Origin: Demequina rhizosphaerae | GTDB taxonomy: Bacteria; Actinomycetota; Actinomycetes; Actinomycetales; Demequinaceae | Assembly: GCF_000971255.1 (NCBI RefSeq) | Contig: NZ_BBMC01000009.1 | Location: forward strand, 1-64,000 | DNA: 64,000 bases | Direction: 5' to 3' | Shown: positions 1 through 64,000 of the stretch, one piece after another | Layout: each line of letters begins with the position of its first letter | How positions within the stretch are numbered: the stretch's first letter is position 1 | Program-made: the position numbers and the translations under genes | The notes under the pieces: model-generated | The model's input: the letters and a program-made list of their open reading frames with translations, nothing else | Databases searched by the model: none | What the model was told of the DNA's origin: nothing

Positions 1-831
1 GGTGTGCAACACGTGTTGCATCGCGTCGATCGTGTCGGCGTCGGGCCTGGCCGCGAGCCACTTCTTCAGGGTCTGGTGAAAGCGTTCGATCTTGCCCTGG
101 GTCTGGGGGTGGCCCGGGTGGCCGTTCTTCTGCTTGACGCCTAGGGATGCGATGACGTGCTCGAAGTGGTTGGGGCCGCCTTTGTAGTTGGCGAACCGGG
201 TGGTGTAGATCAGCCCGTTGTCCGTCAGCGTCGACGCTGGTAGACCGTGCTCACGTGCGGTGGTCAGGAACGTGGTGGTCACGATCGGCGCGGTCACGAC
301 CGCATGGACGGAGATGTGCAGCAGGAACCGGGAGTGGTCGTCGAGCCAGGAGATGATCTCGACCTCGGTGGCGTCGGCCAGGTGCCAGTGGGTCATGTCG
401 GACTGCCAGCAGCCGTTGGGGGTGGCGGCTTCGAAGCGGGTCCACGACGAGCGGGGACGTTTGCGTGGCTGCGCCGTGACGCGTTCGCCTTCACGCAGGA
501 TCCGCCAGATCGTCGACGTCGCCGGCACCGTCAGGTCCTCGCGGGCGAGCCGGTCCGCGATGGACTCCGCCCCCGCATCGAGTCCTTCGCCCGTCAGCGC
601 GTCGCGCAGCTCCACGATCCTGGCCCGCACCGGTGCGGGCGTGGTCTGCGGCGACGTGCGTGGGGCGCGTGAGCGTGGCTCCAGACCCGCAACGCCCTCC
701 GCTCGGTAGCGCGTCAGGAGGGCGTAGATCCACCGTCTGGAGACCTTGAACCGCTGCGCCGCCTCGGCGACGGACAGGCCGCCCTCGACGACCGCCAGCA
801 CGATGACCCGGTTCTTGTCTGCATCCGCCAT
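1..831 (-). CDS. IS481-family transposase, copy 1 (3' end outside window)
   Basis: Open reading frame running off the left edge, 277 codons visible, nearly identical to the full-length transposase at 965-2161. The start at 831 matches the ATG chosen there. The helix-turn-helix region and the first part of the integrase core are present, including the first two catalytic aspartates. No frameshift is seen in the visible part, so the copy could be functional. The few differences from copy 2 suggest a recent duplication with slight divergence. Confidence 0.85.
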   Translation of the reverse strand, partial: MADADKNRVIVLAVVEGGLSVAEAAQRFKVSRRWIYALLTRYRAEGVAGLEPRSRAPRTSPQTTPAPVRARIVELRDALTGEGLDAGAESIADRLAREDLTVPATSTIWRILREGERVTAQPRKRPRSSWTRFEAATPNGCWQSDMTHWHLADATEVEIISWLDDHSRFLLHISVHAVVTAPIVTTTFLTTAREHGLPASTLTDNGLIYTTRFANYKGGPNHFEHVIASLGVKQKNGHPGHPQTQGKIERFHQTLKKWLAARPDADTIDAMQHVLHT

Positions 832-920
832 GGCCCATCGTCGAAGCACCAGGCCTGTGAACGATGTCGCGACACATCAGTGAACGATGTCGTGACACCA
901 GACACCGTCACCCGCTCTCT
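1..920 (-). mobile_element. IS481-type insertion sequence, copy 1 (cut by window edge)
   Basis: Positions 1-920 repeat positions 1331-2250 almost base for base, with only a handful of substitutions (for example near 79, 109, 503, 606 and 685). This is the upstream two-thirds of an IS whose far end lies left of the window. It sits head-to-tail with the complete copy at 921-2250. Confidence 0.9.
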
Positions 921-922
921 TG

Positions 923-969
923 TGATGTGTCGGGACATCGTTCACAGATGTCTCGGGTCATCGTTCACA
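923..969. repeat. Left inverted-repeat end of IS481 copy 2
   Basis: Two tandem half-sites, TCGGGACATCGTTCACA and TCGGGTCATCGTTCACA, each the reverse complement of the repeats at 2186-2229. They are probable transposase binding sites. Confidence 0.7.
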
Positions 970-2161
970 AAGGCCCCTCCTTCGGGAGGGGCCTTTGGTG
1001 TTTCTTGGGTTGGTAGTCGCGGGTTTCGTCGAGGTGGTGTTCGGCGATGATCTCGCCGGTGGTGCGGTCGATGACGAGGGTGTCGCGGCCGGCCATGAGG
1101 AGCACGATGTCGGTTCCGCGGTGGGCGCGTCCGATGCCGAGGTGGCGTAGCTTGCCGGCCCAGCGCACGGTGATGGTGCCGCCGGGGTCGACGATGTCGT
1201 GGCGGACGCGCCAGTGGCGTTCGAGGAGCTCGATCGAGGGCTGGTCCTTGGGTAGCGCGGTGTAGGCCTCGGCGGGGGTGCGCCGGGCGAGCGACCGGTG
1301 GGGGCGTTCGTGGTTGTAGACGTGCTGGAAGGTGTGCAACACGTGTTGCATCGCGTCGATCGTGTCGGTGTCGGGCCTGGCCGCGAGCCACTTCTTCAGG
1401 GTCTGGTGGAAGCGTTCGATCTTGCCCTGGGTCTGGGGGTGGCCGGGGTGGCCGTTCTTCTGCTTGACGCCTAGGGATGCGATGACGTGCTCGAAGTGGT
1501 TGGGGCCGCCTTTGTAGTTGGCGAACCGGGTGGTGTAGATCAGCCCGTTGTCCGTCAGCGTCGACGCTGGTAGACCGTGCTCACGTGCGGTGGTCAGGAA
1601 CGTGGTGGTCACGATCGGCGCGGTCACGACCGCATGGACGGAGATGTGCAGCAGGAACCGGGAGTGGTCGTCGAGCCAGGAGATGATCTCGACCTCGGTG
1701 GCGTCGGCCAGGTGCCAGTGGGTCATGTCGGACTGCCAGCAGCCGTTGGGGGTGGCGGCTTCGAAGCGGGTCCACGACGAGCGGGGACGTTTGCGTGGCT
1801 GCGCCGTGACGCGTTCGCCTTCGCGCAGGATCCGCCAGATCGTCGACGTCGCCGGCACCGTCAGGTCCTCGCGGGCGAGCCGGTCCGCGATGGACTCCGC
1901 CCCCGCATCGAGTCCTTCGCCCGTCAGTTCGTCGCGCAGCTCCACGATCCTGGCCCGCACCGGTGCGGGCGTGGTCTGCGGCGACGTGCGTGGGGCGCGT
2001 GAGCGCGGCTCCAGACCCGCAACGCCCTCCGCTCGGTAGCGCGTCAGGAGGGCGTAGATCCACCGTCTGGAGACCTTGAACCGCTGCGCCGCCTCGGCGA
2101 CGGACAGGCCGCCCTCGACGACCGCCAGCACGATGACCCGGTTCTTGTCTGCATCCGCCAT
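965..2161 (-). CDS. IS481-family transposase
   Basis: 398-aa DDE transposase that cuts and joins the ends of its own IS. Residues about 8-55 form a helix-turn-helix (VAEAAQRFKVSRRWIYALL), followed by a second DNA-binding segment and an rve-type integrase core. Candidate catalytic residues are D145 (CWQSDMTHW), D204 (LTDNGLIYT) and E249 (TQGKIERFH), and a YNHERPHRSL motif follows, as in IS481/IS3-type enzymes. ATG at 2161 was preferred over an upstream GTG because the helix-turn-helix begins shortly after it. The stop codon lies inside the left inverted repeat, and the last codons (KEGPL) overlap a terminator-like hairpin. Confidence 0.9.
   Translation of the reverse strand: MADADKNRVIVLAVVEGGLSVAEAAQRFKVSRRWIYALLTRYRAEGVAGLEPRSRAPRTSPQTTPAPVRARIVELRDELTGEGLDAGAESIADRLAREDLTVPATSTIWRILREGERVTAQPRKRPRSSWTRFEAATPNGCWQSDMTHWHLADATEVEIISWLDDHSRFLLHISVHAVVTAPIVTTTFLTTAREHGLPASTLTDNGLIYTTRFANYKGGPNHFEHVIASLGVKQKNGHPGHPQTQGKIERFHQTLKKWLAARPDTDTIDAMQHVLHTFQHVYNHERPHRSLARRTPAEAYTALPKDQPSIELLERHWRVRHDIVDPGGTITVRWAGKLRHLGIGRAHRGTDIVLLMAGRDTLVIDRTTGEIIAEHHLDETRDYQPKKHQRPLPKEGPL
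969..998. terminator. Terminator-like hairpin inside the IS481 end
   Basis: The 12-bp stem AAAGGCCCCTCC / GGAGGGGCCTTT with a TTCG tetraloop lies between the left inverted repeat and the last transposase codons. It is coding and hairpin at once. It could end transposase mRNA and also block read-in from flanking promoters. Confidence 0.7.
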
Positions 2162-2185
2162 GGCCCATCGTCGAAGCACCAGGCC

Positions 2186-2229
2186 TGTGAACGATGTCGC
2201 GACACATCAGTGAACGATGTCGTGACACC
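2186..2229. repeat. Right inverted-repeat end of IS481 copy 2
   Basis: Two tandem half-sites, TGTGAACGATGTCGCGACAC and GTGAACGATGTCGTGACAC, in opposite orientation to the left end. The same pair occurs in copy 1 at 856-899. Confidence 0.7.
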
Positions 2230-2255
2230 AGACACCGTCACCCGCTCTCTCGCGC

Positions 2256-2284
2256 AAGGCCCGTTCCGTCAGGAGCGGGCCTTC
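2256..2284. terminator. Rho-independent-type hairpin beside the IS array
   Basis: Stem AAGGCCCGTTCC / GGAGCGGGCCTT with a GTCA loop starts only 6 bp after the IS unit ends. It has no gene directly upstream apart from the IS. It probably terminated a host gene that lies left of the IS insertions and outside the window. Confidence 0.6.
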
Positions 2285-2385
2285 GTCCTTCCCCCGCCGC
2301 GCTTGCATCACGCCTGGTCACAGCATGGTCACGGGTTCGCATCCAACGCTTCCGCGCCGCCGTGCGTCTCCCTAGCATGAGCGGC

Positions 2386-3333
2386 ATGAGCACACGCGTC
2401 GACGCGACATCGTCCCCCGTCCGCCGGGGCGCGGTGATCGCCGCGCTCCTCGCCACCGTCTGGCTGCTGGCGGGTTGCAGCTCCGGCGCGTCGGACTCGT
2501 CCTTCGCGGGGGTGGAGGAGGCGTACGAGCAGGCCGAGGAGGCCGACGGCGCCACGGGCGGCGCGGCGGACTCCGCGGAGGCGGCGGACGACCGCGCCCT
2601 CATCGTCACGGGTGCGATGTACATGACGGTCGAGGATCCCATCGCCGCCGCCGACCGCGCCGAGGACATCGTCACGAGCGCGGGCGGCCGCATCGACTCG
2701 CGCTCCGAGACCGCGCCGGGCGCCTACGACGGCGGCTCCGCGCGCCTGACGCTGCGGATCCCTGCGGCGGCGCTCGACTCCGCGGTCGACGAGCTCCGCG
2801 CGCTCGGCACCGTCGACGAGTTCACGACCGACTCCGCCGACGTCACCACCGAGGTCCGTGACCTCGACGCCCAGATCTCTACGCTCCGCGCGTCCACCGC
2901 GCGGATCGAGTCCCTGCTGGCCGACGCGGAGGACATCAAGGACATCATCACGCTCGAGGACGAGCTCGACGGGCGGCAGGCCCGCCTCGAGAGCCTCGAG
3001 GCCCGCCAGCGCGGCCTCGACGACCAGGTCTCCATGTCGACGATCGACCTGTCGCTCACGACCGAGCCGATCGTCATCGTGGACGATGCGCCGCGCAGCT
3101 TCTGGGGCGGCCTCGAGTCGGGCTGGAACGGGCTGGTGGCCTTCGTCTCCGGCGCGCTGGTGATCACGGGGGTGCTGCTGCCGTGGGTGATCGCGCTCGC
3201 GCTCATCGGCGCCGTCGCCCTCGCGGCCGTGCGCACCGTGCGCTCGCGGAGGGCCCGCGCGGCATCGTCCGAGGCCGAGGAGGCCCCGGCACCCGCCGCC
3301 CCCGCGGGCGGCTCCCCGAGCCAGGACGCCTGA
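2386..3333 (+). CDS. DUF4349 domain membrane lipoprotein
   Basis: 315-aa protein. A short basic N-terminus and hydrophobic segment end in the lipobox LLAGC, giving lipid attachment outside the membrane. The middle (about residues 75-230) matches the DUF4349 pattern: beta-rich segments around a coiled-coil stretch. It is followed by a C-terminal transmembrane helix (about 255-285) and a basic tail. ATG 2386 was chosen because TAGCAT (2373-2378) lies exactly 7 nt upstream, the leaderless arrangement seen at many genes here; ATG 2377 is an in-frame alternative. A terminator follows the stop at once. The function of DUF4349 proteins is unknown, and the gene stands alone. Confidence 0.8.
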   Translation: MSTRVDATSSPVRRGAVIAALLATVWLLAGCSSGASDSSFAGVEEAYEQAEEADGATGGAADSAEAADDRALIVTGAMYMTVEDPIAAADRAEDIVTSAGGRIDSRSETAPGAYDGGSARLTLRIPAAALDSAVDELRALGTVDEFTTDSADVTTEVRDLDAQISTLRASTARIESLLADAEDIKDIITLEDELDGRQARLESLEARQRGLDDQVSMSTIDLSLTTEPIVIVDDAPRSFWGGLESGWNGLVAFVSGALVITGVLLPWVIALALIGAVALAAVRTVRSRRARAASSEAEEAPAPAAPAGGSPSQDA

Positions 3334-3346
3334 GGCCCCGCCCGTG

Positions 3347-3372
3347 GAAGGCCCCTCCGACGAGGGGCCTTC
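3347..3372. terminator. Terminator between convergent genes
   Basis: Stem GAAGGCCCCTC / GAGGGGCCTTC with a CGAC loop lies 13 bp after the DUF4349 stop and 12 bp before the end of the opposing lipoprotein gene. It can serve both. Confidence 0.8.
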
Positions 3373-3384
3373 GTGTGGTCGGGA

Positions 3385-3843
3385 CTACTCCTCGACCTCG
3401 TCGATGGTGCCCGTCACCTCCCAGGGGAAGTCGCAGCCCGTGTACGTCGCCGAGTAGGCGAGCCCGTCGTAGTCGCCGGTGCCGACCAGCTCGGCGGTGA
3501 AGTCGTAGCAGTAGCCGTCCTCGGCCTCGTCGGACTCCGTCCGGGTCCCTTCGATGGCCCCCTCCCAGGTGCCGCCGTCGTTGGTGAGCACCGCAGAGCC
3601 GCTGGAGGCGGTCTCCGCGCCCAGGGAGTCGATGTTGAGGATGATCTCGTTCTCGCCGGTGACCCGCGCGTCCGACATGTCGTCCTGGCAGGTCGGCAAG
3701 GTGCCGAGGCTGTCGCACTCGGTCTGTCCGGTCACCTCGACCGGGTAGTCGCCGGAGTCGCCGCCGCAGCCGGACAGCGCGAGCACGATCGCCGCTCCCG
3801 CCGCCGCTCCGAGCGCTCCGCTCCTTCTGGTGATGCGCCGCAT
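3385..3843 (-). CDS. Small secreted lipoprotein, unknown function
   Basis: 152 aa. Signal peptide with basic start (MRRITRR), hydrophobic core and lipobox LSGC at about residue 26. The mature part is acidic and beta-rich, with four further cysteines (ECDSLGTLPTC, YCYDF, GCDFPW) that could form disulfides outside the cell. ATG 3843 is supported by AGGGAGG about 6 nt upstream. I do not recognise a named domain. The next lipoprotein gene lies 66 bp upstream on the same strand, so the two may be co-transcribed. Confidence 0.75.
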   Translation of the reverse strand: MRRITRRSGALGAAAGAAIVLALSGCGGDSGDYPVEVTGQTECDSLGTLPTCQDDMSDARVTGENEIILNIDSLGAETASSGSAVLTNDGGTWEGAIEGTRTESDEAEDGYCYDFTAELVGTGDYDGLAYSATYTGCDFPWEVTGTIDEVEE

Positions 3844-3908
3844 GGCGCCTCCCTTCCACCGCCGGGCCTCCTCCCGGTAGCTTGCTCCGCCCCGGCGGCC
3901 CCGTGCCG

Positions 3909-4529
3909 TCAGGGTTGCTCGTCGACGTCCTCCCAGGACTCGCCCGTCGCTGTCGTGGGCGTGCCGCCCCCGATGAACGCGACCCGCACGTACTCGTCGG
4001 GATACGGGTACGCGACCCACTCGTTCGTGATGCTGCCCTCGTCGTCGTACGTCATGATGCTGATGCCGATGAGCTCGAACGGGTTCCCGGCGAAGTTCAC
4101 GCCGCGCCACACCCAGAGGTTGCCCGACTCGGAGCCGTCCGCGTCGACCCAGGACTGGACCGTCTCGATCTCGGCGCCCCCGCCGCCGTACAGCGTGTTG
4201 TACCAGGCCTGCCGGTAGCCGACGGCGCCGAAGACGTCGTCGTCCATGACCGCATCGTCCGTCGCGTACGACGCGATCAGGTCGGCGACCTCGTCGGGCG
4301 TGCCGAAGGACTCGGGGTCGGCCAGGATCTCCTCGATCGCGGTCCTCGTCGCGTCGACCTTGTCGTATCTCGCGTCGATCGCATCGAGCTCGATCTGCAG
4401 CGCGTCGCGCTGTTCCGTGACCTCCGCGAGCTGCGCCTCGAGATCCTCCGTCGAGCCTCCGGTGCTGCACCCCGCCGCCAGCGCGACGACGGCCGCGGCT
4501 ATGGCGACCGGCGCCATCCGCCCGTTCAT
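3909..4529 (-). CDS. Lipoprotein with coiled coil and NTF2/SnoaL-like domain
   Basis: 206 aa. Signal peptide ending at lipobox LAAGC. A short heptad-rich coiled coil (about residues 28-60) is followed by a tryptophan- and tyrosine-rich domain with the strand pattern of SnoaL/NTF2-like folds (for example LWVWRGVNF and ISIMTYDDEG). Such domains bind small ligands or act as accessory folds; no catalytic set is obvious. ATG 4529 has GAGAGGGG upstream; an upstream in-frame ATG (4586) would bury the signal peptide. One GGACGATGC motif lies in the gene (4252-4260) and one just upstream (4583-4591). Confidence 0.7.
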   Translation of the reverse strand: MNGRMAPVAIAAAVVALAAGCSTGGSTEDLEAQLAEVTEQRDALQIELDAIDARYDKVDATRTAIEEILADPESFGTPDEVADLIASYATDDAVMDDDVFGAVGYRQAWYNTLYGGGGAEIETVQSWVDADGSESGNLWVWRGVNFAGNPFELIGISIMTYDDEGSITNEWVAYPYPDEYVRVAFIGGGTPTTATGESWEDVDEQP

Positions 4530-4653
4530 GACGTCCCCTCTCCCGGTGCCGGTCCGGAGGCGTCCGGGTCCGCGGAGGAGGGGCATCGTCCTTGCTATCA
4601 GCCGTCTTCCATCCTACGCCGGGCCCACCCGTCGCGGCAGGTCCGGGCTCGCT

Positions 4654-5835
4654 TCAGGCCGGTCTGCGGAGGGGCGCGCGACGGTCGACGCCGACCGCGA
4701 TGCCCACCGCGAGCTGGCCGGCCGCGAAGGCCAGCAGCAGCACCAGGGTGGGCGTCCACGAGCCCGTCGCCTCCGCGAGGACGCCCGCGGCGACGGGGCC
4801 GATCGCGGCGAGCAGGTAGCCGATCGACTGCGCCATCCCCGACAGCTGCGTGGTCTCGGACGGCGTCCGTCCGCGCAGGCTCATGAGCGACAGCGACATC
4901 ACGAGCGAGGCCCCCGAGCCGACGCCCGCGATGACGATCCACAGCAGCACTGCATCCGGGGCGACCATGAGCCCCGCGGTTCCCGCCCCGATGAGCACGG
5001 TCGCGAGCACCGCGGCCCCCACCTGGCTGTCCGGCCGCATCGCGAAGGGGATGAGCAGGCCGCCGGCGATGCCGACCATCTGGTAGACGAACAGGTGGAT
5101 GCCCGCGGTGTGCGCGGACACCCCGAACGAGCCCTCGATGGTCGGCAGCCACGTGACGAACACGTAGAAGCTCGTCGCCTGGAGCCCCATGAAGCCGGTG
5201 ACGAGCCAGGCGGTGCCGGACCGCCACGTGCTCGCGTGCGCGAGGTCGGCCTCCGCGACCTCGGCCGCCGCATCGTGCCGCACCCGGGTGCGCAGCCACC
5301 ACGCGACCACGACGACCGCGAACGGCACCGCCCAGACGCCGAGCGACAGCCGCCACGTGCCGACCTCCGCGAGCGGCACCGCGACCGCCGCGCCGACGGC
5401 GGCCGAGCCCGCGATGACGGCGGAGTACGCGCCCGTCGCGACGGCGATGCGGTCGGGGAAGTCGCGCTTGACGATGACCGGCACCAGCACGTTGCCGATC
5501 GCGACGGTCGCGCCGATCACGGCGGTCCCGAGCCACAGCCCCGCGGCGCCGGTCCAGGACCGCACGACGATCCCGAGCACCAGGCCCGCCAACGCGGCGA
5601 GGAGCGTGCCCTCGGCGCCCCAGCGCGCGGAGAAGCGGTGCACGAGCGGCGACACCGCGGCGAAGCCGAGCAGGGGCAGCGTGCCGAGCAGGCCGAGGGC
5701 GCCCTCGCCGAGCCCGAGGTCGGCGCCGATGTCCCCGAGGACCGGGCCGACCGCCGTCTGCGCCGGGCGCAGCGTCAGCGCGACGAGGTAGACCGCCAGC
5801 GCGGCGGCGAGCGGACCGCGCGCCCGGCGGGTCAC
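4654..5835 (-). CDS. MFS transporter, CynX/NimT-like
   Basis: 393 aa, about 12 predicted transmembrane helices, major facilitator superfamily. The N-terminal half begins LAVYLVALTLRPAQTAVGPV, resembling the cyanate/nitroimidazole-type (CynX/NimT) branch, where the TLRP motif is typical. The substrate is not evident. The GTG start at 5835 overlaps the stop of the DUF5317 gene (GTGA), so translation is probably coupled, and the gene is the last of the GGDEF-EAL operon. The upstream in-frame extension is another gene's sequence and was excluded. Confidence 0.8.
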   Translation of the reverse strand: MTRRARGPLAAALAVYLVALTLRPAQTAVGPVLGDIGADLGLGEGALGLLGTLPLLGFAAVSPLVHRFSARWGAEGTLLAALAGLVLGIVVRSWTGAAGLWLGTAVIGATVAIGNVLVPVIVKRDFPDRIAVATGAYSAVIAGSAAVGAAVAVPLAEVGTWRLSLGVWAVPFAVVVVAWWLRTRVRHDAAAEVAEADLAHASTWRSGTAWLVTGFMGLQATSFYVFVTWLPTIEGSFGVSAHTAGIHLFVYQMVGIAGGLLIPFAMRPDSQVGAAVLATVLIGAGTAGLMVAPDAVLLWIVIAGVGSGASLVMSLSLMSLRGRTPSETTQLSGMAQSIGYLLAAIGPVAAGVLAEATGSWTPTLVLLLAFAAGQLAVGIAVGVDRRAPLRRPA

Positions 5836-6401
5836 CGCTCCGCGGCGGTCGTGGCCGCGTCGTCGGCCGGCGCCTCCCGCACGGGGGAGCCCAGCCGGCG
5901 CGAGCCGCTCCAGGCGACGATGCCGACGCCGAGGACGATGAGGACGTCGCCGACGCTGAACGTGTTCGCCAGCGGCAGCGGGTCGGGCCACGCGAACACG
6001 TCGCCGAGCCACGGCAGCACCGGATCCGCCAGCACCGCGGTGTTGGCGAACGCGTGGTCGGGGTCGATGCCCGCCGCGGCCGTCGCCCCGGCGCTCGCCG
6101 GCAGCACGCCGCCGTTGAGCGCGATGGTGACGCCGTTGGAGAGCGCGCCGGCGCCCACGACGAGCAGCCCCCAGACCTCGCGGTTGAGCCACACGAACGC
6201 GAGCGCCGCGGCGTAGGTCGCGAGGTGCAGCGCCTCGGCGAACCCTGCGGGCAGGTGCACGTCGATGATGACGATCTGCAGCAGCAGCGCCGCCCAGATG
6301 AGCCATGCCCACCGCCAGCGGCGCAGCAGCAGCCCGGCGGGCCACCGCAGCGCGACGAGCGGGGACAGGAGGGCGAGCACGCCCGCGGCGAGGACCAGCA
6401 T
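5832..6401 (-). CDS. DUF5317 membrane protein
   Basis: 189 aa with about five hydrophobic helices. The pattern LSNGVTIALNGGVLP followed by a loop and WPDPLPLANTFSVGDVLIVLG is characteristic of DUF5317 proteins, whose role is unknown. ATG 6401 lies 2 nt after the stop of the GGDEF-EAL gene, and the stop overlaps the GTG of the MFS gene, so it sits mid-operon. A link to c-di-GMP signalling is suggested by context only. Confidence 0.75.
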   Translation of the reverse strand: MLVLAAGVLALLSPLVALRWPAGLLLRRWRWAWLIWAALLLQIVIIDVHLPAGFAEALHLATYAAALAFVWLNREVWGLLVVGAGALSNGVTIALNGGVLPASAGATAAAGIDPDHAFANTAVLADPVLPWLGDVFAWPDPLPLANTFSVGDVLIVLGVGIVAWSGSRRLGSPVREAPADDAATTAAER

Positions 6402-6403
6402 GG

Positions 6404-8470
6404 TCAGACGATACTTGCAGGCGCGGCGTCGGCCTCGGCGGGAGGCTCGATCCCGAGCACGCGCTCGAGCTCGGCCGCCTCGACCGGACGCCCCAGGTGG
6501 TAGCCCTGGCCGATAACGTGGCCGAGGCCGCGCAGCGCCGTCACCGTCTCCGCGTCCTCGATGCCCTCCGCGACCACCCGCAGGTCGAGCGCGAGCGCGA
6601 GCGAGATGGTCGAGCGGACGATGATGAGGTCGTGGTGGTCGGCGCCGATGTTGCTGACGAACGAGCGGTCGATCTTGAGCTCGTCGATCTCGAGGCGCTT
6701 GAGGTAGCTGAGCGACGCGTTGCCGGTGCCGTAGTCGTCGATAGCGATCGAGACGCCGAGGCGGCGGAGCGCGTGCAGGACCAGGTCCGCGCGGGCCGGG
6801 TCCGACAGGATCGCGGTCTCGGTCACCTCGAGCACGAGGGACGATGCGGGCACCTGGTGGCGCGTGAGCGCCGCCCCGACCTGCTGCGGCAGGCCCTGGT
6901 CGGAGAGGTGGCGCGCGGACAGGTTGACCGCCATGCGGACGTCGAGGCCGGCCGCGTGCCAGCGGGCGACCTGGGCGAGGGCCGTGTCGAGCACGAAGGC
7001 CGTCACCGGGAAGATCAGTCCCGAGTTCTCCGCGAGCGGGATGAACTCGTCGGCCCGCACGAGGCCGCGCTCCGGGTGCCGCCACCGCACGAGTGCCTCG
7101 ACCGCGACCACGCGGCCGTCGGTGAGGTCGGTCTGCGGCTGGTAGACGACGTGGAGCTGGCCGGTGTCGAGCGCGGTGCGCAGGTCGGTCAGGAGCTGGA
7201 GCCGCTCGACGGTGTTGATGTCGAACTCGGGCGAGAAGGTGCTGATCCGGTCGCGCTCGAGCTTGGCGTGGTACAGCGCGATGTCCGCGTTCTTCATGAG
7301 CGTCTCGCCGTCCTCGCCGTGGAGCGGAGCGACGGCGAGGCCCGCGCTCGCGCGGACGAGCAGCTCGAGCGTCTCGACCCTCACCGGCTCGTCGAGCGAC
7401 GCGAGGATGTCGCGGGCGACCTGTCGGGACGCGGCGAGGTCGCCGCGGACCACGACGGCGAACTCGTCGCCGCCGAGCCGGTGCACGGAGGCGCCGTCGG
7501 GGGCGACCTCGCGCAGCCGGACCGCCACCTGGCGGAGGATCTCGTCTCCCACGGGGTGGCCGAGCGTGTCGTTGAAGTCCTTGAAGTGGTCGAGGTCGAT
7601 GAGCACGAGGCCCGGACCGCCTGTGCGCAGCGGCGCCGCTTGCGCGAACCCGCGGTCGAGCTCGTGGTGGAGCTGGCCGCGGTTGCCGAGGCCCGTGAGC
7701 GAGTCGTGCGTCGCGTCATGCGCGTGGCGCGCGGCCGCTGCCGTGAAGAGGTGCGCCGCGAGCACGGGCGCCAAGAGGAGCGCGAGCGCGGCCGCGCCAT
7801 CAGCCGAGGTCACGGCGGCGATCCCGCCGACGCTGAGAAGAACGATGTTCGTGAGGGCGAGATCCTTGATGTCGTCGCGGAAGACGCGCCAGACGGTCTG
7901 ACCGGTCGAGAGCGAGACCACGCCCGCCACGAGGAGCCAGTTCACGACGATCATGCCGACGCCGGCCAGGAGCAGCGGGATGAGCTCCGCACCTTCGACC
8001 GGCATGGGGCCGCCGAAGAAGGGGACGCCCGCAAGCCAGGAGAAGATCAGCCGTGCCGTCACCACGCTCAGCGTGTACTGAGCCGTGTTGAAAAGGGACT
8101 TCCGAGGAGCGCGGCGATGCAGGACATCATCCGCGATGCTCGCGGTGATCTGCACGGCCACTGCGACGCCGATGCCGGCGATCGGTACCAGGGCGAGCAC
8201 GAACGGCGCCGATGTCGACAGCGTCCGCTCCTCGCCGTCCTCGCGCAGCAGTCGGATGGGCTTGACCTCTCCCGCGATCGCCGCCGCGGCGAGGAAGATG
8301 ATCGGCCAGACCGGCGTCTCCGCCAGTGTCACCGGCCAGGGCCCTCCGAGAAGCACCAGCACGATGGCGACGAGGCCGAGGCCGCCGATCGTCGCCACGT
8401 ACGCGGTGATGCGCGAAGGCGGCGCGGGAAGTCGATCCCCCGCGCCGCCTCCGTGCCTGGTGGGGCTCAC
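6404..8470 (-). CDS. Membrane GGDEF-EAL c-di-GMP enzyme
   Basis: 688 aa. Residues about 20-250 carry seven or eight hydrophobic helices (a membrane sensor module with a conserved-looking loop around KPIRLLREDGEERTLSTSAP). GGDEF domain about 255-410 with intact RLGGDEF at 331-337 and no RxxD inhibitory site just before it. EAL domain about 425-675 with VEALVRW (457-463), LEVTET, IDDYGTG and ELKIDRSF, so both cyclase and phosphodiesterase residues are present. GTG 8470 overlaps the stop of a 36-aa ORF (GTGA); another GTG at 8476 is possible. Downstream genes follow with 2-nt spacing and a 4-nt overlap. The net activity, synthesis or breakdown of c-di-GMP, cannot be read from sequence. Confidence 0.9.
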   Translation of the reverse strand: MSPTRHGGGAGDRLPAPPSRITAYVATIGGLGLVAIVLVLLGGPWPVTLAETPVWPIIFLAAAAIAGEVKPIRLLREDGEERTLSTSAPFVLALVPIAGIGVAVAVQITASIADDVLHRRAPRKSLFNTAQYTLSVVTARLIFSWLAGVPFFGGPMPVEGAELIPLLLAGVGMIVVNWLLVAGVVSLSTGQTVWRVFRDDIKDLALTNIVLLSVGGIAAVTSADGAAALALLLAPVLAAHLFTAAAARHAHDATHDSLTGLGNRGQLHHELDRGFAQAAPLRTGGPGLVLIDLDHFKDFNDTLGHPVGDEILRQVAVRLREVAPDGASVHRLGGDEFAVVVRGDLAASRQVARDILASLDEPVRVETLELLVRASAGLAVAPLHGEDGETLMKNADIALYHAKLERDRISTFSPEFDINTVERLQLLTDLRTALDTGQLHVVYQPQTDLTDGRVVAVEALVRWRHPERGLVRADEFIPLAENSGLIFPVTAFVLDTALAQVARWHAAGLDVRMAVNLSARHLSDQGLPQQVGAALTRHQVPASSLVLEVTETAILSDPARADLVLHALRRLGVSIAIDDYGTGNASLSYLKRLEIDELKIDRSFVSNIGADHHDLIIVRSTISLALALDLRVVAEGIEDAETVTALRGLGHVIGQGYHLGRPVEAAELERVLGIEPPAEADAAPASIV

Positions 8471-8577
8471 GCCCACTTGAACCCAGCGCCCGCGATCACC
8501 GCCACCGCGACGAGCGTGCCAGCGCTCGCCGAGATGCGGACGACGGTGTTGTTCTTCATGAGGTTCCACTTGTCCAT
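8467..8577 (-). CDS. 36-aa hydrophobic small protein coupled to the GGDEF-EAL gene
   Basis: Short ORF: a basic/aromatic N-terminus (MDKWNLMKNN), then a hydrophobic helix (SAGTLVAVAVIAGAGF) ending in KWA. ATG 8577 has a good ribosome-binding site (GAGGGAGAG, 5 nt spacer), and its TGA overlaps the GTG of the GGDEF-EAL gene. It therefore looks translated and coupled. It could be a small membrane partner, a secreted signal peptide sensed by the membrane module, or a leader ORF that only sets translation of the enzyme. No family is recognised. Confidence 0.6.
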   Translation of the reverse strand: MDKWNLMKNNTVVRISASAGTLVAVAVIAGAGFKWA

Positions 8578-8793
8578 CGTGCTCTCCCTCTGCTTTGAGG
8601 ACTCCGCCCCCAGCAGGGTCGCCCCCGCCTATGCCCGGGTCTCGCTGAAGGGTGATGAGGCCCGACCATGACATCGTCCTGCCTGGTTTCCGGCTGGACC
8701 ACCCAGCCGTGGCTCATTCTTGCGCAACAATCGTCGCCACACCAGCATCTATTCGGGGTGTGACGACCATCACACCGGGACGCAAAAGCCGCG
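8578..8793. promoter_or_regulatory. Upstream region of the GGDEF-EAL operon
   Basis: 216 bp between the DUF4190 stop and the 36-aa ORF. It holds a hairpin GGTGTG-N8-CACACC (8757-8776), probably the DUF4190 terminator on the minus strand, and a second GGCTGG-N5-CCAGCC hairpin near 8694-8710. No riboswitch class could be matched in the correct orientation. Confidence 0.35.
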
Positions 8794-9348
8794 TCAGCGG
8801 ACGGGGCAGGACACGACCAGGCCCTCGGTCGCGGCGAAGGCCACGGCGCCGCTGTCGCCGCCGCCGTACGTGAGCGTGAGGCACCAGTCGAACGCGTCCG
8901 TGCCCTCGAGGCTGACGGCGCGGTCCTCGTCGAGCGACAGCTCCGCGGCGATCGCCGTCCCGTCGACGACATAGCCCGACGCGTCGACGCCGACCTCCAC
9001 GGTCCCGTCCGGATCCGCGACGTAGGCGTCCACCACGGCGTTGCCGAGCGTCACGACGTCGGCCTGGGCGCGCAGGTCCTGCTCGGCCTCGTCGGTGCCC
9101 GAGGTGAGCACGACGGCCGCGAGCGCGGCGGCCCCGAGGGTCCCCACGATGCCGAGCACGAGGCCGGCGAGCGGCCAGCTGCGCCTCGCGGCGGCGCCGC
9201 GGCGCCAGCGCGCGAGCCCGATGCCGCCGAGCAGGATCGCGACGGGTCCGAGCCCGAGGCAGCCGGTGACAAAGGAGGCGATGCCCACGCCGTTGCCGCC
9301 CGAGACGGCGACGTCGTCGCCCGCCTCGACCTCGAGCGTGTCGACCAT
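8794..9348 (-). CDS. DUF4190 membrane protein
   Basis: 184 aa. A short acidic N-terminus, then two hydrophobic helices (about 20-42 and 55-78) separated by a basic loop (RWRRGAAARRS), the DUF4190 arrangement. A predicted extracytoplasmic C-terminal domain of about 100 residues follows with one cysteine pair. ATG 9348 has an excellent ribosome-binding site (GAGGGAGGA). The gene is transcribed away from the 646-bp gene-free region. Function unknown; such proteins are common in Actinobacteria. Confidence 0.75.
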   Translation of the reverse strand: MVDTLEVEAGDDVAVSGGNGVGIASFVTGCLGLGPVAILLGGIGLARWRRGAAARRSWPLAGLVLGIVGTLGAAALAAVVLTSGTDEAEQDLRAQADVVTLGNAVVDAYVADPDGTVEVGVDASGYVVDGTAIAAELSLDEDRAVSLEGTDAFDWCLTLTYGGGDSGAVAFAATEGLVVSCPVR

Positions 9349-9451
9349 CGCGTCCTCCCTCGCTGCTCGCGTTCGGGAAAGTGTCGCACGGTCGGGGCGC
9401 ACGCCTGGACGACGCGGCCGCGGCGGTTCATCCACAGGCTCCAGACATGGC

Positions 9452-9486
9452 GAAGGCCCCCCGGAATTCGGGTCCGGGGGGCCTTC
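9452..9486. terminator. Strong hairpin terminator in the gene-free region
   Basis: 14-bp perfect stem GAAGGCCCCCCGGA / TCCGGGGGGCCTTC around a 7-nt loop. It lies between two divergent promoters, so it has no annotated gene to terminate. Confidence 0.75.
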
Positions 9487-9981
9487 CCTGCAGCTCGAGA
9501 GACCACGGTGGGCGGCGCCCGAAACGCGGCGACGACCTCTCGGCCGACTCCCCGGGCCCGTCGTGCCCTGTGCCGTCACCCACAGGTCCGCCCGCCTCGC
9601 TCACGAGACGGCGAACGCGGACCGCCGTTGTCCGAGGAGTCCGATCCGGCGCGCGCACACGCTCGTCGTCGCCCCCGTCCCGTGCCGTTTCCGGCGCAGC
9701 GGCGGGTCCGACAACCTCAGGAGAGCGTTCTCACCCTCGCCCTTCAGCGCGTGTCGCACCTTTTCGCTAGAGGCGTTTCTACTCGTGTCCCCCGGGTGAC
9801 GCAAGGCCTCACCCGCACAGAGTTCCCGTCCACCGCGCGCCCACATGGTCATCCACATGTCCCGTGCGGGGCCTCGGGGTTTTACCCACACCTGTGGAGG
9901 AAATCTGTGGAAACACTGTCATGCGTCGCGGCCGGTCCGCACCCCGGCCGTGAGCCCTGGCCCGGGCGCGTGCACAGCCCC

Positions 9982-9987
9982 TAGGCT
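9982..9987 (+). promoter_or_regulatory. -10 hexamer of a leaderless promoter
   Basis: TAGGCT ends 7 nt before the ATG at 9995, and no ribosome-binding site is present. The mRNA probably begins at or next to the start codon. Confidence 0.55.
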
Positions 9988-9994
9988 CGGGGTC

Positions 9995-11377
9995 ATGACC
10001 GCTCCTGGACTCATCGCCGCCCAGGCCAAGATGGCCGCCGCCGGGGTCGACCAGACCGCCATCGACGTCTTCTCCCACTACTTCGCGGAGCTGGAGGCCG
10101 GCGCCACCGGCCTGATCCGCGAGGACACCATCGAGCCGCTGCTCGACCCGCCCTTCCTCGAGGGCGTCGACATCGACGAGGACGCGGCGAACGAGGCGTT
10201 CGCGCGGACCGCGATCATCCGCCTCAACGGCGGGCTCGGCACCTCGATGGGCATGGACCGCGCGAAGTCCCTGCTCCCGGTGCGGGACGGCAAGAGCTTC
10301 CTCGACCTCATCGTGGACCAGGTCAAGCAGGCCCGCGCCGCGACGGGCGCCCGCCTGCCGCTCGTGCTGATGAACAGCTTCCGCACGCAGGACGACACGC
10401 TGGAGGCGCTCGCGCCGTACATCGACCTCAAGGTCGACGGGCTCCCGCTCGACTTCCTCCAGAACGCCGAGCCGAAGCTGCTTGTCGACGGCCTCATGCC
10501 GGTCGAGTGGCCCAAGGACCCCACGCTCGAGTGGTGCCCGCCCGGACACGGCGACATCTACACCGCGCTGCTCGGCTCGGGGATCCTCGAGAAGCTGCTC
10601 GACGAGGGCTTCCGCTACGCGTCGACCGGGAACTCGGACAACCTCGGCGCGGTGCCGAGCCCCACGATCGCCGGCTGGTTCGCCGCCTCGGGCGCGCCGT
10701 ACGCCGCCGAGCTGTGCCGCCGCACCGCGGCCGACCGCAAGGGCGGCCACCTTGCGGTCCGCAAGGCCGACGGCCGCCTCATCCTCCGCGACACGGCGCA
10801 GACGGCGCCCGAGGAGATGCACTACTTCACGGACGAGCACCACCACCCGTTCTTCCACACGAACAACCTGTGGTTCGACCTCGAGAAGCTCTTCGCGGCG
10901 CTCAAGGAGCGTGGCGCGGTGCTGGGCCTGCCGCTCATCCGCAACGTCAAGAACGTCGACCCGACCGACTCGACCTCGCCCGAGGTCTTCCAGATCGAGA
11001 CCGCCATGGGCGCCGCGATCGAGGTGTTCGAGGGCGCGACGTCGATCGTCGTGGGCCGCGACCGCTTCCTGCCGGTCAAGACCACCAACGACCTCCTGCT
11101 GCTGCGCTCGGACGCGTACACGCTCGAGTCGGACGGCGCGCTGCGCCTCGCGGTGGGCGCCGCCCCGCTCGTGGACCTCGACTCGAAGCACTACAAGACG
11201 ATGTCCAAGTTCGAGGCGCGCTTCCCGCACGGGGTCCCGTCGCTCAAGGAGGCCGTGTCGCTCACGGTCAAGGGCGACTGGACGTTCGGCGCCGGCGTGG
11301 TGTGCCGCGGCGAGGTCGTGCTCGAGGACACCGGCCAGGCCGAGACCATCCCGGACGGGACGGTCCTCGAGGGCTGA
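9995..11377 (+). CDS. UTP-glucose-1-phosphate uridylyltransferase (UDPGP type)
   Basis: 460 aa, cytoplasmic. Makes UDP-glucose from UTP and glucose-1-phosphate, a precursor for glycans. The nucleotide-binding signature LNGGLGTSMGMDRAKS starts at residue 77. A GNSDNLGA motif is present, as is the typical C-terminal beta-helix-like region. Length and motifs fit the eukaryote-like UDPGP family rather than the shorter GalU family. ATG 9995 fits the leaderless -10 box and the conserved N-terminal start; the upstream in-frame extension has unsuitable composition. It converges on the CopD/CtaG gene with a nested palindrome between. It could supply sugar for the glycan locus further right, but it is not linked to it. 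Confidence 0.92.
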   Translation: MTAPGLIAAQAKMAAAGVDQTAIDVFSHYFAELEAGATGLIREDTIEPLLDPPFLEGVDIDEDAANEAFARTAIIRLNGGLGTSMGMDRAKSLLPVRDGKSFLDLIVDQVKQARAATGARLPLVLMNSFRTQDDTLEALAPYIDLKVDGLPLDFLQNAEPKLLVDGLMPVEWPKDPTLEWCPPGHGDIYTALLGSGILEKLLDEGFRYASTGNSDNLGAVPSPTIAGWFAASGAPYAAELCRRTAADRKGGHLAVRKADGRLILRDTAQTAPEEMHYFTDEHHHPFFHTNNLWFDLEKLFAALKERGAVLGLPLIRNVKNVDPTDSTSPEVFQIETAMGAAIEVFEGATSIVVGRDRFLPVKTTNDLLLLRSDAYTLESDGALRLAVGAAPLVDLDSKHYKTMSKFEARFPHGVPSLKEAVSLTVKGDWTFGAGVVCRGEVVLEDTGQAETIPDGTVLEG

Positions 11378-11395
11378 CCCCCCTCCGGCGCGCAT

Positions 11396-11504
11396 CGTCG
11401 ACTCCCAATGACGGAAGTGACGGCCGCTGACCCACGTGAAGGCTGGGACCGCCCCAGCCTTCACGCGAGAGCACGCGTGCCACATCCGTCATTGGGAATC
11501 GACG
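11396..11504. repeat. 109-bp nested palindrome with internal terminator
   Basis: Outer arms CGTCGACTCCCAATGACGGA (11396-11415) and its near-complement at 11485-11504 (one mismatch). Inside is a second perfect stem GTGAAGGCTGGG / CCCAGCCTTCAC (11436-11464) that acts as a bidirectional terminator between convergent genes. The outer arms resemble terminal inverted repeats of a tiny non-autonomous element (MITE). Confidence 0.7.
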
Positions 11505-11511
11505 GGCGGGG

Positions 11512-13362
11512 TCACCGCTCTTGGCGCGCGTCCTCCTCGGCGGTGCGCGCAAGCATCGCGTTGTAGGCGCGCAGCTCCGCGTCGTCGTCCCGCTCCGCCT
11601 TGCGGTCGAGGCGGCGGGTCTCCTTCGCGTCGGCGCGGCGCCACGCGACGACGATGCCGATCGCGAGCAGCACCACCGGGAACTCCCCGATGCCCCACGC
11701 GATCTGGCCGCCGTACTGCTGGTCGGTGATCGCGTCCGGGCCCCACGTGCGCCCCATCAGCCCGAACCACGTGGGCGCGATGAGCACCGTCGACATCATG
11801 ATCGCGACGCCGAAGAACGCGTGGAACGCCATGGTCGCGAACAGCAGCACGATGCGCATGGGGTAGCCGGGGCGCGTGGGCCCGGGGTCGATGCCGACGA
11901 GCGCGTTGACGAAGAGGTAGCCCACGATCGTGAAGTGCAGGATCATCCACAGGTGGCCCACGTGGTTGCGCAGCGCGAACTCGAACAGCGGCGAGTAGTA
12001 GAAGACGATGAGGAAGCCCGCGAAGCTCACGGCCGCCACAACCGGGTGGGCCCAGAAGCGCATCCAGCGCGACTCGACCACGGTGCGGATCCACTCGCGC
12101 GGACCCACCGAGCCGTCGCGGCGCGGCGGCAGCGCGCGCAGCGCGAGCGTGACCGGGGCGCCGAACGTGAGCGGCACGGGCACGGCCATGACGAGCAGCA
12201 TGTGCTCGAGCATGTGGCCGCTGAACGTCACCATGCCGTAGACGGTGGGCGCGCCCTGCGTGAGCCACACGAGCAGCGCGATCCCGGTGAGGAACGATGC
12301 GGTCCGGTACCAGGGCCACGCGTCGCCGCGGCGGCGCAGCCGCAGCACCCAACGCACGTACGTGAGCGCGGCCGCGCCGAGCACGAACGCCGTGACGATC
12401 TCGAGGCGCCACTGCGCGATCCACTCCCACGCGGTGGGCGCCGGCGGCAGCTCGTAGCCCGTGAGGTAGTACGCCGGGCTGGGCTCCTCGACCGGCACGA
12501 TCGGGATCGGCGGCGCGGTCGACGCGAGCACGGCGGCGACGCCCATGACCGCGACGAGCGCGCCCACGTCGACCGCCATGAGGCGCCAGAAGCGCTCCCT
12601 CGCCTGCGCCTCGTCGAGACGCGGCAGCGACGCCCGGCGGTGCAGCGCCGCGAGCGCCACCGCGACGGACATGAGGCCGATCTTCAGCAGCAGCAGGCGC
12701 CCGTACGCGCTGGTCCACAGCTCGGACGGCGCGGACAGCCGGATCCAGCCGTTGGCGGCACCCGAGACGACGACGGCGGCGGCCGCCCAGATCGCGATCT
12801 TCGAGGCGCGCCCGATCGCGTCCTTCGTCCGGTCGCCCAGCACCCCGCGCAGGAGGAGCATCGCCCCGATCACGCCGGTCCACACCACGGCGCCGGCGAG
12901 GTGAAGGAACATCGCGGAGGTCGCGAGGTGGTGGTCGGCGGCACCGGCGGCGTGCCCGGTCTCCGCGAGCCAGCCGAGCGCCCACGCCACGGGCACGAGC
13001 GACCATGCCGCCACGGCCGGGGTGCGGACCAGCGTGCACAGCACCGACGCGACCAGCCCGGCCGCGAGCACCTGCAGGTAGGCGATGAGCAGGTCCACCG
13101 AGGTCGAGTAGCTCCACCACTCCTCGACGAAGCGGGAGGCGTCGGGCAGCGAGCCGCGGATGCTCGCGTACGTGGCGAGCGAGTGGCCGAAGGCGCCGAC
13201 CACCCAGCCGATCGAGCCGAGGCGGGCGACGAGCGCGGCCCGGCCCACGGCCGCGTGCCCGCGCGGCAGCACCGCCGCGATGACGAGCAGCGCGCCCGCG
13301 GTCGCCGCGATGGAGAGGTCCCTCACGGCGGCGAACAGCGTCACCAGGACCTCGACAGACAT
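11512..13362 (-). CDS. CopD / CtaG fusion: copper import and cytochrome c oxidase assembly
   Basis: 616 aa, many transmembrane helices. The N-terminal part (about 1-290) resembles CopD copper-resistance membrane proteins, with histidine-rich helices (ETGHAAGAADHH). The C-terminal part (about 320-590) resembles the caa3-type CtaG assembly factor (motifs around TFSGHMLEHMLLVMAVP and ILHFTIVGYLFV). The likely joint role is copper delivery for CuA/CuB of cytochrome c oxidase. A charged tail (about 585-616) follows. The ATG has TACCCT 6 nt upstream (leaderless). This two-domain form is common in Actinobacteria. Confidence 0.88.
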   Translation of the reverse strand: MSVEVLVTLFAAVRDLSIAATAGALLVIAAVLPRGHAAVGRAALVARLGSIGWVVGAFGHSLATYASIRGSLPDASRFVEEWWSYSTSVDLLIAYLQVLAAGLVASVLCTLVRTPAVAAWSLVPVAWALGWLAETGHAAGAADHHLATSAMFLHLAGAVVWTGVIGAMLLLRGVLGDRTKDAIGRASKIAIWAAAAVVVSGAANGWIRLSAPSELWTSAYGRLLLLKIGLMSVAVALAALHRRASLPRLDEAQARERFWRLMAVDVGALVAVMGVAAVLASTAPPIPIVPVEEPSPAYYLTGYELPPAPTAWEWIAQWRLEIVTAFVLGAAALTYVRWVLRLRRRGDAWPWYRTASFLTGIALLVWLTQGAPTVYGMVTFSGHMLEHMLLVMAVPVPLTFGAPVTLALRALPPRRDGSVGPREWIRTVVESRWMRFWAHPVVAAVSFAGFLIVFYYSPLFEFALRNHVGHLWMILHFTIVGYLFVNALVGIDPGPTRPGYPMRIVLLFATMAFHAFFGVAIMMSTVLIAPTWFGLMGRTWGPDAITDQQYGGQIAWGIGEFPVVLLAIGIVVAWRRADAKETRRLDRKAERDDDAELRAYNAMLARTAEEDARQER

Positions 13363-13486
13363 GCCTCAAGGGTAGGGCGACGGCGCGGCTTCCCCTCACC
13401 GGGGTCTGGCGGAATCGACCGGACCGGCGCAAGGTTGACGAGGGAGGCGCCCCGCGCCCCGCCCTCACCTCCCCGAAGGGTGCACG

Positions 13487-15238
13487 ATGACCGACCAGTC
13501 CCCGCTCCTGGAACGCCGCCAGATCAACCTCATCGTGGGCGGCCTCGTGGTCGGGATGTTCCTCGCGGCCCTCGATCAGATGATCGTCGCGACCGCGATC
13601 CGCACCATCGGCGACGATCTCGACGGCCTCACGCTGCAGGCCTGGGTCACCACCGCCTACCTGGTGGCGGCGACCATCTCCACGCCCCTGTACGGCAAGC
13701 TCTCCGACATCTTCGGCCGCAAGCCGCTGTACCTCGTGTCGCTCAGCCTGTTCATCGTGGGCTCGCTGCTGTGCGGCACCGCGACCGACATGTACCAGCT
13801 CGCCGCCTACCGCGGGCTCCAGGGCCTGGGCGCGGGCGGACTCATGGCGCTCGCGCTCATCATCGTCGGCGACATCCTGAGCCCCCGCGAGCGCACGAAG
13901 TACCAGGCGGCGTTCTTCGGGGTATGGGGCGTCGCCTCCGTCCTCGGGCCGGTGCTCGGCGGCTTCTACGCCGATGCGGACCAGCTGCTGGGGCTGGCCG
14001 GCTGGAGGTGGATCTTCCTCCAGAACGTGCCGCTGGGGCTCATCGCGCTCGTCATCGTCCTGCGGGTCCTGCACGTGCCGCACCACGCGCACGCGGTGCG
14101 CGTCGACTACTGGGGCGCCGCGGCGCTCGTCCTCGCCATCGTGCCGATGCTGGTGGTGGTCGAGCAGGGGCGCGAGTGGGGGTGGACCTCGACCGCGGTG
14201 CTCGCGCTGTCGGCGGCGAGCGTCGCGGGCATCGTCGCGTTCATCGTGGCGGAGCGGGCGGCCGGGGACGATGCGCTGCTCCCCCTGCGCATGCTGCGCA
14301 ACCGCACGGTGGGCGTGTCGACCGGGCTCAACTTCGTCATGGGCTTCGCGATGTTCGGCGGGCTCGCCGGCATCCCCCTGTACCTGCAGATCGCCAAGGG
14401 CATGAACCCCACCGAGGCGGGCCTCGCGATGCTGCCGTTCACGCTCGGCATCCTCGTGATGGCGGGGTCGTCGGCGCAGATCATCCGCGCCACGGGCAGG
14501 TACAAGCCGTTCCCGGTCACGGGCGCGACGCTCATCGTGATCGCCGGGCTCGTCCTGTCACGGCTCGAGGCGGGCAGCTCGCTGTGGCATGTGGGCCTGG
14601 GCGGCTTCCTCTTCGGCCTCGGGCTGGGCGGCATCATGCAACCGGTCATGCTCGCGGTGCAGAACGCCGTCGAGCCGCGGGACATGGGCGCCGGCTCGGC
14701 CTCCGTCATGTTCTTCCGGCAGATCGGCGGCTCGCTCGGCACGGCGGTCTTCCTGTCGATGCTCTTCTCGGCTGCGCCGGGGGACATCGGCTCCGCGTTC
14801 GCGAGCGCGGCCAAGGATCCCGCCTTCCAGCAGGTGGTCGCGGACGCCGCGACGACGGGAAACCCGGCCGAGCGGGCCGTCGCCGACGCGATCGGGTCCG
14901 GGAGCCCCGCAGCGGACTCGGGGCTGTCGCTCGACGACACCTCGTTCCTCCAGCAGATCGATCCCGTGCTCGCGGAGCCGTTCCGCGTCGGCTTCTCGGA
15001 TGCGATCACCGGCGTCCTGCTGTTCTCCTCGATGTTCTCGGTGCTGGGGCTGGGGCTCGCGCTCGCGCTCCCGCAGCTGCCCCTGCGCGAGAAGTCGGGC
15101 CTCGAGACGCTGCGCGACGGCGACCACGAGCTGGCGGGGACGGACCCCCGTGCGACCGAGGACGGCACCCCGGCGCGCGCCGCCGCCGACACGGGCACCC
15201 AGGACGGCCGGCCCCCGGACGACGCGGGGCCTCCCTAG
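13487..15238 (+). CDS. DHA2-family MFS multidrug exporter (14 helices)
   Basis: 583 aa, MFS drug:H+ antiporter of the EmrB/QacA type. It has LDQMIVATAIRTIGDDL in helix 1, motif A GKLSDIFGRKPLY and motif C GPVLGGF. About 14 helices, a periplasmic loop near residue 440-490 with repeated acidic residues, and a hydrophilic tail of about 50 residues rich in D, G, A and P. ATG 13487 is preceded by GAAGGG. The substrate is not evident. No regulator gene lies beside it. The gene contains a GGACGATGC motif at 14266 in a DDA context. Confidence 0.88.
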   Translation: MTDQSPLLERRQINLIVGGLVVGMFLAALDQMIVATAIRTIGDDLDGLTLQAWVTTAYLVAATISTPLYGKLSDIFGRKPLYLVSLSLFIVGSLLCGTATDMYQLAAYRGLQGLGAGGLMALALIIVGDILSPRERTKYQAAFFGVWGVASVLGPVLGGFYADADQLLGLAGWRWIFLQNVPLGLIALVIVLRVLHVPHHAHAVRVDYWGAAALVLAIVPMLVVVEQGREWGWTSTAVLALSAASVAGIVAFIVAERAAGDDALLPLRMLRNRTVGVSTGLNFVMGFAMFGGLAGIPLYLQIAKGMNPTEAGLAMLPFTLGILVMAGSSAQIIRATGRYKPFPVTGATLIVIAGLVLSRLEAGSSLWHVGLGGFLFGLGLGGIMQPVMLAVQNAVEPRDMGAGSASVMFFRQIGGSLGTAVFLSMLFSAAPGDIGSAFASAAKDPAFQQVVADAATTGNPAERAVADAIGSGSPAADSGLSLDDTSFLQQIDPVLAEPFRVGFSDAITGVLLFSSMFSVLGLGLALALPQLPLREKSGLETLRDGDHELAGTDPRATEDGTPARAAADTGTQDGRPPDDAGPP

Positions 15239-15254
15239 GCGCCGCGCCGCCCGC

Positions 15255-16277
15255 TCAGGGCAGGTCGAGCCAGGCGCCGTGCGTGTGCGCGGTCGCCACC
15301 GGCGCGGCCTCGCGCGGCCGTAGCGCGACGCGGATGTCGGCGCCGCCGCCGGGCTGGGGCTCGAAGGCCACCCGCACGAGCGGCCGCTCCGCCGCCACCC
15401 GGGCCACGGCCTCGTCGATCGCGTCGAGCGCCTCGTCGGGCAGCTGGTAGAGCGCGATCGAGTGCCACAGCACGATGGGCCCCGCCGGCAGCGCGCCCGC
15501 GACCTGCGGAAGCGTGACGGCCGCGTCGCCGGCCACCATCGCGATGTCGACGTCGCGCCGCAGCGCGATCGCGGCGCGCAGGCGCTCGAGGCGGTCCGCC
15601 TGCTCGGGCCACACGAGGGCCTCGAGCCAGGCCGCCTGCGCGGGATCCGTCGCGTCGACGGGCGCGAGATCGAGCCCCGTGCGGGTGGCGAAGGCGGGCG
15701 GGGCGTCGGGCAGCGCGAACCCGCCCCGGTTCTCGCTGTCGAGCGTGAGGGGCGAGGAGCCGATGCGGGTGTCGCCGTAGCGGTAGGCGACGCGGTCCAT
15801 GAGCAGGCCGAGGCCCGCGGACGCCCCCATGTCGATCGCGTGCACGGGCCCGTCCCAGCCCCGCTCCGCGAGCGCGGCGGCGATCACCGGCATGAGGACC
15901 GCGCAGCGGCGCACCTCGTTGGTCTGGGTCCGGCGGGTGGCGGCGAGCTCGAGGAGCTCGTCGCGACGGGCGAGCACGAAGGCGCGGAACTCCGCGTAGG
16001 CCGCGTCGTCGGGGGTGCGCGCCTCCCCGGCGAGGCGCGGGTACCAGGCCGCCAGCGCATCGTCCGCCGTCAGGAGGTGCTGGACCGCGGCGAAGAGGAC
16101 GTTGATGGGCGGGGAGGTGCGGATGCGGGCGAGGACCGCGAGGATGTCGGGGTCGTCGGCGAGGCGCTGCGCGAACAGCTCGTACAGCGGCGAGTCCGCG
16201 GCGAACGGGGTCCACGCGCGGACGGACGCGGCGATCTCCGCGAGGGGGAGGCCGTCACCGGCGAGCCAGCGTTCCAC
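15255..16277 (-). CDS. DUF2332 family protein
   Basis: 340 aa, cytoplasmic. Residues 1-120 are helical. The C-terminal two-thirds has a Rossmann-like methyltransferase topology: HAIDMGASAGLGLL (about 160) resembles an AdoMet-binding glycine loop, and IVLWHSIALYQLP resembles a motif-IV/post-IV strand. DUF2332 proteins have no established function; a methyltransferase role is a guess from fold-like motifs. ATG 16277 has GGAGGAT 4-5 nt upstream. It converges on the DHA2 exporter 17 bp away. Confidence 0.75.
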   Translation of the reverse strand: MERWLAGDGLPLAEIAASVRAWTPFAADSPLYELFAQRLADDPDILAVLARIRTSPPINVLFAAVQHLLTADDALAAWYPRLAGEARTPDDAAYAEFRAFVLARRDELLELAATRRTQTNEVRRCAVLMPVIAAALAERGWDGPVHAIDMGASAGLGLLMDRVAYRYGDTRIGSSPLTLDSENRGGFALPDAPPAFATRTGLDLAPVDATDPAQAAWLEALVWPEQADRLERLRAAIALRRDVDIAMVAGDAAVTLPQVAGALPAGPIVLWHSIALYQLPDEALDAIDEAVARVAAERPLVRVAFEPQPGGGADIRVALRPREAAPVATAHTHGAWLDLP

Positions 16278-16352
16278 GGGATCCTCCTTGGCGACGTCTT
16301 GACGGTCTCTTGACCGTCCCCGACGCTACCGCACCGGACCCGACGTCGCCCG

Positions 16353-17060
16353 TCAGGCCTGGTAGCCGAACTCCTCGAGGAGCAGCCACTCGCGCTCGGC
16401 GATGCGGGCGCGGTGCTCGTCGGCCATCTCGACGCGCTTGGACTTCGACGCGTTCGCGCCGGCGTGCGACGCCGCCCGGCTCGCGATCTCGTCGCGGCTC
16501 ATGGTGATCCCGAGCCGGTCGCGGTGGGTGTCGAGCATCTCGACCACGTCGTCGAGCAGCGTCTCGGTGCGCAGCACGACGTCCCACGCCTTGAGCCGCG
16601 CGTGCTGCTCGCGCACGTCCTCGACCGTCTTCATCGACGGCATGAGCTGGAGCGAGCGCGGGATGGCCATGCGCATGTAGCGGAACGACTGCAGGCCGAC
16701 CAGGCGCGCGATGCCGGTGTCGCCCCAGCGCGGGGCGACCGCCGCCGCGTTCGCGGGGTCGAGGACCACGTCGAGCCACGAGCCGAAGTCGCGGTAGGCC
16801 GACGCCTGGCCCGCGTTCTTGAGGGTGAGGTAGACGCCGCCCTTGCGGTCGCTGCCGTAGCGGTACAGCGACAGGTACTGGTCCCACGGGTCGCGCACCG
16901 AGATGCAGTGGAGGCGGTGCGGGTCACGCGCCTGGAGCGGGGTGTGGCGCTGGCGGACGGTCGGCTCGTGCCCGAGGACGTCGATGAGCACCTCCTCGAC
17001 GAAGGTGGATCCGGTCTTCTGGGGGTCCAGGTAGACCAGCTTCTCGAACTCGACCGCCAT
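16353..17060 (-). CDS. Sulfotransferase family protein
   Basis: 235 aa, cytoplasmic. Transfers sulfate from PAPS to a hydroxyl or amine. N-terminal 5'-phosphosulfate loop PQKTGSTFVEEVL (residue about 12) and 3'-phosphate motif SVRDPWDQYLSLYRY (about 54-68) are both visible. ATG 17060 has GGGGAGAAG upstream; the ATG at 17072 is too close to that site. It stands alone, but PAPS-making genes lie 4 kb downstream, and a second, unrelated sulfotransferase is at 30.7 kb. The acceptor is unknown. Confidence 0.8.
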   Translation of the reverse strand: MAVEFEKLVYLDPQKTGSTFVEEVLIDVLGHEPTVRQRHTPLQARDPHRLHCISVRDPWDQYLSLYRYGSDRKGGVYLTLKNAGQASAYRDFGSWLDVVLDPANAAAVAPRWGDTGIARLVGLQSFRYMRMAIPRSLQLMPSMKTVEDVREQHARLKAWDVVLRTETLLDDVVEMLDTHRDRLGITMSRDEIASRAASHAGANASKSKRVEMADEHRARIAEREWLLLEEFGYQA

Positions 17061-17147
17061 GCTTCTCCCCATCCGTTCCTGCGCGCGCCGCCGCTGCGGC
17101 CGCGTACGCGACTGTACCTCGCGCCCGCAGCGCGGCGGGCGCCGGGC

Positions 17148-18587
17148 CTAGCCCCAGACGAGACCCTGCGACGGGTCGCTCATCACCCGGCCCACGTCCG
17201 CGAGCACGCGGGCGCCGAGCTCGCCGTCGACCAGCCGGTGGTCGAAGCTGAGCGCGAGCTGCGTGACCCAGCGCACCTTGATCTCGCCCTCGTGGACCCA
17301 CGGCTGCTCGCGGATCGCGCCGAACGCGAGGATCGCGGACTCGCCGGGGTTGAGGATCGGCGTGCCGGTGTCGATCCCGAGCGGGCCGACGTTGGTGATG
17401 GAGATCGTGCCGCCGGAGAGCGCCGCGGGAGGGGTGCGGTTCTCGCGCGCGAGGGCCGTGAGCTCGCCGATCTCGGCCGCGAGCTCGTGCAGCGGGAGCC
17501 GGTGCGCGTCCTTGATGTTGGGCACGAGCAGGCCGCGCGGCGTCGAGGCCGCGATGCCGAGGTTGACGAAGTGCTTGTAGACGATCTCCTGCGCCTCGTC
17601 GTCCCACGAGGCGTTGATCTCGGGGTGGCGGCGCACCGCGAGCAGCAGCGCCTTCGCGACGATGAGCAGCGGCGTCACGCGCACGTCCTGGAACTCGCGG
17701 TCCGCCTTGAGCCGCGCGACCAGGTGCATCGTCTCGGTGACGTCGGCCGTGTGGAAGACCGTGACGTGAGGCGCGGTGAACGCCGACTTCACCATGGCCT
17801 CCGCGGTGCGCTTGCGCACCGAGCGCACGGGCACGCGGGTCGAGCGGCCGCCGTCCTTCGAGTAGCCGGACTCGAGCCACGGCTGGTCGTCGCCCGCGTA
17901 CGTCGCGAGGCTGCGCGCCGACATCGCCTGCGCCGCCTGCTCGACGTCCTCGCGCGTGACCAGGCCGCCGGGGCCCGACGGGGTGACGGTGGTGAGGTCC
18001 ACGCCGAGCTCGCGCGCGAGCTTGCGCACGGGGGGCTTGGCGAGCACGGGGTACTCGCTCGCCTCGTCGGCGCCGCCGATCGGGTCGAGCGCACCGTCGC
18101 GGCGCGGGCGGCGCTGCGCGGAGCCCGCCTTGACGCCGTAGCCGACGAGCACCGCGCCGGAGCCGTCCTGCGCGGGGGACGATGCGGCGGGGGACGATGC
18201 GGCGGGCGCCGGGGCAGCCGGGGCCTCGGGGGCGGCGGCGGGCGCAGGCGCCGGCGCCGGGGCGGCGGACTCCTCCACGACGGCCTCCGCGGCGACCGCG
18301 TCCTGCGCGACCGGCGCATCGTCCGCGGGCGCCTCGCCGTCGGGGTCGACGTCGAACTCGGCGATCGCGACGCCGACCTCGACCGTGTCGCCCTCCTGCG
18401 CGAGAAGGCGGACCACGACGCCGTCGAACGGGCACGGCAGCTCGACGAGCGACTTGGCGGTCTCGATCTCGACGAGCGGCTGGTTGACCTCGACCGTGTC
18501 GCCGGGCGCGACGCGCCACGTGACGATGTCCGCCTCGGTCAGGCCCTCGCCGGCGTCCGGCATGTGGAAGGTCTCGATGGTGGGCAT
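17148..18587 (-). CDS. bkdC: 2-oxoacid dehydrogenase E2 acyltransferase (branched-chain type)
   Basis: 479 aa. Lipoyl domain 1-78 with lipoyl lysine K45 (IETAKSLVEL), then an Ala/Pro-rich linker (about 85-155). This is followed by a peripheral-subunit-binding domain (VLAKPPVRKLARELG) and a catalytic domain ending in SFDHRLVDG, with catalytic H450 and D454. Passes the acyl group from E1 to CoA. The gene order E1a-E1b-E2 and the separate alpha and beta E1 subunits favour the branched-chain 2-oxoacid complex, which makes branched acyl-CoA primers for iso/anteiso fatty acids; a pyruvate dehydrogenase role is not excluded. No E3 gene is in the window. The linker carries two direct GCATCGTCC motifs encoding ASSP repeats. 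Confidence 0.88.
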   Translation of the reverse strand: MPTIETFHMPDAGEGLTEADIVTWRVAPGDTVEVNQPLVEIETAKSLVELPCPFDGVVVRLLAQEGDTVEVGVAIAEFDVDPDGEAPADDAPVAQDAVAAEAVVEESAAPAPAPAPAAAPEAPAAPAPAASSPAASSPAQDGSGAVLVGYGVKAGSAQRRPRRDGALDPIGGADEASEYPVLAKPPVRKLARELGVDLTTVTPSGPGGLVTREDVEQAAQAMSARSLATYAGDDQPWLESGYSKDGGRSTRVPVRSVRKRTAEAMVKSAFTAPHVTVFHTADVTETMHLVARLKADREFQDVRVTPLLIVAKALLLAVRRHPEINASWDDEAQEIVYKHFVNLGIAASTPRGLLVPNIKDAHRLPLHELAAEIGELTALARENRTPPAALSGGTISITNVGPLGIDTGTPILNPGESAILAFGAIREQPWVHEGEIKVRWVTQLALSFDHRLVDGELGARVLADVGRVMSDPSQGLVWG

Positions 18588-18597
18588 GCGCGGCCTC

Positions 18598-19611
18598 TCA
18601 GTGCGTCATCACGCGGTCGACGGCGTCGAGCACGCGATCAAGGTTGGGCAGGTAGTCGTGCTCCAGCTTGCTGCCAGGGTAGGGCGCGTGGAAGCCGCCC
18701 ACCCGGAGCACCGGCGCGTGGAGGTGGAAGAAGGCCTCCTCGGCGATGCGGGCCGACAGCTCCGCGCCCGGGCCGTACGCGGTGGGGGCCTCGTGCACGA
18801 TGACGACGCGCCCCGTGCGCTTGGCGGACCGGACCACGGTGGCGGAGTCGAGCGGGGAGATCGACCGCAGGTCGACGACCTCGACGCTCGTGCCGTCCGC
18901 GCCGGCGACCTCCGCCGCCTGCAGCGCGAGGCGCACGGTGGGCCCGTACGCGACGAGCGTGACGTCGGTGCCGGAGCGGGCCACGCGGCCGCGGGACATC
19001 TCGGCGGTGCCGGCGGAGGCGCCGTCCTCGGCGGACAGCTGCGCGTCCACGCGACCCTCGTCGACCTCTCCCTTGTCCCAGTAGCGGGCCTTGGGCTCGA
19101 AGAAGAGGACCGGGTCGGGCGACGCGATCGCCTGCTGGATCATGTCGTACGCGTCCTGCGGCGTCGCGGGCGAGATCGCGCGCAGGCCCGCGGTGTGCGC
19201 GAACAGCGCCTCGGGGCTCTCCGAGTGGTGCTCGACGGCGCCGATGCCGCCGGCGAACGGCACGCGGATCACCACGGGCAGCTGGATGCGGCCCTGCGAG
19301 CGGTAGTGCATCTTCGCGAGCTGGGTCGTGATCTGGTCGTAGGCCGGGAAGATGAAGCCGTCGAACTGGATCTCGATGACCGGCCGGTAGCCGCGCATCG
19401 CCATGCCGATCGCGGTGCCGACGATGCCGGACTCCGCGAGCGGGGTGTCCATGACGCGGTCCGGGCCGAAGTCCTTCCACAGCCCGTCGGTCACGCGGAA
19501 GACGCCGCCGAGCTGGCCGATGTCCTCGCCCATGAGGAGGACCTTCTCGTCGCGGTCCATCGCGGCGCGCAGGCCGCGGTTGATCGCGCCCGCCATCGTC
19601 ATCTGGGTCAC
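18598..19611 (-). CDS. bkdB: 2-oxoacid dehydrogenase E1 beta subunit
   Basis: 337 aa. Pyrimidine-binding and C-terminal transketolase domains: GEDIGQLGGVFRVTDGL (about 29) and PLAESGIVGTAIGMA (about 57), which carries the TPP-contacting glutamate region. GTG 19611 overlaps the stop of the alpha gene (GTGA), and the E2 gene begins 10 bp downstream, so this is a tight operon. With the alpha subunit it decarboxylates branched 2-oxoacids using thiamine diphosphate. Confidence 0.9.
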   Translation of the reverse strand: MTQMTMAGAINRGLRAAMDRDEKVLLMGEDIGQLGGVFRVTDGLWKDFGPDRVMDTPLAESGIVGTAIGMAMRGYRPVIEIQFDGFIFPAYDQITTQLAKMHYRSQGRIQLPVVIRVPFAGGIGAVEHHSESPEALFAHTAGLRAISPATPQDAYDMIQQAIASPDPVLFFEPKARYWDKGEVDEGRVDAQLSAEDGASAGTAEMSRGRVARSGTDVTLVAYGPTVRLALQAAEVAGADGTSVEVVDLRSISPLDSATVVRSAKRTGRVVIVHEAPTAYGPGAELSARIAEEAFFHLHAPVLRVGGFHAPYPGSKLEHDYLPNLDRVLDAVDRVMTH

Positions 19612-20738
19612 GCGTGCACCCCCTGGTCCGCGAACGAGCGCTCGTAGCGCTCGAACCAGGCGCGCTCGGCGTCGACGGTCGCGTGGGGCTCGGCGTAGAC
19701 GTGCTCGAACATGCTCCCGACCGCGGGGACCTCCCACGACCGGACGGTCTCGCGGGTGCGGCGGCCGAGCTCCTTGACCTCGGCCGCGACGGCCTCCCGC
19801 GCATCGTCCCCGAGCTCGCCCAGCGAGGACAGATAGGTGTCGAGGCGCGCGATCGGGTCGCGCTCGGCCCAGTAGGACTCGTCGGCGCGGGTGCGGTACC
19901 GGGTGGGGTCGTCGGACGTCGTGTGCGCGCCCATGCGGTAGGTGAAGGCCTCGATGAGCACCGGCCCGCCGCCCGAGCGGGCGCGCTCGAGCGCCCACCG
20001 CGTCACGGCGTAGCAGGCGACGACGTCGTTGCCGTCGACCCGGACGGACGGGATCCCGAAGCCCGCGCCGCGCTGGGCGAGCGGGACGCGGCTCTGGCGC
20101 GTCACGGGCTCGGAGATCGCGAACTGGTTGTTCTGCACGAAGAAGACGACCGGCGCATCGTGCACCGCGGCGAAGACCATCGCCTCGCTGACGTCGCCCT
20201 GGCTGGTCGCGCCGTCGCCGAAGTAGCAGACCACGGCGCCGTCGCGCGCCGGGTCGCCCGTGCCGACGAGACCGTCGCGGTCCATCGCCATGGCGTAGCC
20301 GGTCGCGTGCAGCGAGTGCGCGCCGATCACGAGGGTGTAGAGGTGGAAGCGGTGCGCCTCCGGGTCCCACGCGCCGTGCTGGAGGCCGCGGAAGATGCGC
20401 AGGATCTCCGGCAGGTCGACGCCGCGCGTGAGCGCGACGCCGTGCTCGCGGTACGAGGGGAAGACGAAGTCGTTGCCGTTGAGCGCGTGGCCGGAGCCGA
20501 TCTGCGCGGCCTCCTGGCCCAGCGACTGGACCCACAGGCCGAGCTCGCCCTGACGCTGCAGGCTCGTGGCCTCGTTGTCGAACGCGCGCACCACGGTCAT
20601 GTCGTGCCACATCCGGCGCAGGGTCGCCGCGTCGAGGTCCTCGGCGTAGCGATCGAAGTCGGGGTGCGGGATGCGCTCCCCGGTGCGCGTGAGCATCGTG
20701 ACGAGGTCGTCGTCGGTGTGCGGACCGTGTGCTTCCAC
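19608..20738 (-). CDS. bkdA: 2-oxoacid dehydrogenase E1 alpha subunit
   Basis: 376 aa. TPP-binding motif GDGATSQGDVSEAMVFAA ending in NN about 30 residues after GDG, and the phosphorylation-loop-like region YRMGAHTTSDDPTRYR. GTG 20738 was chosen because GAAGGAGCACCC is well placed upstream. It is the first gene of the operon, and a double palindromic operator lies 50-85 bp upstream. The beta gene overlaps its stop. Confidence 0.9.
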   Translation of the reverse strand: MEAHGPHTDDDLVTMLTRTGERIPHPDFDRYAEDLDAATLRRMWHDMTVVRAFDNEATSLQRQGELGLWVQSLGQEAAQIGSGHALNGNDFVFPSYREHGVALTRGVDLPEILRIFRGLQHGAWDPEAHRFHLYTLVIGAHSLHATGYAMAMDRDGLVGTGDPARDGAVVCYFGDGATSQGDVSEAMVFAAVHDAPVVFFVQNNQFAISEPVTRQSRVPLAQRGAGFGIPSVRVDGNDVVACYAVTRWALERARSGGGPVLIEAFTYRMGAHTTSDDPTRYRTRADESYWAERDPIARLDTYLSSLGELGDDAREAVAAEVKELGRRTRETVRSWEVPAVGSMFEHVYAEPHATVDAERAWFERYERSFADQGVHA

Positions 20739-20986
20739 GGGTGCTCCTTCCGTTCCGCGGGCGGGACGCTGGGGGCGCCCGCGCCGTAACCTACGCCAGC
20801 GTAGGCTACGGAACCGTAGGTTATCAACCGAGGGGTCGGACGATGCGCGGCGCGCCGCCTCCCACAGCGCCCCGGGAACGCCGGGCGGGCCGTCGACGTT
20901 GGCTCGCACGCACCCCTCAGGCGCCAGCCTGTAGCGTGGGGCCGACGCGCGCCCCGTGTGGGACGCGCACGATCAGGAGGCAAGGC
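20739..20986. promoter_or_regulatory. Divergent promoter region of E1 alpha and cysQ
   Basis: 248 bp. The left part has the E1 alpha ribosome-binding site and operator (20787-20823). A GGACGATGC motif sits at 20838-20846. On the plus strand TAGCGT (about 20932) can be a -10 for cysQ, followed by AGGAGG just before the ATG. Confidence 0.5.
20787..20823. promoter_or_regulatory. Double palindromic operator upstream of the 2-oxoacid dehydrogenase operon
   Basis: Two abutting palindromes: CCTACG-CCAG-CGTAGG (20790-20805) and CTACGG-AA-CCGTAG (20806-20819), inside an outer TAACC...GGTTA pair. This size and symmetry are typical of TetR-type regulators, which often bind as paired dimers. The regulator gene is not in the window. 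Confidence 0.7.
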
Positions 20987-21751
20987 ATGGCAGACCAGGA
21001 CGTCGCCGACGCGACGCTCGCCGCGATGCTCGCGCGGGCCGCGGGCGAGGAGCTGCTGCGGGTGCGCCGCGAGTCGGGCCTGGAGGGCAAGGAGCTGGGC
21101 AACGCCGGCGATGCCGCGGCCCAGGAGGTGCTGGCGGCGCTGCTGGCCGAGCACCGCCCGGACGACGCGGTGCTGTCCGAGGAGGCCAAGGACTCCGCGG
21201 CGCGTCTGAGCGCGGACCGCGTGTGGATCATCGACCCGCTCGACGGCACCCGGGAGTTCTCCGAGGGCCGCGCGGACTGGGCGGTCCACGTCGCGCTGTG
21301 GGAGAGGGGCGAGCTGACGCTGGGCGTCGTCGCGATCCCGGGCGAGGACCTCGTGCTGTCGTCGGCGGACGCCCCCGCGGTGCCCGCGCGCGACGAGTCG
21401 GCGCCGCTGCGCCTGGCCGTGTCGCGCTCGCGCCCGCCGGCCGTGACCGAGCCGGTGCGCGCCGCGCTGGACGCGGAGCTCATGCCGATGGGCTCGGCGG
21501 GCGTGAAGATCGCCGCCGTGGCCCGTGGCCAGGTGGACGCGTACGTCCACGCGGGAGGCCAGTACGAGTGGGACTCCGCGGCTCCGGTCGCGTTCGCCCG
21601 TGCCGCGGGCCTGCACACCTCGCGGGTCGACGGCACCCCCCTCGTCTACAATGACTCGGACCCTTACCTTCCGGACCTGGTCGTGTGCCGTCCGGACCTC
21701 GCGCCGCGGATCCTCGCGGCGATCTCGGACTACACCGACGGAGACTCTTGA
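20987..21751 (+). CDS. cysQ: 3'(2'),5'-bisphosphate nucleotidase CysQ
   Basis: 254 aa, inositol-monophosphatase fold, metal-dependent. Removes the 3'-phosphate of PAP, the by-product of sulfotransferases and PAPS reductase, and can also act on PAPS. Metal-site motifs are EEAKD (about 66), DPLDGTREF (about 82) and a late WDSAAPVAFARAAG. ATG 20987 has a perfect AGGAGG. Its stop overlaps the ATG of cysD (TGATG), so it is the first gene of the sulfate-activation operon. Recycling PAP points to active sulfotransferases. Confidence 0.85.
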   Translation: MADQDVADATLAAMLARAAGEELLRVRRESGLEGKELGNAGDAAAQEVLAALLAEHRPDDAVLSEEAKDSAARLSADRVWIIDPLDGTREFSEGRADWAVHVALWERGELTLGVVAIPGEDLVLSSADAPAVPARDESAPLRLAVSRSRPPAVTEPVRAALDAELMPMGSAGVKIAAVARGQVDAYVHAGGQYEWDSAAPVAFARAAGLHTSRVDGTPLVYNDSDPYLPDLVVCRPDLAPRILAAISDYTDGDS

Positions 21752-22653
21752 TGACGGCGACCTCGTTCAGCCAGCTGGATGCGCTGGAGGCGGAGGCTAT
21801 TCACATCGTGCGCGAGGTTGTCGCGCAGATGGAGCGTCCGGCCCTGCTGTTCTCGGGTGGCAAGGACTCGATCGTCCTGCTGCACATTGCTTTGAAGGCG
21901 TTCGCGCCGGCGCGGCTGCCGATGCCGGTGGTGCACATCGACACGGGCCACAACTTCCCTGAGGTGATCGACTATCGCGACCGGATCGTGGCCGAGCACG
22001 GCCTGAACCTGGTGGTGGGGTCGGTGCAGGAGGCCATCGACAAGGGCACGGTGCGGGAGGAGCCCAACGGCTCGCGCAACCGTATCCAGACGCCGGTGCT
22101 GCTCGACACGATCGAGAAGAACCGTTTCGACGCGGCCATGGGTGGTGCGCGTCGCGACGAGGAGAAGGCCCGTGCGAAGGAGCGCGTGTTCTCGTTCCGT
22201 GACGAGTTCGGCCAGTGGGATCCGCGCAACCAGCGTCCCGAGCTGTGGAGCCTGTACAACGGCCGGGTGCACATGGGCGAGTCGATCCGTGTGTTCCCGC
22301 TGTCCAACTGGACCGAGCTGGACATCTGGGACTACATCAACTCCCGCGGCATCGAGGTGCCGTCGATCTACATGGCGCACGAGCGTGACGTGTTCCACCG
22401 TGACGGCATGTGGATGGCGGCCAACGAGTTCTGCACGCCTCGTGAGGGCGAGATGATCGAGCGGCGCACGGTGCGCTACCGCACCGTCGGCGACGCGACG
22501 CTGACGGCGGCGGTGCTGTCGGACGCGGACACGATCGACAAGATCATCGCGGAGACCGCGGCGACACGACTGACTGAGCGCGGTGCCACGCGCGGCGACG
22601 ACCGGGTGTCGGAGGCCGCGATGGAGGACCGCAAGAAGGAAGGGTACTTCTGA
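21751..22653 (+). CDS. cysD: Sulfate adenylyltransferase subunit 2 (CysD)
   Basis: 300 aa. ATP pyrophosphatase (PP-loop) subunit that forms APS from sulfate and ATP. SGGKDS loop at 35-40, and conserved AAMGGARRDEEKARAKER and FPLSNWTELDIWDYI. The length is normal. ATG 21751 overlaps the cysQ stop, and the stop overlaps the cysN ATG. The 5' half uses more T-ending codons (GTTGTC, TTCTCGGGTGGC) than its neighbours, which may reflect a highly expressed gene or separate ancestry. Confidence 0.95.
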   Translation: MTATSFSQLDALEAEAIHIVREVVAQMERPALLFSGGKDSIVLLHIALKAFAPARLPMPVVHIDTGHNFPEVIDYRDRIVAEHGLNLVVGSVQEAIDKGTVREEPNGSRNRIQTPVLLDTIEKNRFDAAMGGARRDEEKARAKERVFSFRDEFGQWDPRNQRPELWSLYNGRVHMGESIRVFPLSNWTELDIWDYINSRGIEVPSIYMAHERDVFHRDGMWMAANEFCTPREGEMIERRTVRYRTVGDATLTAAVLSDADTIDKIIAETAATRLTERGATRGDDRVSEAAMEDRKKEGYF

Positions 22654-23900
22654 TGGATCTTCTCCGTTTCGCGACCGCGGGTTCGGTCGACGACGGCAAG
22701 TCCACCCTCATCGGCCGTCTGCTGTACGACAGCAAGTCGATCTTCGAGGACCAGCTCGACGCGGTCGAGATGGCCTCCAAGGCGCGCGGCACCGAGTACA
22801 CCGACCTGGCGCTGCTGACCGATGGTCTTCGTGCCGAGCGTGAGCAGGGCATCACCATCGATGTCGCCTACCGCTACTTCGCGACCCCCAAGCGCAAGTT
22901 CATCATCGCGGACACGCCCGGCCACCAGCAGTACACGCGCAACATGGTCACCGGTGCCTCCACCGCGGACCTCGCGATCATCCTGGTCGACGCCCGCAAG
23001 GGCATGACGGAGCAGTCGCGTCGTCACGCCACCATCGCGTCGCTGCTGCGGGTGCCCCACGTGGTCCTCGCGGTCAACAAGATGGACCTGGTGGGCTGGT
23101 CCGAGGAGCGCTTCAACGAGATCTACGACGAGTTCACCACGTTCTCGGCCAAGCTCGACGTGCCCGACCTGACCGCGATCCCGCTGTCGGCGCTGCTGGG
23201 CGACAACGTCGTCGAGCGGTCCGTGAACATGCCCTGGTACGGCGGCGCCTCCCTGATGCACCACCTCGAGCACGTCCACATCGCCTCGGACCGCAACCTT
23301 CAGGACGTGCGCTTCCCCGTCCAGTACGTCATCCGTCCCATGCGCAACGAGGTCCACGACTACCGCGGCTTCGCCGGACAGGTCGCCTCGGGCATCATCA
23401 AGGTCGGCGACGAGGTCATGGCGCTGCCCTCGGGCATGACGTCCAAGGTCGCCGCGATCGACGGCCCGGGCGGCCCCCTCGAGCAGGCCATGCCGCCGAT
23501 GTCGGTCACGCTGCGCCTCGAGGACGAGATCGACGTCTCCCGCGGCGACGTGATCTGCCGCGTGGGCAACCACCCCGAGCCCACCCAGGACCTCGACGCG
23601 ACCATCTGCTGGATGGACTCCGACGCGCTGACCATCGGCCGCAAGCTCGGGATCCTGCACACCACCCGCATGGCCCGCGCCATGGTCAAGGACATCGCCT
23701 ACGAGCTCGACGTCAACACGCTGCACCGCAACACCGACGCCACCGAGCTGAACCTGAACTCCCTGGGCCGGGTCAAGCTGCGCGTCACCAGCCCCCTGCT
23801 GGTCGACGACTACGCCGACAACCGCACCACCGGATCGTTCATCCTCATCGACGAGGCGACCAACCGCACCGTCGGCGCAGGCGTGGTCCGCGAGCACTAG
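22653..23900 (+). CDS. cysN: Sulfate adenylyltransferase subunit 1, GTPase (CysN)
   Basis: 415 aa, elongation-factor-like GTPase that drives APS formation with CysD. G1 GSVDDGKST (10-18), G3 DTPGHQQY, G4 NKMDL. Two beta-barrel domains follow. No CysC kinase domain is fused, unlike NodQ-type proteins; the kinase is a separate gene at 24895. ATG overlaps the cysD stop (TGATG), and the next gene starts directly after the stop with no gap. Confidence 0.95.
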   Translation: MDLLRFATAGSVDDGKSTLIGRLLYDSKSIFEDQLDAVEMASKARGTEYTDLALLTDGLRAEREQGITIDVAYRYFATPKRKFIIADTPGHQQYTRNMVTGASTADLAIILVDARKGMTEQSRRHATIASLLRVPHVVLAVNKMDLVGWSEERFNEIYDEFTTFSAKLDVPDLTAIPLSALLGDNVVERSVNMPWYGGASLMHHLEHVHIASDRNLQDVRFPVQYVIRPMRNEVHDYRGFAGQVASGIIKVGDEVMALPSGMTSKVAAIDGPGGPLEQAMPPMSVTLRLEDEIDVSRGDVICRVGNHPEPTQDLDATICWMDSDALTIGRKLGILHTTRMARAMVKDIAYELDVNTLHRNTDATELNLNSLGRVKLRVTSPLLVDDYADNRTTGSFILIDEATNRTVGAGVVREH

Positions 23901-24893
23901 ATGGACGTAGGACTCATCGCGGCCGCCGCTGCCATCGGCGTGGTGGTCGGCCTGACCGGCATGGGCGGCGGCGCCCTCATGACGCCCACCCTCGTGCTGT
24001 TCTTCGGCATCCCCGCCCCCGTCGCGGTGTCATCCGACATCGTCGCGGCGGCCGCGATGAAGCCCTTCGGCTCCTGGGTCCACATCCGCAACAAGACCGT
24101 CAACTGGCAGCTCGTCCGCCTGCTGGTCTACGGCTCGGTCCCCGCCGCCTTCCTCGGCGTCCTCGTCCAGCACGCCATCGGCGATGTCGAGACCATCGAG
24201 AAGTTCACCAAGGGCGCCCTGGGCGTGGCCCTCATCATCGCCTCCGCCGGCCTGCTGCTGCGCGCCTACCTGCGCCTGCGCGAACGCGCCCGCTCCCGCG
24301 ACGGCTCCGCCCCGCCCCTGCCCAAGGAACGCCCCGACGTCGTCCCCCGCCCCGTCCCCACCATCATCGTCGGCGTCATCGGCGGCGTCATGGTCGGCCT
24401 CACCTCGGTGGGCTCGGGCTCGCTCATCATCATCGCCCTGATGGCCCTCTACCCGGCGCTCAAGGCCTCCCAGCTCGTCGGCACCGACCTCGTCCAGGCC
24501 GTCCCCCTCGTCGTGTCCGCCGCCATCGCCCACCTCATGTTCGGCGACGTCGACTGGACCGTCACCATCCCCGTCATCATCGGCTCCATCCCCGGCACCT
24601 ACCTCGGCGCCCACCTCTCCTCGCGCGTGTCCGGCGGGCTCGTCCGCCGCGCCCTCGCGATGGTGCTGCTCATCTCCGGCCTCAAGATGCTCGGCGTGTC
24701 CAACGAGCTCACCCTCGCCGCCCTCGGCGCCGCCCTCATCGGCGGCACCCTCGCCTGGGGCCTCATCCGCCACCAGCTCGGCTTCCGCTTCTTCATCTGG
24801 CAGGACAAGCGCGCCAAGGCCGCCGCGCAGGCCGCGAAGGAGTCCCCCCAGGTCGCACCCCCCAAGGACCCCGCCCACGACAAGGAGAGCTGA
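23901..24893 (+). CDS. TauE/SafE (DUF81) family transporter, probable sulfate or sulfite carrier
   Basis: 330 aa, about eight transmembrane helices in two repeats: GLTGMGGGALMTPTLVLFF in the first and GLTSVGSGSLIIIAL in the second, the family signatures. A charged cytoplasmic loop (about 125-150) and tail (about 305-330) are present. The ATG directly follows the cysN stop. Members of this family beside cys genes in other Actinobacteria (the corynebacterial CysZ type) are credited with sulfate uptake; sulfite export is the other known role. Its place between APS-forming and APS kinase genes favours sulfate supply. Confidence 0.8.
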   Translation: MDVGLIAAAAAIGVVVGLTGMGGGALMTPTLVLFFGIPAPVAVSSDIVAAAAMKPFGSWVHIRNKTVNWQLVRLLVYGSVPAAFLGVLVQHAIGDVETIEKFTKGALGVALIIASAGLLLRAYLRLRERARSRDGSAPPLPKERPDVVPRPVPTIIVGVIGGVMVGLTSVGSGSLIIIALMALYPALKASQLVGTDLVQAVPLVVSAAIAHLMFGDVDWTVTIPVIIGSIPGTYLGAHLSSRVSGGLVRRALAMVLLISGLKMLGVSNELTLAALGAALIGGTLAWGLIRHQLGFRFFIWQDKRAKAAAQAAKESPQVAPPKDPAHDKES

Positions 24894-24894
24894 C

Positions 24895-26007
24895 GTGCTC
24901 GAGCTCCGCCTCACCCCCCGCCAGCTGAACGAGCTCGAGCTCATGCGCGCCGGCGCGTACGGAGCGGAGCTGCGCTACGAGCTGCCGACGGGCGACGCCC
25001 ACGTCGCGACACTCCTCGTGGGCGACATCGCCGTCCCGGCCGCGATCGAGCTCCTCGACACCGAGGCCACCCCCGTCGCCCGCGTCGACGTCGCCGGCTC
25101 CCACACCACCGGCGCCGGCACCTGGGTCGCGGGAGACGTCACGATGCTGCGCGAGCCCGCGTCCGCCGCGTTCGCGGAGATCCGCCCGCGCGCCTCGCTG
25201 CCGATGCTCGACCACGCGACCCTCGCCCTGGGCAACGACGTCTCCGACCGCGACGACGACATCGTCCTCGTCGACCACGGCGACGTCGAGGCGCTCAGCC
25301 GCGCCGTCACGGCCGCCCGCCGAGCCGACCGCGAGGTCCGCGTCCTGCCCCGCCCCGCGGCCGCCCACCTGGACGCCGCCGCGACGGACGAGCTCCTCAC
25401 CCACCTCACCGAGGTCGTCTTCGCCTCCACCGTCGCCACGCGCCGCCACGCCGGCCGCGCCCGCGGCGCCGGCATGGTGATCCTGCTGTCGGGCCTGTCC
25501 GGCTCGGGCAAGTCGACCATCGCCCGCCAGCTCACCCGCCGCCTGCGGGCCGAGAGCCACCAGCGCGTCACGCTGCTCGACGGCGACGAGGTCCGCGCGA
25601 TGCTGTCCTCGGGTCTGGGCTTCTCCCGCGCCGACCGCGAGCTCAACGTGCGCCGCATCGGCTGGGTCGCCGCCCAGCTCGCCGCGCACGGCGGCATCGC
25701 CGTGTGCGCCCCGATCGCGCCGTACACGTCCATACGCGCCGAGATGCGCGCGATGGCCGAGGAGCACGGCCGCTTCATGCTGGTCCACGTCGCCACCCCC
25801 CTCGAGGTGTGCGAGGCGCGCGACCGCAAGGGCCTCTACGCGAAGGCCCGCGCCGGCGAGATCAAGGAGTTCACCGGCATCTCCGACCCGTACGAGACGC
25901 CGCTCGACGCGGACGTCGTGGTCGGCGACAGCGACGAGTCCGTCGAGGACGCGGCCGAGGCGATCCTCCGGGCCGCGATCCAGCCCGAGTCCAGCTACGT
26001 CATCTGA
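24895..26007 (+). CDS. cysC: Adenylylsulfate kinase with N-terminal extension (CysC)
   Basis: 370 aa. C-terminal 180 residues are APS kinase: Walker A GLSGSGKST at about 200-208, DGDEVR, and the RxDRELNVRRIG region. This makes PAPS from APS and ATP. Residues 1-185 are an extra domain, beginning LTPRQLNELELMRAGAYG, that resembles the N-terminal PUA-like domain of ATP sulfurylases. Its catalytic half is missing, so it may be regulatory. The GTG start is 1 nt after the upstream stop. It is the last gene of the operon; the acyltransferase gene converges 21 bp away. Confidence 0.85.
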   Translation: MLELRLTPRQLNELELMRAGAYGAELRYELPTGDAHVATLLVGDIAVPAAIELLDTEATPVARVDVAGSHTTGAGTWVAGDVTMLREPASAAFAEIRPRASLPMLDHATLALGNDVSDRDDDIVLVDHGDVEALSRAVTAARRADREVRVLPRPAAAHLDAAATDELLTHLTEVVFASTVATRRHAGRARGAGMVILLSGLSGSGKSTIARQLTRRLRAESHQRVTLLDGDEVRAMLSSGLGFSRADRELNVRRIGWVAAQLAAHGGIAVCAPIAPYTSIRAEMRAMAEEHGRFMLVHVATPLEVCEARDRKGLYAKARAGEIKEFTGISDPYETPLDADVVVGDSDESVEDAAEAILRAAIQPESSYVI

Positions 26008-26028
26008 CGGGCCGCCCGCCCGCCTGCG

Positions 26029-28218
26029 TCACGTCCGCGCCGAGAAGGCGGGCATGAGCCGCTCGAGCTGCGGCACCGCGCTGTGCACCCAGGTGCGCGT
26101 GAGGTGGCCCTGGTCGGCGTAGACCATGACGTTGCCCACGACGGGCACGCACGCATCCGCGTCGCAGTACAGGTCGGACAGGTCGATCGCGGTTGCGCGC
26201 TGCACCTGCTCCGCGGCCGCCGCGAGCACGTCGAGCTGGAGGCCCTCCCCGCGCGGGACGGCGCAGCCGGCGCCCGGATCGGTCGAGCCGCCGCGCAGCT
26301 CGCGCTCGACGCACTCGACGTTGTCCGCGAGCGGCACGGGCGCGTCCCGGATCACGTAGACGTCGGAGACGCGGGCCGGCAGGGCGTCGATCGCGGCGCG
26401 GAACGAGTCCTGCGCGTAGGCGCGCTCGTCCGCGCCCGCGGGGGCCGCGAACCGGGTCTCCTGGTACGCCCCCATCACCACCATGGTGATGTCGTCCCGG
26501 CGCGCGATCTCCTCCGCGACGCGCTCGTTGAACGTCGCGCACGTCTCGACCACGCGGCGGTCGAGGGTGCGGTCGGCGGGCGTGAACGGGCACGAGGCGC
26601 GCGCCATCACCACGCCGTGCCAGCCGTGCGCCTTGGCGAGGTCGTCCATCGCCGGCAGCCAGTGGTAGGCGTGCGAGTCGCCCACGAGCGCCACCGTCCC
26701 GCGCGAGTCGGCGCGCGGCACGCCGAACTCGCAGACGTCGAAGTCCCGGCTGCCCTTGCTGCCGAGGCAGTCCTCGGGCGAGTCGAGCTTCGCGGCGGCC
26801 GGCACCGGCACCACCTCGCCCGCGGCGAGCGTCGAGGTGCAGCCTCCGGCCGGGTCCACGGTCGCGGCGCCGATGCACACCACCTGGATCGCCGGGGCCT
26901 CCACCGAGCTGCCGACGCCGGACGGGTCGGCCGTGATGGGCGGCTGCACCGCCGAGCCGGGGGCGATGTCGCTGGCCGCCTGCGCGAGCCGCTGCGACAG
27001 CTCGAGGCTCGACTCGACCTCGCGCTCGACCGTGCTCGACATCCATGCCGCGGCGCCGATCACGACGGCCATGCCGGCCCCCGCGAACGCGAACGTGAGC
27101 CGGGGCCTCCCCTCGATGAGGACGCGCGCGCCGCGCGCGGGGTTCTCGACCCACCGCCAGGTCGCGTACGAGGCGAGGCCGATGCCGACGAGCAGGAGGA
27201 GCTTGTCGGTCGCCTGCAGGTCGCGGTGGAGCGCGTAGGGCGCGATCACGATCGCCGCCCAGTGCCAGAGGTAGATGGAGTAGGACAGCTCGCCGACCGT
27301 CTGGACCGGGGACAGCCGCAGCAGGCCCGACGGCGCGCCGCGCACGTGGTCGCCGTCCGCCCAGAGCACGAGCACGGTGCCCGCCACGGGCAGCAGCGCC
27401 CAGGCGCCGGGGAACGGCGTCGCGCCGTCGATCACCCAGGCGCTCAGGCCGATGAGCGCGAGGCCGGCCCAGGCCGCGACGGCGCGGAGCCGCGCCCGCC
27501 CGACGACGGCGGGCAGCACCGCGAGCAGCGCGCCCGCGCCGAACTCCCACGCGCGCGTGGGGGTGACGAAGTACGCCTGCGCGGGCGACGATGCGGTCCA
27601 CGCGATGGACGTCGCGAAGGAGCCCGCGGTGACGAGGGCGAGCATGGCCGCGATCGCGCGGCGGCGGGCGCCCCAGCGCCGGCCCAGCCACACCGCCAGC
27701 ACGACGAGCAGCGGCCACAGCAGGTAGAACTGCTCCTCCGCGGACAGCGACCAGTAGTGCTGCACCGGCGAGGCCGCGTTGGAGGCCGCGAGGTAGTCGA
27801 CGGAGTCGGCGGCCAGCAGCAGGTTCTCCACGTAGGCCGCCGCCCCGATGACCTCGCGCGCGAACTGCCCCCACAGCGCGCGCGGCACCCACCACGCGAT
27901 CGCGACGAGGACGGCGGCGAGCACGAGCAGCGAGGCCGGCAGCAGGCGCCGGGCGCGCCGCGCCCAGAACCTCGGCAGGCTCACGGTGCCGGTGAGGTCG
28001 ACCTCGCGCAGCAGGTGGGACGTGATGAGGAAGCCCGAGATGACGAAGAAGACGTCGACGCCGATGAAGCCGCCGCCGATGTGCCAGGGCCACAGGTGGT
28101 AGAGCACCACGAGCGCGACCGCGATCGCGCGCAGCCCCTGGATGTCGGCGCGCATCCCGCGCGCACGCCTGGGGGCGGCGGGCTCGACCTCCGGGGCTCG
28201 GGTCACGGTGCTCGTCAT
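26029..28218 (-). CDS. Acyltransferase-3 / SGNH O-acyltransferase (OafA/OafB type)
   Basis: 729 aa. Residues about 20-370 are an acyltransferase-3 membrane domain of about 10 helices with DIQGLRAIAVALVVLYHLWP, GVDVFFVISGFLIT and RFWARRARRLLPA. After a further helix (about 395-415) comes an extracytoplasmic SGNH-like domain with GDSHAYHW and a C-terminal DQGHLT catalytic pair. It moves acyl (usually acetyl) groups across the membrane onto surface sugars. ATG 28218 has TACCAT 7 nt upstream (leaderless); ATG 28227 is the alternative. Its location between PAPS synthesis and glycosyltransferase genes suggests it decorates the same glycan. Confidence 0.85.
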   Translation of the reverse strand: MTSTVTRAPEVEPAAPRRARGMRADIQGLRAIAVALVVLYHLWPWHIGGGFIGVDVFFVISGFLITSHLLREVDLTGTVSLPRFWARRARRLLPASLLVLAAVLVAIAWWVPRALWGQFAREVIGAAAYVENLLLAADSVDYLAASNAASPVQHYWSLSAEEQFYLLWPLLVVLAVWLGRRWGARRRAIAAMLALVTAGSFATSIAWTASSPAQAYFVTPTRAWEFGAGALLAVLPAVVGRARLRAVAAWAGLALIGLSAWVIDGATPFPGAWALLPVAGTVLVLWADGDHVRGAPSGLLRLSPVQTVGELSYSIYLWHWAAIVIAPYALHRDLQATDKLLLLVGIGLASYATWRWVENPARGARVLIEGRPRLTFAFAGAGMAVVIGAAAWMSSTVEREVESSLELSQRLAQAASDIAPGSAVQPPITADPSGVGSSVEAPAIQVVCIGAATVDPAGGCTSTLAAGEVVPVPAAAKLDSPEDCLGSKGSRDFDVCEFGVPRADSRGTVALVGDSHAYHWLPAMDDLAKAHGWHGVVMARASCPFTPADRTLDRRVVETCATFNERVAEEIARRDDITMVVMGAYQETRFAAPAGADERAYAQDSFRAAIDALPARVSDVYVIRDAPVPLADNVECVERELRGGSTDPGAGCAVPRGEGLQLDVLAAAAEQVQRATAIDLSDLYCDADACVPVVGNVMVYADQGHLTRTWVHSAVPQLERLMPAFSART

Positions 28219-28417
28219 CCGGACCATGGTAAAGGCGCGCCGCCGCCTCGCCGTGCGCACGGGGCCCGTGCGTTAGAGTTGGGGCGACCCGCCCGCGCCC
28301 TCGTGGCCGCGGGCCGCGGCGCCACGGGGGCGCGCCGATGCAGCGGTCGCACGGCTCGGTCACCACCTGCCGGAGGTTCCGGGCCGATCGACCTTGTCGC
28401 CCACCCCAGGAGGACCC

Positions 28418-29416
28418 ATGTCGCAGGACCGGTCAGTTTCGGTCATCATCCCTGTCCACAACGGCGCCGACTTCATCGGCACCGCCCTGCAGTCGCTCGA
28501 GCGCCAGGTCGAGGACCGCGAGCGGATGCAGGTCGTCGTCATCGACGACGGCTCGACCGACGGCACGGGCGACATCGTCCGCGAGCACGCCGACCGGCTG
28601 GGCGAGCTGACGGTGGTGCGCAACGAGGACGCGCGGAGCGTCGGCTCGGCTCGCATCCAGGGGCTCGAGGCGGCGAACCGCGACTACATCGCCTTCCTCG
28701 ACGCGGACGACTGGATGGCCCCGGGCCGCCTCGAGCACCTCATGCGCCGCTGCGAGGAGCTCGACGTCGACTTCCTGCGCACGGACCACGTGCGCGCGTT
28801 CGAGAACGGCCAGCCGCGCGAGCTGCACCGCGCGCCGGACGGGCGCCGCGACATGCCCATCCGCACCCGCGACGCGATCCTGCCCGCAAGCTCGGCGTCC
28901 ATGGTCGACTACCCGTTCCCGTGGGCCGGCATCTTCCACCGCCGCCTCGTCGACGACGGCAGGCTCGCGTACGACGAGGGCCTCCACAGCTTCGAGGACC
29001 GCGTCGCGATCTGGCGCCTCGCGCTGACGGACTCGACGTTCGCGGTCGTGGACGCCCCGTGGATCGTCTACCGCCGCGAGGTGACCACCTCCCTCACGCA
29101 GGTGTTCGACGACCGCCAGCTCGCGTTCATCGCGGGCTTCGGCCTCGTCCGCGACCTCGTTCGCGCCGACGACGACCGCCTCCTGTTCGAGCCCAAGATG
29201 ATCCGGCAGTTCCTCGCGATCGCCGCGCACCACGTCTCGCGCCAGCACGGCATGCACATCGCCACCCGCCGGCAGCTCCGGAGCGCCATCACCGACTTCG
29301 CGAGGACGCTCGACGTCGAGCCTTTGCGCGACCAGTGGGAGGCGATCGGCATGACGCGCCGCGCCCAGCTCGGCTCCGCCATCCTGCCCGCGCTCAAGGA
29401 GAAGGCCTCCGCATGA
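28418..29416 (+). CDS. GT2 family glycosyltransferase
   Basis: 332 aa, cytoplasmic GT-A fold. VSVIIPVHNGADFI at the start, DDGSTDGT nucleotide-binding segment, DADDW (DxD-like, about 98). The C-terminal half is helical and typical of capsule-type enzymes. ATG 28418 has AGGAGG upstream, ruling out the ATG 24 nt earlier. The stop overlaps the next gene (ATGA). It adds a sugar from a nucleotide donor; the specificity is unknown. Confidence 0.85.
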   Translation: MSQDRSVSVIIPVHNGADFIGTALQSLERQVEDRERMQVVVIDDGSTDGTGDIVREHADRLGELTVVRNEDARSVGSARIQGLEAANRDYIAFLDADDWMAPGRLEHLMRRCEELDVDFLRTDHVRAFENGQPRELHRAPDGRRDMPIRTRDAILPASSASMVDYPFPWAGIFHRRLVDDGRLAYDEGLHSFEDRVAIWRLALTDSTFAVVDAPWIVYRREVTTSLTQVFDDRQLAFIAGFGLVRDLVRADDDRLLFEPKMIRQFLAIAAHHVSRQHGMHIATRRQLRSAITDFARTLDVEPLRDQWEAIGMTRRAQLGSAILPALKEKASA

Positions 29417-30756
29417 TCCAGCTCACCGCCGTCACGACCCTCTTCGGCGCCGCCTCCGCCGCCGCCGCGATCGACGCGGGGCTCATGGGGGAGCCGGACG
29501 AGCGCGTGCTCGTCATCTCCAACAACGCGCCCATCCCCGAGGTGGTGCCGTCGCTCGCGGAGACGCCGGGCGCCCAGGCGATCCTGTCGCGCTTCGACCG
29601 CGTGGTCGACCTCGGCGAGCTGCTGAGCCCGCAGCAGCCGTCGCGCTGGAAGGTCTTCGCTATCGACGTGCCGATGCAGGAGAAGCTGCTCCGGCAGTAC
29701 TGGGATCTCGGCGACGAGCCCGTCGAGCTGGTGCTCGAGTCCGTGCACGTCCCGCCCGCGGCGACCATCGCCCGGGTGTTCGCGAACGCGCGCATCCGCA
29801 TCCTGTCCGAGGGGCTGATGAGCTACGGGCCCACGCGCGACCCGCAGCCCCACTCCTTCGGCCAGCGTCTCGACGGGATGGTCTACCTCGACCTGGTCGA
29901 GGGCCTCGACCCGCTGCTGCTGTCCGAGCACGGCATCACCTACCACCCGGTCGCGCCCGAGCACTTCCGCGGCCTCATGGAGGAGGTGTGCGACGGCGCG
30001 GGCCTCCCGCGCGTCACCGACGAGGCCCCGGCCGCGCTCGTGCTGGGCCAGTACCTCGCGGCGCTGCGGCTCATCACGCCGGCCGAGGAGTCCGCCATGC
30101 AGGTGCGGATGCTCGAGGCCGCGAAGAGCCTCGGCGCCGAGAAGGTGCTGTTCAAGCCGCACCCCTCTGCGCCGTCCACCAACACCGCCGCGCTCGTCGA
30201 GGCCGCCGCGAAGGCCGGCCTCGCGATCGAGCTCGTCGACCCGCGCCTGTCCGCCGAGGCGATGATGGTCACGCACGACCTCGTCGGCGTCGTCGCCGGG
30301 TTCTCGACCGCGCTCGCTACCGCGCAGCGCATCTTCGGCCTGCCGACCCGCTGCGTCGGGACGGACCTCATGTTCAAGGCGCTCACGCCCTACCAGAACA
30401 GCAACCGCATCCCGCTGACGATCATCGACCTCCTCGACCGCAACCGCGGCAACGGGGACGCCGTGGCGGAGCTGCGACGCCTGACCGTCGCCGTCGCGTA
30501 CACGATGCAGCCCGAGTCGCTGGCGCACCGGCGCGACGACGCGGTCGCGTACCTCGAGCAGGCGCCCGCCGCGATCCGCTCGCGCTACTTCACGCAGGGC
30601 CGCCTCAACAAGCTCGCGCTGCCGGGCGCCGCGGTGCCGCCGGCGGCCGTGCGCGCCGCGAAGGCCGCGCTCGACCGCGTGCCGCCCCAGGTCTCGCAGC
30701 CCACGTACACCTACCTCCGGAAGATCCGCGGCGGGCGCGGCAAGGCCCAGTCGTGA
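29413..30756 (+). CDS. Polysialyltransferase-family-like glycosyltransferase
   Basis: 447 aa, soluble, GT-B-like. The start TAVTTLFGAASAAAAIDAG, the middle ILSEGLMSYGP, and the later VLFKPHPS and VGVVAGFSTALATAQRIFG match the pattern of the alpha-2,8-polysialyltransferase family (POLYST, Pfam PF07388), including the HP motif. Such enzymes polymerise CMP-activated nonulosonic acids in capsules. ATG overlaps the upstream stop (ATGA), and the stop overlaps the sulfotransferase GTG, so the three genes form one unit. The presence of CMP-nonulosonate synthetase and NeuB genes on the facing operon fits this call. Linkage and donor are inferred, not shown. Confidence 0.7.
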   Translation: MIQLTAVTTLFGAASAAAAIDAGLMGEPDERVLVISNNAPIPEVVPSLAETPGAQAILSRFDRVVDLGELLSPQQPSRWKVFAIDVPMQEKLLRQYWDLGDEPVELVLESVHVPPAATIARVFANARIRILSEGLMSYGPTRDPQPHSFGQRLDGMVYLDLVEGLDPLLLSEHGITYHPVAPEHFRGLMEEVCDGAGLPRVTDEAPAALVLGQYLAALRLITPAEESAMQVRMLEAAKSLGAEKVLFKPHPSAPSTNTAALVEAAAKAGLAIELVDPRLSAEAMMVTHDLVGVVAGFSTALATAQRIFGLPTRCVGTDLMFKALTPYQNSNRIPLTIIDLLDRNRGNGDAVAELRRLTVAVAYTMQPESLAHRRDDAVAYLEQAPAAIRSRYFTQGRLNKLALPGAAVPPAAVRAAKAALDRVPPQVSQPTYTYLRKIRGGRGKAQS

Positions 30757-32780
30757 GGCGCCTCCTGGACCGCGTCCGGGGCCGCGGGAGGACCGAGGAC
30801 TTCCCCGTCCCCGTGCTGCTCCACATCGGCATCCCGAAGTCGGCCACGACCGCGCTCCAGAACGGCCTCGCCGGCGCCCGCGAGCAGCTGCAGGAGGCCG
30901 GGATCCTGTACCCCGACCTCGACGGCCGTATCAACCATCACCAGCTGGCGATGCAGCTGCTCGGCCGGCGCCACGCCGCGTGGAACCCCTCCGGGGAGTC
31001 CCGCGAGCATCTCGACCGCCTCATCGAGGAGGCCTCGGCGCCCGGCATCGAGCGCGTGGTGCTGAGCTCGGAGCTCCTCGCCGAGGGCGACCACCGCGAC
31101 GCGCGCCGCGTGCTCTCGCAGCTCGGCCGCGACGTCCACGTGCTCATCACGCTGCGCTCGATCCCCCAGCTGCTGCCCTCGTCGTGGCAGCAGGGCGCGT
31201 CCGCGGGATCGCAGATCCCGTTCGAGGACTGGCTCCACGAGGTGCTGCGCGCACCCGAGCGCCTCGACCTGCGGCCGCTGCAGTCGATGCGCGGCGACGA
31301 CGGCCACAACCTCATCACGCGCTGGGCCTCGCTCGTCGGTGCGCGCAACATCACCATCCTCATCCCGGACCCGGCGGACCGCACCAGCGTGTTCGTCGAG
31401 GCCGAGACGCTGCTGGGCATCGCGCCGGGCACGCTGCCGCAGTTCTCGAGCAACACGTCGCTGTCCTTCACCCAGAGCGAGCTCACCCGCCTCACGGGGG
31501 ACGCGACCAAGGACCGCCTCACGAGCTTCACGCGGGTCCAGCTCATCCAGCTCGGCATGGGCAACGGCATGAAGCGCGGCTCGGGCGACCGCGGCACGCC
31601 GGCGTCGCTGCCCGACTGGGCCGTCGACGCGTCGCAGCGCGCGGCACGCGCCCTCGCGGGAGCGATCACCAAGGCCGGCGTCACCGTGATCGGCGACCTC
31701 GCGGACCTCGAGCTGACGGGCCGCACGAGCTCGGACACGCGCTACGAGGCGCCCACGTCCTTCCCGATCAGCATGGTGACCGACGCCCTCGGCGGCGCGT
31801 TCGACCGCGCACGGCAGGCCCCGTTCGATGTCGACGACGCCGGGCGCGACGTCGACCGTCCGGCCCCCCTGGACCGCCCCGTGACCCCCGCCTCCGGCGA
31901 CGTGACCGTGGCGGCCCTCGCGCCCCACGGCGGCTCCGCCCTCGCGGCCGCGATCGCCGGCGCCTCCGGCCGCCTCGCCCGCGCGGGCGTGACCGCCCCG
32001 GGCGAGGAGCCGACCGGCGCGGCGCTGACCGCGGTCGAGCTGCTCGGCGAGCCCGGACAGGATCTCGCGTCCGACGGCGGCCTCGTGGTCGAGGCGACGT
32101 CCGCCGCGCTCCTGCTGCAGCGGCTGTACCAGGCGCATCTCGTCGCCGGCGGCAAGGACACGTGGCACGAGTTCGCGGCGGGCATCGACCTCGACGCGCT
32201 GGCGGACGAGGCGGCATGGCAGCGCTCCGACCGCACGCTCCTCGCGTGGGCGGAGGGCGCACGCGGCGTCGAGGTCGTCACCGTGGAGGACGACGCCTCG
32301 CTCGCGTCCGCCTGCGCTCGCCTCGAGTCCTCGATCGACGCACCGGACGGCACGCTCGCCGCGCCCGCGCTGCTCGATCCCGAGGCCGCGCTGCTGTCGC
32401 CCGCCCAGCTGGCGCTCCTGCGCGCCTTCAACGAGCGCACGTGGCGCCCGACCCGCGGCGTCCACTACGAGCGGCTCGTGCGCCACGGGCTCGTGTCGTC
32501 GCTCCTGGCCACCGGTGACCGCCACGCGTCCGCGCTGCCCCTCCCGGAGCACCTCCAGGAGTCCGCGGAGCGCTACGACGAGCGCACGCGAGCGCTGCTG
32601 GCACACCTCGGGACCGCCGCGGACGAGACCTTCGGTGGCGCCGCCGGCACCACCGCCGAGACCCAGGACCCGGATGACGCCGATACGGTGTCCGCGACCG
32701 ATGCGGTGGCGGCGGCGCGCGGCATCATCCTCGCCGCGCGGGCGGCCGCCAAGCGCCGCGAGAAGCAGGTCGCCGGCTGA
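30753..32780 (+). CDS. Large sulfotransferase-like protein with C-terminal extension
   Basis: 675 aa. The N-terminal 300 residues resemble sulfotransferases. LLHIGIPKSATTALQNGL (23-40) is the PAPS 5'-phosphosulfate loop (P-K-S-x-T-T), and LITLRSIPQLLPSSWQQG is in the position of the 3'-phosphate motif (R-S). Residues about 330-675 are an Ala-rich region of unknown fold, unusually long for the family; the segment VTVAALAPHGGSALAAAIAGA could be a degenerate second loop. GTG 30753 overlaps the stop of the polysialyltransferase-like gene (GTGA). Likely role: sulfation of the glycan made by the neighbouring transferases, using PAPS from the operon at 21-26 kb. Confidence 0.72.
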   Translation: MRRLLDRVRGRGRTEDFPVPVLLHIGIPKSATTALQNGLAGAREQLQEAGILYPDLDGRINHHQLAMQLLGRRHAAWNPSGESREHLDRLIEEASAPGIERVVLSSELLAEGDHRDARRVLSQLGRDVHVLITLRSIPQLLPSSWQQGASAGSQIPFEDWLHEVLRAPERLDLRPLQSMRGDDGHNLITRWASLVGARNITILIPDPADRTSVFVEAETLLGIAPGTLPQFSSNTSLSFTQSELTRLTGDATKDRLTSFTRVQLIQLGMGNGMKRGSGDRGTPASLPDWAVDASQRAARALAGAITKAGVTVIGDLADLELTGRTSSDTRYEAPTSFPISMVTDALGGAFDRARQAPFDVDDAGRDVDRPAPLDRPVTPASGDVTVAALAPHGGSALAAAIAGASGRLARAGVTAPGEEPTGAALTAVELLGEPGQDLASDGGLVVEATSAALLLQRLYQAHLVAGGKDTWHEFAAGIDLDALADEAAWQRSDRTLLAWAEGARGVEVVTVEDDASLASACARLESSIDAPDGTLAAPALLDPEAALLSPAQLALLRAFNERTWRPTRGVHYERLVRHGLVSSLLATGDRHASALPLPEHLQESAERYDERTRALLAHLGTAADETFGGAAGTTAETQDPDDADTVSATDAVAAARGIILAARAAAKRREKQVAG

Positions 32781-32784
32781 TCCC

Positions 32785-32836
32785 GACCGGGTCCCGCGGC
32801 CGCACCAGGGGCCACGGCCCGGCCGCGGTCCCGGTC
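32785..32836. terminator. Long hairpin between the convergent glycan operons
   Basis: Arms GACCGGGTCCCGCGGCCG and CGGCCGCGGTCCCGGTC pair over about 17 bp with one bulge. The structure lies between the sulfotransferase stop and the end of the opposing secreted-protein gene, and reaches into that gene's stop codon. Confidence 0.65.
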
Positions 32837-35117
32837 AGCTTCCGAAGAGGTTGACCGTCGACCGCAGCACGGGCACGGGCTCGCCGAACTCGGACACGTC
32901 CTGGCCGCGGGTGACGCGGCTCGCGACGCCGTCCGTGACGAGGAACTGCGCGCCAGCGGGCTTCTCGAGCACCCGGCCGCCGTCCTGGTCCGCCTCGGGC
33001 AGCGCGCGGCAGGACGCCCACTGCACGGTCCGGAACGGGAACGCCGCCTCGAGGTGCGCGGCCTCCTCGTCGGTGAGCTCGTAGCGCTCGCCGCCGGCGA
33101 CCAGCCACGCCGAGCGGAGGCAGCGCAGACCCATCGTCGCGTAGCCGTCCGCCACCTCGTACGGCTCCACCACCGCGGCGTCGACCGGGGTGATCGTGCC
33201 GCCCGAGAGCTCCGCCGCCTGACGGCTGTACACGCGCCAGCGCGTGGCGCCGCCGTCGATGAACCACTTCTCGTTGGTGCCGTCGATGCTCACGACGACG
33301 CCGAAGTCGAGCATGTCGGGCCCGCGGCCGAGGCTCTGGAACACGACCGTCGGCACGGTCGCCGCCGTGACGTCGACGCCGAGCGCGTTGGCGACCTCGT
33401 AGCGCTTGGCGCTCGGCGGGATCAGGCGTGCGCCGTACGCGTCCACCATGTAGGTGTCGTCATCGTCCACCGCGGCGATGAACAGCGGCATGCCGACGTT
33501 GATCGGGGCCTCCGGCACGAGGCTGTCGGAGATCACCGAGACCTTGTCCTCGGGGGCGGCATCGCCGACCTCGGTGAGGCCGTAGAGCCGGAACATGTAG
33601 GTGGTGCCGGCGTCGGCCGCGCGGAAGAAGCCGGACACCTGCTCGTAGCCCTCGGGGACCACCCAGTCGGCGACCGCGATGCCGACGGGCTCGGCGATGT
33701 AGGTGGACAGGTGCGCCTGCTCCCACAGGCGCATGCCGACGCGGCCGAGCGCGTCGCCGCCGCGGTAGAGCACGTGGGCGCCGTTGGTGACGGCCTCGCC
33801 GTCCGCGACCATCACCTCGAGCACCGGGGTGTCCGCGATCAGCTTCGCGGGGATCGCGGTGACGTCGCCGGTGTAGCCGGTGCCGCTGTCGGCGGGGGCG
33901 TCCGGGCCGGAGACCGCATGCCTGCCGGCGCGCTCGAGGTAGTACATCGCGCCGGACTCGGTGGAGACCAGCGGGCGGATGCGGTCGCCGCGGTCGATGC
34001 GCAGGGCCTCCGCGCGGTCCATGTGCGGGATCGCGTCGCAGTCGACCTGCAGGCTCGTGACGAGGTCGCTCGCGCACCCGCCGATGCGGTGGCGCTCGCC
34101 CCCGTAGATCGCCCACACCTCGTCGACGCCGGTGTCGTAGAAGTAGTTCGAGACGGTGCCGCGCAGCGGGAACGACTTCACGTAGCTCGAGCTCACGACG
34201 CCGACCTTGCCCAGGTCGGAGTACTCGGAGACCGCGACATCGCCGTCGAAGGCCCAGCGGCCCTCCGGTGTGAGCAGGTACACGTTGCTCGAGCCCGCGG
34301 CGCGGACGAGCGACTGGCCGGCGCGCGTCGACCCGAACCAGTCGTTGTACATGCGCCAGAAGTTGCGGTTGCCGTAGGCCGAGCAGGAGTTGCCCGTGCC
34401 GTAGAGGTTGTCGAGCGCCGCCTGGTTGGGCGTGTACGGGGTGTACACGTACAGCGCGTGGGTCGCCTGGTTCTCGACGTAGACGTCGAGCGTGCCGCAG
34501 CTCGAGCTCGGGTGGTACTGGATGGCGGAGGTCGCGCCCGCGGGATAGTGGTTGTAGACCCACGAGCCGGGGATCGTGTAGCCCTTGAGCAGCCACGCGC
34601 CGTAATAGACCTGCGCGAAGAGGCCCTGGTAGGGGGTGTCGCATCCCTGCGGGGTGTCCGGGCAGCCCGCACCCATCGCGTAGGCGAAGGCGTGCGACGA
34701 GGGGGCCGTCGACGTGACGAGCGACTGCTCCTTCTGGAGGATCACGAGGATGGCCTTGGGCGAGATGCCGCAGGCCTTGCCGACGGCGGCGATGATCTCG
34801 CCCGCGGTCTGGTTCTTCTTGGCGGCGATGGCCGAGCAGCGCGCGTCGGCCGCGCGGGACGTGATGTCCTCGACGTAGTTCTCGAGGCACGTGCGTCCCA
34901 CGGCGCAGCCGGGGTTCTTCTTCGCGATGAACTCGTCGATGGCGGAGGCGCTGAGCGCGCTGCCGTCGAAGAACAGCGAGTCCGTGATGATCATGCCGGG
35001 CGTGAACTCGTCGCCCGACAGCGCCTCGGCGCGCGGCGCGGCCACGAGGGAGACGGCCGCGACGAGCAGGCCGATCGCGAGCACGAGGCCCGCGCGAACG
35101 GTCCGGGCGGCGGTCAC
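32835..35117 (-). CDS. Large secreted protein of unknown function
   Basis: 760 aa. Signal peptide (about 1-36, ending ...AEA). Residues about 37-250 form a cysteine-containing domain with GISPKAILVILQKEQSLVT, which looks like the catalytic-Glu helix of lysozyme/transglycosylase-type folds, followed by an aromatic stretch (FRMYNDWFGS-like). The rest is a series of beta-rich repeats with recurrent Tyr/Trp and VxxRGxxVxEYxD-like units that could bind sugars. GTG 35117 overlaps the stop of the upstream lipoprotein gene (GTGA). As the last gene of the glycan operon it may act on, or anchor to, the cell wall or the exported polymer. No named family is certain. Confidence 0.6.
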   Translation of the reverse strand: MTAARTVRAGLVLAIGLLVAAVSLVAAPRAEALSGDEFTPGMIITDSLFFDGSALSASAIDEFIAKKNPGCAVGRTCLENYVEDITSRAADARCSAIAAKKNQTAGEIIAAVGKACGISPKAILVILQKEQSLVTSTAPSSHAFAYAMGAGCPDTPQGCDTPYQGLFAQVYYGAWLLKGYTIPGSWVYNHYPAGATSAIQYHPSSSCGTLDVYVENQATHALYVYTPYTPNQAALDNLYGTGNSCSAYGNRNFWRMYNDWFGSTRAGQSLVRAAGSSNVYLLTPEGRWAFDGDVAVSEYSDLGKVGVVSSSYVKSFPLRGTVSNYFYDTGVDEVWAIYGGERHRIGGCASDLVTSLQVDCDAIPHMDRAEALRIDRGDRIRPLVSTESGAMYYLERAGRHAVSGPDAPADSGTGYTGDVTAIPAKLIADTPVLEVMVADGEAVTNGAHVLYRGGDALGRVGMRLWEQAHLSTYIAEPVGIAVADWVVPEGYEQVSGFFRAADAGTTYMFRLYGLTEVGDAAPEDKVSVISDSLVPEAPINVGMPLFIAAVDDDDTYMVDAYGARLIPPSAKRYEVANALGVDVTAATVPTVVFQSLGRGPDMLDFGVVVSIDGTNEKWFIDGGATRWRVYSRQAAELSGGTITPVDAAVVEPYEVADGYATMGLRCLRSAWLVAGGERYELTDEEAAHLEAAFPFRTVQWASCRALPEADQDGGRVLEKPAGAQFLVTDGVASRVTRGQDVSEFGEPVPVLRSTVNLFGS

Positions 35118-35677
35118 GGGTGCACCGCCGCGGCGGCGCGGGCCTCGAAGGCCACGCGCGCCTCGTCGCCGATGCTGTCCGGGCTCGAGTACGAGCCCTC
35201 GACCACCGCATCGTCCCAGAGCGCGTAGAAGGTCAGGGTGACGTCGCCGCCGTTGCCCTCCGCGGGGCTCATCTCGACGATGAGGAGGGGCGCCCCCGAG
35301 GACGTGGTGCCGGTCGAGTGCGTGACCGTGACGCCGTCGCCCTCGCCGAGCCCGCCGTAGGTGGCCTCGAACACGGACTCGGGGTCGGTGGTGCCGAAGG
35401 AGTTGGCCGTCGATCCGACCACCATGTCGAGGTCGTCGACCGTGATGGTCTCGATGACGTCGGGCTCGGTGGCGGTCGCGGTCGGCTCGGGCGTGGCGTC
35501 CGCGGTCGCGGTCGCGGTCGGCGAGGAGGTCGGGGAGGCCGTCGGCGTCGCGGTGGCGACCGCGGACGTCGAGGGCGTGGGCGTCACGTCGTCGGAGCCC
35601 GTGCAGGCGGCGAGCGTGAGCGCGCCCGCGACGGTGATCACCACGGTCGCGAGGGCGGGGATGCGGGGGGTCGGCAC
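35114..35677 (-). CDS. Lipoprotein with Thr/Pro linker, unknown function
   Basis: 187 aa. Signal peptide with lipobox LAAC (about residue 24), then a 45-residue linker rich in T, P, A and S (likely spanning the wall or O-glycosylated). A compact C-terminal domain follows (about 75-187) of alternating strands. GTG 35677 has TACGCT 6 nt upstream (leaderless), so this pair of genes may have its own promoter inside the long operon. Overlap with the large secreted protein gene suggests they work together outside the cell. Confidence 0.7.
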   Translation of the reverse strand: MPTPRIPALATVVITVAGALTLAACTGSDDVTPTPSTSAVATATPTASPTSSPTATATADATPEPTATATEPDVIETITVDDLDMVVGSTANSFGTTDPESVFEATYGGLGEGDGVTVTHSTGTTSSGAPLLIVEMSPAEGNGGDVTLTFYALWDDAVVEGSYSSPDSIGDEARVAFEARAAAAVHP

Positions 35678-35717
35678 CGGACAAGCGTAAGGGCGGCCGC
35701 CCCTCGCGCCGCCGCCG

Positions 35718-37004
35718 TCAGACCGGTGTGTCGTGCAGGGTGAGCGGCGCCACATCCTCGCGCCGACCGGCGAGGGCGGCGAGCTCGGCATCCCGTCCGA
35801 GCGCGGCGAAGCGTGCGGTGACGCCGGCCGCGTTTCGGCGCGCCCGCCGCTGGAGCGCCTTCCGGGCCCGTGTCGAGACCCGCGCCGCCGCGAGCGCGTC
35901 CGCGAGGAGCTCCGCCGTGTCGCCCTGGCCGAAGCCGGGGTGCTCGCGCGCGTCGACGCCCATGACGCGCTGGAGGCTCCGGGTCTTGTGCGAGTTGGAG
36001 CTCATCAGCACGCAGGGCACCCCGACGCCGTACGCGAGGATCGACGGGTGGTAGCGGCCGGACACGAAGGCCGCGGCGCCGGCGAGCGCGGCGCGCCCCG
36101 TGGCGAGCGGGTTCCCCGGTCCCATGTACGCGGTCCCCTCGATGTCGAGCGCGGCGCGCAGCCACGCGTCGCCGCGGTCCGTCGCGACGAGGAGGACCCG
36201 GTAGCCGGCCTCGCGCAGGCCGCTCACGAGCTCGCGGAGCGCCGCGACCCTGTCGTCCTCGGACGCACGCGGCCCGGACGCGCCGGAGATGGCGACGTAC
36301 GGCGTGCGGTCCGCGAGGAACTGCGCGGTCGCCGGCGCCAGCCCCTCGGAGAAGGGCCCGAAGTCGCCCGAGCGGTGGATCGGCAGGTCCGCCCACGCGA
36401 ACAGCGCGTCCGGCACCCAGTCCGCGTCGACGTCGGGGAACATCGTGCCGTGGAGCTCGAGGCTCTCCGGGTCGCGGTAGACGACCGAGCTGCAGCGCCG
36501 GAGGACGTCGCCGAGCGCGCGCGTCACGACCGGGTGGACGCGCTCGACGCCCGGCGGGATGCTGAGGATCGAGTTGACCATCCGGACGGTGAGCCCGAGC
36601 TGGAGCGCGACCTCCATGATGAGCAGCGTGCGGGCGAGCGTGGTGCGCTTGCGCGCGAGGATCGGGTCCCCCTCGCCGTTCATCCAGAGCTCGTCGGCGC
36701 CGGTCAGCGTCTCGAGGAGCGCGGACTGCTCGCCGGGCTGCGGGTCGGCGATGATCGCCGCCGCCGTCTCGCGGATCACGCGGAAGCGGATCGACGGATC
36801 GTCCGTGGCCGCGCCCTCGGGGACCGCGCCGTGCTCGAAGGGCTGCGTGTTGAACGTGCCGTTGAGCGGGCGGACCTCCCCCGCGCCGGCCGCGCGCGCC
36901 ACGAGGCCGGCGAGCGCCATGCTGGTCGCACGGCCGCCCCAGTTGGGCGTCGCCGAACCGTCGTGGAAGCGCCCGATGACGACGCGCGGCTGCACCGCGG
37001 TCAC
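35718..37004 (-). CDS. Polysaccharide pyruvyl transferase family protein
   Basis: 428 aa, cytoplasmic. Begins VVIGRFHDGSATPNWGGRATSMAL, the usual N-terminal loop of this family. MNGEGDPI replaces the common GxGG..., and GRYHPSILAYGVGVPCV is the conserved late motif with the catalytic-site histidine. Such enzymes transfer pyruvate from phosphoenolpyruvate to sugar hydroxyls as ketals; some distant members act as glycosyl- or sulfo-type transferases. GTG 37004 overlaps the upstream stop (GTGA). It is the second pyruvyltransferase domain in the operon. Confidence 0.8.
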   Translation of the reverse strand: MTAVQPRVVIGRFHDGSATPNWGGRATSMALAGLVARAAGAGEVRPLNGTFNTQPFEHGAVPEGAATDDPSIRFRVIRETAAAIIADPQPGEQSALLETLTGADELWMNGEGDPILARKRTTLARTLLIMEVALQLGLTVRMVNSILSIPPGVERVHPVVTRALGDVLRRCSSVVYRDPESLELHGTMFPDVDADWVPDALFAWADLPIHRSGDFGPFSEGLAPATAQFLADRTPYVAISGASGPRASEDDRVAALRELVSGLREAGYRVLLVATDRGDAWLRAALDIEGTAYMGPGNPLATGRAALAGAAAFVSGRYHPSILAYGVGVPCVLMSSNSHKTRSLQRVMGVDAREHPGFGQGDTAELLADALAAARVSTRARKALQRRARRNAAGVTARFAALGRDAELAALAGRREDVAPLTLHDTPV

Positions 37005-39307
37005 TCCGCGACCCGCTTCGCGTCGATCGCCGCGGCGATCCGGCCGTTGGCGCCGTCGACCACCTCGCGCAGACGCTCCTGGGCGTCCGCGACCTCGGCG
37101 CGGTAGCGCGCGGGCTCGTCGAGGATCGCCCCGACCACCTCGGTGAGGCGGTCGCCCAGGCGCTCGTCGTCGACCTCGACGCCCCACTCCAGGTGGCCGA
37201 TGTCCTCGAGGAAGTAGCGGAGCTTCGCGTGGGAGATGAGGCTGACGATCGGCACGCCGATCCCGAACGGGATCATCGAGGCGTGGCCGCGCATGCCGAC
37301 GACGACGGTCGCGCGGCCGATGGTCGCGAGGGCGTCCTCGCTGCCGGGCCCGTAGACCGCGTCGGTCGCGATCTCGACGCCGTGCGAGCGGCGCAGGTCG
37401 CCGACGATCCGCTCGTCCTCGCGCGTGTGGGCGAGGCAGCGCACCTCGGCGCGCCCCTCGAGCGCGCGGATGAAGGCCGCGAGCTCGGCGACGAACCTGC
37501 CGTAGCCCTCGCCGAAGCGGCGCGACTGACGGTCGTAGGCGATGTTGAGCAGCACGATCGGCAGCGGCTCGCTGCGGGGTGCGGCCGGGGCGGGCCCGGC
37601 GAGCTGGCCGTACACCGTGGTGACGCAGGGCAGGAACGTGACCTTGTCCGCCAGCTCGGGACCCACGATCTCGCGCACAGCGTTGACGGAGCCGTGGTTG
37701 CGCAGGCCGACGAACGCGGCCGCGGACACGAGCGTGCGCACGGACTCCGCGAAGCGCGTGCCGTGGAAGCGCTGGCCGGGGAAGATGTTGTAGCCCACCG
37801 TGTAGACGACCAGCGGGATCTCGAGCGCCTCGAGCGCCTCGTCGGTGACGTTCCACTGCCAGCCGCTGTTGCCGTTGGGCGACGTGTCGGGCAGGAACAG
37901 TCCGCCGCCGCCGACGACGATCGCGTCGAGGTGCTCGTTGGCCCACCGCGCGCGCTCGACGTCGAACACCTGGTGCGCGTGCATCGTGGTCCACCGCACG
38001 TCGCCGAGCTCGTGCGCGAGGCTGGCGCGCACGGCGACGGGCAGGAGCACGTCGCCGTAGTTGCCGTCGCCGTCCACGTAGAAGGCCACGTGCCCGATCG
38101 CGGGCCCGTCGCCGGCGGGGACCACCCCGTCCTCGGCGCGGGTGCGCTCGACGCGCTCGAGGCGGCGGCGGGCGTGCAGGTCGGCAGGACGCAGGCGCAT
38201 CGCCGCGACGGCGGCCGCGGCGGCCGCGTCGTAGTCGCGATACGTCCACTCGAGCTGCGCGAGGACGGTCCACGCCCGCGGCGCGAGCTCGGGGTCCGCC
38301 GCCGCCAGGGCGAGCGCGACCCGCGCATCGTCCGCGCGCGACGTCGCGACCGCGGTGGTGCCGAGGTCGAGCGCGACCTGGCCCACGACCGTCCCGGCCT
38401 CGAGCGCGCGGGCGCGTGCGGCCTGATAGGCCCGCTCGAAGTCGCCGTCCGCGCGTGCGGTGCGCAGCGCGCCCTCGAGGTCCTCGAGGTCCGCGTCGGC
38501 GAGCAGCGCGTACGGCGCCGCGTGGTCCTCCGCGAACGCGAGCATCTCGTCGGACGCGCGCGCATCAGCGGCCAGGGCCCGCCAGTGCGCGATCGGATGC
38601 CACACCTCGCGCGACCACAGGTCCTCGACGGCCTCGAAGCCGTGCTCGCCGCCGTGCCACGGCTTGAACCGCCCCGAGAAGTGGAGGATCCGCACGTCGT
38701 CGGCCGCGAGGTCGAGGCCGGCGGCGCGCCGCTTGTCGAGGTTGTAGATCTCCGGCAGCGGCGCGTCGGGGGTCCCGAGCACCGCGGCGAGCACGCCGGC
38801 CTCCTCGTCCTGATGGACGTAGTCGCCGTTCGCGCGGACCTCCTGCAGCCTCGCGCGCTCGGCGGCGTCGATGAGGTCCGGGCGCAGCACCGCGACGCCG
38901 CGGAGCGGGCGTCCCGGCGCCTTCGGACGCATCACCGTCGCGTAGGGCGCGGTGGTCTCGAGCAGCGCGCCGAGCCCGCCGAGCACGACGACGTCCGCGT
39001 CGAGCACGATCACGCGCTCCGAGCCCTCGAGATCCGCGGCGCGCAGCGCACCCATGACGTGCGCCGCACGGTGAGGCGTCGAGGCGTGGCGCGCGAGCCT
39101 GGTGAGGTCCTCGGCGGGCAGCGTCCGCGCGGTCACGCGCGGGTGCCACAGGGCGAGCCGGTCGGCGTCGCCCGGCTCGAGGTCCTCGTGCAGGACGAGG
39201 ACGTCGGCGTCGAGGCCCGGGTTGGAGCGCGCGAGGGACGCGAGCGCGACCTCGAGGCCCTCACGGTACTCACGGCTGCCGATGAGGACGATGGTCGTGC
39301 CCGTCAT
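37001..39307 (-). CDS. Glycosyltransferase - TPR - pyruvyl transferase fusion
   Basis: 768 aa. Residues 1-240: GT8/nucleotide-diphospho-sugar-transferase-like domain with RVIVLDADVVVLGGLG (DxD) and HFSGRFKPWH. About 270-390: helical repeats resembling TPRs (YQAARARALEAG, AQLEWTYRDYDAAA). About 400-765: polysaccharide pyruvyl transferase with YVDGDGNYGDVLLP, IVVGGGGLFLPDTS and VVGMRGHASMIPFG. Thus one protein could add a sugar and then a pyruvate ketal. ATG 39307 has GGAGGAGGGG upstream and overlaps the upstream stop (ATGA). The fusion is unusual and its order of action is unknown. Confidence 0.78.
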   Translation of the reverse strand: MTGTTIVLIGSREYREGLEVALASLARSNPGLDADVLVLHEDLEPGDADRLALWHPRVTARTLPAEDLTRLARHASTPHRAAHVMGALRAADLEGSERVIVLDADVVVLGGLGALLETTAPYATVMRPKAPGRPLRGVAVLRPDLIDAAERARLQEVRANGDYVHQDEEAGVLAAVLGTPDAPLPEIYNLDKRRAAGLDLAADDVRILHFSGRFKPWHGGEHGFEAVEDLWSREVWHPIAHWRALAADARASDEMLAFAEDHAAPYALLADADLEDLEGALRTARADGDFERAYQAARARALEAGTVVGQVALDLGTTAVATSRADDARVALALAAADPELAPRAWTVLAQLEWTYRDYDAAAAAAVAAMRLRPADLHARRRLERVERTRAEDGVVPAGDGPAIGHVAFYVDGDGNYGDVLLPVAVRASLAHELGDVRWTTMHAHQVFDVERARWANEHLDAIVVGGGGLFLPDTSPNGNSGWQWNVTDEALEALEIPLVVYTVGYNIFPGQRFHGTRFAESVRTLVSAAAFVGLRNHGSVNAVREIVGPELADKVTFLPCVTTVYGQLAGPAPAAPRSEPLPIVLLNIAYDRQSRRFGEGYGRFVAELAAFIRALEGRAEVRCLAHTREDERIVGDLRRSHGVEIATDAVYGPGSEDALATIGRATVVVGMRGHASMIPFGIGVPIVSLISHAKLRYFLEDIGHLEWGVEVDDERLGDRLTEVVGAILDEPARYRAEVADAQERLREVVDGANGRIAAAIDAKRVAE

Positions 39308-40560
39308 GCCCCTCCTCCGAGGCGGACGAGGCCCGGTGCCGGGGTGATGCCCCGCTCGGCGAGCCATGCCGCCAGGTCCTCGGGAAGCGTGTCGATGGCC
39401 GCCGGGAGCAGCACGTCGAGGCCGGCGCCCAGCCCGAGCGCGTCGAGCGTGCGGACGATGGCGGCGGGCGTCGAGGCGCCGTGGCGGCGCCCGGCGACGG
39501 TGGCGAGGGGGTCGCGCAGGCCCGCACCCACGAGGGTGGGCTGCGCGGCCGGATCGATGCGGTGGATGAGGGCGTCGTGCCACGCGTCCTCGTCGGCTGA
39601 GACGACCCAGCGGACCTCGACGGGCACGTCCCAGCCGGTCTCGTCCCCGGGCTCGGCCACGTGGATCACCGCGACGTCGGCGGCGGGCTCCACGTCGCGG
39701 AAGCGCACGACGATGCCGGCGGCGGGCAGCGCGTCGGCGACGGCGGCCGGATCGGCGCCGTCGAGCACGACGAGAAGGCGTCGGCCGGTGGCCAGCTCGC
39801 GCAGCTCGGGGAGCTCGGCGGGTCGCACCGCGAGCACCTGCGCGGCGGTCCACCGGCTGTCCCACGACGCCTGGGCGAGGTCACGATGCGCGCGCGCCAC
39901 GTCCAGCGCGCCGGCGGCGGGGAGGCCGCCGGTCACGAGGGCGCGCCGCTCGAGGGTCTCCGCGAGGCGCACCACGGCACCCTCGGAGGCGTGGTCGTCG
40001 ACCGGCACGCCGGCCGCGCCGATCGCGGCGGCCAGCGAGTCGAGGCCGGCGGCGGTGGCGGCGGCGAGGCCGTCCCGACCGGTGCCGCGCTCCTCCGCGC
40101 GGGCGGCGGCGACGAGCTCGTCGCGCGAGCGCTGCACGCCGGCGAGGTACATCCATGCGAGCCGGGAGCCGGGGTCCGCGGCGGTGACGCGCTCGGCGAG
40201 CGCGAGCGCGAGGTCGGGCTCGCGGGCGACGCGGGCGTCGCGGACGAGGTCGAGGGCGGCGCGCTTCTCGCGCGCGCCTCCCGTGCGCACGAGGGGCGCG
40301 TCGCCGGCGACGACCGCCGCGCTGTCCATGCGGCTCGCGAGGGCCCCCGCGAAGGCGTTGGCCGAGCGCACGAGCCGGCGTGAGGCCAGCCCGCGCGAGT
40401 ACGTGTGCTCGGCGGCCACGTCGGAGGCGAGCGAGGCGGCGGCCCACCACTGCGAGTTGTCCTCGCGGTGGCGGCCGCCGACCTCCTGGTCCTCCTGCAC
40501 CCGGGCAGGCCGGATGCGTGACAGCGCGCTCTTGACGAGCGAGCGCGGTCCGCTCGTCAT
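39304..40560 (-). CDS. Glycan-operon protein of unknown function
   Basis: 418 aa, no signal peptide, Ala-rich. The N-terminal 30 residues are basic. Residues about 100-165 look like TPR-type helices (LALALAERVTAADPGSRLAWMYLAG). The C-terminal half has alternating strands and helices (LLVVLDGADPAAVADALPAAGIVVRF), Rossmann-like. I do not recognise a family; a degenerate glycosyltransferase or scaffold is possible. It overlaps the fusion gene (ATGA), so it is clearly part of the operon. Confidence 0.6.
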   Translation of the reverse strand: MTSGPRSLVKSALSRIRPARVQEDQEVGGRHREDNSQWWAAASLASDVAAEHTYSRGLASRRLVRSANAFAGALASRMDSAAVVAGDAPLVRTGGAREKRAALDLVRDARVAREPDLALALAERVTAADPGSRLAWMYLAGVQRSRDELVAAARAEERGTGRDGLAAATAAGLDSLAAAIGAAGVPVDDHASEGAVVRLAETLERRALVTGGLPAAGALDVARAHRDLAQASWDSRWTAAQVLAVRPAELPELRELATGRRLLVVLDGADPAAVADALPAAGIVVRFRDVEPAADVAVIHVAEPGDETGWDVPVEVRWVVSADEDAWHDALIHRIDPAAQPTLVGAGLRDPLATVAGRRHGASTPAAIVRTLDALGLGAGLDVLLPAAIDTLPEDLAAWLAERGITPAPGLVRLGGGA

Positions 40561-40582
40561 GCGCGCGCGGTCCTTTCGGTTG

Positions 40583-41458
40583 TCAGCCGTCGACGCGGCG
40601 GAGCTTGCTCAGCGGGGCGAGCTCGCCCGGGAACACCTTCTTGACGCCGTCGCCCATGGCCTGCTCGATGATGCGGATGTCGCGGCACAGGTTGATGAAG
40701 CCCTTGGGCTCCAGCGACGCGGCGTGGTCCGAGCCCCACATGGTGCGGTCGAGCGTGATGTGACGCTCCACGGCCACGGCGCCGAGCGCGACGGCGGCGA
40801 TCGAGATCTGCAGGCCCGGCTCGTGACCCGAGTAGCCCACCGGCACGCCGTAGCGGTCCTTGAGGGTCTGGATCATGCGGAGGTTGGCCTCCTCCGGGGG
40901 CAGCGGGTAGGTCGAGGTGGCGTGGAGGATGATGAGCTTGTCCTTGCCCAGGGTCTCCACCGCGGTGTCGATCTGCTCGATGGTCGACATGCCGGTCGAC
41001 AGGATGACGGGCTTGCCGGTCTCCTTGATCTTGCGCAGCATGCCGAGGTCCGTCACGGACGCCGAGGCGATCTTGTACGCGACGGTGTCCATGGACTCGA
41101 GGAAGTCGACGCTGGGCTCGTCCCACGGGGAGGCGTACCAGACGACGCCCTTCTCCTTGCAGTACGCGTCGATCTCGGCGTACTCGGCCTGCTCGAACTC
41201 CACCTTGTAGCGGTACTCGAGGTACGTCATCGTGCCCCAGGGCGTCTCGCGCGGGGTCGACTTCATGTGCTCCGGCGTCGCGATGTCCGGCGTGCGCTTC
41301 TGGAACTTCACCGCCTGGGCGCCCGCCTCGACGGCGACGTCGATGAGCTTTTTCGCGATCTCGACCGAACCGTTGTGGTTCAGGCCGATCTCCGCGATCA
41401 CGTAGGTCGGGTGACCGTCACCGACGAGAATGTCGCCGATCTGCACCGCATCCGTCAC
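40583..41458 (-). CDS. neuB: NeuB-type nonulosonic acid synthase without SAF domain
   Basis: 291 aa, TIM barrel. Condenses phosphoenolpyruvate with a 2-acetamido hexose to form a nonulosonic acid (sialic-, legionaminic- or pseudaminic-like). Characteristic IAEIGLNHNGSVEIAKKLI, GAQAVKFQKRTPD, ILSTGMSTIEQID, GYSGHEPG and VERHITLDR are present. The usual C-terminal SAF (antifreeze-like) domain of about 60 residues is missing; the protein ends soon after PGELAPLSKLRRV. GTG 41458 has AGAGGTG upstream. It lies in the operon with the CMP-activating gene. No NeuC or other substrate-making gene is present, so the precise sugar is open. Confidence 0.85.
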   Translation of the reverse strand: MTDAVQIGDILVGDGHPTYVIAEIGLNHNGSVEIAKKLIDVAVEAGAQAVKFQKRTPDIATPEHMKSTPRETPWGTMTYLEYRYKVEFEQAEYAEIDAYCKEKGVVWYASPWDEPSVDFLESMDTVAYKIASASVTDLGMLRKIKETGKPVILSTGMSTIEQIDTAVETLGKDKLIILHATSTYPLPPEEANLRMIQTLKDRYGVPVGYSGHEPGLQISIAAVALGAVAVERHITLDRTMWGSDHAASLEPKGFINLCRDIRIIEQAMGDGVKKVFPGELAPLSKLRRVDG

Positions 41459-41529
41459 TTCAACACCTCTGATTCGTAGTGGTACTGCCAAAGCCAGGCC
41501 GGGCGTCTCCGCCCACTGTCCCCGAAAGT

Positions 41530-42771
41530 CTAACCGCGATTGCCCTGACTGCCGCGCCGGCGCCTCTGCAGGCGGTCGTACGCCGCGAGCGCGGCACGCA
41601 GGGGCGCGAGCGCGGGGCCGTGCCACGAGTCGTCGCCCGCGCCCAGCGCGACGCTGCGACGCCTGAGGCGCTGCGGCGAGCGCATGAGGCCGGCGTGCGG
41701 GTCGCGCATCGTCGCGCCGGGGGCCGAGGCGCCCGCCGCCTCCTGAGCCACCGCCACCCAGTCGCCCTCGGCCTGGAAGTAGTTCGCGTCCATCCACGCC
41801 GTCGCGGGCGCGCGGAAGCGCAGCGCCCGGAGGTCGTCGAGGCCGCCGAAGAGGCCGGAGCCCTCGAACACCAGGTTGATCATCTGCGCGCTGACGCCGA
41901 ACTCGTCCACGACGAGCACGGGCACGTCCGCGGCGATCGCCTCGAGCGCGGCGGTGGAGCTCACCGTGACGAAGCCGGCGCAGTCCCCCAGGTACTCGCG
42001 CAGCGCGCCGTGCGCGAACACGAGGTTGCCCGGGACCTCGCGGCCCGCGGCGAGCTGCTCGAAGCCGTCCGCCTCCTCGTGGGTCTGCGCCTCGCCGGCG
42101 GTGCCCCGCAGCTTGATCACCACGTCGAGCTCGGGATGCGCGCGCGCCACGTCGACCAGGGCGTCGAGCAGCGCGACGCGGTCCTCCCGACGGGCCGGCA
42201 CGAGCGCCTGCGGCGCGAACACGATGCGCGGGCGGTCCGCGCCTCCCACCTCCTGGTCCTCGAGCAGCGAGGCGAGCCCGAGGTGCGCGAGGCGGGCGTC
42301 GGCCGGCAGGTCCGCGAGCATCGCCGTGACGGCCTCGCGCTCCCGCTCCGAGTGGACCACCATGACGTCGCACGCGGCCCGGAGCCGGAGGCCCAGCGCC
42401 GTCGGCGGGAACCAGATCCCGGGGATGCCTGCGACCACCACGTCGGCCGCGCGCTCGCCGCGCAGCTCCTCGAGGAGCAGCAGCTCGATGAGGGGTCCGC
42501 GGCACGCGAGCAGGAGCAGGGCGGGGCGCTCGGCGCGCAGGCGCGCGGCGAGCGCCCGCAGGCCGATCTCGCCCGGATCGGTGTCGAGACGGCCGTCGAT
42601 CGCCGCGGCACGCTGGGCGGTGCTGGGCGTCACCGCGTTGCGCACGACGACGACCTCGACGTCGTACGCGTCCCGCAGGTCCTCCGCGCGCCGGACGGCC
42701 CACTTGAGGTAGGAGTCGGAGTCCGCGACCACGAGGGCGCGCGGACGCGGGGTCGCGGTCGGCTCAGCCAC
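41530..42771 (-). CDS. DUF6716 putative glycosyltransferase
   Basis: 413 aa, cytoplasmic, GT-B-like. The N-terminal RALVVADSDSYLKWAVRRAEDL and the C-terminal FVTVSSTAALEAIAADVPVLVVDEFG are typical of DUF6716 proteins found in actinobacterial nonulosonate clusters. The second motif resembles the donor-binding region of capsule transferases. The catalytic role is unproven. ATG 42771 lies inside the end of the upstream neuA gene (8-nt overlap), so it is co-translated with it; the neuB gene follows after 71 bp. Confidence 0.72.
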   Translation of the reverse strand: MAEPTATPRPRALVVADSDSYLKWAVRRAEDLRDAYDVEVVVVRNAVTPSTAQRAAAIDGRLDTDPGEIGLRALAARLRAERPALLLLACRGPLIELLLLEELRGERAADVVVAGIPGIWFPPTALGLRLRAACDVMVVHSEREREAVTAMLADLPADARLAHLGLASLLEDQEVGGADRPRIVFAPQALVPARREDRVALLDALVDVARAHPELDVVIKLRGTAGEAQTHEEADGFEQLAAGREVPGNLVFAHGALREYLGDCAGFVTVSSTAALEAIAADVPVLVVDEFGVSAQMINLVFEGSGLFGGLDDLRALRFRAPATAWMDANYFQAEGDWVAVAQEAAGASAPGATMRDPHAGLMRSPQRLRRRSVALGAGDDSWHGPALAPLRAALAAYDRLQRRRRGSQGNRG

Positions 42772-43912
42772 GCGCCGCGATGATCGCCTCGGCGAGCTCG
42801 CGCACCGCGCCGCGACCGCCGGGGCGGGTGAGCACGACGCGCGCGACGGCGGCCGCGCGGGGGTGCGCGTCCGCGGGCACGACGGGCCAGCCGACGGCCT
42901 CGAGGCACGGGAGGTCGGGGAGGTCGTTGCCCACGTACGCGACGCGGTCGAGCGGGACGCCCTTCTCCGCGCACCACTGCTCGAGGTAGGGCAGCTTGTC
43001 CTGGACGTCGTGCGAGACCTCGATGCCGAGCTTGCGTGCGCGGGCGGCGACCACGGGGTTCTCCTCGCGCGACAGGATCATCATCGGCAGGCCCGCCTTG
43101 CGCAGCATCGAGATGCCCATGCCGTCGGAGCGGCTCACGGTGACCGACTCGACCCCGTTCTGGTCGACGATCGCGGTGTCCTCGGTGTGGACGCCGTCGA
43201 AGTCCATGACGAGCGCATCGACGTCGACCGGGGCGGGGGTGTCGAGGAGCGACGCGAGCGCGCGCGCCGACTCGAGCTCGTGCACGTCGTCGATCTCGAT
43301 GCCGGTCGCGGCGGGCACCTCGGCGACGCCGACCCGGCCGAAGAAGCGGAAGCCGGAGGCGCGGAAGCCCGCGACATCCATGACGTAGAACGCGCCGGAC
43401 TCCTGGTAGTGAGGCTCGCGGTCCTGGCGGCGGGGGCGGAACGAGTGGTCGTGGTTCACGCCCGTGGCACCGGCCTCGCCGCGCTGCCACAGGAACGCAT
43501 AGGTCTCGAAGGCCGCGAGCATCGAGTCGTGCTCGCCGGCCAGCACCGACGCGACCGCGCCGTCGAGCGCCTCGGCGTGGATGAACGGCGACGTCGCCTG
43601 GAGGAACGCGAGGACCTGGGGCTCGATGCCGCGCGCGGCGAGCGAGTCGAGGCCGTGCAGGAGCGCCGCCTCGGAGGTCGCGAGGTCGCCCGCGATGTCC
43701 GCGGGGCGGTCGATGATCTCGGCGCCGGCCTCGCGGGCGGCGGCGGCGATCGTCGCATCGTCCGTCGACACGAAGACGCCGTCGATCGACGGGGCGGCGA
43801 GGGCGGCCCGCACGGCACGCGCGACGAGCGGGACGCCGCCCACGCGCGCGACGTTCTTGCCGGGCACCCCCTTGGACCCGCCTCGGGCGGGGATGATCGC
43901 GACGGCACGCAT
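42764..43912 (-). CDS. neuA: CMP-nonulosonate synthetase fused to HAD phosphatase (NeuA-like)
   Basis: 382 aa. Residues 1-225: cytidylyltransferase with IIPARGGSKGVPGKN (5-19) and FLQATSPF. It activates nonulosonic acids with CTP. Residues about 230-382: KdsC/NeuA-type HAD phosphatase with DFDGVHTED (nucleophile motif), LSREENPVV and VGNDLPDLPCL (metal aspartates), so the phosphatase half looks intact. It could dephosphorylate a nonulosonate-9-phosphate before or after activation. ATG 43912 has GAGGAGG upstream and lies 1 nt after the preceding stop. Confidence 0.88.
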   Translation of the reverse strand: MRAVAIIPARGGSKGVPGKNVARVGGVPLVARAVRAALAAPSIDGVFVSTDDATIAAAAREAGAEIIDRPADIAGDLATSEAALLHGLDSLAARGIEPQVLAFLQATSPFIHAEALDGAVASVLAGEHDSMLAAFETYAFLWQRGEAGATGVNHDHSFRPRRQDREPHYQESGAFYVMDVAGFRASGFRFFGRVGVAEVPAATGIEIDDVHELESARALASLLDTPAPVDVDALVMDFDGVHTEDTAIVDQNGVESVTVSRSDGMGISMLRKAGLPMMILSREENPVVAARARKLGIEVSHDVQDKLPYLEQWCAEKGVPLDRVAYVGNDLPDLPCLEAVGWPVVPADAHPRAAAVARVVLTRPGGRGAVRELAEAIIAARG

Positions 43913-43913
43913 G

Positions 43914-44879
43914 TCAGTCCTCCTCGGTTGCAGCATCGTCCGCACTCGCAAGGTACGCGAGCGTGGCGCGGAACGTCTCGTCGGCGCGGTCGGTCCACCA
44001 CGCGTCGGGCACGGCGGTGACGTCGAGCACCGCGCCCACCGGAAGTACGCGGGCGAGGGTCGCGCCGGTGCTGGACGGCAGCGAGCGGACCTCCTCGAGG
44101 CCGCGGGCGCTGCCGAGCACGATCTCGGCGGGCAGCCCCGGCTCGACCACGTCGAGGCCCGCGGCGCGCAGCCGCTCGAGCGACGCGCGGTCCTCGCGGC
44201 GGTGCGGCAGGTAGGTGGCCGGACCGTGGGCGGCGGCCCACGCCTCGTAGTCCTCGGTCGCGATGTAGCCGTCGACGGCGAGCGCCGAGCCGAGCACGAC
44301 GACCGGGCGCAGGGCGACGGGCGACCCGCCGTCGAGGGCGCGCAGCCACCCGTAGCGGTTGGGGACGATGCTGGCGCCGGGCACGACGGGCATCGCGCGG
44401 TGGTCGGCGTACGCGGTGAAGAGCGTGACGCGTCCCGCGGCCGAGGCCGCGCGCAGGCGCGAGCCGGTCACCCGGCCCAGCGTCCGCTGCGCGAGCGGCT
44501 CGCGCTGGCCCATGCGGGAGAACTGCTCGGTGCCGGCGAGGACCGCGGCGAGGTGGAGCGCGGCGGAGCCGTCGTCGACCACGACCAGGTCGCGCACGCC
44601 GGTGGCGGCGACCACGGCCCGGAACTGGCCCGAGAACGCGTCGCCCACGAGCCGGCGGGCGGCCCCGCGGAAGCGCGGGTCCGTGGCGGAGGCCGCCTCG
44701 GCAAGCTCGACCCCCGCGGGCAGGTGCGGCTCGAGCCAGCGCGCCGTGTCCGCGAGCTGCGCGACGCCGGTCCGCAGGAGCAGCAGCGACGGCTCGTCGA
44801 GGTGGGTCGCCGCCTCGACCGCGTTGATGAGCTGCAGCGGCGACTCGACCCAGCCGACGCGGCGGGCGGCGGGGCTCAC
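43914..44879 (-). CDS. Sialyltransferase-like protein of the glycan operon
   Basis: 321 aa. N-terminal RVGWVESPLQLINAVEAATH resembles the start of GT52/polysialyltransferase-type enzymes (V-x-S-P-L-Q-x-x-N). There is a mid-protein LVVVDDGSAALHLA, and a C-terminal IVLGSARGLEEVRSLPSSTGATLA that may hold the CMP-donor site. No signal peptide. GTG 44879 overlaps the ABC ATPase stop (GTGA), and the neuA gene follows directly. Likely transfers a CMP-activated nonulosonic acid; confidence in the family is moderate because only short motifs match. Confidence 0.55.
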   Translation of the reverse strand: MSPAARRVGWVESPLQLINAVEAATHLDEPSLLLLRTGVAQLADTARWLEPHLPAGVELAEAASATDPRFRGAARRLVGDAFSGQFRAVVAATGVRDLVVVDDGSAALHLAAVLAGTEQFSRMGQREPLAQRTLGRVTGSRLRAASAAGRVTLFTAYADHRAMPVVPGASIVPNRYGWLRALDGGSPVALRPVVVLGSALAVDGYIATEDYEAWAAAHGPATYLPHRREDRASLERLRAAGLDVVEPGLPAEIVLGSARGLEEVRSLPSSTGATLARVLPVGAVLDVTAVPDAWWTDRADETFRATLAYLASADDAATEED

Positions 44880-45610
44880 TTCGACTTCTTGTACGCGGAG
44901 ACCACCGTCTTGGGGTCGCCGTCCATCTTGAGCGTGCCGTGGTCGATCCACAGCACGCGCGTGCACGTGTCCATGATCGAGCGCATCGAGTGGCTCACTA
45001 GGAACACGGTTCCGGCCTGCTCACGCAGGTCGCGGATGCGCTGCTCGCTCTTCTCGCGGAACGCCTTGTCGCCGACCGCGAGGGCCTCGTCGACCAGCAG
45101 GATCTGGTGGTCGCGCGAGATGGCGATCGAGAAGCGCAGGCGCGCGGCCATGCCGGACGAGTACGCCTTCATGGGCAGGTCCATGAACTCCCGGACGCCC
45201 GAGAAGTCGATGATCTGCTCACGGCGCTGCTCGACCTCCGCCGGCGACATGCCGAGCGCGAGGCCGCCGAGCATCACGTTCTTCTCGCCGGTGAGGTCGT
45301 TGATGAGGGCCGCGTTGACGCCGAGCAGCGCGGGGCGCGAGGCGCCGTAGACCGCGCCCTTGGCGGGCTGCAGCAGGCCGGCGATGGTCCGCATGAGCGT
45401 GGACTTGCCGGAGCCGTTGTGGCCGATGACGCCGATCGACTCGCCCTCGTGCGCGACGAAGGACACGCCCTTGAGCGCGTGGACCACGCGCACGCCGCGC
45501 TGCTTGCTCAGCAGCGAGCGGCGGTCGGCCGCGGCCTTGCCGGAGGCGAACGTCTTGTACTCGACGTGGAGGTTGTCGACCACCACCGTGGGCTTGCGCT
45601 CGTCAGTCAC
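44876..45610 (-). CDS. ABC transporter ATPase for polysaccharide export (TagH/KpsT type)
   Basis: 244 aa. Walker A GHNGSGKST (about 72-80), signature YSSGMAARLRFSIA, Walker B ILLVDEALAVGD, followed by LVSHSM. This sequence pattern, with the atypical FSSGM-like signature and short C-terminus, is that of TagH/KpsT/Wzt exporters of teichoic acids, capsules and O-antigen. No C-terminal Wzt-type carbohydrate-binding domain. GTG 45610 overlaps the permease stop. Powers export of the lipid-linked glycan with the permease. Confidence 0.88.
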   Translation of the reverse strand: MTDERKPTVVVDNLHVEYKTFASGKAAADRRSLLSKQRGVRVVHALKGVSFVAHEGESIGVIGHNGSGKSTLMRTIAGLLQPAKGAVYGASRPALLGVNAALINDLTGEKNVMLGGLALGMSPAEVEQRREQIIDFSGVREFMDLPMKAYSSGMAARLRFSIAISRDHQILLVDEALAVGDKAFREKSEQRIRDLREQAGTVFLVSHSMRSIMDTCTRVLWIDHGTLKMDGDPKTVVSAYKKSK

Positions 45611-46466
45611 GGCCGTACCTCTCCTCGGCACTCCAGAAGAAGTAGATGCCCGCACCGAAGAAGCCGAAGGCGGCGACGAACGCCGTCACCAGGATCAGCG
45701 TGTTGACCTCCTGGCCCTCGAGGACGCACGCGCGCACCATCTGGATGTAGTCGTGCACGGGGTTGAGCTGCGCGACGGTGAGCATCCACGGCGGGTTGTC
45801 GGCCAGCACCTCCTCGAGCGAGTAGAAGATGCCGGTCATGTACATGATGAGGCGCGTGATCACGGGGATGATCTGCGTCATGTCGCGCAGGTGCACCGTG
45901 AGCCGCGCCGCGATGAGCGCGACGCCGGTGTTGAACAGCGTCATGAGCGCGAGGATCGGCGGCACCAGCAGCCACTTCCACGACGGCATCTCGCCGAAGC
46001 CGACCAGGATGAACGCGAGCACGATCATCATGGGGACGAGCTCGTAGATCTGGCGGATGACCGCGGACACGGGCAGCAGCATGCGGGGGAAGCCGAGGCT
46101 GCGCACGAGCGACGTGTTGCCGGTGATCGACTTCGCGCCCTGGCTGAACGACTGGGCGAAGAACTGGAAGACGAAGAAGCCGGTGACGAGGAACGGGATG
46201 AAGTTGAGGCCCGCGCGCGAGCCGCGGTCCATGATCAGCCCGAAGACGAAGCCGTACACGGCGGCCTGGAGCAGCGGGTTGAGCACCACCCACGCGAGGC
46301 CCAGGCGGTTCTGCGCGAGGCTCGCCTCGATGCGGTACCGGGCCATCTTCACGGCGAAGTGACGGCGCTGCCACATCTCCTTGATGTAGCTCGGGAGCGG
46401 CGGACGCGCACCGACGCGCGCGAGGCCCGCGTCGCGCGCGATGGCGCCGTAGTCGATCTCGGTCAC
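45603..46466 (-). CDS. ABC-2 polysaccharide export permease (TagG/KpsM type)
   Basis: 287 aa, six transmembrane helices after a 60-residue cytoplasmic start containing the family's RYRIEASLAQNRLGLAWVVL. Late motifs LIMYMTGIFYSLEEV and LNPVHDYIQMVR are typical of KpsM/TagG/Wzm. GTG 46466 is preceded by GAGGAGACGA. Forms the export channel with the ATPase. The pair implies an ABC-dependent rather than Wzx/Wzy pathway for the glycan. Confidence 0.88.
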   Translation of the reverse strand: MTEIDYGAIARDAGLARVGARPPLPSYIKEMWQRRHFAVKMARYRIEASLAQNRLGLAWVVLNPLLQAAVYGFVFGLIMDRGSRAGLNFIPFLVTGFFVFQFFAQSFSQGAKSITGNTSLVRSLGFPRMLLPVSAVIRQIYELVPMMIVLAFILVGFGEMPSWKWLLVPPILALMTLFNTGVALIAARLTVHLRDMTQIIPVITRLIMYMTGIFYSLEEVLADNPPWMLTVAQLNPVHDYIQMVRACVLEGQEVNTLILVTAFVAAFGFFGAGIYFFWSAEERYGRD

Positions 46467-46488
46467 TCGTCTCCTCGGGGTGGGTGCG

Positions 46489-47529
46489 TCAACGTCCTGC
46501 GAAGGCGTTGTGCCCCCTGCTGGGGATGAGGATACCGAAGAGGCATCCGACGCCCCAAGGCAGGTGCATGGTGGGCAGCACCCCCAGGAGGCGCAGCTTG
46601 ACGCCCGCGGGGACGTCGGCACGCGCGGCGGTGAGCCCCACCCATGCGAGATAGACGGCGTACGGGAGCGCGCCGGCGACGGCCATCGCGGCTCCCGCGC
46701 CGCCCTGCACGACGGCGCCCGCGAGCGCGAGCAGCAGGCCGGCCGCGAGCGCGACGACGAGCGCGGGCGGCACGTAGTAGCGGAGCGGCACTCGTCCGCC
46801 CAGGCGGCGGATGATCTCGCCGCGCCAGCGCCCGGAGGCGTGGAACTGCTTCGCGAGCGCCTTCACCGACGAGCGCGGGCGGTAGACCACGTCGAGCGCG
46901 GGCTCGAACCACACGAGGCCGCCGCGCGCCATGAGCCGGCGGTTGAGGTCCCAGTCCTCGCCGCGCGAGAGAGACTCGTCGAAGCCGCCGATCGCGAGCA
47001 CCGCGGCACGGTCGAACACGCCCAGGTACGCGGACTCGGCCGGGCCGGCCTCACCACCCGTGTGGTAGACGGCGCCGCCGAGCCCGCCGGGCGAGTTGTA
47101 GCCCCACGCGACGGCCTGCTCGTACGGCGTGCGGCCCTCGGCGTGCATGCGCCCGCCGAGGTTGACGGCCCCGGCCGCGCGCAGCGAGCGCAGCGCGGTC
47201 GCGGCGTAGCCGTCGGGCAGCACCGAGTGGGCGTCCACGCGGACCACCACGGGGAAGCGCGCCTCCGCGATGCCGATGTTCATCGACTGGCTGATCGCGT
47301 TGTGGGGGTTGTGCAGTACGCGGATCTCGGGGTGCAGCGCCGCGAGCCCCGCGACCACCTCGTCGGTGCGGTCGGTCGACGCGCCCAGCACGAGGAGGAT
47401 CTCCCGCTCGTCGAGGCCGTCCTGGGCGAGCACGCTCGCGACCGCGGCCGCGATGTAGTGCTCCTCGTTGAGGACGGGCATGACGAACGACGCGCGCAGC
47501 GGCGCGTCGCTCTTCTCGTTCCCGTTCAG
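46489..47529 (-). CDS. GT2 glycosyltransferase with membrane tail
   Basis: About 346 aa. GT-A domain: FVMPVLNEEHYIAAAVASVL, VRVDAHSVLP (DxD-like), GAVYHTGG, and a RGEDWDLNRRL acceptor motif. C-terminal part (about 265-330) has two or three hydrophobic helices that fix it to the membrane. Likely starts or extends the glycan on a lipid carrier. The start is uncertain: no ATG, GTG or TTG lies between the upstream stop and the domain. A CTG at 47529 overlapping the aminotransferase stop (CTGA) is the best candidate, with GGGACGG upstream. Confidence 0.75.
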   Translation of the reverse strand: MNGNEKSDAPLRASFVMPVLNEEHYIAAAVASVLAQDGLDEREILLVLGASTDRTDEVVAGLAALHPEIRVLHNPHNAISQSMNIGIAEARFPVVVRVDAHSVLPDGYAATALRSLRAAGAVNLGGRMHAEGRTPYEQAVAWGYNSPGGLGGAVYHTGGEAGPAESAYLGVFDRAAVLAIGGFDESLSRGEDWDLNRRLMARGGLVWFEPALDVVYRPRSSVKALAKQFHASGRWRGEIIRRLGGRVPLRYYVPPALVVALAAGLLLALAGAVVQGGAGAAMAVAGALPYAVYLAWVGLTAARADVPAGVKLRLLGVLPTMHLPWGVGCLFGILIPSRGHNAFAGR

Positions 47530-48623
47530 CGCGGGCCGTCCCAGGTCGCGAGGCGCGCGAGCAGCGCGTCGTTCTCGTCGGGCGCGCCGATGGTGACGCG
47601 CACGCCCTCGCCCATGAACGGGCGCACGAGGATCGCGGGCTGCACGGCGCCGAGGTGCGCCACGAGGTCCGCGGTCGCGTCGCCCACGCCGAGCCACACG
47701 AAGTTGCCCTGGGACTCGGGGATCGACCAGCCGTCGGCCCGCAGCGCCGTCAGCACGCGGTCGCGCTCGGCGACCACGCCGGCGGCGCGCTCGAGCAGCT
47801 CGTCGCGCGCGTCGAGCGACGCGATCGCGGCGGCCTGCGCCGGGCCCGAGACGGAGAACGGGGTGACGCACGCGCGCACCGGCGCGAGCAGCGCGGCGGG
47901 ACCGACTGCGTAGCCCACGCGCAGGCCCGCGAGGCCGTAGGCCTTCGAGAAGGTGCGCAGGAGCAGCAGGTTCGGGTAGCGGTCGAGCGACGCGGGGCCG
48001 TCCGCGACCTCGGGGTCGCGCACGTACTCGAGGTACGCCTCGTCCAGCACGACGAGGACGCGCGACGGCACGGCAGCCATGAACGCGTCGACCTCGGCCT
48101 GCGTGAGGATCGGGCCGGTGGGGTTGTTGGGCGAGCACAGCATCACCACGCGGGTGCTGTCCGTGACCGCCGCGATCATCGCGGGGAGGTCGTGACGCGC
48201 CTCGTCGGTGAGCGGGACCATGACGGGCTCGGCGCCCGCGATGCGCGCGAGGATCGGGTAGGCCTCGAAGCTGCGCCACGCGAACATCACCTCGTCGCCC
48301 GGGCCGGTGTAGGCCTGCAGGATGTGCGCGAGCACCGCGACCGAGCCGCCGCCCACGACCACCTCGGACGCGTCGCGGCCGATCTCCTGCGCGATGCGCT
48401 CGGTGAGCCCGGTCGCGGCCATGTCGGGGTACCGGTGGACGCCCGTGGCGGCGGTCTCGAGCACGTCGACGACCGACGGCAGCGGGCCGTGCGGGCTCTC
48501 GTTCGAGGAGAGCTTGACGGGCGGCGGGGCGTCGGCGGCGCCGCGCGCGCCGGGCACGTACGGCGGCAGCTTGCCGATGGCCGGGCGGGGCTGGGGCAGG
48601 TCGGTGGTGTGCGCGTCGGGCAT
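47526..48623 (-). CDS. Histidinol-phosphate / aromatic aminotransferase-like enzyme
   Basis: 365 aa, fold type I PLP enzyme. VKLSSNESPHGPLPSV, SPNNPTG (about 164), DEAYLEY (194) and RTFSKAYGLAGLRVGY with the PLP lysine at K227. It belongs to the HisC/Pat group rather than to the sugar aminotransferases (DegT/PseC), so a role in histidine or phenylalanine synthesis is more likely than a role in nonulosonate synthesis. ATG 48623 has CATCCT 7 nt upstream, suggesting a leaderless start. It is the first gene of the minus-strand operon, and the GT2 gene overlaps its stop. Confidence 0.82.
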   Translation of the reverse strand: MPDAHTTDLPQPRPAIGKLPPYVPGARGAADAPPPVKLSSNESPHGPLPSVVDVLETAATGVHRYPDMAATGLTERIAQEIGRDASEVVVGGGSVAVLAHILQAYTGPGDEVMFAWRSFEAYPILARIAGAEPVMVPLTDEARHDLPAMIAAVTDSTRVVMLCSPNNPTGPILTQAEVDAFMAAVPSRVLVVLDEAYLEYVRDPEVADGPASLDRYPNLLLLRTFSKAYGLAGLRVGYAVGPAALLAPVRACVTPFSVSGPAQAAAIASLDARDELLERAAGVVAERDRVLTALRADGWSIPESQGNFVWLGVGDATADLVAHLGAVQPAILVRPFMGEGVRVTIGAPDENDALLARLATWDGPR

Positions 48624-48671
48624 GCACACAAGGATGACACCCGCTGTCACGCCCGTGGAACAATGGCGGCC

Positions 48672-49061
48672 ATGCGCTTCGTCCTCGTGTCCGCGATCAC
48701 GGCTGTCGCGGTGTGGCTCGTGACCCTGCTCCCCCTGGATGTGCAGGTCGAGGGGGGCGACGGCGGGACGTGGGCCCGCATCGGCGTCTTCCTGCTCGTC
48801 GGCGCCGTGATGGCGGCCGCGAACCTGCTCATCAAGCCCATCGTCGACGTGCTGTCGCTGCCCATCAAGATCCTCACGCTCGGCCTGTTCGCGCTGGTCA
48901 CCGCGTGGTTCATGCTGTGGCTGACCGCGTGGCTCACCACGCTCGTGCCGTGGGCCGAGCTCACCATCGGCGCCTTCTGGGAGACCCTCCTCGCCGCGCT
49001 GCTCATCAGCCTCATCACCGCGATCCTCACCGCGGTGGTGCCCGGCGCCTCGAAGCGCTGA
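48672..49061 (+). CDS. Phage-holin-4-like (DUF360) membrane protein
   Basis: 129 aa with four transmembrane helices: FVLVSAITAVAVWLVTLL, FLLVGAVMAAANLLIKP, a helix through LTLGLFALVTAWFMLWL, and a final one. NLLIKPIVDVLSLPIKILTLG is the signature of the phage holin 4,2 superfamily. These are chromosomal proteins of unknown role, not evidence of a prophage. ATG 48672 is 7 nt after AACAAT (leaderless, divergent from the aminotransferase); ATG 48663 is the alternative. Confidence 0.8.
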   Translation: MRFVLVSAITAVAVWLVTLLPLDVQVEGGDGGTWARIGVFLLVGAVMAAANLLIKPIVDVLSLPIKILTLGLFALVTAWFMLWLTAWLTTLVPWAELTIGAFWETLLAALLISLITAILTAVVPGASKR

Positions 49062-49064
49062 TCC

Positions 49065-50357
49065 TCATCCCGTCACCGGCCGGTAGGCCGTCACGGTCGA
49101 GCGCGCCTCGGTGAGCAGCGGCCGCGCGCCGTCGAGCCACGCCTGCGTCGACGCGGACACGCCCTCGTCGACCAGCCGCGCCGTCGCGGCGTAGCCCGCG
49201 AAGCCGTGCGCCTCCGCGATCGTGCGGGACCCGTCGGGCGCGTCGGCACGATGCGAGCGTCGCCGGTCGTGCGACACCGTCACCCGGCGCGGGGTGTCCG
49301 GGTTCGCCCGCCCGTCCAGGCCCGGCACGAGGTCGCGCGTGTTCTCGAGATGCAGCGCCGCGACCGTGGGCGGCAGCCGGATCCGCCCCGTGGGCGCCCC
49401 CGCCGTCACCACCCGCTCGACCCGGTAGCGGTCCGCGAGGGCGGCCGCGGCGATCATCGCGACCATGCCGCCCTGGCTGTGGCCCGCGAGCAGGATCGGC
49501 TCGTCGGGGCCGATGCCGTGCGCGGCCACCGCGTCGACGACGGCGCGCGCCGCGTCCGACATCGCCCCCAGCACCGAGACCAGGTCCGCCTCCACGTCGG
49601 CCGGGTTGCCCGACGTCACCCACCAGTCCTCGGTGCCCGGCACGTAGACGAGGTGCCGCGCGCCGCCGTCGCCCCGCACCGTCTCGACGGCGACCGTCCC
49701 CTCCCCCTCGGCATGCACCCACGCGAGCCGCCCCACGAGGTCCTCGAGGCTGCCCGGCGAGCCGTCGACCAGCTCCGGCAGCGGCTCGACCGTCCGGTAG
49801 GCGGGCTCCCCCGCCTCCGCCTGGTGCACGACGAGCGCGAGCACGGCCACGATCCGCGCGTAGTCCTCCCCCGCGAGCGCGAGCAGGCCGGACGCCTCGT
49901 CGCGGCCCACGAGGCCCGTCGTCGGCGGCAGGCCCGGCCCCCCGAGGAGCCGCATCGCGGCGCGCCCGCCGATCGCGAGCGCGGCCGTCCGGTGAACCCA
50001 TGCGACCGAGCCCCACCAGTCCGCCGCGGCCTCCCCCAGCCGCCCCGCCAGGGTGATCGACCGGCGGGCCTCGGACTCGGCCTCGAGGTACGCGAGCGCG
50101 GCGCTGCGCAGCGCGTCCCCCAGCGCGCGCAGCCGGGAGGCCTCGGCGGACGATGCGGCGGCCGCGTCGAGCAGCGCCGCCGCCCGCGGCGCCCGGGCCG
50201 GGTCCCACGCCGCCACCTGCGCCGCGACGCCGAGCGACCGGGCCGCATCGTCGAGCTCGCCCGCCGCGGCCGCGAGGGAGCCGGCGGCCTCCTCGAGGTC
50301 GTCGAGGACGGCGCGCACCCCGCCCGCGCCGCCGGAGGACCAGATCGGCTCCGTCAC
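49065..50357 (-). CDS. Alpha/beta hydrolase with ESX-like helical N-terminus
   Basis: 430 aa. Residues 1-130 are helical, starting VTEPIWSSGGAGGVRAVLDD and continuing with Ala/Leu heptads, like WXG/LXG-type N-termini of type VII substrates. The C-terminal domain is an alpha/beta hydrolase with nucleophile elbow GHSQGG (about 285) and HLVYVPGTEDWW, DLVPGL and a late AEAHGFAGY that could provide acid and histidine. GTG 50357 overlaps the stop of a WXG-like small protein gene. Could be an esterase working at the envelope. No secretion genes are in the window. Confidence 0.7.
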   Translation of the reverse strand: MTEPIWSSGGAGGVRAVLDDLEEAAGSLAAAAGELDDAARSLGVAAQVAAWDPARAPRAAALLDAAAASSAEASRLRALGDALRSAALAYLEAESEARRSITLAGRLGEAAADWWGSVAWVHRTAALAIGGRAAMRLLGGPGLPPTTGLVGRDEASGLLALAGEDYARIVAVLALVVHQAEAGEPAYRTVEPLPELVDGSPGSLEDLVGRLAWVHAEGEGTVAVETVRGDGGARHLVYVPGTEDWWVTSGNPADVEADLVSVLGAMSDAARAVVDAVAAHGIGPDEPILLAGHSQGGMVAMIAAAALADRYRVERVVTAGAPTGRIRLPPTVAALHLENTRDLVPGLDGRANPDTPRRVTVSHDRRRSHRADAPDGSRTIAEAHGFAGYAATARLVDEGVSASTQAWLDGARPLLTEARSTVTAYRPVTG

Positions 50358-50563
50358 GGCGCCGGCCACGGCGGCACCGGGGGCGCCGCGGCCGACACCT
50401 CGCCCGCGAGGCCCCGCACGCGCGCCGCGGCCTCCTCGAGCCGCGCCGCGTACGCGCGGCCGTTCACGCCCTCCCACCGGGCGCGCCGGGCCGCCTCGAG
50501 CCGGGCGTGCGCGACGTCCACCGCGAACCGCGCGCGCTCGACCAGCGCCGTGACGTCGTCCAT
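50354..50563 (-). CDS. WXG-like small helical protein
   Basis: 69 aa, two predicted helices with a W-E-G turn between them (RARWEGVNGRAYAARLEEAA), matching the WXG100/EsxA layout though shorter than the usual 95-100 residues. A Pro-rich end (PPVPPWPAP) follows. ATG 50563; the stop overlaps the hydrolase GTG, so the two are coupled and may form a heterodimer through the hydrolase's helical N-terminus. Confidence 0.6.
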   Translation of the reverse strand: MDDVTALVERARFAVDVAHARLEAARRARWEGVNGRAYAARLEEAAARVRGLAGEVSAAAPPVPPWPAP

Positions 50564-50688
50564 GCGGCGACGGTAGGCGGCACCCCGCGCCCCGCCGGGG
50601 CCCACGCGCCCACGCTGGGGAGGGCCCGCATCGTCCCTCCGTCCGGGGACCGCGGCCCGTCCCGCCCGTGCGTGGGAGAATGGCGCGC

Positions 50689-52098
50689 GTGACCGACTGG
50701 ACCTCCCTCGCCTCCCTCGAGCCCGCGATCGCCCTCGGCCCCCTCGACGGCCGCTACCGCGGCGCCGTCGCCCCGCTCGTGGACCACCTGTCCGAGCCCG
50801 CGCTCAACCGCATGCGCCTCCACGTCGAGGTCGAGTGGTTCATCCACCTGTGCGAGACCGGCGCCGTGCCCGGCGCCCGCGCGCTCACCGCCGACGAGGT
50901 GGCGCTGCTGCGCGGCATCCCCGCCGGCTTCGACGCGGACGGCATCCGCGAGCACGCCGACTTCGAGAAGGTGACCGTCCACGACGTCAAGGCCGTCGAG
51001 TACGTCATCAAGGCCCGCATCAAGGGCACGAGCCTCGAGCCGCTGGCCGAGCTCGTGCACTTCGCGTGCACGTCCGAGGACATCAACAACCTCTCGTACG
51101 CGCTCATGGTCAAGGGCGCCGTCCAGGACGTGTGGCTGCCGGCTGCATCGTCGCTCGTGGAGCAGGTCGCGGACCTCGCGCGTGCCGCCAAGGCGACGCC
51201 GATGCTGTCCCGCACCCACGGCCAGACCGCGACGCCCACGACGCTGGGCAAGGAGTTCGCGGTGCTCGCGCACCGCCTGGGCCGTCAGCTGCGCCGCATC
51301 GAGCACCAGGAGTACCTGGGCAAGATCAACGGCGCGACCGGCACGTACGGGGCGCACACCGCCGCGGTGCCCGCGACGGACTGGATCGAGGTGTCGCGCA
51401 CCTTCGTCGAGGGCCTGGGGCTCACCTGGAACCCGCTCACCACGCAGATCGAGTCGCACGACTGGCAGGCCGAGCTCTACGCCGACGTGGCCCGCTTCGG
51501 CCGCATCCTGCACAACCTCGCGACCGACGTGTGGACCTACGTGTCGCTCGGCTACTTCGCGCAGGCCACCACGAAGGGCTCGATCGGCTCGTCGGCGATG
51601 CCGCACAAGATCAACCCGATCCGCTTCGAGAACGCCGAGGCGAACCTCGAGATCTCGGCCGCGCTGTTCGACACGCTGGGCGCGACGCTCGTGACCTCGC
51701 GCCTCCAGCGCGACCTCACGGACTCGAGCTCCCAGCGCAACATCGGCGTCGCCTTCGGCCACTCGATGCTCGCGATCGACAACGTCCGCCGAGGCTTGAA
51801 GACCCTCTCGGTGAACGAGGCGGCGCTGGCCGCGGACCTCGACGCGTCGTGGGAGGTGCTCGCGGAGCCGATCCAGTCGGCGATGCGCGCGGCCGCCGTC
51901 GCCGGCGTGCCCGGCATGGACAACCCCTACGAGCGCCTCAAGGACCTCACGCGCGGCCAGCAGATCGACGCGACCGCGATCCAGGAGTTCGTCGGCGGCC
52001 TCGAGCTGCCCGCGGAGACCGCGTCGCGGCTGGCCTCGCTCACCCCCGGCACCTACGTGGGCCTCGCGGAGAAGCTGGTCGACGACTTCCTCGCCTGA
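50689..52098 (+). CDS. purB: Adenylosuccinate lyase (PurB)
   Basis: 469 aa. Lyase family: signature SSAMPHKINPIRFENAE (about 301-317), the TSEDINN segment and RTHGQTATPTTLGKE with the catalytic histidine. Cleaves succinylaminoimidazole-carboxamide ribotide and adenylosuccinate in purine synthesis. Length and motifs fit the longer E. coli-like form. GTG 50689 was chosen because GAGAAT ends 7 nt upstream (leaderless pattern); ATG 50680 is an alternative adding three residues. A GGACGATGC motif lies in its promoter region (50628-50636). Confidence 0.93.
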   Translation: MTDWTSLASLEPAIALGPLDGRYRGAVAPLVDHLSEPALNRMRLHVEVEWFIHLCETGAVPGARALTADEVALLRGIPAGFDADGIREHADFEKVTVHDVKAVEYVIKARIKGTSLEPLAELVHFACTSEDINNLSYALMVKGAVQDVWLPAASSLVEQVADLARAAKATPMLSRTHGQTATPTTLGKEFAVLAHRLGRQLRRIEHQEYLGKINGATGTYGAHTAAVPATDWIEVSRTFVEGLGLTWNPLTTQIESHDWQAELYADVARFGRILHNLATDVWTYVSLGYFAQATTKGSIGSSAMPHKINPIRFENAEANLEISAALFDTLGATLVTSRLQRDLTDSSSQRNIGVAFGHSMLAIDNVRRGLKTLSVNEAALAADLDASWEVLAEPIQSAMRAAAVAGVPGMDNPYERLKDLTRGQQIDATAIQEFVGGLELPAETASRLASLTPGTYVGLAEKLVDDFLA

Positions 52099-52291
52099 GC
52101 TCCACCCCTTCCGCGACGCCCCCGTCGCGACGCCTCCCGTCGCCCCGGGAGGTGGTGAGTGCTCGAGAACGCCGGCCGATTCTGGGCACCCAGCACCTCG
52201 CGGGGCGCCGGAGCAAGCGATGGCACGCCGCGCCTCGTTGTCCGGTTCATCCGGTATTGCTAGGTTCGACGGGAGCACCTGAGGGGGTCTC

Positions 52292-53128
52292 ATGACCGAT
52301 GCCGGACCCGCGCGGCCCGCGATCGCCCGCCTCACCGCGGTGGCGGCGATCCTCGCGCTGGCCTGCGCCGTGGTGGTCGCCGCCGCGCCGGGTGCGGACG
52401 CCGCCGCCCGCGCGTCGACCACCGTGAGGATCGCCTCGGTCCGCCCGGCGTCCGGCGACCTGCTGGTGGCCGGCGAGACCGCCGTGGTGAGGGGCACGAC
52501 CTCCGCCAACCTCGCGGGCGAGAGGCTCGTCCTCCAACGCGAGAAGGGCGGCCGGTGGGTCGGCACGGGTGCCGGCGCCAAGGTCCGCGCGGACGGCACC
52601 TACCGGATCCGGTTCACCGCCCGCGGCATGGGCGACGCGCGCTACCGCGTGCGCTTCTCGGGCACCTCCTCCAAGGCGCCGTCGCGGAGGATCCGCGAGG
52701 TCACCGTCTGGAGATGGATCTCCCTGGTGCCGTACGTGACCGGCGGCAACCTCACGGTCGGCGGAGCCAACGTCGCGGGGCTGCACCACGACCGCGTGCT
52801 CCGCGCCCGGGGCGTCGACGGCGGCCGCCCGGACCGGGGCACGCTCGCCCTCACGGGCCGGTGCGACGGCATCGTCGTCGTCATCGGCGTGGCCGATGCG
52901 TCCGACCCGGGCTTCGTCGCCGAGTTCGCGATGTCGCTCGACGGCGAGGAGGTGCTCACCGGCGCCTCGGTGGCGGCCGGCTCGTCGGCGGTGGTGGCGC
53001 TCAAGACGACGGGAGCCGCGGAGCTGGGCCTCGAGGCCTCGTACCCGGAGGTCCCGGGCACGCGGAGCGGCGCGGCGGTGTGGGCGCAGCCGCAGGCGCT
53101 CTGCCGGGCCCGCCCCCGCCAGCCGTGA
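52292..53128 (+). CDS. Secreted protein with Ig-like repeat, unknown function
   Basis: 278 aa. Signal peptide (about 1-38, cut near DAAARA). Residues 42-130 resemble a bacterial Ig-like or surface beta-sandwich unit (VRPASGDLLVAGETAVVRG ... YRVRFSGTS). The C-terminal half is beta-rich with one cysteine pair (RCDG ... ALCRA). ATG 52292 has GAGGGGGT upstream. Upstream 52099-52291 holds only weak hairpins and a possible -10 (TAGGTT near 52261). Role not recognised. Confidence 0.68.
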   Translation: MTDAGPARPAIARLTAVAAILALACAVVVAAAPGADAAARASTTVRIASVRPASGDLLVAGETAVVRGTTSANLAGERLVLQREKGGRWVGTGAGAKVRADGTYRIRFTARGMGDARYRVRFSGTSSKAPSRRIREVTVWRWISLVPYVTGGNLTVGGANVAGLHHDRVLRARGVDGGRPDRGTLALTGRCDGIVVVIGVADASDPGFVAEFAMSLDGEEVLTGASVAAGSSAVVALKTTGAAELGLEASYPEVPGTRSGAAVWAQPQALCRARPRQP

Positions 53129-53200
53129 CCGCGCGCACGGTGCTCGGGACGACGCGCCTCTCTCGGGGCACGAGGCGCGGCGCGCCTCGGCGGGTCGCGC

Positions 53201-53911
53201 TCAGCCCCGCACGGGCCGTCGCGGCGGCAGGACCGGGTCCCCGAGGCGGATCTCGCCCGGCTCGACGACCTCGCAGTAGACCGCCACGCACGCGTCGCGC
53301 CGCTCGCCCAGCGGCTTGAGGAACCGGGCGGTCTCCGTCACGCCGTTCTGGGCCAGGTCGATCACCCGGCAGCGCGCGTTGCGCTTGGTCGCGCGCAGCC
53401 GCGCGGCGCCCGCGACCAGCGCGGAGCCGATCCACGTCTCCTCGACGAACGGCTCGTCGGTCTCGATCACGAGGTTGACGCGCAGGCGGCGCGGGTCCGC
53501 GTCGACGCCCAGCTCGGTGCGGCACCAGTCGAGGGTCGCCGTCCCCACCACGGACACGGGCGACGAGTCGAAGAACGGCCGCTCCGCGTCCGCGGGCTCG
53601 GCCACCACCCGCAGCGGCTCCCCCGCCGCGGCGGAGAGCTCCGCGTCGAGCGCGGGGTCGCCCGCGCTCCAGGCGCGGTCCCCGCGCGAGACCACCACCG
53701 CATCGTCCACCGTGCGGGCCGCGTACGCGAGGACCTCCTCGTGCGGCATCCAGCGGCTGCCGCGCTTGCCCGCCGCGAACATGCCGTCCGCATCGAGCAC
53801 CGCGAGGCCGCGGTCGCCGACGAGGCCGCGCCGGTCGACGGCGACGGACGCGAGCGACTCGCCCTCCATCGCCTTGACCGGGTACCGCCGGATCGCCGTC
53901 ACGCGCGCCAT
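53201..53911 (-). CDS. MOSC domain protein
   Basis: 236 aa. N-terminal MOSC-associated beta-barrel (IRRYPVKAMEGESLASVAVD; GDRGLAVLD), then a MOSC domain with RCRVIDLAQNGV in place of the usual conserved-Cys segment (NARCRVID), and GDPV near the end. MOSC proteins bind or transfer sulfur bound to molybdenum cofactor or reduce N-hydroxylated compounds; which applies is unknown. TACGCT ends 6 nt before ATG 53911 (leaderless). No molybdenum cofactor genes are adjacent. Confidence 0.82.
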   Translation of the reverse strand: MARVTAIRRYPVKAMEGESLASVAVDRRGLVGDRGLAVLDADGMFAAGKRGSRWMPHEEVLAYAARTVDDAVVVSRGDRAWSAGDPALDAELSAAAGEPLRVVAEPADAERPFFDSSPVSVVGTATLDWCRTELGVDADPRRLRVNLVIETDEPFVEETWIGSALVAGAARLRATKRNARCRVIDLAQNGVTETARFLKPLGERRDACVAVYCEVVEPGEIRLGDPVLPPRRPVRG

Positions 53912-53959
53912 GTCGCCAGCGTAGGGCGGGGAACCCCCGGTCGTTAGAGTGACGTGACG

Positions 53960-54772
53960 ATGGACATCGCAGCCCCCGCGCCCGCCGCGGCCCCCGCACC
54001 GGTCACCCTGCCCTCGCGCTCCCGCATGCGTGCGGAGGTGCTCATCGTGCTGGGCCTGTCGCTGGGCCAGACGGCGATCTACGCGGCGATCCGGCTCATC
54101 GAGCGGTACGTGGACACGGCGCCGATCGCGTCGCAGTCGACCACGCTCAACCCGAGCCGGTCGAGCATCGACTGGATCGACCTGATCCGCCAGGTGCTGG
54201 GCATCGGATTCGCGCTCGTCCCGGTCGCCCTCGCGCTGTACCTGCTCAGCCAGCACGGCGCATCGTCCCGCGTGCGCCTCGGGCTCGTGGGTCCCGCGCG
54301 CCGGTGGTGGGGCGACGTGGGCTGGGGCGTCATCCTCGCGGCGAGCATCGGCCTGCCCGGGCTCGCGCTGTACGCGATCTCGCGGGCGCTGGGCCAGACC
54401 GTGCGCATCGACACGTCCGGGCTGCCGGACATGTGGTGGTCGGCGACCATCCTGCTGCTGTCCGCGGCGGCCGCGGGTGTGCTCGAGGAGTTCGTCGTCG
54501 TCGGCTTCGTGCTGACTCGCCTGCGCGACATGGGACGGTCGCCGTGGACCGCGATCGTGCTCGCGGCGCTGCTGCGCGGCGCGTACCACCTCTACCAGGG
54601 CTGGCCGATGGCGCTCGGCAACGTGGTGATGGGGCTCGTGTTCGGCTGGGTCTACGTGAGACGGGGCCGGCTGGCGCCGCTCGTGCTGGCGCATTGGACG
54701 CTCGACGCGGTCGCGTTCATCGGGCCCGAGGTGGTCCCCCACGCGTGGCTCGAGGCCCTCGGCGTGGCGTGA
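53960..54772 (+). CDS. CPBP-family intramembrane protein (atypical motif 1)
   Basis: 270 aa, seven to eight transmembrane helices. The CPBP/Abi region has EEFVVVGFVLTRL, where the usual EExxxR arginine is replaced by V, then LRGAYHLYQGW with a conserved histidine and LAHWTLDAVAF with a second. The metal/catalytic Glu pair and both histidines are present, so protease-like activity is possible. The R-less form appears to be a known variation in Actinobacteria. ATG 53960 was taken as the start; GTG 53954 in the same frame is equally possible (TAGAGT lies upstream). Confidence 0.78.
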   Translation: MDIAAPAPAAAPAPVTLPSRSRMRAEVLIVLGLSLGQTAIYAAIRLIERYVDTAPIASQSTTLNPSRSSIDWIDLIRQVLGIGFALVPVALALYLLSQHGASSRVRLGLVGPARRWWGDVGWGVILAASIGLPGLALYAISRALGQTVRIDTSGLPDMWWSATILLLSAAAAGVLEEFVVVGFVLTRLRDMGRSPWTAIVLAALLRGAYHLYQGWPMALGNVVMGLVFGWVYVRRGRLAPLVLAHWTLDAVAFIGPEVVPHAWLEALGVA

Positions 54773-54819
54773 TCGCCCTCCTAATGCCCGCATCCGCGCC
54801 TCAGCCGTAGACTCGCGCC

Positions 54820-57279
54820 ATGGCCGCCGACCCATCCGTGACGCGCGAGGAGCTGCCGGCCGTGCGCATCCTCGACGAGCCCGAGATCCGGGTGCGCCGC
54901 TTCACGGACGTCCTGGGCCTCCTCGGCACGGTGCTCGGCATCGTCGCGGTGCTGTTCATCGGCGAGTTCGCGCTCGGCACCACCGAAGGCCTCACGCAGG
55001 ACATCTCCTCGATCTCGCCGTTCCTGCAGCGCCTCCTCGTCGCGCCGGTCAACCTCTTCACGGCGATCCTCGCGGTGATCATCCCGGCCCTGATGATCGT
55101 GGACATGCTCGTGCGCCGCGAGCCCCGGCGCATCGTCGAGGCGCTCGGCGCGGGCATCCTCGGCGTCATCGTCGTCCTCATCGCGGCGGCCATGCTGCTC
55201 GCGTGGGGCACCGACGAGATCCAGGCGAGCCTCACGCCGCGCGGCGCCGACACGATGCAGCTCCCCGCGTACGTCGCGGCCCTGTCCGCGCTGCTCACCG
55301 CCGCGGGCCGGAGGTCGACACGGCGCAGCCTGTCGCTGTCGTGGAACATGCTGTGGTTCGGGCTCGCGATCGCCGTGATCTTCGGCGTCGTCACCATCCC
55401 GTCGACGCTCCTCACCGTGCTGCTCGGCCGCGCCGCCGGTCTCGGGCTGCGCTACTGGGTCGGTTCGACCGCGGACCGCGCGTACGGCGACACCCTCGTC
55501 GAGGGGCTCCGCCGCGCGGGCTTCCATCCGCGCTCGCTCATCCGGGCCGACCTCGAGCACGACGAGGACCTGCCCGAGCTCGACGCCGTCACCGACGCCC
55601 TCGCCCGGACCCGGCAGGGGCGCGTCTACGCGATGACGACGCTCGAGGGGCATCACCTCCTCGTGGTCGCGCTCGACGGCGACCAGCAGGCCGCGGGCTT
55701 CGTGTCGAAGCTGTGGACCTCGCTGCGGCTGCGCGGCATCGACACCCGGCCGGACGTCTCGCTGCGCCAGAGCGCCGAGGCGACCGCGCTCGTCTCGCAC
55801 GCGGCACGCGTGGCGGGCGTGCGCACCGGCCGCGTGCTCGGCATGGGGCAGATCCGCGACACGATGCTGCTCGTCTACCAGCGCCCGCCCGTCTCGCGTC
55901 CCCTCACGGACGTGCCGGCCGAGGACATGACGGACGCGCTGCTCGACGCGCTGTGGGCCGAGGTGGCCTCCGCGCACCGCGCGGGGATCTCGCACCGTCG
56001 GCTCGAGGCGGACACGATCCTCGTGGGCGACGACGTCGACACCGACCCGGCCGTGTGGCTGACCTCCTGGGAGATGGGCGAGGCCGCGACCAGCGCGTTC
56101 GCGCAGCGCATCGACGTCGCCCAGGTGCTCGCGCTCACCGCCGCGCGCGTGGGCCCGCAGCGCGCGGTCGACTCCGCCTTCCGATCGCTCGGGGCGCCGC
56201 AGGTCGAGCAGGCCGCGCCGCTGCTGCAGTCGATCGCGCTGCCGCCGCCCACCCGCGCGTCCCTCAAGGAGAGCGAGCACGAGAAGGTGCTCGAGGCGGT
56301 GCGCGAGGAGATCCTCGCCCGCTCCCCCGAGGCCGAGGTCGCGAGCGAGAACATCGTCCGCTTCGGCGGGCGCACCATCATCACGATCGCGCTCGGGCTC
56401 GTCGCCGCGGTGGTGATCCTCGCGAGCTTCAACACCCAGCAGTTCCTCGACGCCGTCCAGGAGGCGAACCCCTGGTGGCTGGTCGTCGGCTTCGGGTGGG
56501 CGCTGCTGACGTTCGTCGGCGCGGCGCTCGCCCTCGCGGCCTTCAGCCCGGTCAAGCTGCCGTTCACCCGGGTGCTGCTCACCCAGGTGGCGGCCGCGTA
56601 CATCTCCGTCGCGGTGCCGGCCGGCGTGGGCCCGGCCGCGCTCAACCTGCGGCTCCTCACCAAGCGCAAGGTCCCCACCCCGCTGGCCGTCGCGACCGTC
56701 GCGCTCGTCCAGGTGAGCTCCGTCGTCGTGACCGTGCTCGGCCTCGTCGGGCTGACGCTCGCGTCCGGCTCGAAGGGCGCGCTGGCGGCGCTGCCGTCGA
56801 CTGCCGTGGTGATCGCGTTCGGCGTGGTCGTGCTCGTCATCGCCGCGGCCATGCTGGTGCCGCGCGTGCGCACCTGGGCCATCAAGCGGGTGCTGCCGAC
56901 GCTGCGCCAGACCTGGCCGCGCCTCGCGCAGGTGCTGGGCCAGCCGTGGCGCCTCGCGCTCGGCCTCGCGGGCAACCTGCTCCTCACCGTCGGCTTCGTC
57001 GGCGCGTTCCAGTCCTCGCTGCTCGCGTTCGGGCAGAACCTCGCGATCATCGACGTCGCCGTGCTGTTCTTCGTCGGCAACGCGGTGGGTGCCGCCGTGC
57101 CGACCCCCGGCGGTCTGGGTGCGGTCGAGATCGCGCTCACCACCGGCCTCACCGGTGCGGGGCTGCCCTACGCGGTCGCGCTGTCGGCGGTGCTGGTCTA
57201 CCGACTCCTCACCTACTGGCTCAGGATCCCCCTCGGGTACTTCGCCATGAAGTACCTGGAGCGCCACGGCGAGCTGTAG
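54820..57279 (+). CDS. Large membrane protein with LPG-synthase-type (YbhN) domain
   Basis: 819 aa. Residues 1-205: about six helices. About 210-470: a soluble domain resembling a degenerate protein-kinase fold (AHRAGISHRRLEADTILVGDD mimics the catalytic loop). About 515-810: an eight-helix domain of the lysylphosphatidylglycerol synthetase transmembrane family with VPAGVGPAALNLRLL and AAVPTPGGLGAVEIALTTGL motifs. No aminoacyltransferase GNAT domain is present, so lysyl-transfer is unlikely; lipid flipping or scaffolding is more plausible. TAGACT ends 6 nt before the ATG (leaderless). It is the last host gene before the mobile patch. Confidence 0.85.
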   Translation: MAADPSVTREELPAVRILDEPEIRVRRFTDVLGLLGTVLGIVAVLFIGEFALGTTEGLTQDISSISPFLQRLLVAPVNLFTAILAVIIPALMIVDMLVRREPRRIVEALGAGILGVIVVLIAAAMLLAWGTDEIQASLTPRGADTMQLPAYVAALSALLTAAGRRSTRRSLSLSWNMLWFGLAIAVIFGVVTIPSTLLTVLLGRAAGLGLRYWVGSTADRAYGDTLVEGLRRAGFHPRSLIRADLEHDEDLPELDAVTDALARTRQGRVYAMTTLEGHHLLVVALDGDQQAAGFVSKLWTSLRLRGIDTRPDVSLRQSAEATALVSHAARVAGVRTGRVLGMGQIRDTMLLVYQRPPVSRPLTDVPAEDMTDALLDALWAEVASAHRAGISHRRLEADTILVGDDVDTDPAVWLTSWEMGEAATSAFAQRIDVAQVLALTAARVGPQRAVDSAFRSLGAPQVEQAAPLLQSIALPPPTRASLKESEHEKVLEAVREEILARSPEAEVASENIVRFGGRTIITIALGLVAAVVILASFNTQQFLDAVQEANPWWLVVGFGWALLTFVGAALALAAFSPVKLPFTRVLLTQVAAAYISVAVPAGVGPAALNLRLLTKRKVPTPLAVATVALVQVSSVVVTVLGLVGLTLASGSKGALAALPSTAVVIAFGVVVLVIAAAMLVPRVRTWAIKRVLPTLRQTWPRLAQVLGQPWRLALGLAGNLLLTVGFVGAFQSSLLAFGQNLAIIDVAVLFFVGNAVGAAVPTPGGLGAVEIALTTGLTGAGLPYAVALSAVLVYRLLTYWLRIPLGYFAMKYLERHGEL

Positions 57280-57685
57280 GACTGTCAGTTGTCGCTCCAA
57301 CTTGGCAATCTGACCCTAGTTCAGCAAAGTCGCCGCTCGACTTTGGCAATCGCCGGGGCGTGCGGAGCAGATGCCGCCGAACCACACCTGGGAGCGCGCT
57401 CTCAAACACCAGACGCGCCGCAGCGGGGCACGGCAACACGACTTCAAGCGCGCAGACTGAACCACGGCCGCCGCTCCCGCAGGGCCCGCTCGCTCCCAAA
57501 TCGGTCAACCTCGCGATGGCTAGGCCGTGCACACGCTTGTCCTCGAGTAACTGCAATTCGCGCCCCGGCTGGGCAGCCAGTGCGACCGACCCGGTCATGA
57601 CCTGCCTCAGGTCAACCGATCCTGGGGCAGACCCCAACCGCAAGTCATCCTCTTGAAGGCGATGTCAGACTCGATGTGCACGCGG
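57280..57685. other. Gene-free stretch at the left border of the mobile patch
   Basis: 406 bp of lower GC than the flanks with no credible ORF. It starts with TGTCAGTTGTCGCTCCAAC and contains two related copies of a TTGGCAATC word (57297-57310 and 57335-57351), which resembles the multi-repeat end of an IS21-like element. I see no other features. Confidence 0.4.
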
Positions 57686-58132
57686 CTATCGGCTCGTCTC
57701 GGAGCCGGGCGCTTGGTACCGATAGCGGTCTTCCACGAATTTCCGCGCATCCTCGACGTCCGCAACGTACTCGCGTCCGCCTATCAATAGTTGCTGGAGA
57801 TCGCCGTCGACGCGACCGTACTCCACCTCATCCCATGGAAAGCTCACCGGATTTCTCAACGGCCTGAAGCCGACCGCCCAAAACCTGGCGACCAGAACGC
57901 CATCCGGGCCATACCCCAGCAGGTAGTGGCCCGAACGCTTGAGGGCCCGCGGGCATAGCAGCCACTGGGCGATCGAATACTGGCGCAGCGCGATGACGAA
58001 CCACGCTCGCGCGCGGGCGAAGTCACCGCTCCACACTGACAAAGCACCATCAAAGTGCCGCCGGTATCGGAGAGTGAGAAGGCGTCGAGCGCCCTCCGCC
58101 GGAACTTCAGCCCTTTCCGGGTGCTTCCCCAT
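57686..58132 (-). CDS. Hypothetical protein, possible immunity protein
   Basis: 148 aa, no signal peptide, rich in Arg, Tyr and Trp (LTLRYRRHFDGALSVWSGDFARARAWF). Its ATG overlaps the stop of the upstream toxin-like gene (TGATG), the arrangement of polymorphic toxin-immunity pairs. I do not recognise a family. Codon use is less G/C-biased than that of the core genes. Confidence 0.5.
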   Translation of the reverse strand: MGKHPERAEVPAEGARRLLTLRYRRHFDGALSVWSGDFARARAWFVIALRQYSIAQWLLCPRALKRSGHYLLGYGPDGVLVARFWAVGFRPLRNPVSFPWDEVEYGRVDGDLQQLLIGGREYVADVEDARKFVEDRYRYQAPGSETSR

Positions 58133-58881
58133 CAGGAGAGTCCTCCAAAGTGATCTGCCACCCAGGTCAAGTCAGGCCCGAAATCCGAGTACGCCGTGCG
58201 GTACTGCTCCGTAGGGATGAGCGCCGTCTGTGACAAGCGATTCCACGCAAGCACGGGTCCCAGGGCCGCTTTTCCAGCGAAGGTGTCCGGCGCCGGCGCA
58301 TTGGCGAGAGGCCGCGGACCCTCGAGGAACTTCACGGCAGCCTCGCGAGGCGCGCCGTTGTACCAGTCGGCAGACTCCAGATACCACGCCCCACCGGGAA
58401 TGGCATTCAACCAGGGACGCGCCTCCGTCGACACCGTGGGCAGCCCTTCGGTCATCTGCGTCATGCCGGGCACCGTACCCCAAAGGAGCTTCCGTGCATT
58501 TCCCGCCGCGCTGCAGTCATCCACGCACTCGACCGTGATTCCGAATGCCATCTGCTTGAAACCCTTGACCACCTTGAGGCCACCAGTCAACACGTCATAG
58601 CCGCCCTTCAGCTCAGCCGGCACGGTCAGGATATTGACGCCCGGGATCGGTGCGACAAAACCACCCCCCACCATGGTCGCAGCGCCTGTGACGACCTTCA
58701 CGCCTCCCCAACCAATGTTGACTACGCCCGCCGCCGTAGTCCCGTAGTCGAAGCCCGAGGAGTTCCACTGACCTGCCCCGATGATTTGGTCCACGTCGAC
58801 TGCGAGTGGATCGTGATTCCGGGGCCCTCGAGGGCGATCTGGACTGGTCCAGCCAGCGTGTTGGTAGTCACCCTCATCCAC
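58132..58881 (-). CDS. C-terminal remnant of a polymorphic-toxin-like protein
   Basis: 249 aa. Begins abruptly 11 bp from the IS3 orfB stop, so the 5' part of a larger gene has probably been lost to the insertion. It has a glycine-rich segment (GVVNIGWGGVKVVTGAATMV), a cysteine pair and an acidic/aromatic C-terminus (DLTWVADHFGGLS). Glycine-rich pre-toxin regions followed by a small overlapping gene are seen in RHS/WXG-type toxins; this is the basis of the call. GTG 58881 with GAGAGGGG just upstream could still allow translation. Confidence 0.45.
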   Translation of the reverse strand: MDEGDYQHAGWTSPDRPRGPRNHDPLAVDVDQIIGAGQWNSSGFDYGTTAAGVVNIGWGGVKVVTGAATMVGGGFVAPIPGVNILTVPAELKGGYDVLTGGLKVVKGFKQMAFGITVECVDDCSAAGNARKLLWGTVPGMTQMTEGLPTVSTEARPWLNAIPGGAWYLESADWYNGAPREAAVKFLEGPRPLANAPAPDTFAGKAALGPVLAWNRLSQTALIPTEQYRTAYSDFGPDLTWVADHFGGLS

Positions 58882-58892
58882 CCCCTCTCACG

Positions 58893-59768
58893 TCACACAG
58901 GCTGCCGTGACACGGGTGTCGTAGCTGCCTGCTCGGCACAGTAGCGCGCGAACGCCGCCGGGGTCCGCATCTGCAAACCCGAATGGGGTCGCTCCGTGTT
59001 GTAGTGGCGCACCCACTGTCCGATCAGGACCCGGGCCTCCGTCAGCGAGTGCAGCACCTCCCGATGCAGCAGCTCATCCCTCATCGACCCATTGAACCGC
59101 TCGATGAAGCCGTTCTGCTGCGGGCTGGCCTTCGCGACCTGCACCGGCCTCACCCCCAGCTCACGCAGCCATCCCAGCAGCGATGTGGCGATGAACTCCC
59201 GTCCGTTGTCCGACCGGATCACTTCGGGTCGACCATGCTCGGCGAAGACCCGCTCCAGGACGCGTCGCACCCCGGCCGCGCCGATCGAATAGTCGACGTC
59301 GTAGCCGACACAGACCCTCGTGTACTCGTCGACGATGTTGAGGACCCGCAGCGCCACCCCACGCTCGGTACGCACACTCATGAAGTCGTACGACCACACA
59401 TGCCCCACCCGCAGCGCCGGCAACGACCACAAGGCATGCTCATCCGACCCCAACGCCTTCTGACCAGCACCTTTGCGCCGCGGGGGCACCTGCAGGCCCT
59501 GGGCCCGCCACAACCGCTCGACCCGTTTGACGTTGACCTGCCAGCCATCCGCGACGAGCCCCGCATGGACTCGTCGATACCCCCATCGCGGATGAGCGTC
59601 GGCGATCACGCGCATCGCGGCCATCAGGCGCGCCTCGAAGTCTGACGCCACCGGCACATACCGTTGGCTCGAGCGATGCTGTCCCACCACCGTGCATGCA
59701 CGCCGCTGCGACACCTTGAAGCGGCGCACCAGCCGCGCCACGGCAGCCCGGCGGCGAGCCGGGCTCAC
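58893..59768 (-). CDS. IS3-family transposase OrfB (integrase core)
   Basis: 291 aa. HTH_21-like N-terminus (RRFKVSQRRACTVVGQHRS), then an rve core with catalytic D (WSYDFMSVR), D (IRSDNGREFI) and E (NGFIERFNGSMRDELL), and a C-terminal YNTERPHSGLQMRTP. GTG 59768 or the adjacent TTG is within the end of orfA. The active enzyme is usually an OrfAB fusion made by -1 frameshifting in this overlap. Confidence 0.88.
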   Translation of the reverse strand: MSPARRRAAVARLVRRFKVSQRRACTVVGQHRSSQRYVPVASDFEARLMAAMRVIADAHPRWGYRRVHAGLVADGWQVNVKRVERLWRAQGLQVPPRRKGAGQKALGSDEHALWSLPALRVGHVWSYDFMSVRTERGVALRVLNIVDEYTRVCVGYDVDYSIGAAGVRRVLERVFAEHGRPEVIRSDNGREFIATSLLGWLRELGVRPVQVAKASPQQNGFIERFNGSMRDELLHREVLHSLTEARVLIGQWVRHYNTERPHSGLQMRTPAAFARYCAEQAATTPVSRQPV

Positions 59769-60046
59769 CAATTTCCCCGGGTCAGATCCTTCAACATGCT
59801 GATGTCCAACGCCTGCTCCGCGACGATGCGCTTCAAACGGGCATTCTCAGCCTCCAACGCCTTCAACCGCTGCGCCTCGTCCTCTTTGAGCGCCCCGTAC
59901 TTGAGTCGCCACCGATAGAACGTCTGATCCGAGATCCCCAACCGCTTGCACGCCGCCGGGATCGACATCCCCTGCGCCTGGAGCTTCTCCATCTCCCGCA
60001 GCTTCGCCACGATCTGCTCCGTCGTGTACCGCTTCGCAGCCGCCAC
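59765..60046 (-). CDS. IS3-family transposase OrfA
   Basis: 93 aa. Helix-turn-helix (SIPAACKRLGISDQTFYRWR) followed by a leucine-zipper coiled coil (LKALEAENARLKRIV) that dimerises the protein. GTG 60046 is preceded by GGAGGTGTGAG. The stop overlaps orfB by a few bases. Confidence 0.85.
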   Translation of the reverse strand: MAAAKRYTTEQIVAKLREMEKLQAQGMSIPAACKRLGISDQTFYRWRLKYGALKEDEAQRLKALEAENARLKRIVAEQALDISMLKDLTRGNW

Positions 60047-60128
60047 CTCACACCTCCACAAGCACTCTCACCATTGGACAGGACTCACAGAAGAAACGGA
60101 CCAAAAAACGGGGGGCAGGACAGACCGA

Positions 60129-61676
<1,548 letters not shown>

Positions 61677-61796
61677 GCGGCGGCCACCGGAACAGAACAG
61701 CTCAGATCGCCTCCGGACCCGCAAGGGCCGGAGGCGCAAGCATGCCCGGAAACAGCCGAAACAGGCCCTAGACACCTATACATAGCCGCACAAAGC

Positions 61797-61834
61797 AGAA
61801 GGCCGCCCCCGACATCAGTCGGAGGCGGCCTTCT
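61797..61834. terminator. Terminator between transposase and tRNA-Leu
   Basis: Stem AGAAGGCCGCC / GGCGGCCTTCT with additional CCGAC/GTCGG pairs and an ATCA loop (one mismatch). It fits termination of the minus-strand tRNA transcript or of the plus-strand transposase. A second, smaller hairpin lies at 61710-61736. Confidence 0.8.
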
Positions 61835-61922
61835 CGCCTTGCTGGGGGCCCCAGGCGACCCTTGCGGGTCCACCCTGAGGGACTTTCCCCAACAGAACTG
61901 GCCCGATTACCGAACCAGCCGT

Positions 61923-62009
61923 TGGTGCGCGAGGGGGGAGTTGAACCCCCACGCCCTTTCGGGCACACGGACCTGAACCGTGCGCGTCTGCCTATTCCGC
62001 CACTCGCGC
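61923..62009 (-). tRNA. tRNA-Leu (anticodon CAG)
   Basis: 87 nt including an encoded CCA. Acceptor stem GCGCGAG/CTCGCGC, anticodon stem CACGG/CCGTG around TTCAGGT (CAG reads CUG), a long variable arm (CCCGAAAGGG) as in class II tRNAs, and T-arm GGGGGTTCAACTCCCCC. Its 3' end faces the mobile patch on the left. Confidence 0.97.
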
Positions 62010-62057
62010 GCGCCGGGTTACTTTAGCACGTTTCTAGGGACCTATACGATGGCCCGC

Positions 62058-62765
62058 ATGGGTGTGCTGGACCGCTTCGAGCGCGGCGTCGAGAACGTGA
62101 TGCAGAACGCGTTCGCGCGCACGTTCAAGTCGGGCGTCAAGCCCGTCGAGCTCGCGGCCGCGCTCAAGCGCGAGTGCGACGCCCGCGCGGCCGTGGTGGA
62201 CCGCGGCCGGACCGTGGTGCCGAACGAGTACGGCATCGCGCTCGCACCCGCCGACATGGAGACGGTCGAGCAGTGGGGCGCCGACGCGATGGTCCACGAG
62301 CTCGTCGAGTCCCTGCGCGCGCACGCCGAGCGCCAGCGCTACTCCTTCGTGGGCGCGGTCGACGTCGCCCTCGACGTGGACGACACGCTCGCGACCGGCC
62401 GCTACGCGGTCGTGTCCCGCACCACGCGCGGCCCGGTCGCCCCGGTGACGGGCACCAACCCGAGCTCGCGCTACCCGCTGCTCGACATCGACGGCACCCG
62501 CTACTACCTCACGGGCGAGTCGACGACGATCGGCCGTGGCTCGGAGTCGGACATCGTGGTCGACGACACCGGCGTGAGCCGCAAGCACGTCCGGCTCGAG
62601 GTCACCGACCACGGCACGATCCTCACCGACCTGGGCTCGACCAACGGCACGTTCGTCGAGGACCAGCGGGTGTCCGAGGCCACGCTGCTCGACGGCAACG
62701 CCGTCACCATCGGGCGCACCACCATCATGTACTGGGACGCCGTCGACGGGGACGAGGACTACTGA
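62058..62765 (+). CDS. fhaA: FhaA: FHA-domain protein with DUF3662 N-terminus
   Basis: 235 aa. The N-terminal 120 residues are the DUF3662 domain (FERGVENVMQNAFARTFKSG). The C-terminal FHA domain has IGRGSESDIVV, VSRKHVRLE and DLGSTNGTFV (phosphothreonine-binding loops). It binds threonine-phosphorylated proteins made by PknA/PknB-type kinases in cell-wall control. The middle linker is much shorter than in mycobacterial FhaA. ATG 62058 is 7 nt after TACGAT (leaderless); ATG 62049 lies inside that box. Confidence 0.9.
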   Translation: MGVLDRFERGVENVMQNAFARTFKSGVKPVELAAALKRECDARAAVVDRGRTVVPNEYGIALAPADMETVEQWGADAMVHELVESLRAHAERQRYSFVGAVDVALDVDDTLATGRYAVVSRTTRGPVAPVTGTNPSSRYPLLDIDGTRYYLTGESTTIGRGSESDIVVDDTGVSRKHVRLEVTDHGTILTDLGSTNGTFVEDQRVSEATLLDGNAVTIGRTTIMYWDAVDGDEDY

Positions 62766-62766
62766 C

Positions 62767-63288
62767 GTGAGCCAGCTCTCGATCACCCTGCTGCGCATGG
62801 GCTTCCTCGTCCTGCTGTGGACGCTCGTGCTGTCCGCCATCGCGGTGCTCCGCGCGGACCTCTACGGCACCCGCATCACCGCACGCGGACGCGGCCGCGA
62901 GTCCCGCCGCGAGCACGATGCGCGGGCGGAGAAGACCGCGTCGCCCAGCCGCGCGGCGACGGGCATCCGCACGGGCTCGATCTCCACGAAGGATCCCTCG
63001 GCCGGCCACCTCGCCGTCACGAGCGGGCCGCTCAAGGGGACCACGATCCCGCTCGGCACCGCGCCGGTGCTGGTCGGCCGCGCGAGCACGTGCACGCTGG
63101 TCATCGACGACGACTACTGCTCGGCCCGCCACTGCCGCATCTATCTCGAAGGAGACCGCTGGATGGTCGAGGACCTCGGCTCCACGAACGGCACCTACCT
63201 CGGCAACCAGAAGGTCACGGACCCCGTGCCGTTCCGCGAGGGCGACGTCATCCGCATCGGTGCGACAGCCCTGGAGCTGCGCGGCTGA
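62767..63288 (+). CDS. fhaB: FhaB (FipA-like): membrane-anchored FHA-domain protein
   Basis: 173 aa. One N-terminal transmembrane helix (LLRMGFLVLLWTLVLSAIAVL), a basic linker, then an FHA domain with LVGRASTCTLVID, CSARHCRIY and DLGSTNGTYLG. Homologues act in division and wall synthesis. GTG 62767 lies 1 nt after the fhaA stop, and the pstP ATG overlaps its own stop (TGATG). Confidence 0.9.
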   Translation: MSQLSITLLRMGFLVLLWTLVLSAIAVLRADLYGTRITARGRGRESRREHDARAEKTASPSRAATGIRTGSISTKDPSAGHLAVTSGPLKGTTIPLGTAPVLVGRASTCTLVIDDDYCSARHCRIYLEGDRWMVEDLGSTNGTYLGNQKVTDPVPFREGDVIRIGATALELRG

Positions 63289-64000
63289 TGTATCTGGGCA
63301 TCCACTTCGCCGCGCGCTCCGACGTAGGCCTCGTGCGCGCGAACAACCAGGACTCCGGCTTCGCCGGCCCGCACCTCCTCGCCGTCGCCGACGGCATGGG
63401 CGGCGCCGCGGGCGGCGACATCGCGTCGTCGATCGCGATCGCGCGCCTCGCGGCCCTCGAGGGCGAGGCGCACGGCCCGGACGATGCGCTCGACGAGCTC
63501 AAGGAGGCGATCTCCGACGCGCACGCGCAGATCGTTGAGCGGGCCCGCAACGACCCGGAGCTCTCGGGTCTCGGCACAACGGTGACCGCGCTGCTGCGCT
63601 CGGGCTCGACGCTGTCGATGGCGCACATCGGCGACTCGCGGGCCTACCTGCTGCGCGACGGCGACCTCGAGCAGATCACCACCGACCACAGCTTCGTCCA
63701 GCACCTCGTGGACACCGGCCGCCTGTCGGTCGCCGACGCCGAGCACCACCCCAAGCGCTCGATGCTGCTGCGCGTGCTCGGCGACATCGACGCCGACGTG
63801 CCCGTCGACATCTCCGTGCGCGAGACGCGCGACGGCGACCGCTGGTTGCTGTGCTCCGACGGCCTGTCCGGCGTCGTGAGCAAGGACACCCTGCGCAAGA
63901 CGATGCTCGAGGTCGAGGACCCGGGCGACTGCGCCGACGCCCTCGTGGGCCTCGCGCTCGCCGCGGGCGCGCCCGACAACGTCACGTGCGTCATCGGCGA
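63288..64000 (+). CDS. pstP: PP2C Ser/Thr phosphatase PstP (cut by window edge)
   Basis: First 237 residues of a PP2C phosphatase. Metal-binding VADGMGG (about 33-39), MAHIGDSRAYLLRDG, LCSDGLSGVV and the last visible PDNVTCVI are all present, so the catalytic domain is almost complete. A transmembrane helix and outer part would be expected past the edge. Reverses phosphorylation by PknA/PknB. The fhaA-fhaB-pstP order is the conserved one that continues with rodA, pbpA and the kinases. Confidence 0.93.
   Translation, partial: MYLGIHFAARSDVGLVRANNQDSGFAGPHLLAVADGMGGAAGGDIASSIAIARLAALEGEAHGPDDALDELKEAISDAHAQIVERARNDPELSGLGTTVTALLRSGSTLSMAHIGDSRAYLLRDGDLEQITTDHSFVQHLVDTGRLSVADAEHHPKRSMLLRVLGDIDADVPVDISVRETRDGDRWLLCSDGLSGVVSKDTLRKTMLEVEDPGDCADALVGLALAAGAPDNVTCVIG

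Follow-up and report, generated by a model that had tools for sequence, protein, structure and literature searches.

A predicted two-domain sulfotransferase with a degenerate second domain, encoded in a putative nonulosonate polymer cluster of Demequina rhizosphaerae

A gene of Demequina rhizosphaerae, located in a stretch of 64,000 nucleotides (contig NZ_BBMC01000009.1, hereafter the window), encodes a protein whose second half is, according to profile comparisons and predicted structures, a degenerate duplicate of the protein's own sulfotransferase domain. The predicted fold and the residues of the cofactor site designate the N-terminal domain as the putative catalyst, and the C-terminal copy is probably worn-out and inactive. 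The protein probably adds sulfate to a cell-surface sugar polymer, and we favour, with fair but incomplete confidence, a PAPS-dependent sulfotransferase acting on a nonulosonate polymer that would be held by the dead twin.

The gene and its N-terminal domain

The gene is localized at positions 30753..32780 of the forward strand. As had been proposed, this frame is open over 675 codons from a GTG start and contains a PKSATT loop, at residues 28-33. The GTG (30753) also overlaps, as anticipated, the TGA (30754-30756) of a POLYST-type gene (alpha-2,8-polysialyltransferase family; 29413..30756, +; PF07388, E 9.7e-24), by 4 nt. A full-length orthologue is present in four further Demequina genomes, with 45-57% identity and an unchanged gene order, and the 4-nt start/stop overlap is found in 5/5 orthologues (each start being placed at the closest start codon preceding the match).

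Searches of Pfam and NCBIfam with the protein gave no family above the curated cut-off, and in a Pfam scan none of 16 two-domain proteins and none of nine other relatives reached the gathering score. A few relatives match the Pfam sulfotransferase families PF00685, PF13469 and PF17784 below threshold (best PF17784, E 0.0051). Searching the PDB sequences with the protein or with the 16-row alignment gave no usable match and no sulfotransferase among the matches. Because no curated family model matches, the domain assignment depends on the sequence motif, the profiles and the modelled fold.

The N-terminal sulfotransferase domain comprises about residues 19-355 (30807..31817, +; VIA-align ranking, model range about 25-324). 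Its PKSATT loop (30834..30851, +) corresponds to the 5'-phosphosulfate-binding loop, where the P-loop residues K29 and T32 are conserved in 16/16 aligned two-domain proteins. The 3'-phosphate-binding motif R135-x7-S143-x-W145-Q146 (31155..31190, +) is likewise invariant at its four named residues, the Arg and the Ser being eight residues apart. The AF2 model of the full-length protein has a pLDDT of 71.4 and a pTM of 0.75. Among the best 50 matches listed by VIA-align for the N-terminal domain, rows 1-18 are all sulfotransferases (Z 9.8-5.4), including 3-OSTs, SULTs and Stf0 (Z 5.4), and the first other fold appears at Z 4.9. The top match is NDST1 (8cd0; Z 9.8, 227 aligned residues, 4.3 Å); the notes of VIA-align itself class a Z of 6-10 as modest, and the tool re-examines the candidates of Foldseek. 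Foldseek itself gave no confident match against the PDB for the N-terminal domain (best E 0.13) nor for the C-terminal half (best E 1.1), so that the fold assignment relies on VIA-align and on the profiles. A model lacking a sulfotransferase fold had been named as evidence against the original prediction; the comparison pointed to sulfotransferases instead, and the enzyme's identity is corroborated by the predicted fold, the invariant PAPS-site residues and the adjoining PAPS-supply genes.

NDST1 and the 3-O-sulfotransferases are the best-ranked solved folds for both halves, and the P-loop and the Arg-x7-Ser pattern are common to them and the N-terminal domain. However, identity is only 8-16%, and the Demequina protein has two domains, one of them degenerate. 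To our knowledge, the known NDST and 3-OST enzymes have one sulfotransferase domain each.

The degenerate C-terminal half

The original prediction had left about 340 residues after the domain as sequence of unknown nature. The length was nearly right (about 320 residues after position 355 or so), but the region is assigned here as a degenerate sulfotransferase domain (about residues 383-675; 31899..32777, +) from the comparison of N and C profiles, the C-only model and VIA-align. With hhalign, the local comparison of all N with all C profiles gave a probability of 97.7 and a P of 1.5e-12 over 217 columns, beginning near residue 113. Sixteen reversed controls gave P 0.1 or worse, and 16 unrelated cluster families compared with both halves as a further control gave P 0.04 or worse (18 cluster proteins were taken and two with fewer than four relatives skipped). 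Split by clade, P ranges from 4.9e-11 to 0.01, and the N-versus-C match therefore owes its strength to the pooling of profiles and, among the C halves, to clades A and C. The global alignment (probability 98.7, P 1.4e-15, 289 columns) leaves the P-loop of the N-terminal domain unaligned.

An HMM built from the C halves only retrieves 8/17 of the proteins found by the N profile in ten loci outside the genus, with E-values from 1.5e-9 to 6e-17; among them are the single-domain L082 (6.1e-17), L080 (8.5e-15) and L075:11392 (4e-13). In the other direction, the N profile matches the C half with an i-E of 2e-4 or better in five two-domain proteins and more weakly, if at all, in the remaining ones, in a search set that excluded the window's own protein. 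The AF2 model of the C half alone has a pLDDT of 76.5 and a pTM of 0.79; its first 19 VIA-align rows are sulfotransferases, with NDST1 best (Z 6.1), although below this, starting at Z 4.7, the ranking no longer separates them from adenylate kinases, which tie at 4.0. On the profiles with their controls, the C-half HMM, the C-only model and VIA-align together, we reject the reading of the tail as a novel unknown domain. They also bear on the idea of an Ala-rich C half, disordered or helical and without particular fold, where the profile match would be an artefact of composition. The half is Ala-rich by eye and fast-evolving, Foldseek finds no confident match for it and the weakest clade pair has a P of only 0.01; but the reversed and unrelated-family controls do not match, the C-only model is ordered and the HMM retrieves sulfotransferases outside the genus, and we regard this explanation as very improbable.

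In the full model, a strand and a helix around SSE105-107 are without counterpart in the C half. The C-only model places a strand at the equivalent position, with a pLDDT below 50, and for this reason a loss of this element is not claimed.

Residues 449-460 (32097..32132, +) are the degenerate counterpart of R135 to Q146, with Thr449 in place of the Arg and Arg457 in place of the Ser. At the aligned cofactor positions, the Arg and the Ser are each found in 0/16 C halves. The P-loop Lys is absent by inspection, the loss being judged in this way because the global alignment does not cover the loop. Lacking these three residues, the C-terminal domain should not bind PAPS, and in its sequence it appears as a homologue of the sulfotransferase superfamily rather than a functional member. 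Both domains might still be catalytic if the second used a different PAPS site or another donor, a reading to which the Arg present at the Ser143 position in 12/16 C halves and a C-half dN/dS below 1 in 7/7 pairs would be favourable. Against it stand the absent Arg135 and Ser143 equivalents and the missing Lys, and we give it very little credit.

The C half evolves fast, with 38-42% identity where the N half shows 68-69%; in the L003/L004 pair, dN/dS is 0.072 for the N half and 0.41 for the C half. Two separate two-domain clades exist in Demequina, and tandem forms also occur in another family of the order. In the N-domain tree, the two-domain form needs two changes, forced by the starred branches. 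A single origin was rejected against this tree; one gain plus a loss may account for it.

Gene cluster and candidate acceptor

On the forward strand, the cluster encodes the ATP sulfurylase subunits CysD (small, 21748..22653, TIGR02039) and CysN (large, 22653..23900, TIGR02034), both over the cut-off, a TauE/TSUP-type permease (23901..24893; PF01925, E 2.2e-47), a CysC-type APS kinase (24895..26007; PF01583, E 3.5e-57 at 193-343) and a GT2 glycosyltransferase (28394..29416; PF00535, E 1.1e-31). CysC carries an N-terminal extension of about 190 residues, for which a PDB sequence search gave no relative of note (best E 0.076). The reverse strand encodes a membrane O-acyltransferase with SGNH domain (26029..28260; PF01757, PF19040), a NeuB-type nonulosonate synthase (40583..41530, 5' end approximate; PF03102, E 1.9e-83), a DUF6716 putative glycosyltransferase (41530..42771; PF20471, E 6.1e-110), a CMP-sugar synthetase fused to a KDN-9-phosphatase/KdsC-like HAD domain (42764..43951; PF02348, plus sub-cut-off matches to TIGR03584 and NF058599) and a two-gene TagH/TagG-type ABC exporter (44876..46622; PF00005, PF01061, with the TagH model PRK13546 below its cut-off). 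GT8 and pyruvyltransferase genes are also present. CysD, CysN, permease, CysC, GT2, POLYST, sulfotransferase and NeuB occur together in 5/5 orthologous loci, and conservation of the cluster in 5/5 extends to NeuA and the ABC-export genes. Homologues confined to clusters without glycosyltransferases would have spoken against the original prediction; GT2 and POLYST accompany the gene in all five.

The cluster thus holds the teichulosonic-acid set: nonulosonate synthase, CMP-sugar synthetase, glycosyltransferases and exporter. A sialic-acid-synthase-type gene and glycosyltransferases are likewise described for teichulosonic acid clusters of actinobacteria, such as SCO4873-SCO4882 of Streptomyces coelicolor (PMC2367054, PMC8269224, PMC2267785); the Demequina cluster differs by the addition of CysDNC and sulfotransferases. 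A Kdn-containing wall polymer is described in PMC11481543, where the word "sulfate" is absent. The overlapping upstream gene belongs to the same Pfam family as the bacterial capsule polysialyltransferases (PF07388). We know of no such capsule polysialyltransferase with an overlapping sulfotransferase gene; the known ones act in capsule synthesis.

Among the 12 genomes with this protein type, NeuB is present in 12/12 (versus 23/47 overall), a strong CysC match in 12/12 (best E below 1e-50, which counts 24 of 39 matching genomes) and POLYST in 9/12; the genomes are related and not independent, and Fisher values for this co-occurrence therefore overstate it. G014 is outside the 12, as it matched the 16-row profile (best three candidates scored per genome) and not the single-protein search. 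A second two-domain paralogue adjoins NeuB, DUF6716 or NeuA in six genomes (G006, G010, G019, G015, G023, G042). The sulfotransferase part of the original prediction is supported, and its acceptor part draws its support from gene context only, namely the POLYST overlap in 5/5 orthologues, the NeuB, CMP-sugar synthetase fusion and TagGH-type exporter genes of the cluster, and NeuB in 12/12 genomes; from this gene order we infer a nonulosonate polymer as acceptor. With the same two-domain anatomy, the acceptor could instead be another glycan of the cluster, such as a pyruvylated polysaccharide made by GT2/GT8 or a glycolipid. The GT8 and pyruvyltransferase genes would suit it, PF07388 was not found in three family-bearing genomes (G020, G028, G042), and the sulfotransferases of the relatives L075 and L076 are accompanied by CysC/CysD/CysN and acyltransferases, with no NeuB found in the 20 kb read around them. 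The acceptor need not, for these reasons, be a nonulosonate throughout the family. However, the conserved overlap, the neighbours of the second paralogue and the constant NeuB argue against this other glycan, which we hold to be rather unlikely.

In the favoured reading, CysD, CysN and CysC make PAPS. With a nonulosonate acceptor, NeuB and the NeuA-HAD fusion would supply the CMP-sugar, and the POLYST-type enzyme with GT2 would build from it a sialic- or Kdn-type polymer. The N-terminal domain would sulfate this polymer before its export by the TagGH-type transporter. The C-terminal domain would most likely be a fixed partner binding or positioning the long anionic chain, or else take the place that a second subunit has in a dimer. 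That this built-in pseudo-sulfotransferase serves as an acceptor-holding or processivity partner of the live domain on a nonulosonate wall polymer is proposed tentatively.

Relation to known systems and significance

No tandem, two-domain, inactive or pseudo-sulfotransferase was found in the open literature; an earlier description in subscription papers, outside this scope, is possible. A review names sulfotransferases among the classes with possible pseudoenzyme counterparts, with no example given in its available text (PMC5106787). In the trypanosome deoxyhypusine synthase, a pseudoenzyme is reported as the partner of an active paralogue (PMC3663545); a dead copy is similarly kept beside a live one, but the Demequina copies are fused in one chain and their partner role is putative. 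In the accessible open literature, Demequina and sulfotransferases gave nothing beyond a gut-microbiota survey, no sulfated actinobacterial wall polymer was found, and wider searching gave nothing on the Demequina family.

If correct, these assignments account for a large protein family without Pfam or NCBIfam model, in which a degenerate sulfotransferase copy has been retained and fused to a live one, and predict a sulfated nonulosonate polymer on the Demequina surface. Should the pseudo-domain reading hold, the protein would represent a new sulfotransferase architecture that has evolved recurrently, and its product would be a sulfated polymer of polysialic type in a Gram-positive group.

The two-domain gene and its N-terminal half

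The two-domain sulfotransferase gene (30753-32780, + strand) is a 675-residue ORF with a GTG start. It directly follows the POLYST gene (29413-30756), which displays a PF07388 match (alpha-2,8-polysialyltransferase, E 9.7e-24). The overlap of the GTG with the stop of the POLYST-like gene, announced by the original prediction, is borne out: it comprises 4 nt in the window and in each of the four orthologous loci (5/5). No model of Pfam or NCBIfam was matched by the 675-aa protein, and a PDB sequence search with E up to 10 recovered a sole entry, an engineered repeat protein (E 0.096). Below threshold, PF17784 was detected in two of nine relatives (E 0.0051 and 0.013) and three sulfotransferase models in one member each among the 16 aligned two-domain proteins (E 0.12-0.16).

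The full protein was modelled with AlphaFold2 (6 sequences, mean pLDDT 71.4, pTM 0.75) and compared with solved structures using VIA-align, a re-examination of the candidates supplied by Foldseek. Rows 1 to 18 are all sulfotransferases (Z 9.8 to 5.4, mostly over residues 25-324), with human NDST1, an Alicyclobacillus sulfotransferase and heparan 3-O-sulfotransferases at the top; the first other fold appears at Z 4.9. This ranking agrees with the sulfotransferase fold first proposed. Foldseek alone gave no confident match on this model, its best row being an aldolase (E 0.13) and its first sulfotransferase appearing at row 7 (E 0.33). The residues K29, T32, Q36, S105, E107, R135, S143, W145 and Q146 (numbering of the window protein) are invariant in the 16 aligned proteins; K29, T32, R135 and S143 belong to the predicted PAPS site, and the N-terminal domain presumably uses PAPS.

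The C-terminal half

The profile of the 16 N halves matches that of the 16 C halves over 217 columns (probability 97.7, P 1.5e-12), and this comparison shows that the two halves are homologous. Sixteen N-versus-C comparisons (three clades and all sequences) gave P from 0.01 to 1.5e-12, the weakest being N of clade C with C of clade B. With the C columns reversed, P was 0.1 or worse in 16 comparisons, and it was 0.04 or worse when 16 unrelated protein families from the same clusters were compared with both halves. At ten loci outside Demequina, an HMM built solely from the C halves recovers 8 of the 17 N-profile matches and misses 9; its single-domain matches include L082 (6.1e-17), L080 (8.5e-15) and L075:11392 (4e-13).

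Structure prediction of the tail, the check proposed with the original prediction, was run on the C half alone (AlphaFold2, 8 sequences, pLDDT 76.5, pTM 0.79). Sulfotransferases occupy VIA-align rows 1-19, with a modest Z of 6.1 for NDST1 over 176 residues; Z exceeds 5 for three chains, and from Z 4.7 downwards the list is level with an adenylate kinase at 4.0. Foldseek on this model found no useful match. Past the P-loop region, the modelled order of strands and helices is the same in the C half and the N-terminal domain, the C-only model including one low-confidence strand.

In the C halves, the counterpart of R135 is never Arg and that of S143 never Ser (0/16 each); the counterpart of W145 is aromatic in 16/16. 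The C half evolves faster than the N half in 7/7 pairs, with dN/dS still below 1 (0.41 against 0.072 in the close pair L003/L004). From the profile match, the predicted fold, the absent Arg and Ser and the dN/dS below 1, the C half is therefore best interpreted as a sulfotransferase domain that has degenerated but been retained, which replaces the "unknown" sequence of the original prediction; PAPS binding by this domain is unlikely. No tandem or inactive sulfotransferases were found in the open literature searched, and the accessible text of a pseudoenzyme review (PMC5106787) names sulfotransferases just in a general list.

Distribution and origins of the two-domain form

Relatives were detected in 12 of 47 genomes of the family Demequinaceae, window genome counted, all 12 being Demequina. 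Besides the window's own, four of these genomes carry a close orthologue over the full length (45-57% identity). Among the 29 places found, 16 have a long C-terminal half and form the aligned set; the other 13 encode single-domain proteins of 354-426 residues. An order-wide draw of 396 genomes gave 31 matched genomes in 10/109 genera, and a phylum-wide draw of 396 gave 12. In the order draw, where the best three candidates per genome were scored, both halves were matched in 10/13 positive Demequina genomes and in 0/18 positive genomes outside Demequina, with G111 borderline (model positions 4-577).

A phylogeny of 44 N-type domains has to assume two changes to account for the two-domain proteins, and well-supported branches force both of them. 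The POLYST-linked orthologues fall in one two-domain clade together with the arrays of G028 and G020; the second clade holds the paralogues adjoining NeuB genes. Such a second two-domain sulfotransferase adjoins NeuB, DUF6716 or NeuA in six genomes (G006, G010, G019, G015, G023, G042). The window genome has a single match to the 675-aa protein, and therefore no second two-domain paralogue lies at 40583-43951.

Two genomes of one genus, from another family of the order, carry sulfotransferase arrays within CysC...CysD-CysN clusters (L075:7888-12780 and L076:7194-11607): CysC, a single sulfotransferase, a tandem protein, a single sulfotransferase, an inositol-phosphatase-family gene that is probably CysQ-like, CysD and CysN. 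The tandem protein of such arrays has 821 or 643 aa; by inspection, both copies of the 821-aa protein (L075) lack the P-loop Lys.

The surrounding cluster and the proposed pathway

Upstream of the sulfotransferase gene are CysD, CysN, a TauE-type permease and CysC (+), an acyltransferase gene (-), then GT2 and POLYST (+). Downstream, all on the - strand, are GT8/pyruvyltransferase genes, NeuB, DUF6716, a fusion of CMP-sugar synthetase with a KDN-9-phosphatase/KdsC-like HAD domain (42764-43951, both NCBIfam matches below cut-offs), which points to a putative Kdn-type sugar, and a TagGH-type exporter. The order CysD-CysN-permease-CysC-acyltransferase-GT2-POLYST-sulfotransferase, with NeuB farther along, is observed in the window and the four orthologous loci (5/5); consistent with the original prediction, the glycosyltransferase genes GT2 and POLYST are present in all five.

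Genomes with this protein type are enriched in POLYST (9/12 against 12/47 overall), NeuB (12/12 against 23/47) and strong CysC (best E below 1e-50; 12/12 against 24/47), with one-sided Fisher values of 2.8e-5, 2.6e-5 and 5.2e-5, respectively, all inflated by shared ancestry.

In the window CysC, an extension of about 190 residues (24895-25464) precedes the APS kinase domain, without notable PDB sequence relative; the extension is longer in the L075 CysC (APS kinase at 256-407). A second, small sulfotransferase-like gene (16353-17072, -; PF03567 E 0.0027, below cut-off) has copies 71-79% identical in L033 and L037, and 38-42% in L079, L080 and L084. From their translations, two ORFs at the left end (1-849 and 965-2179, identical in their first 60 residues) and one near the right end (58893-59771, -) resemble insertion-sequence transposases.

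Teichulosonic acid is described as a phosphate-free Gal/Kdn polymer of Streptomyces walls (PMC11481543), and its S. coelicolor cluster as SCO4873-SCO4882 (PMC13011467). The papers disagree on the sialic acid synthase gene, which is SCO4881 in PMC2367054 and SCO4880 in PMC8269224.

In the proposed pathway, CysDNC would make the PAPS supplied to the N-terminal domain, and POLYST and GT2 would assemble a nonulosonate polymer. The N-terminal domain would most likely sulfate this polymer ahead of export, and the C-terminal domain would most likely grip the acceptor chain, or stand for the second subunit of a dimer.
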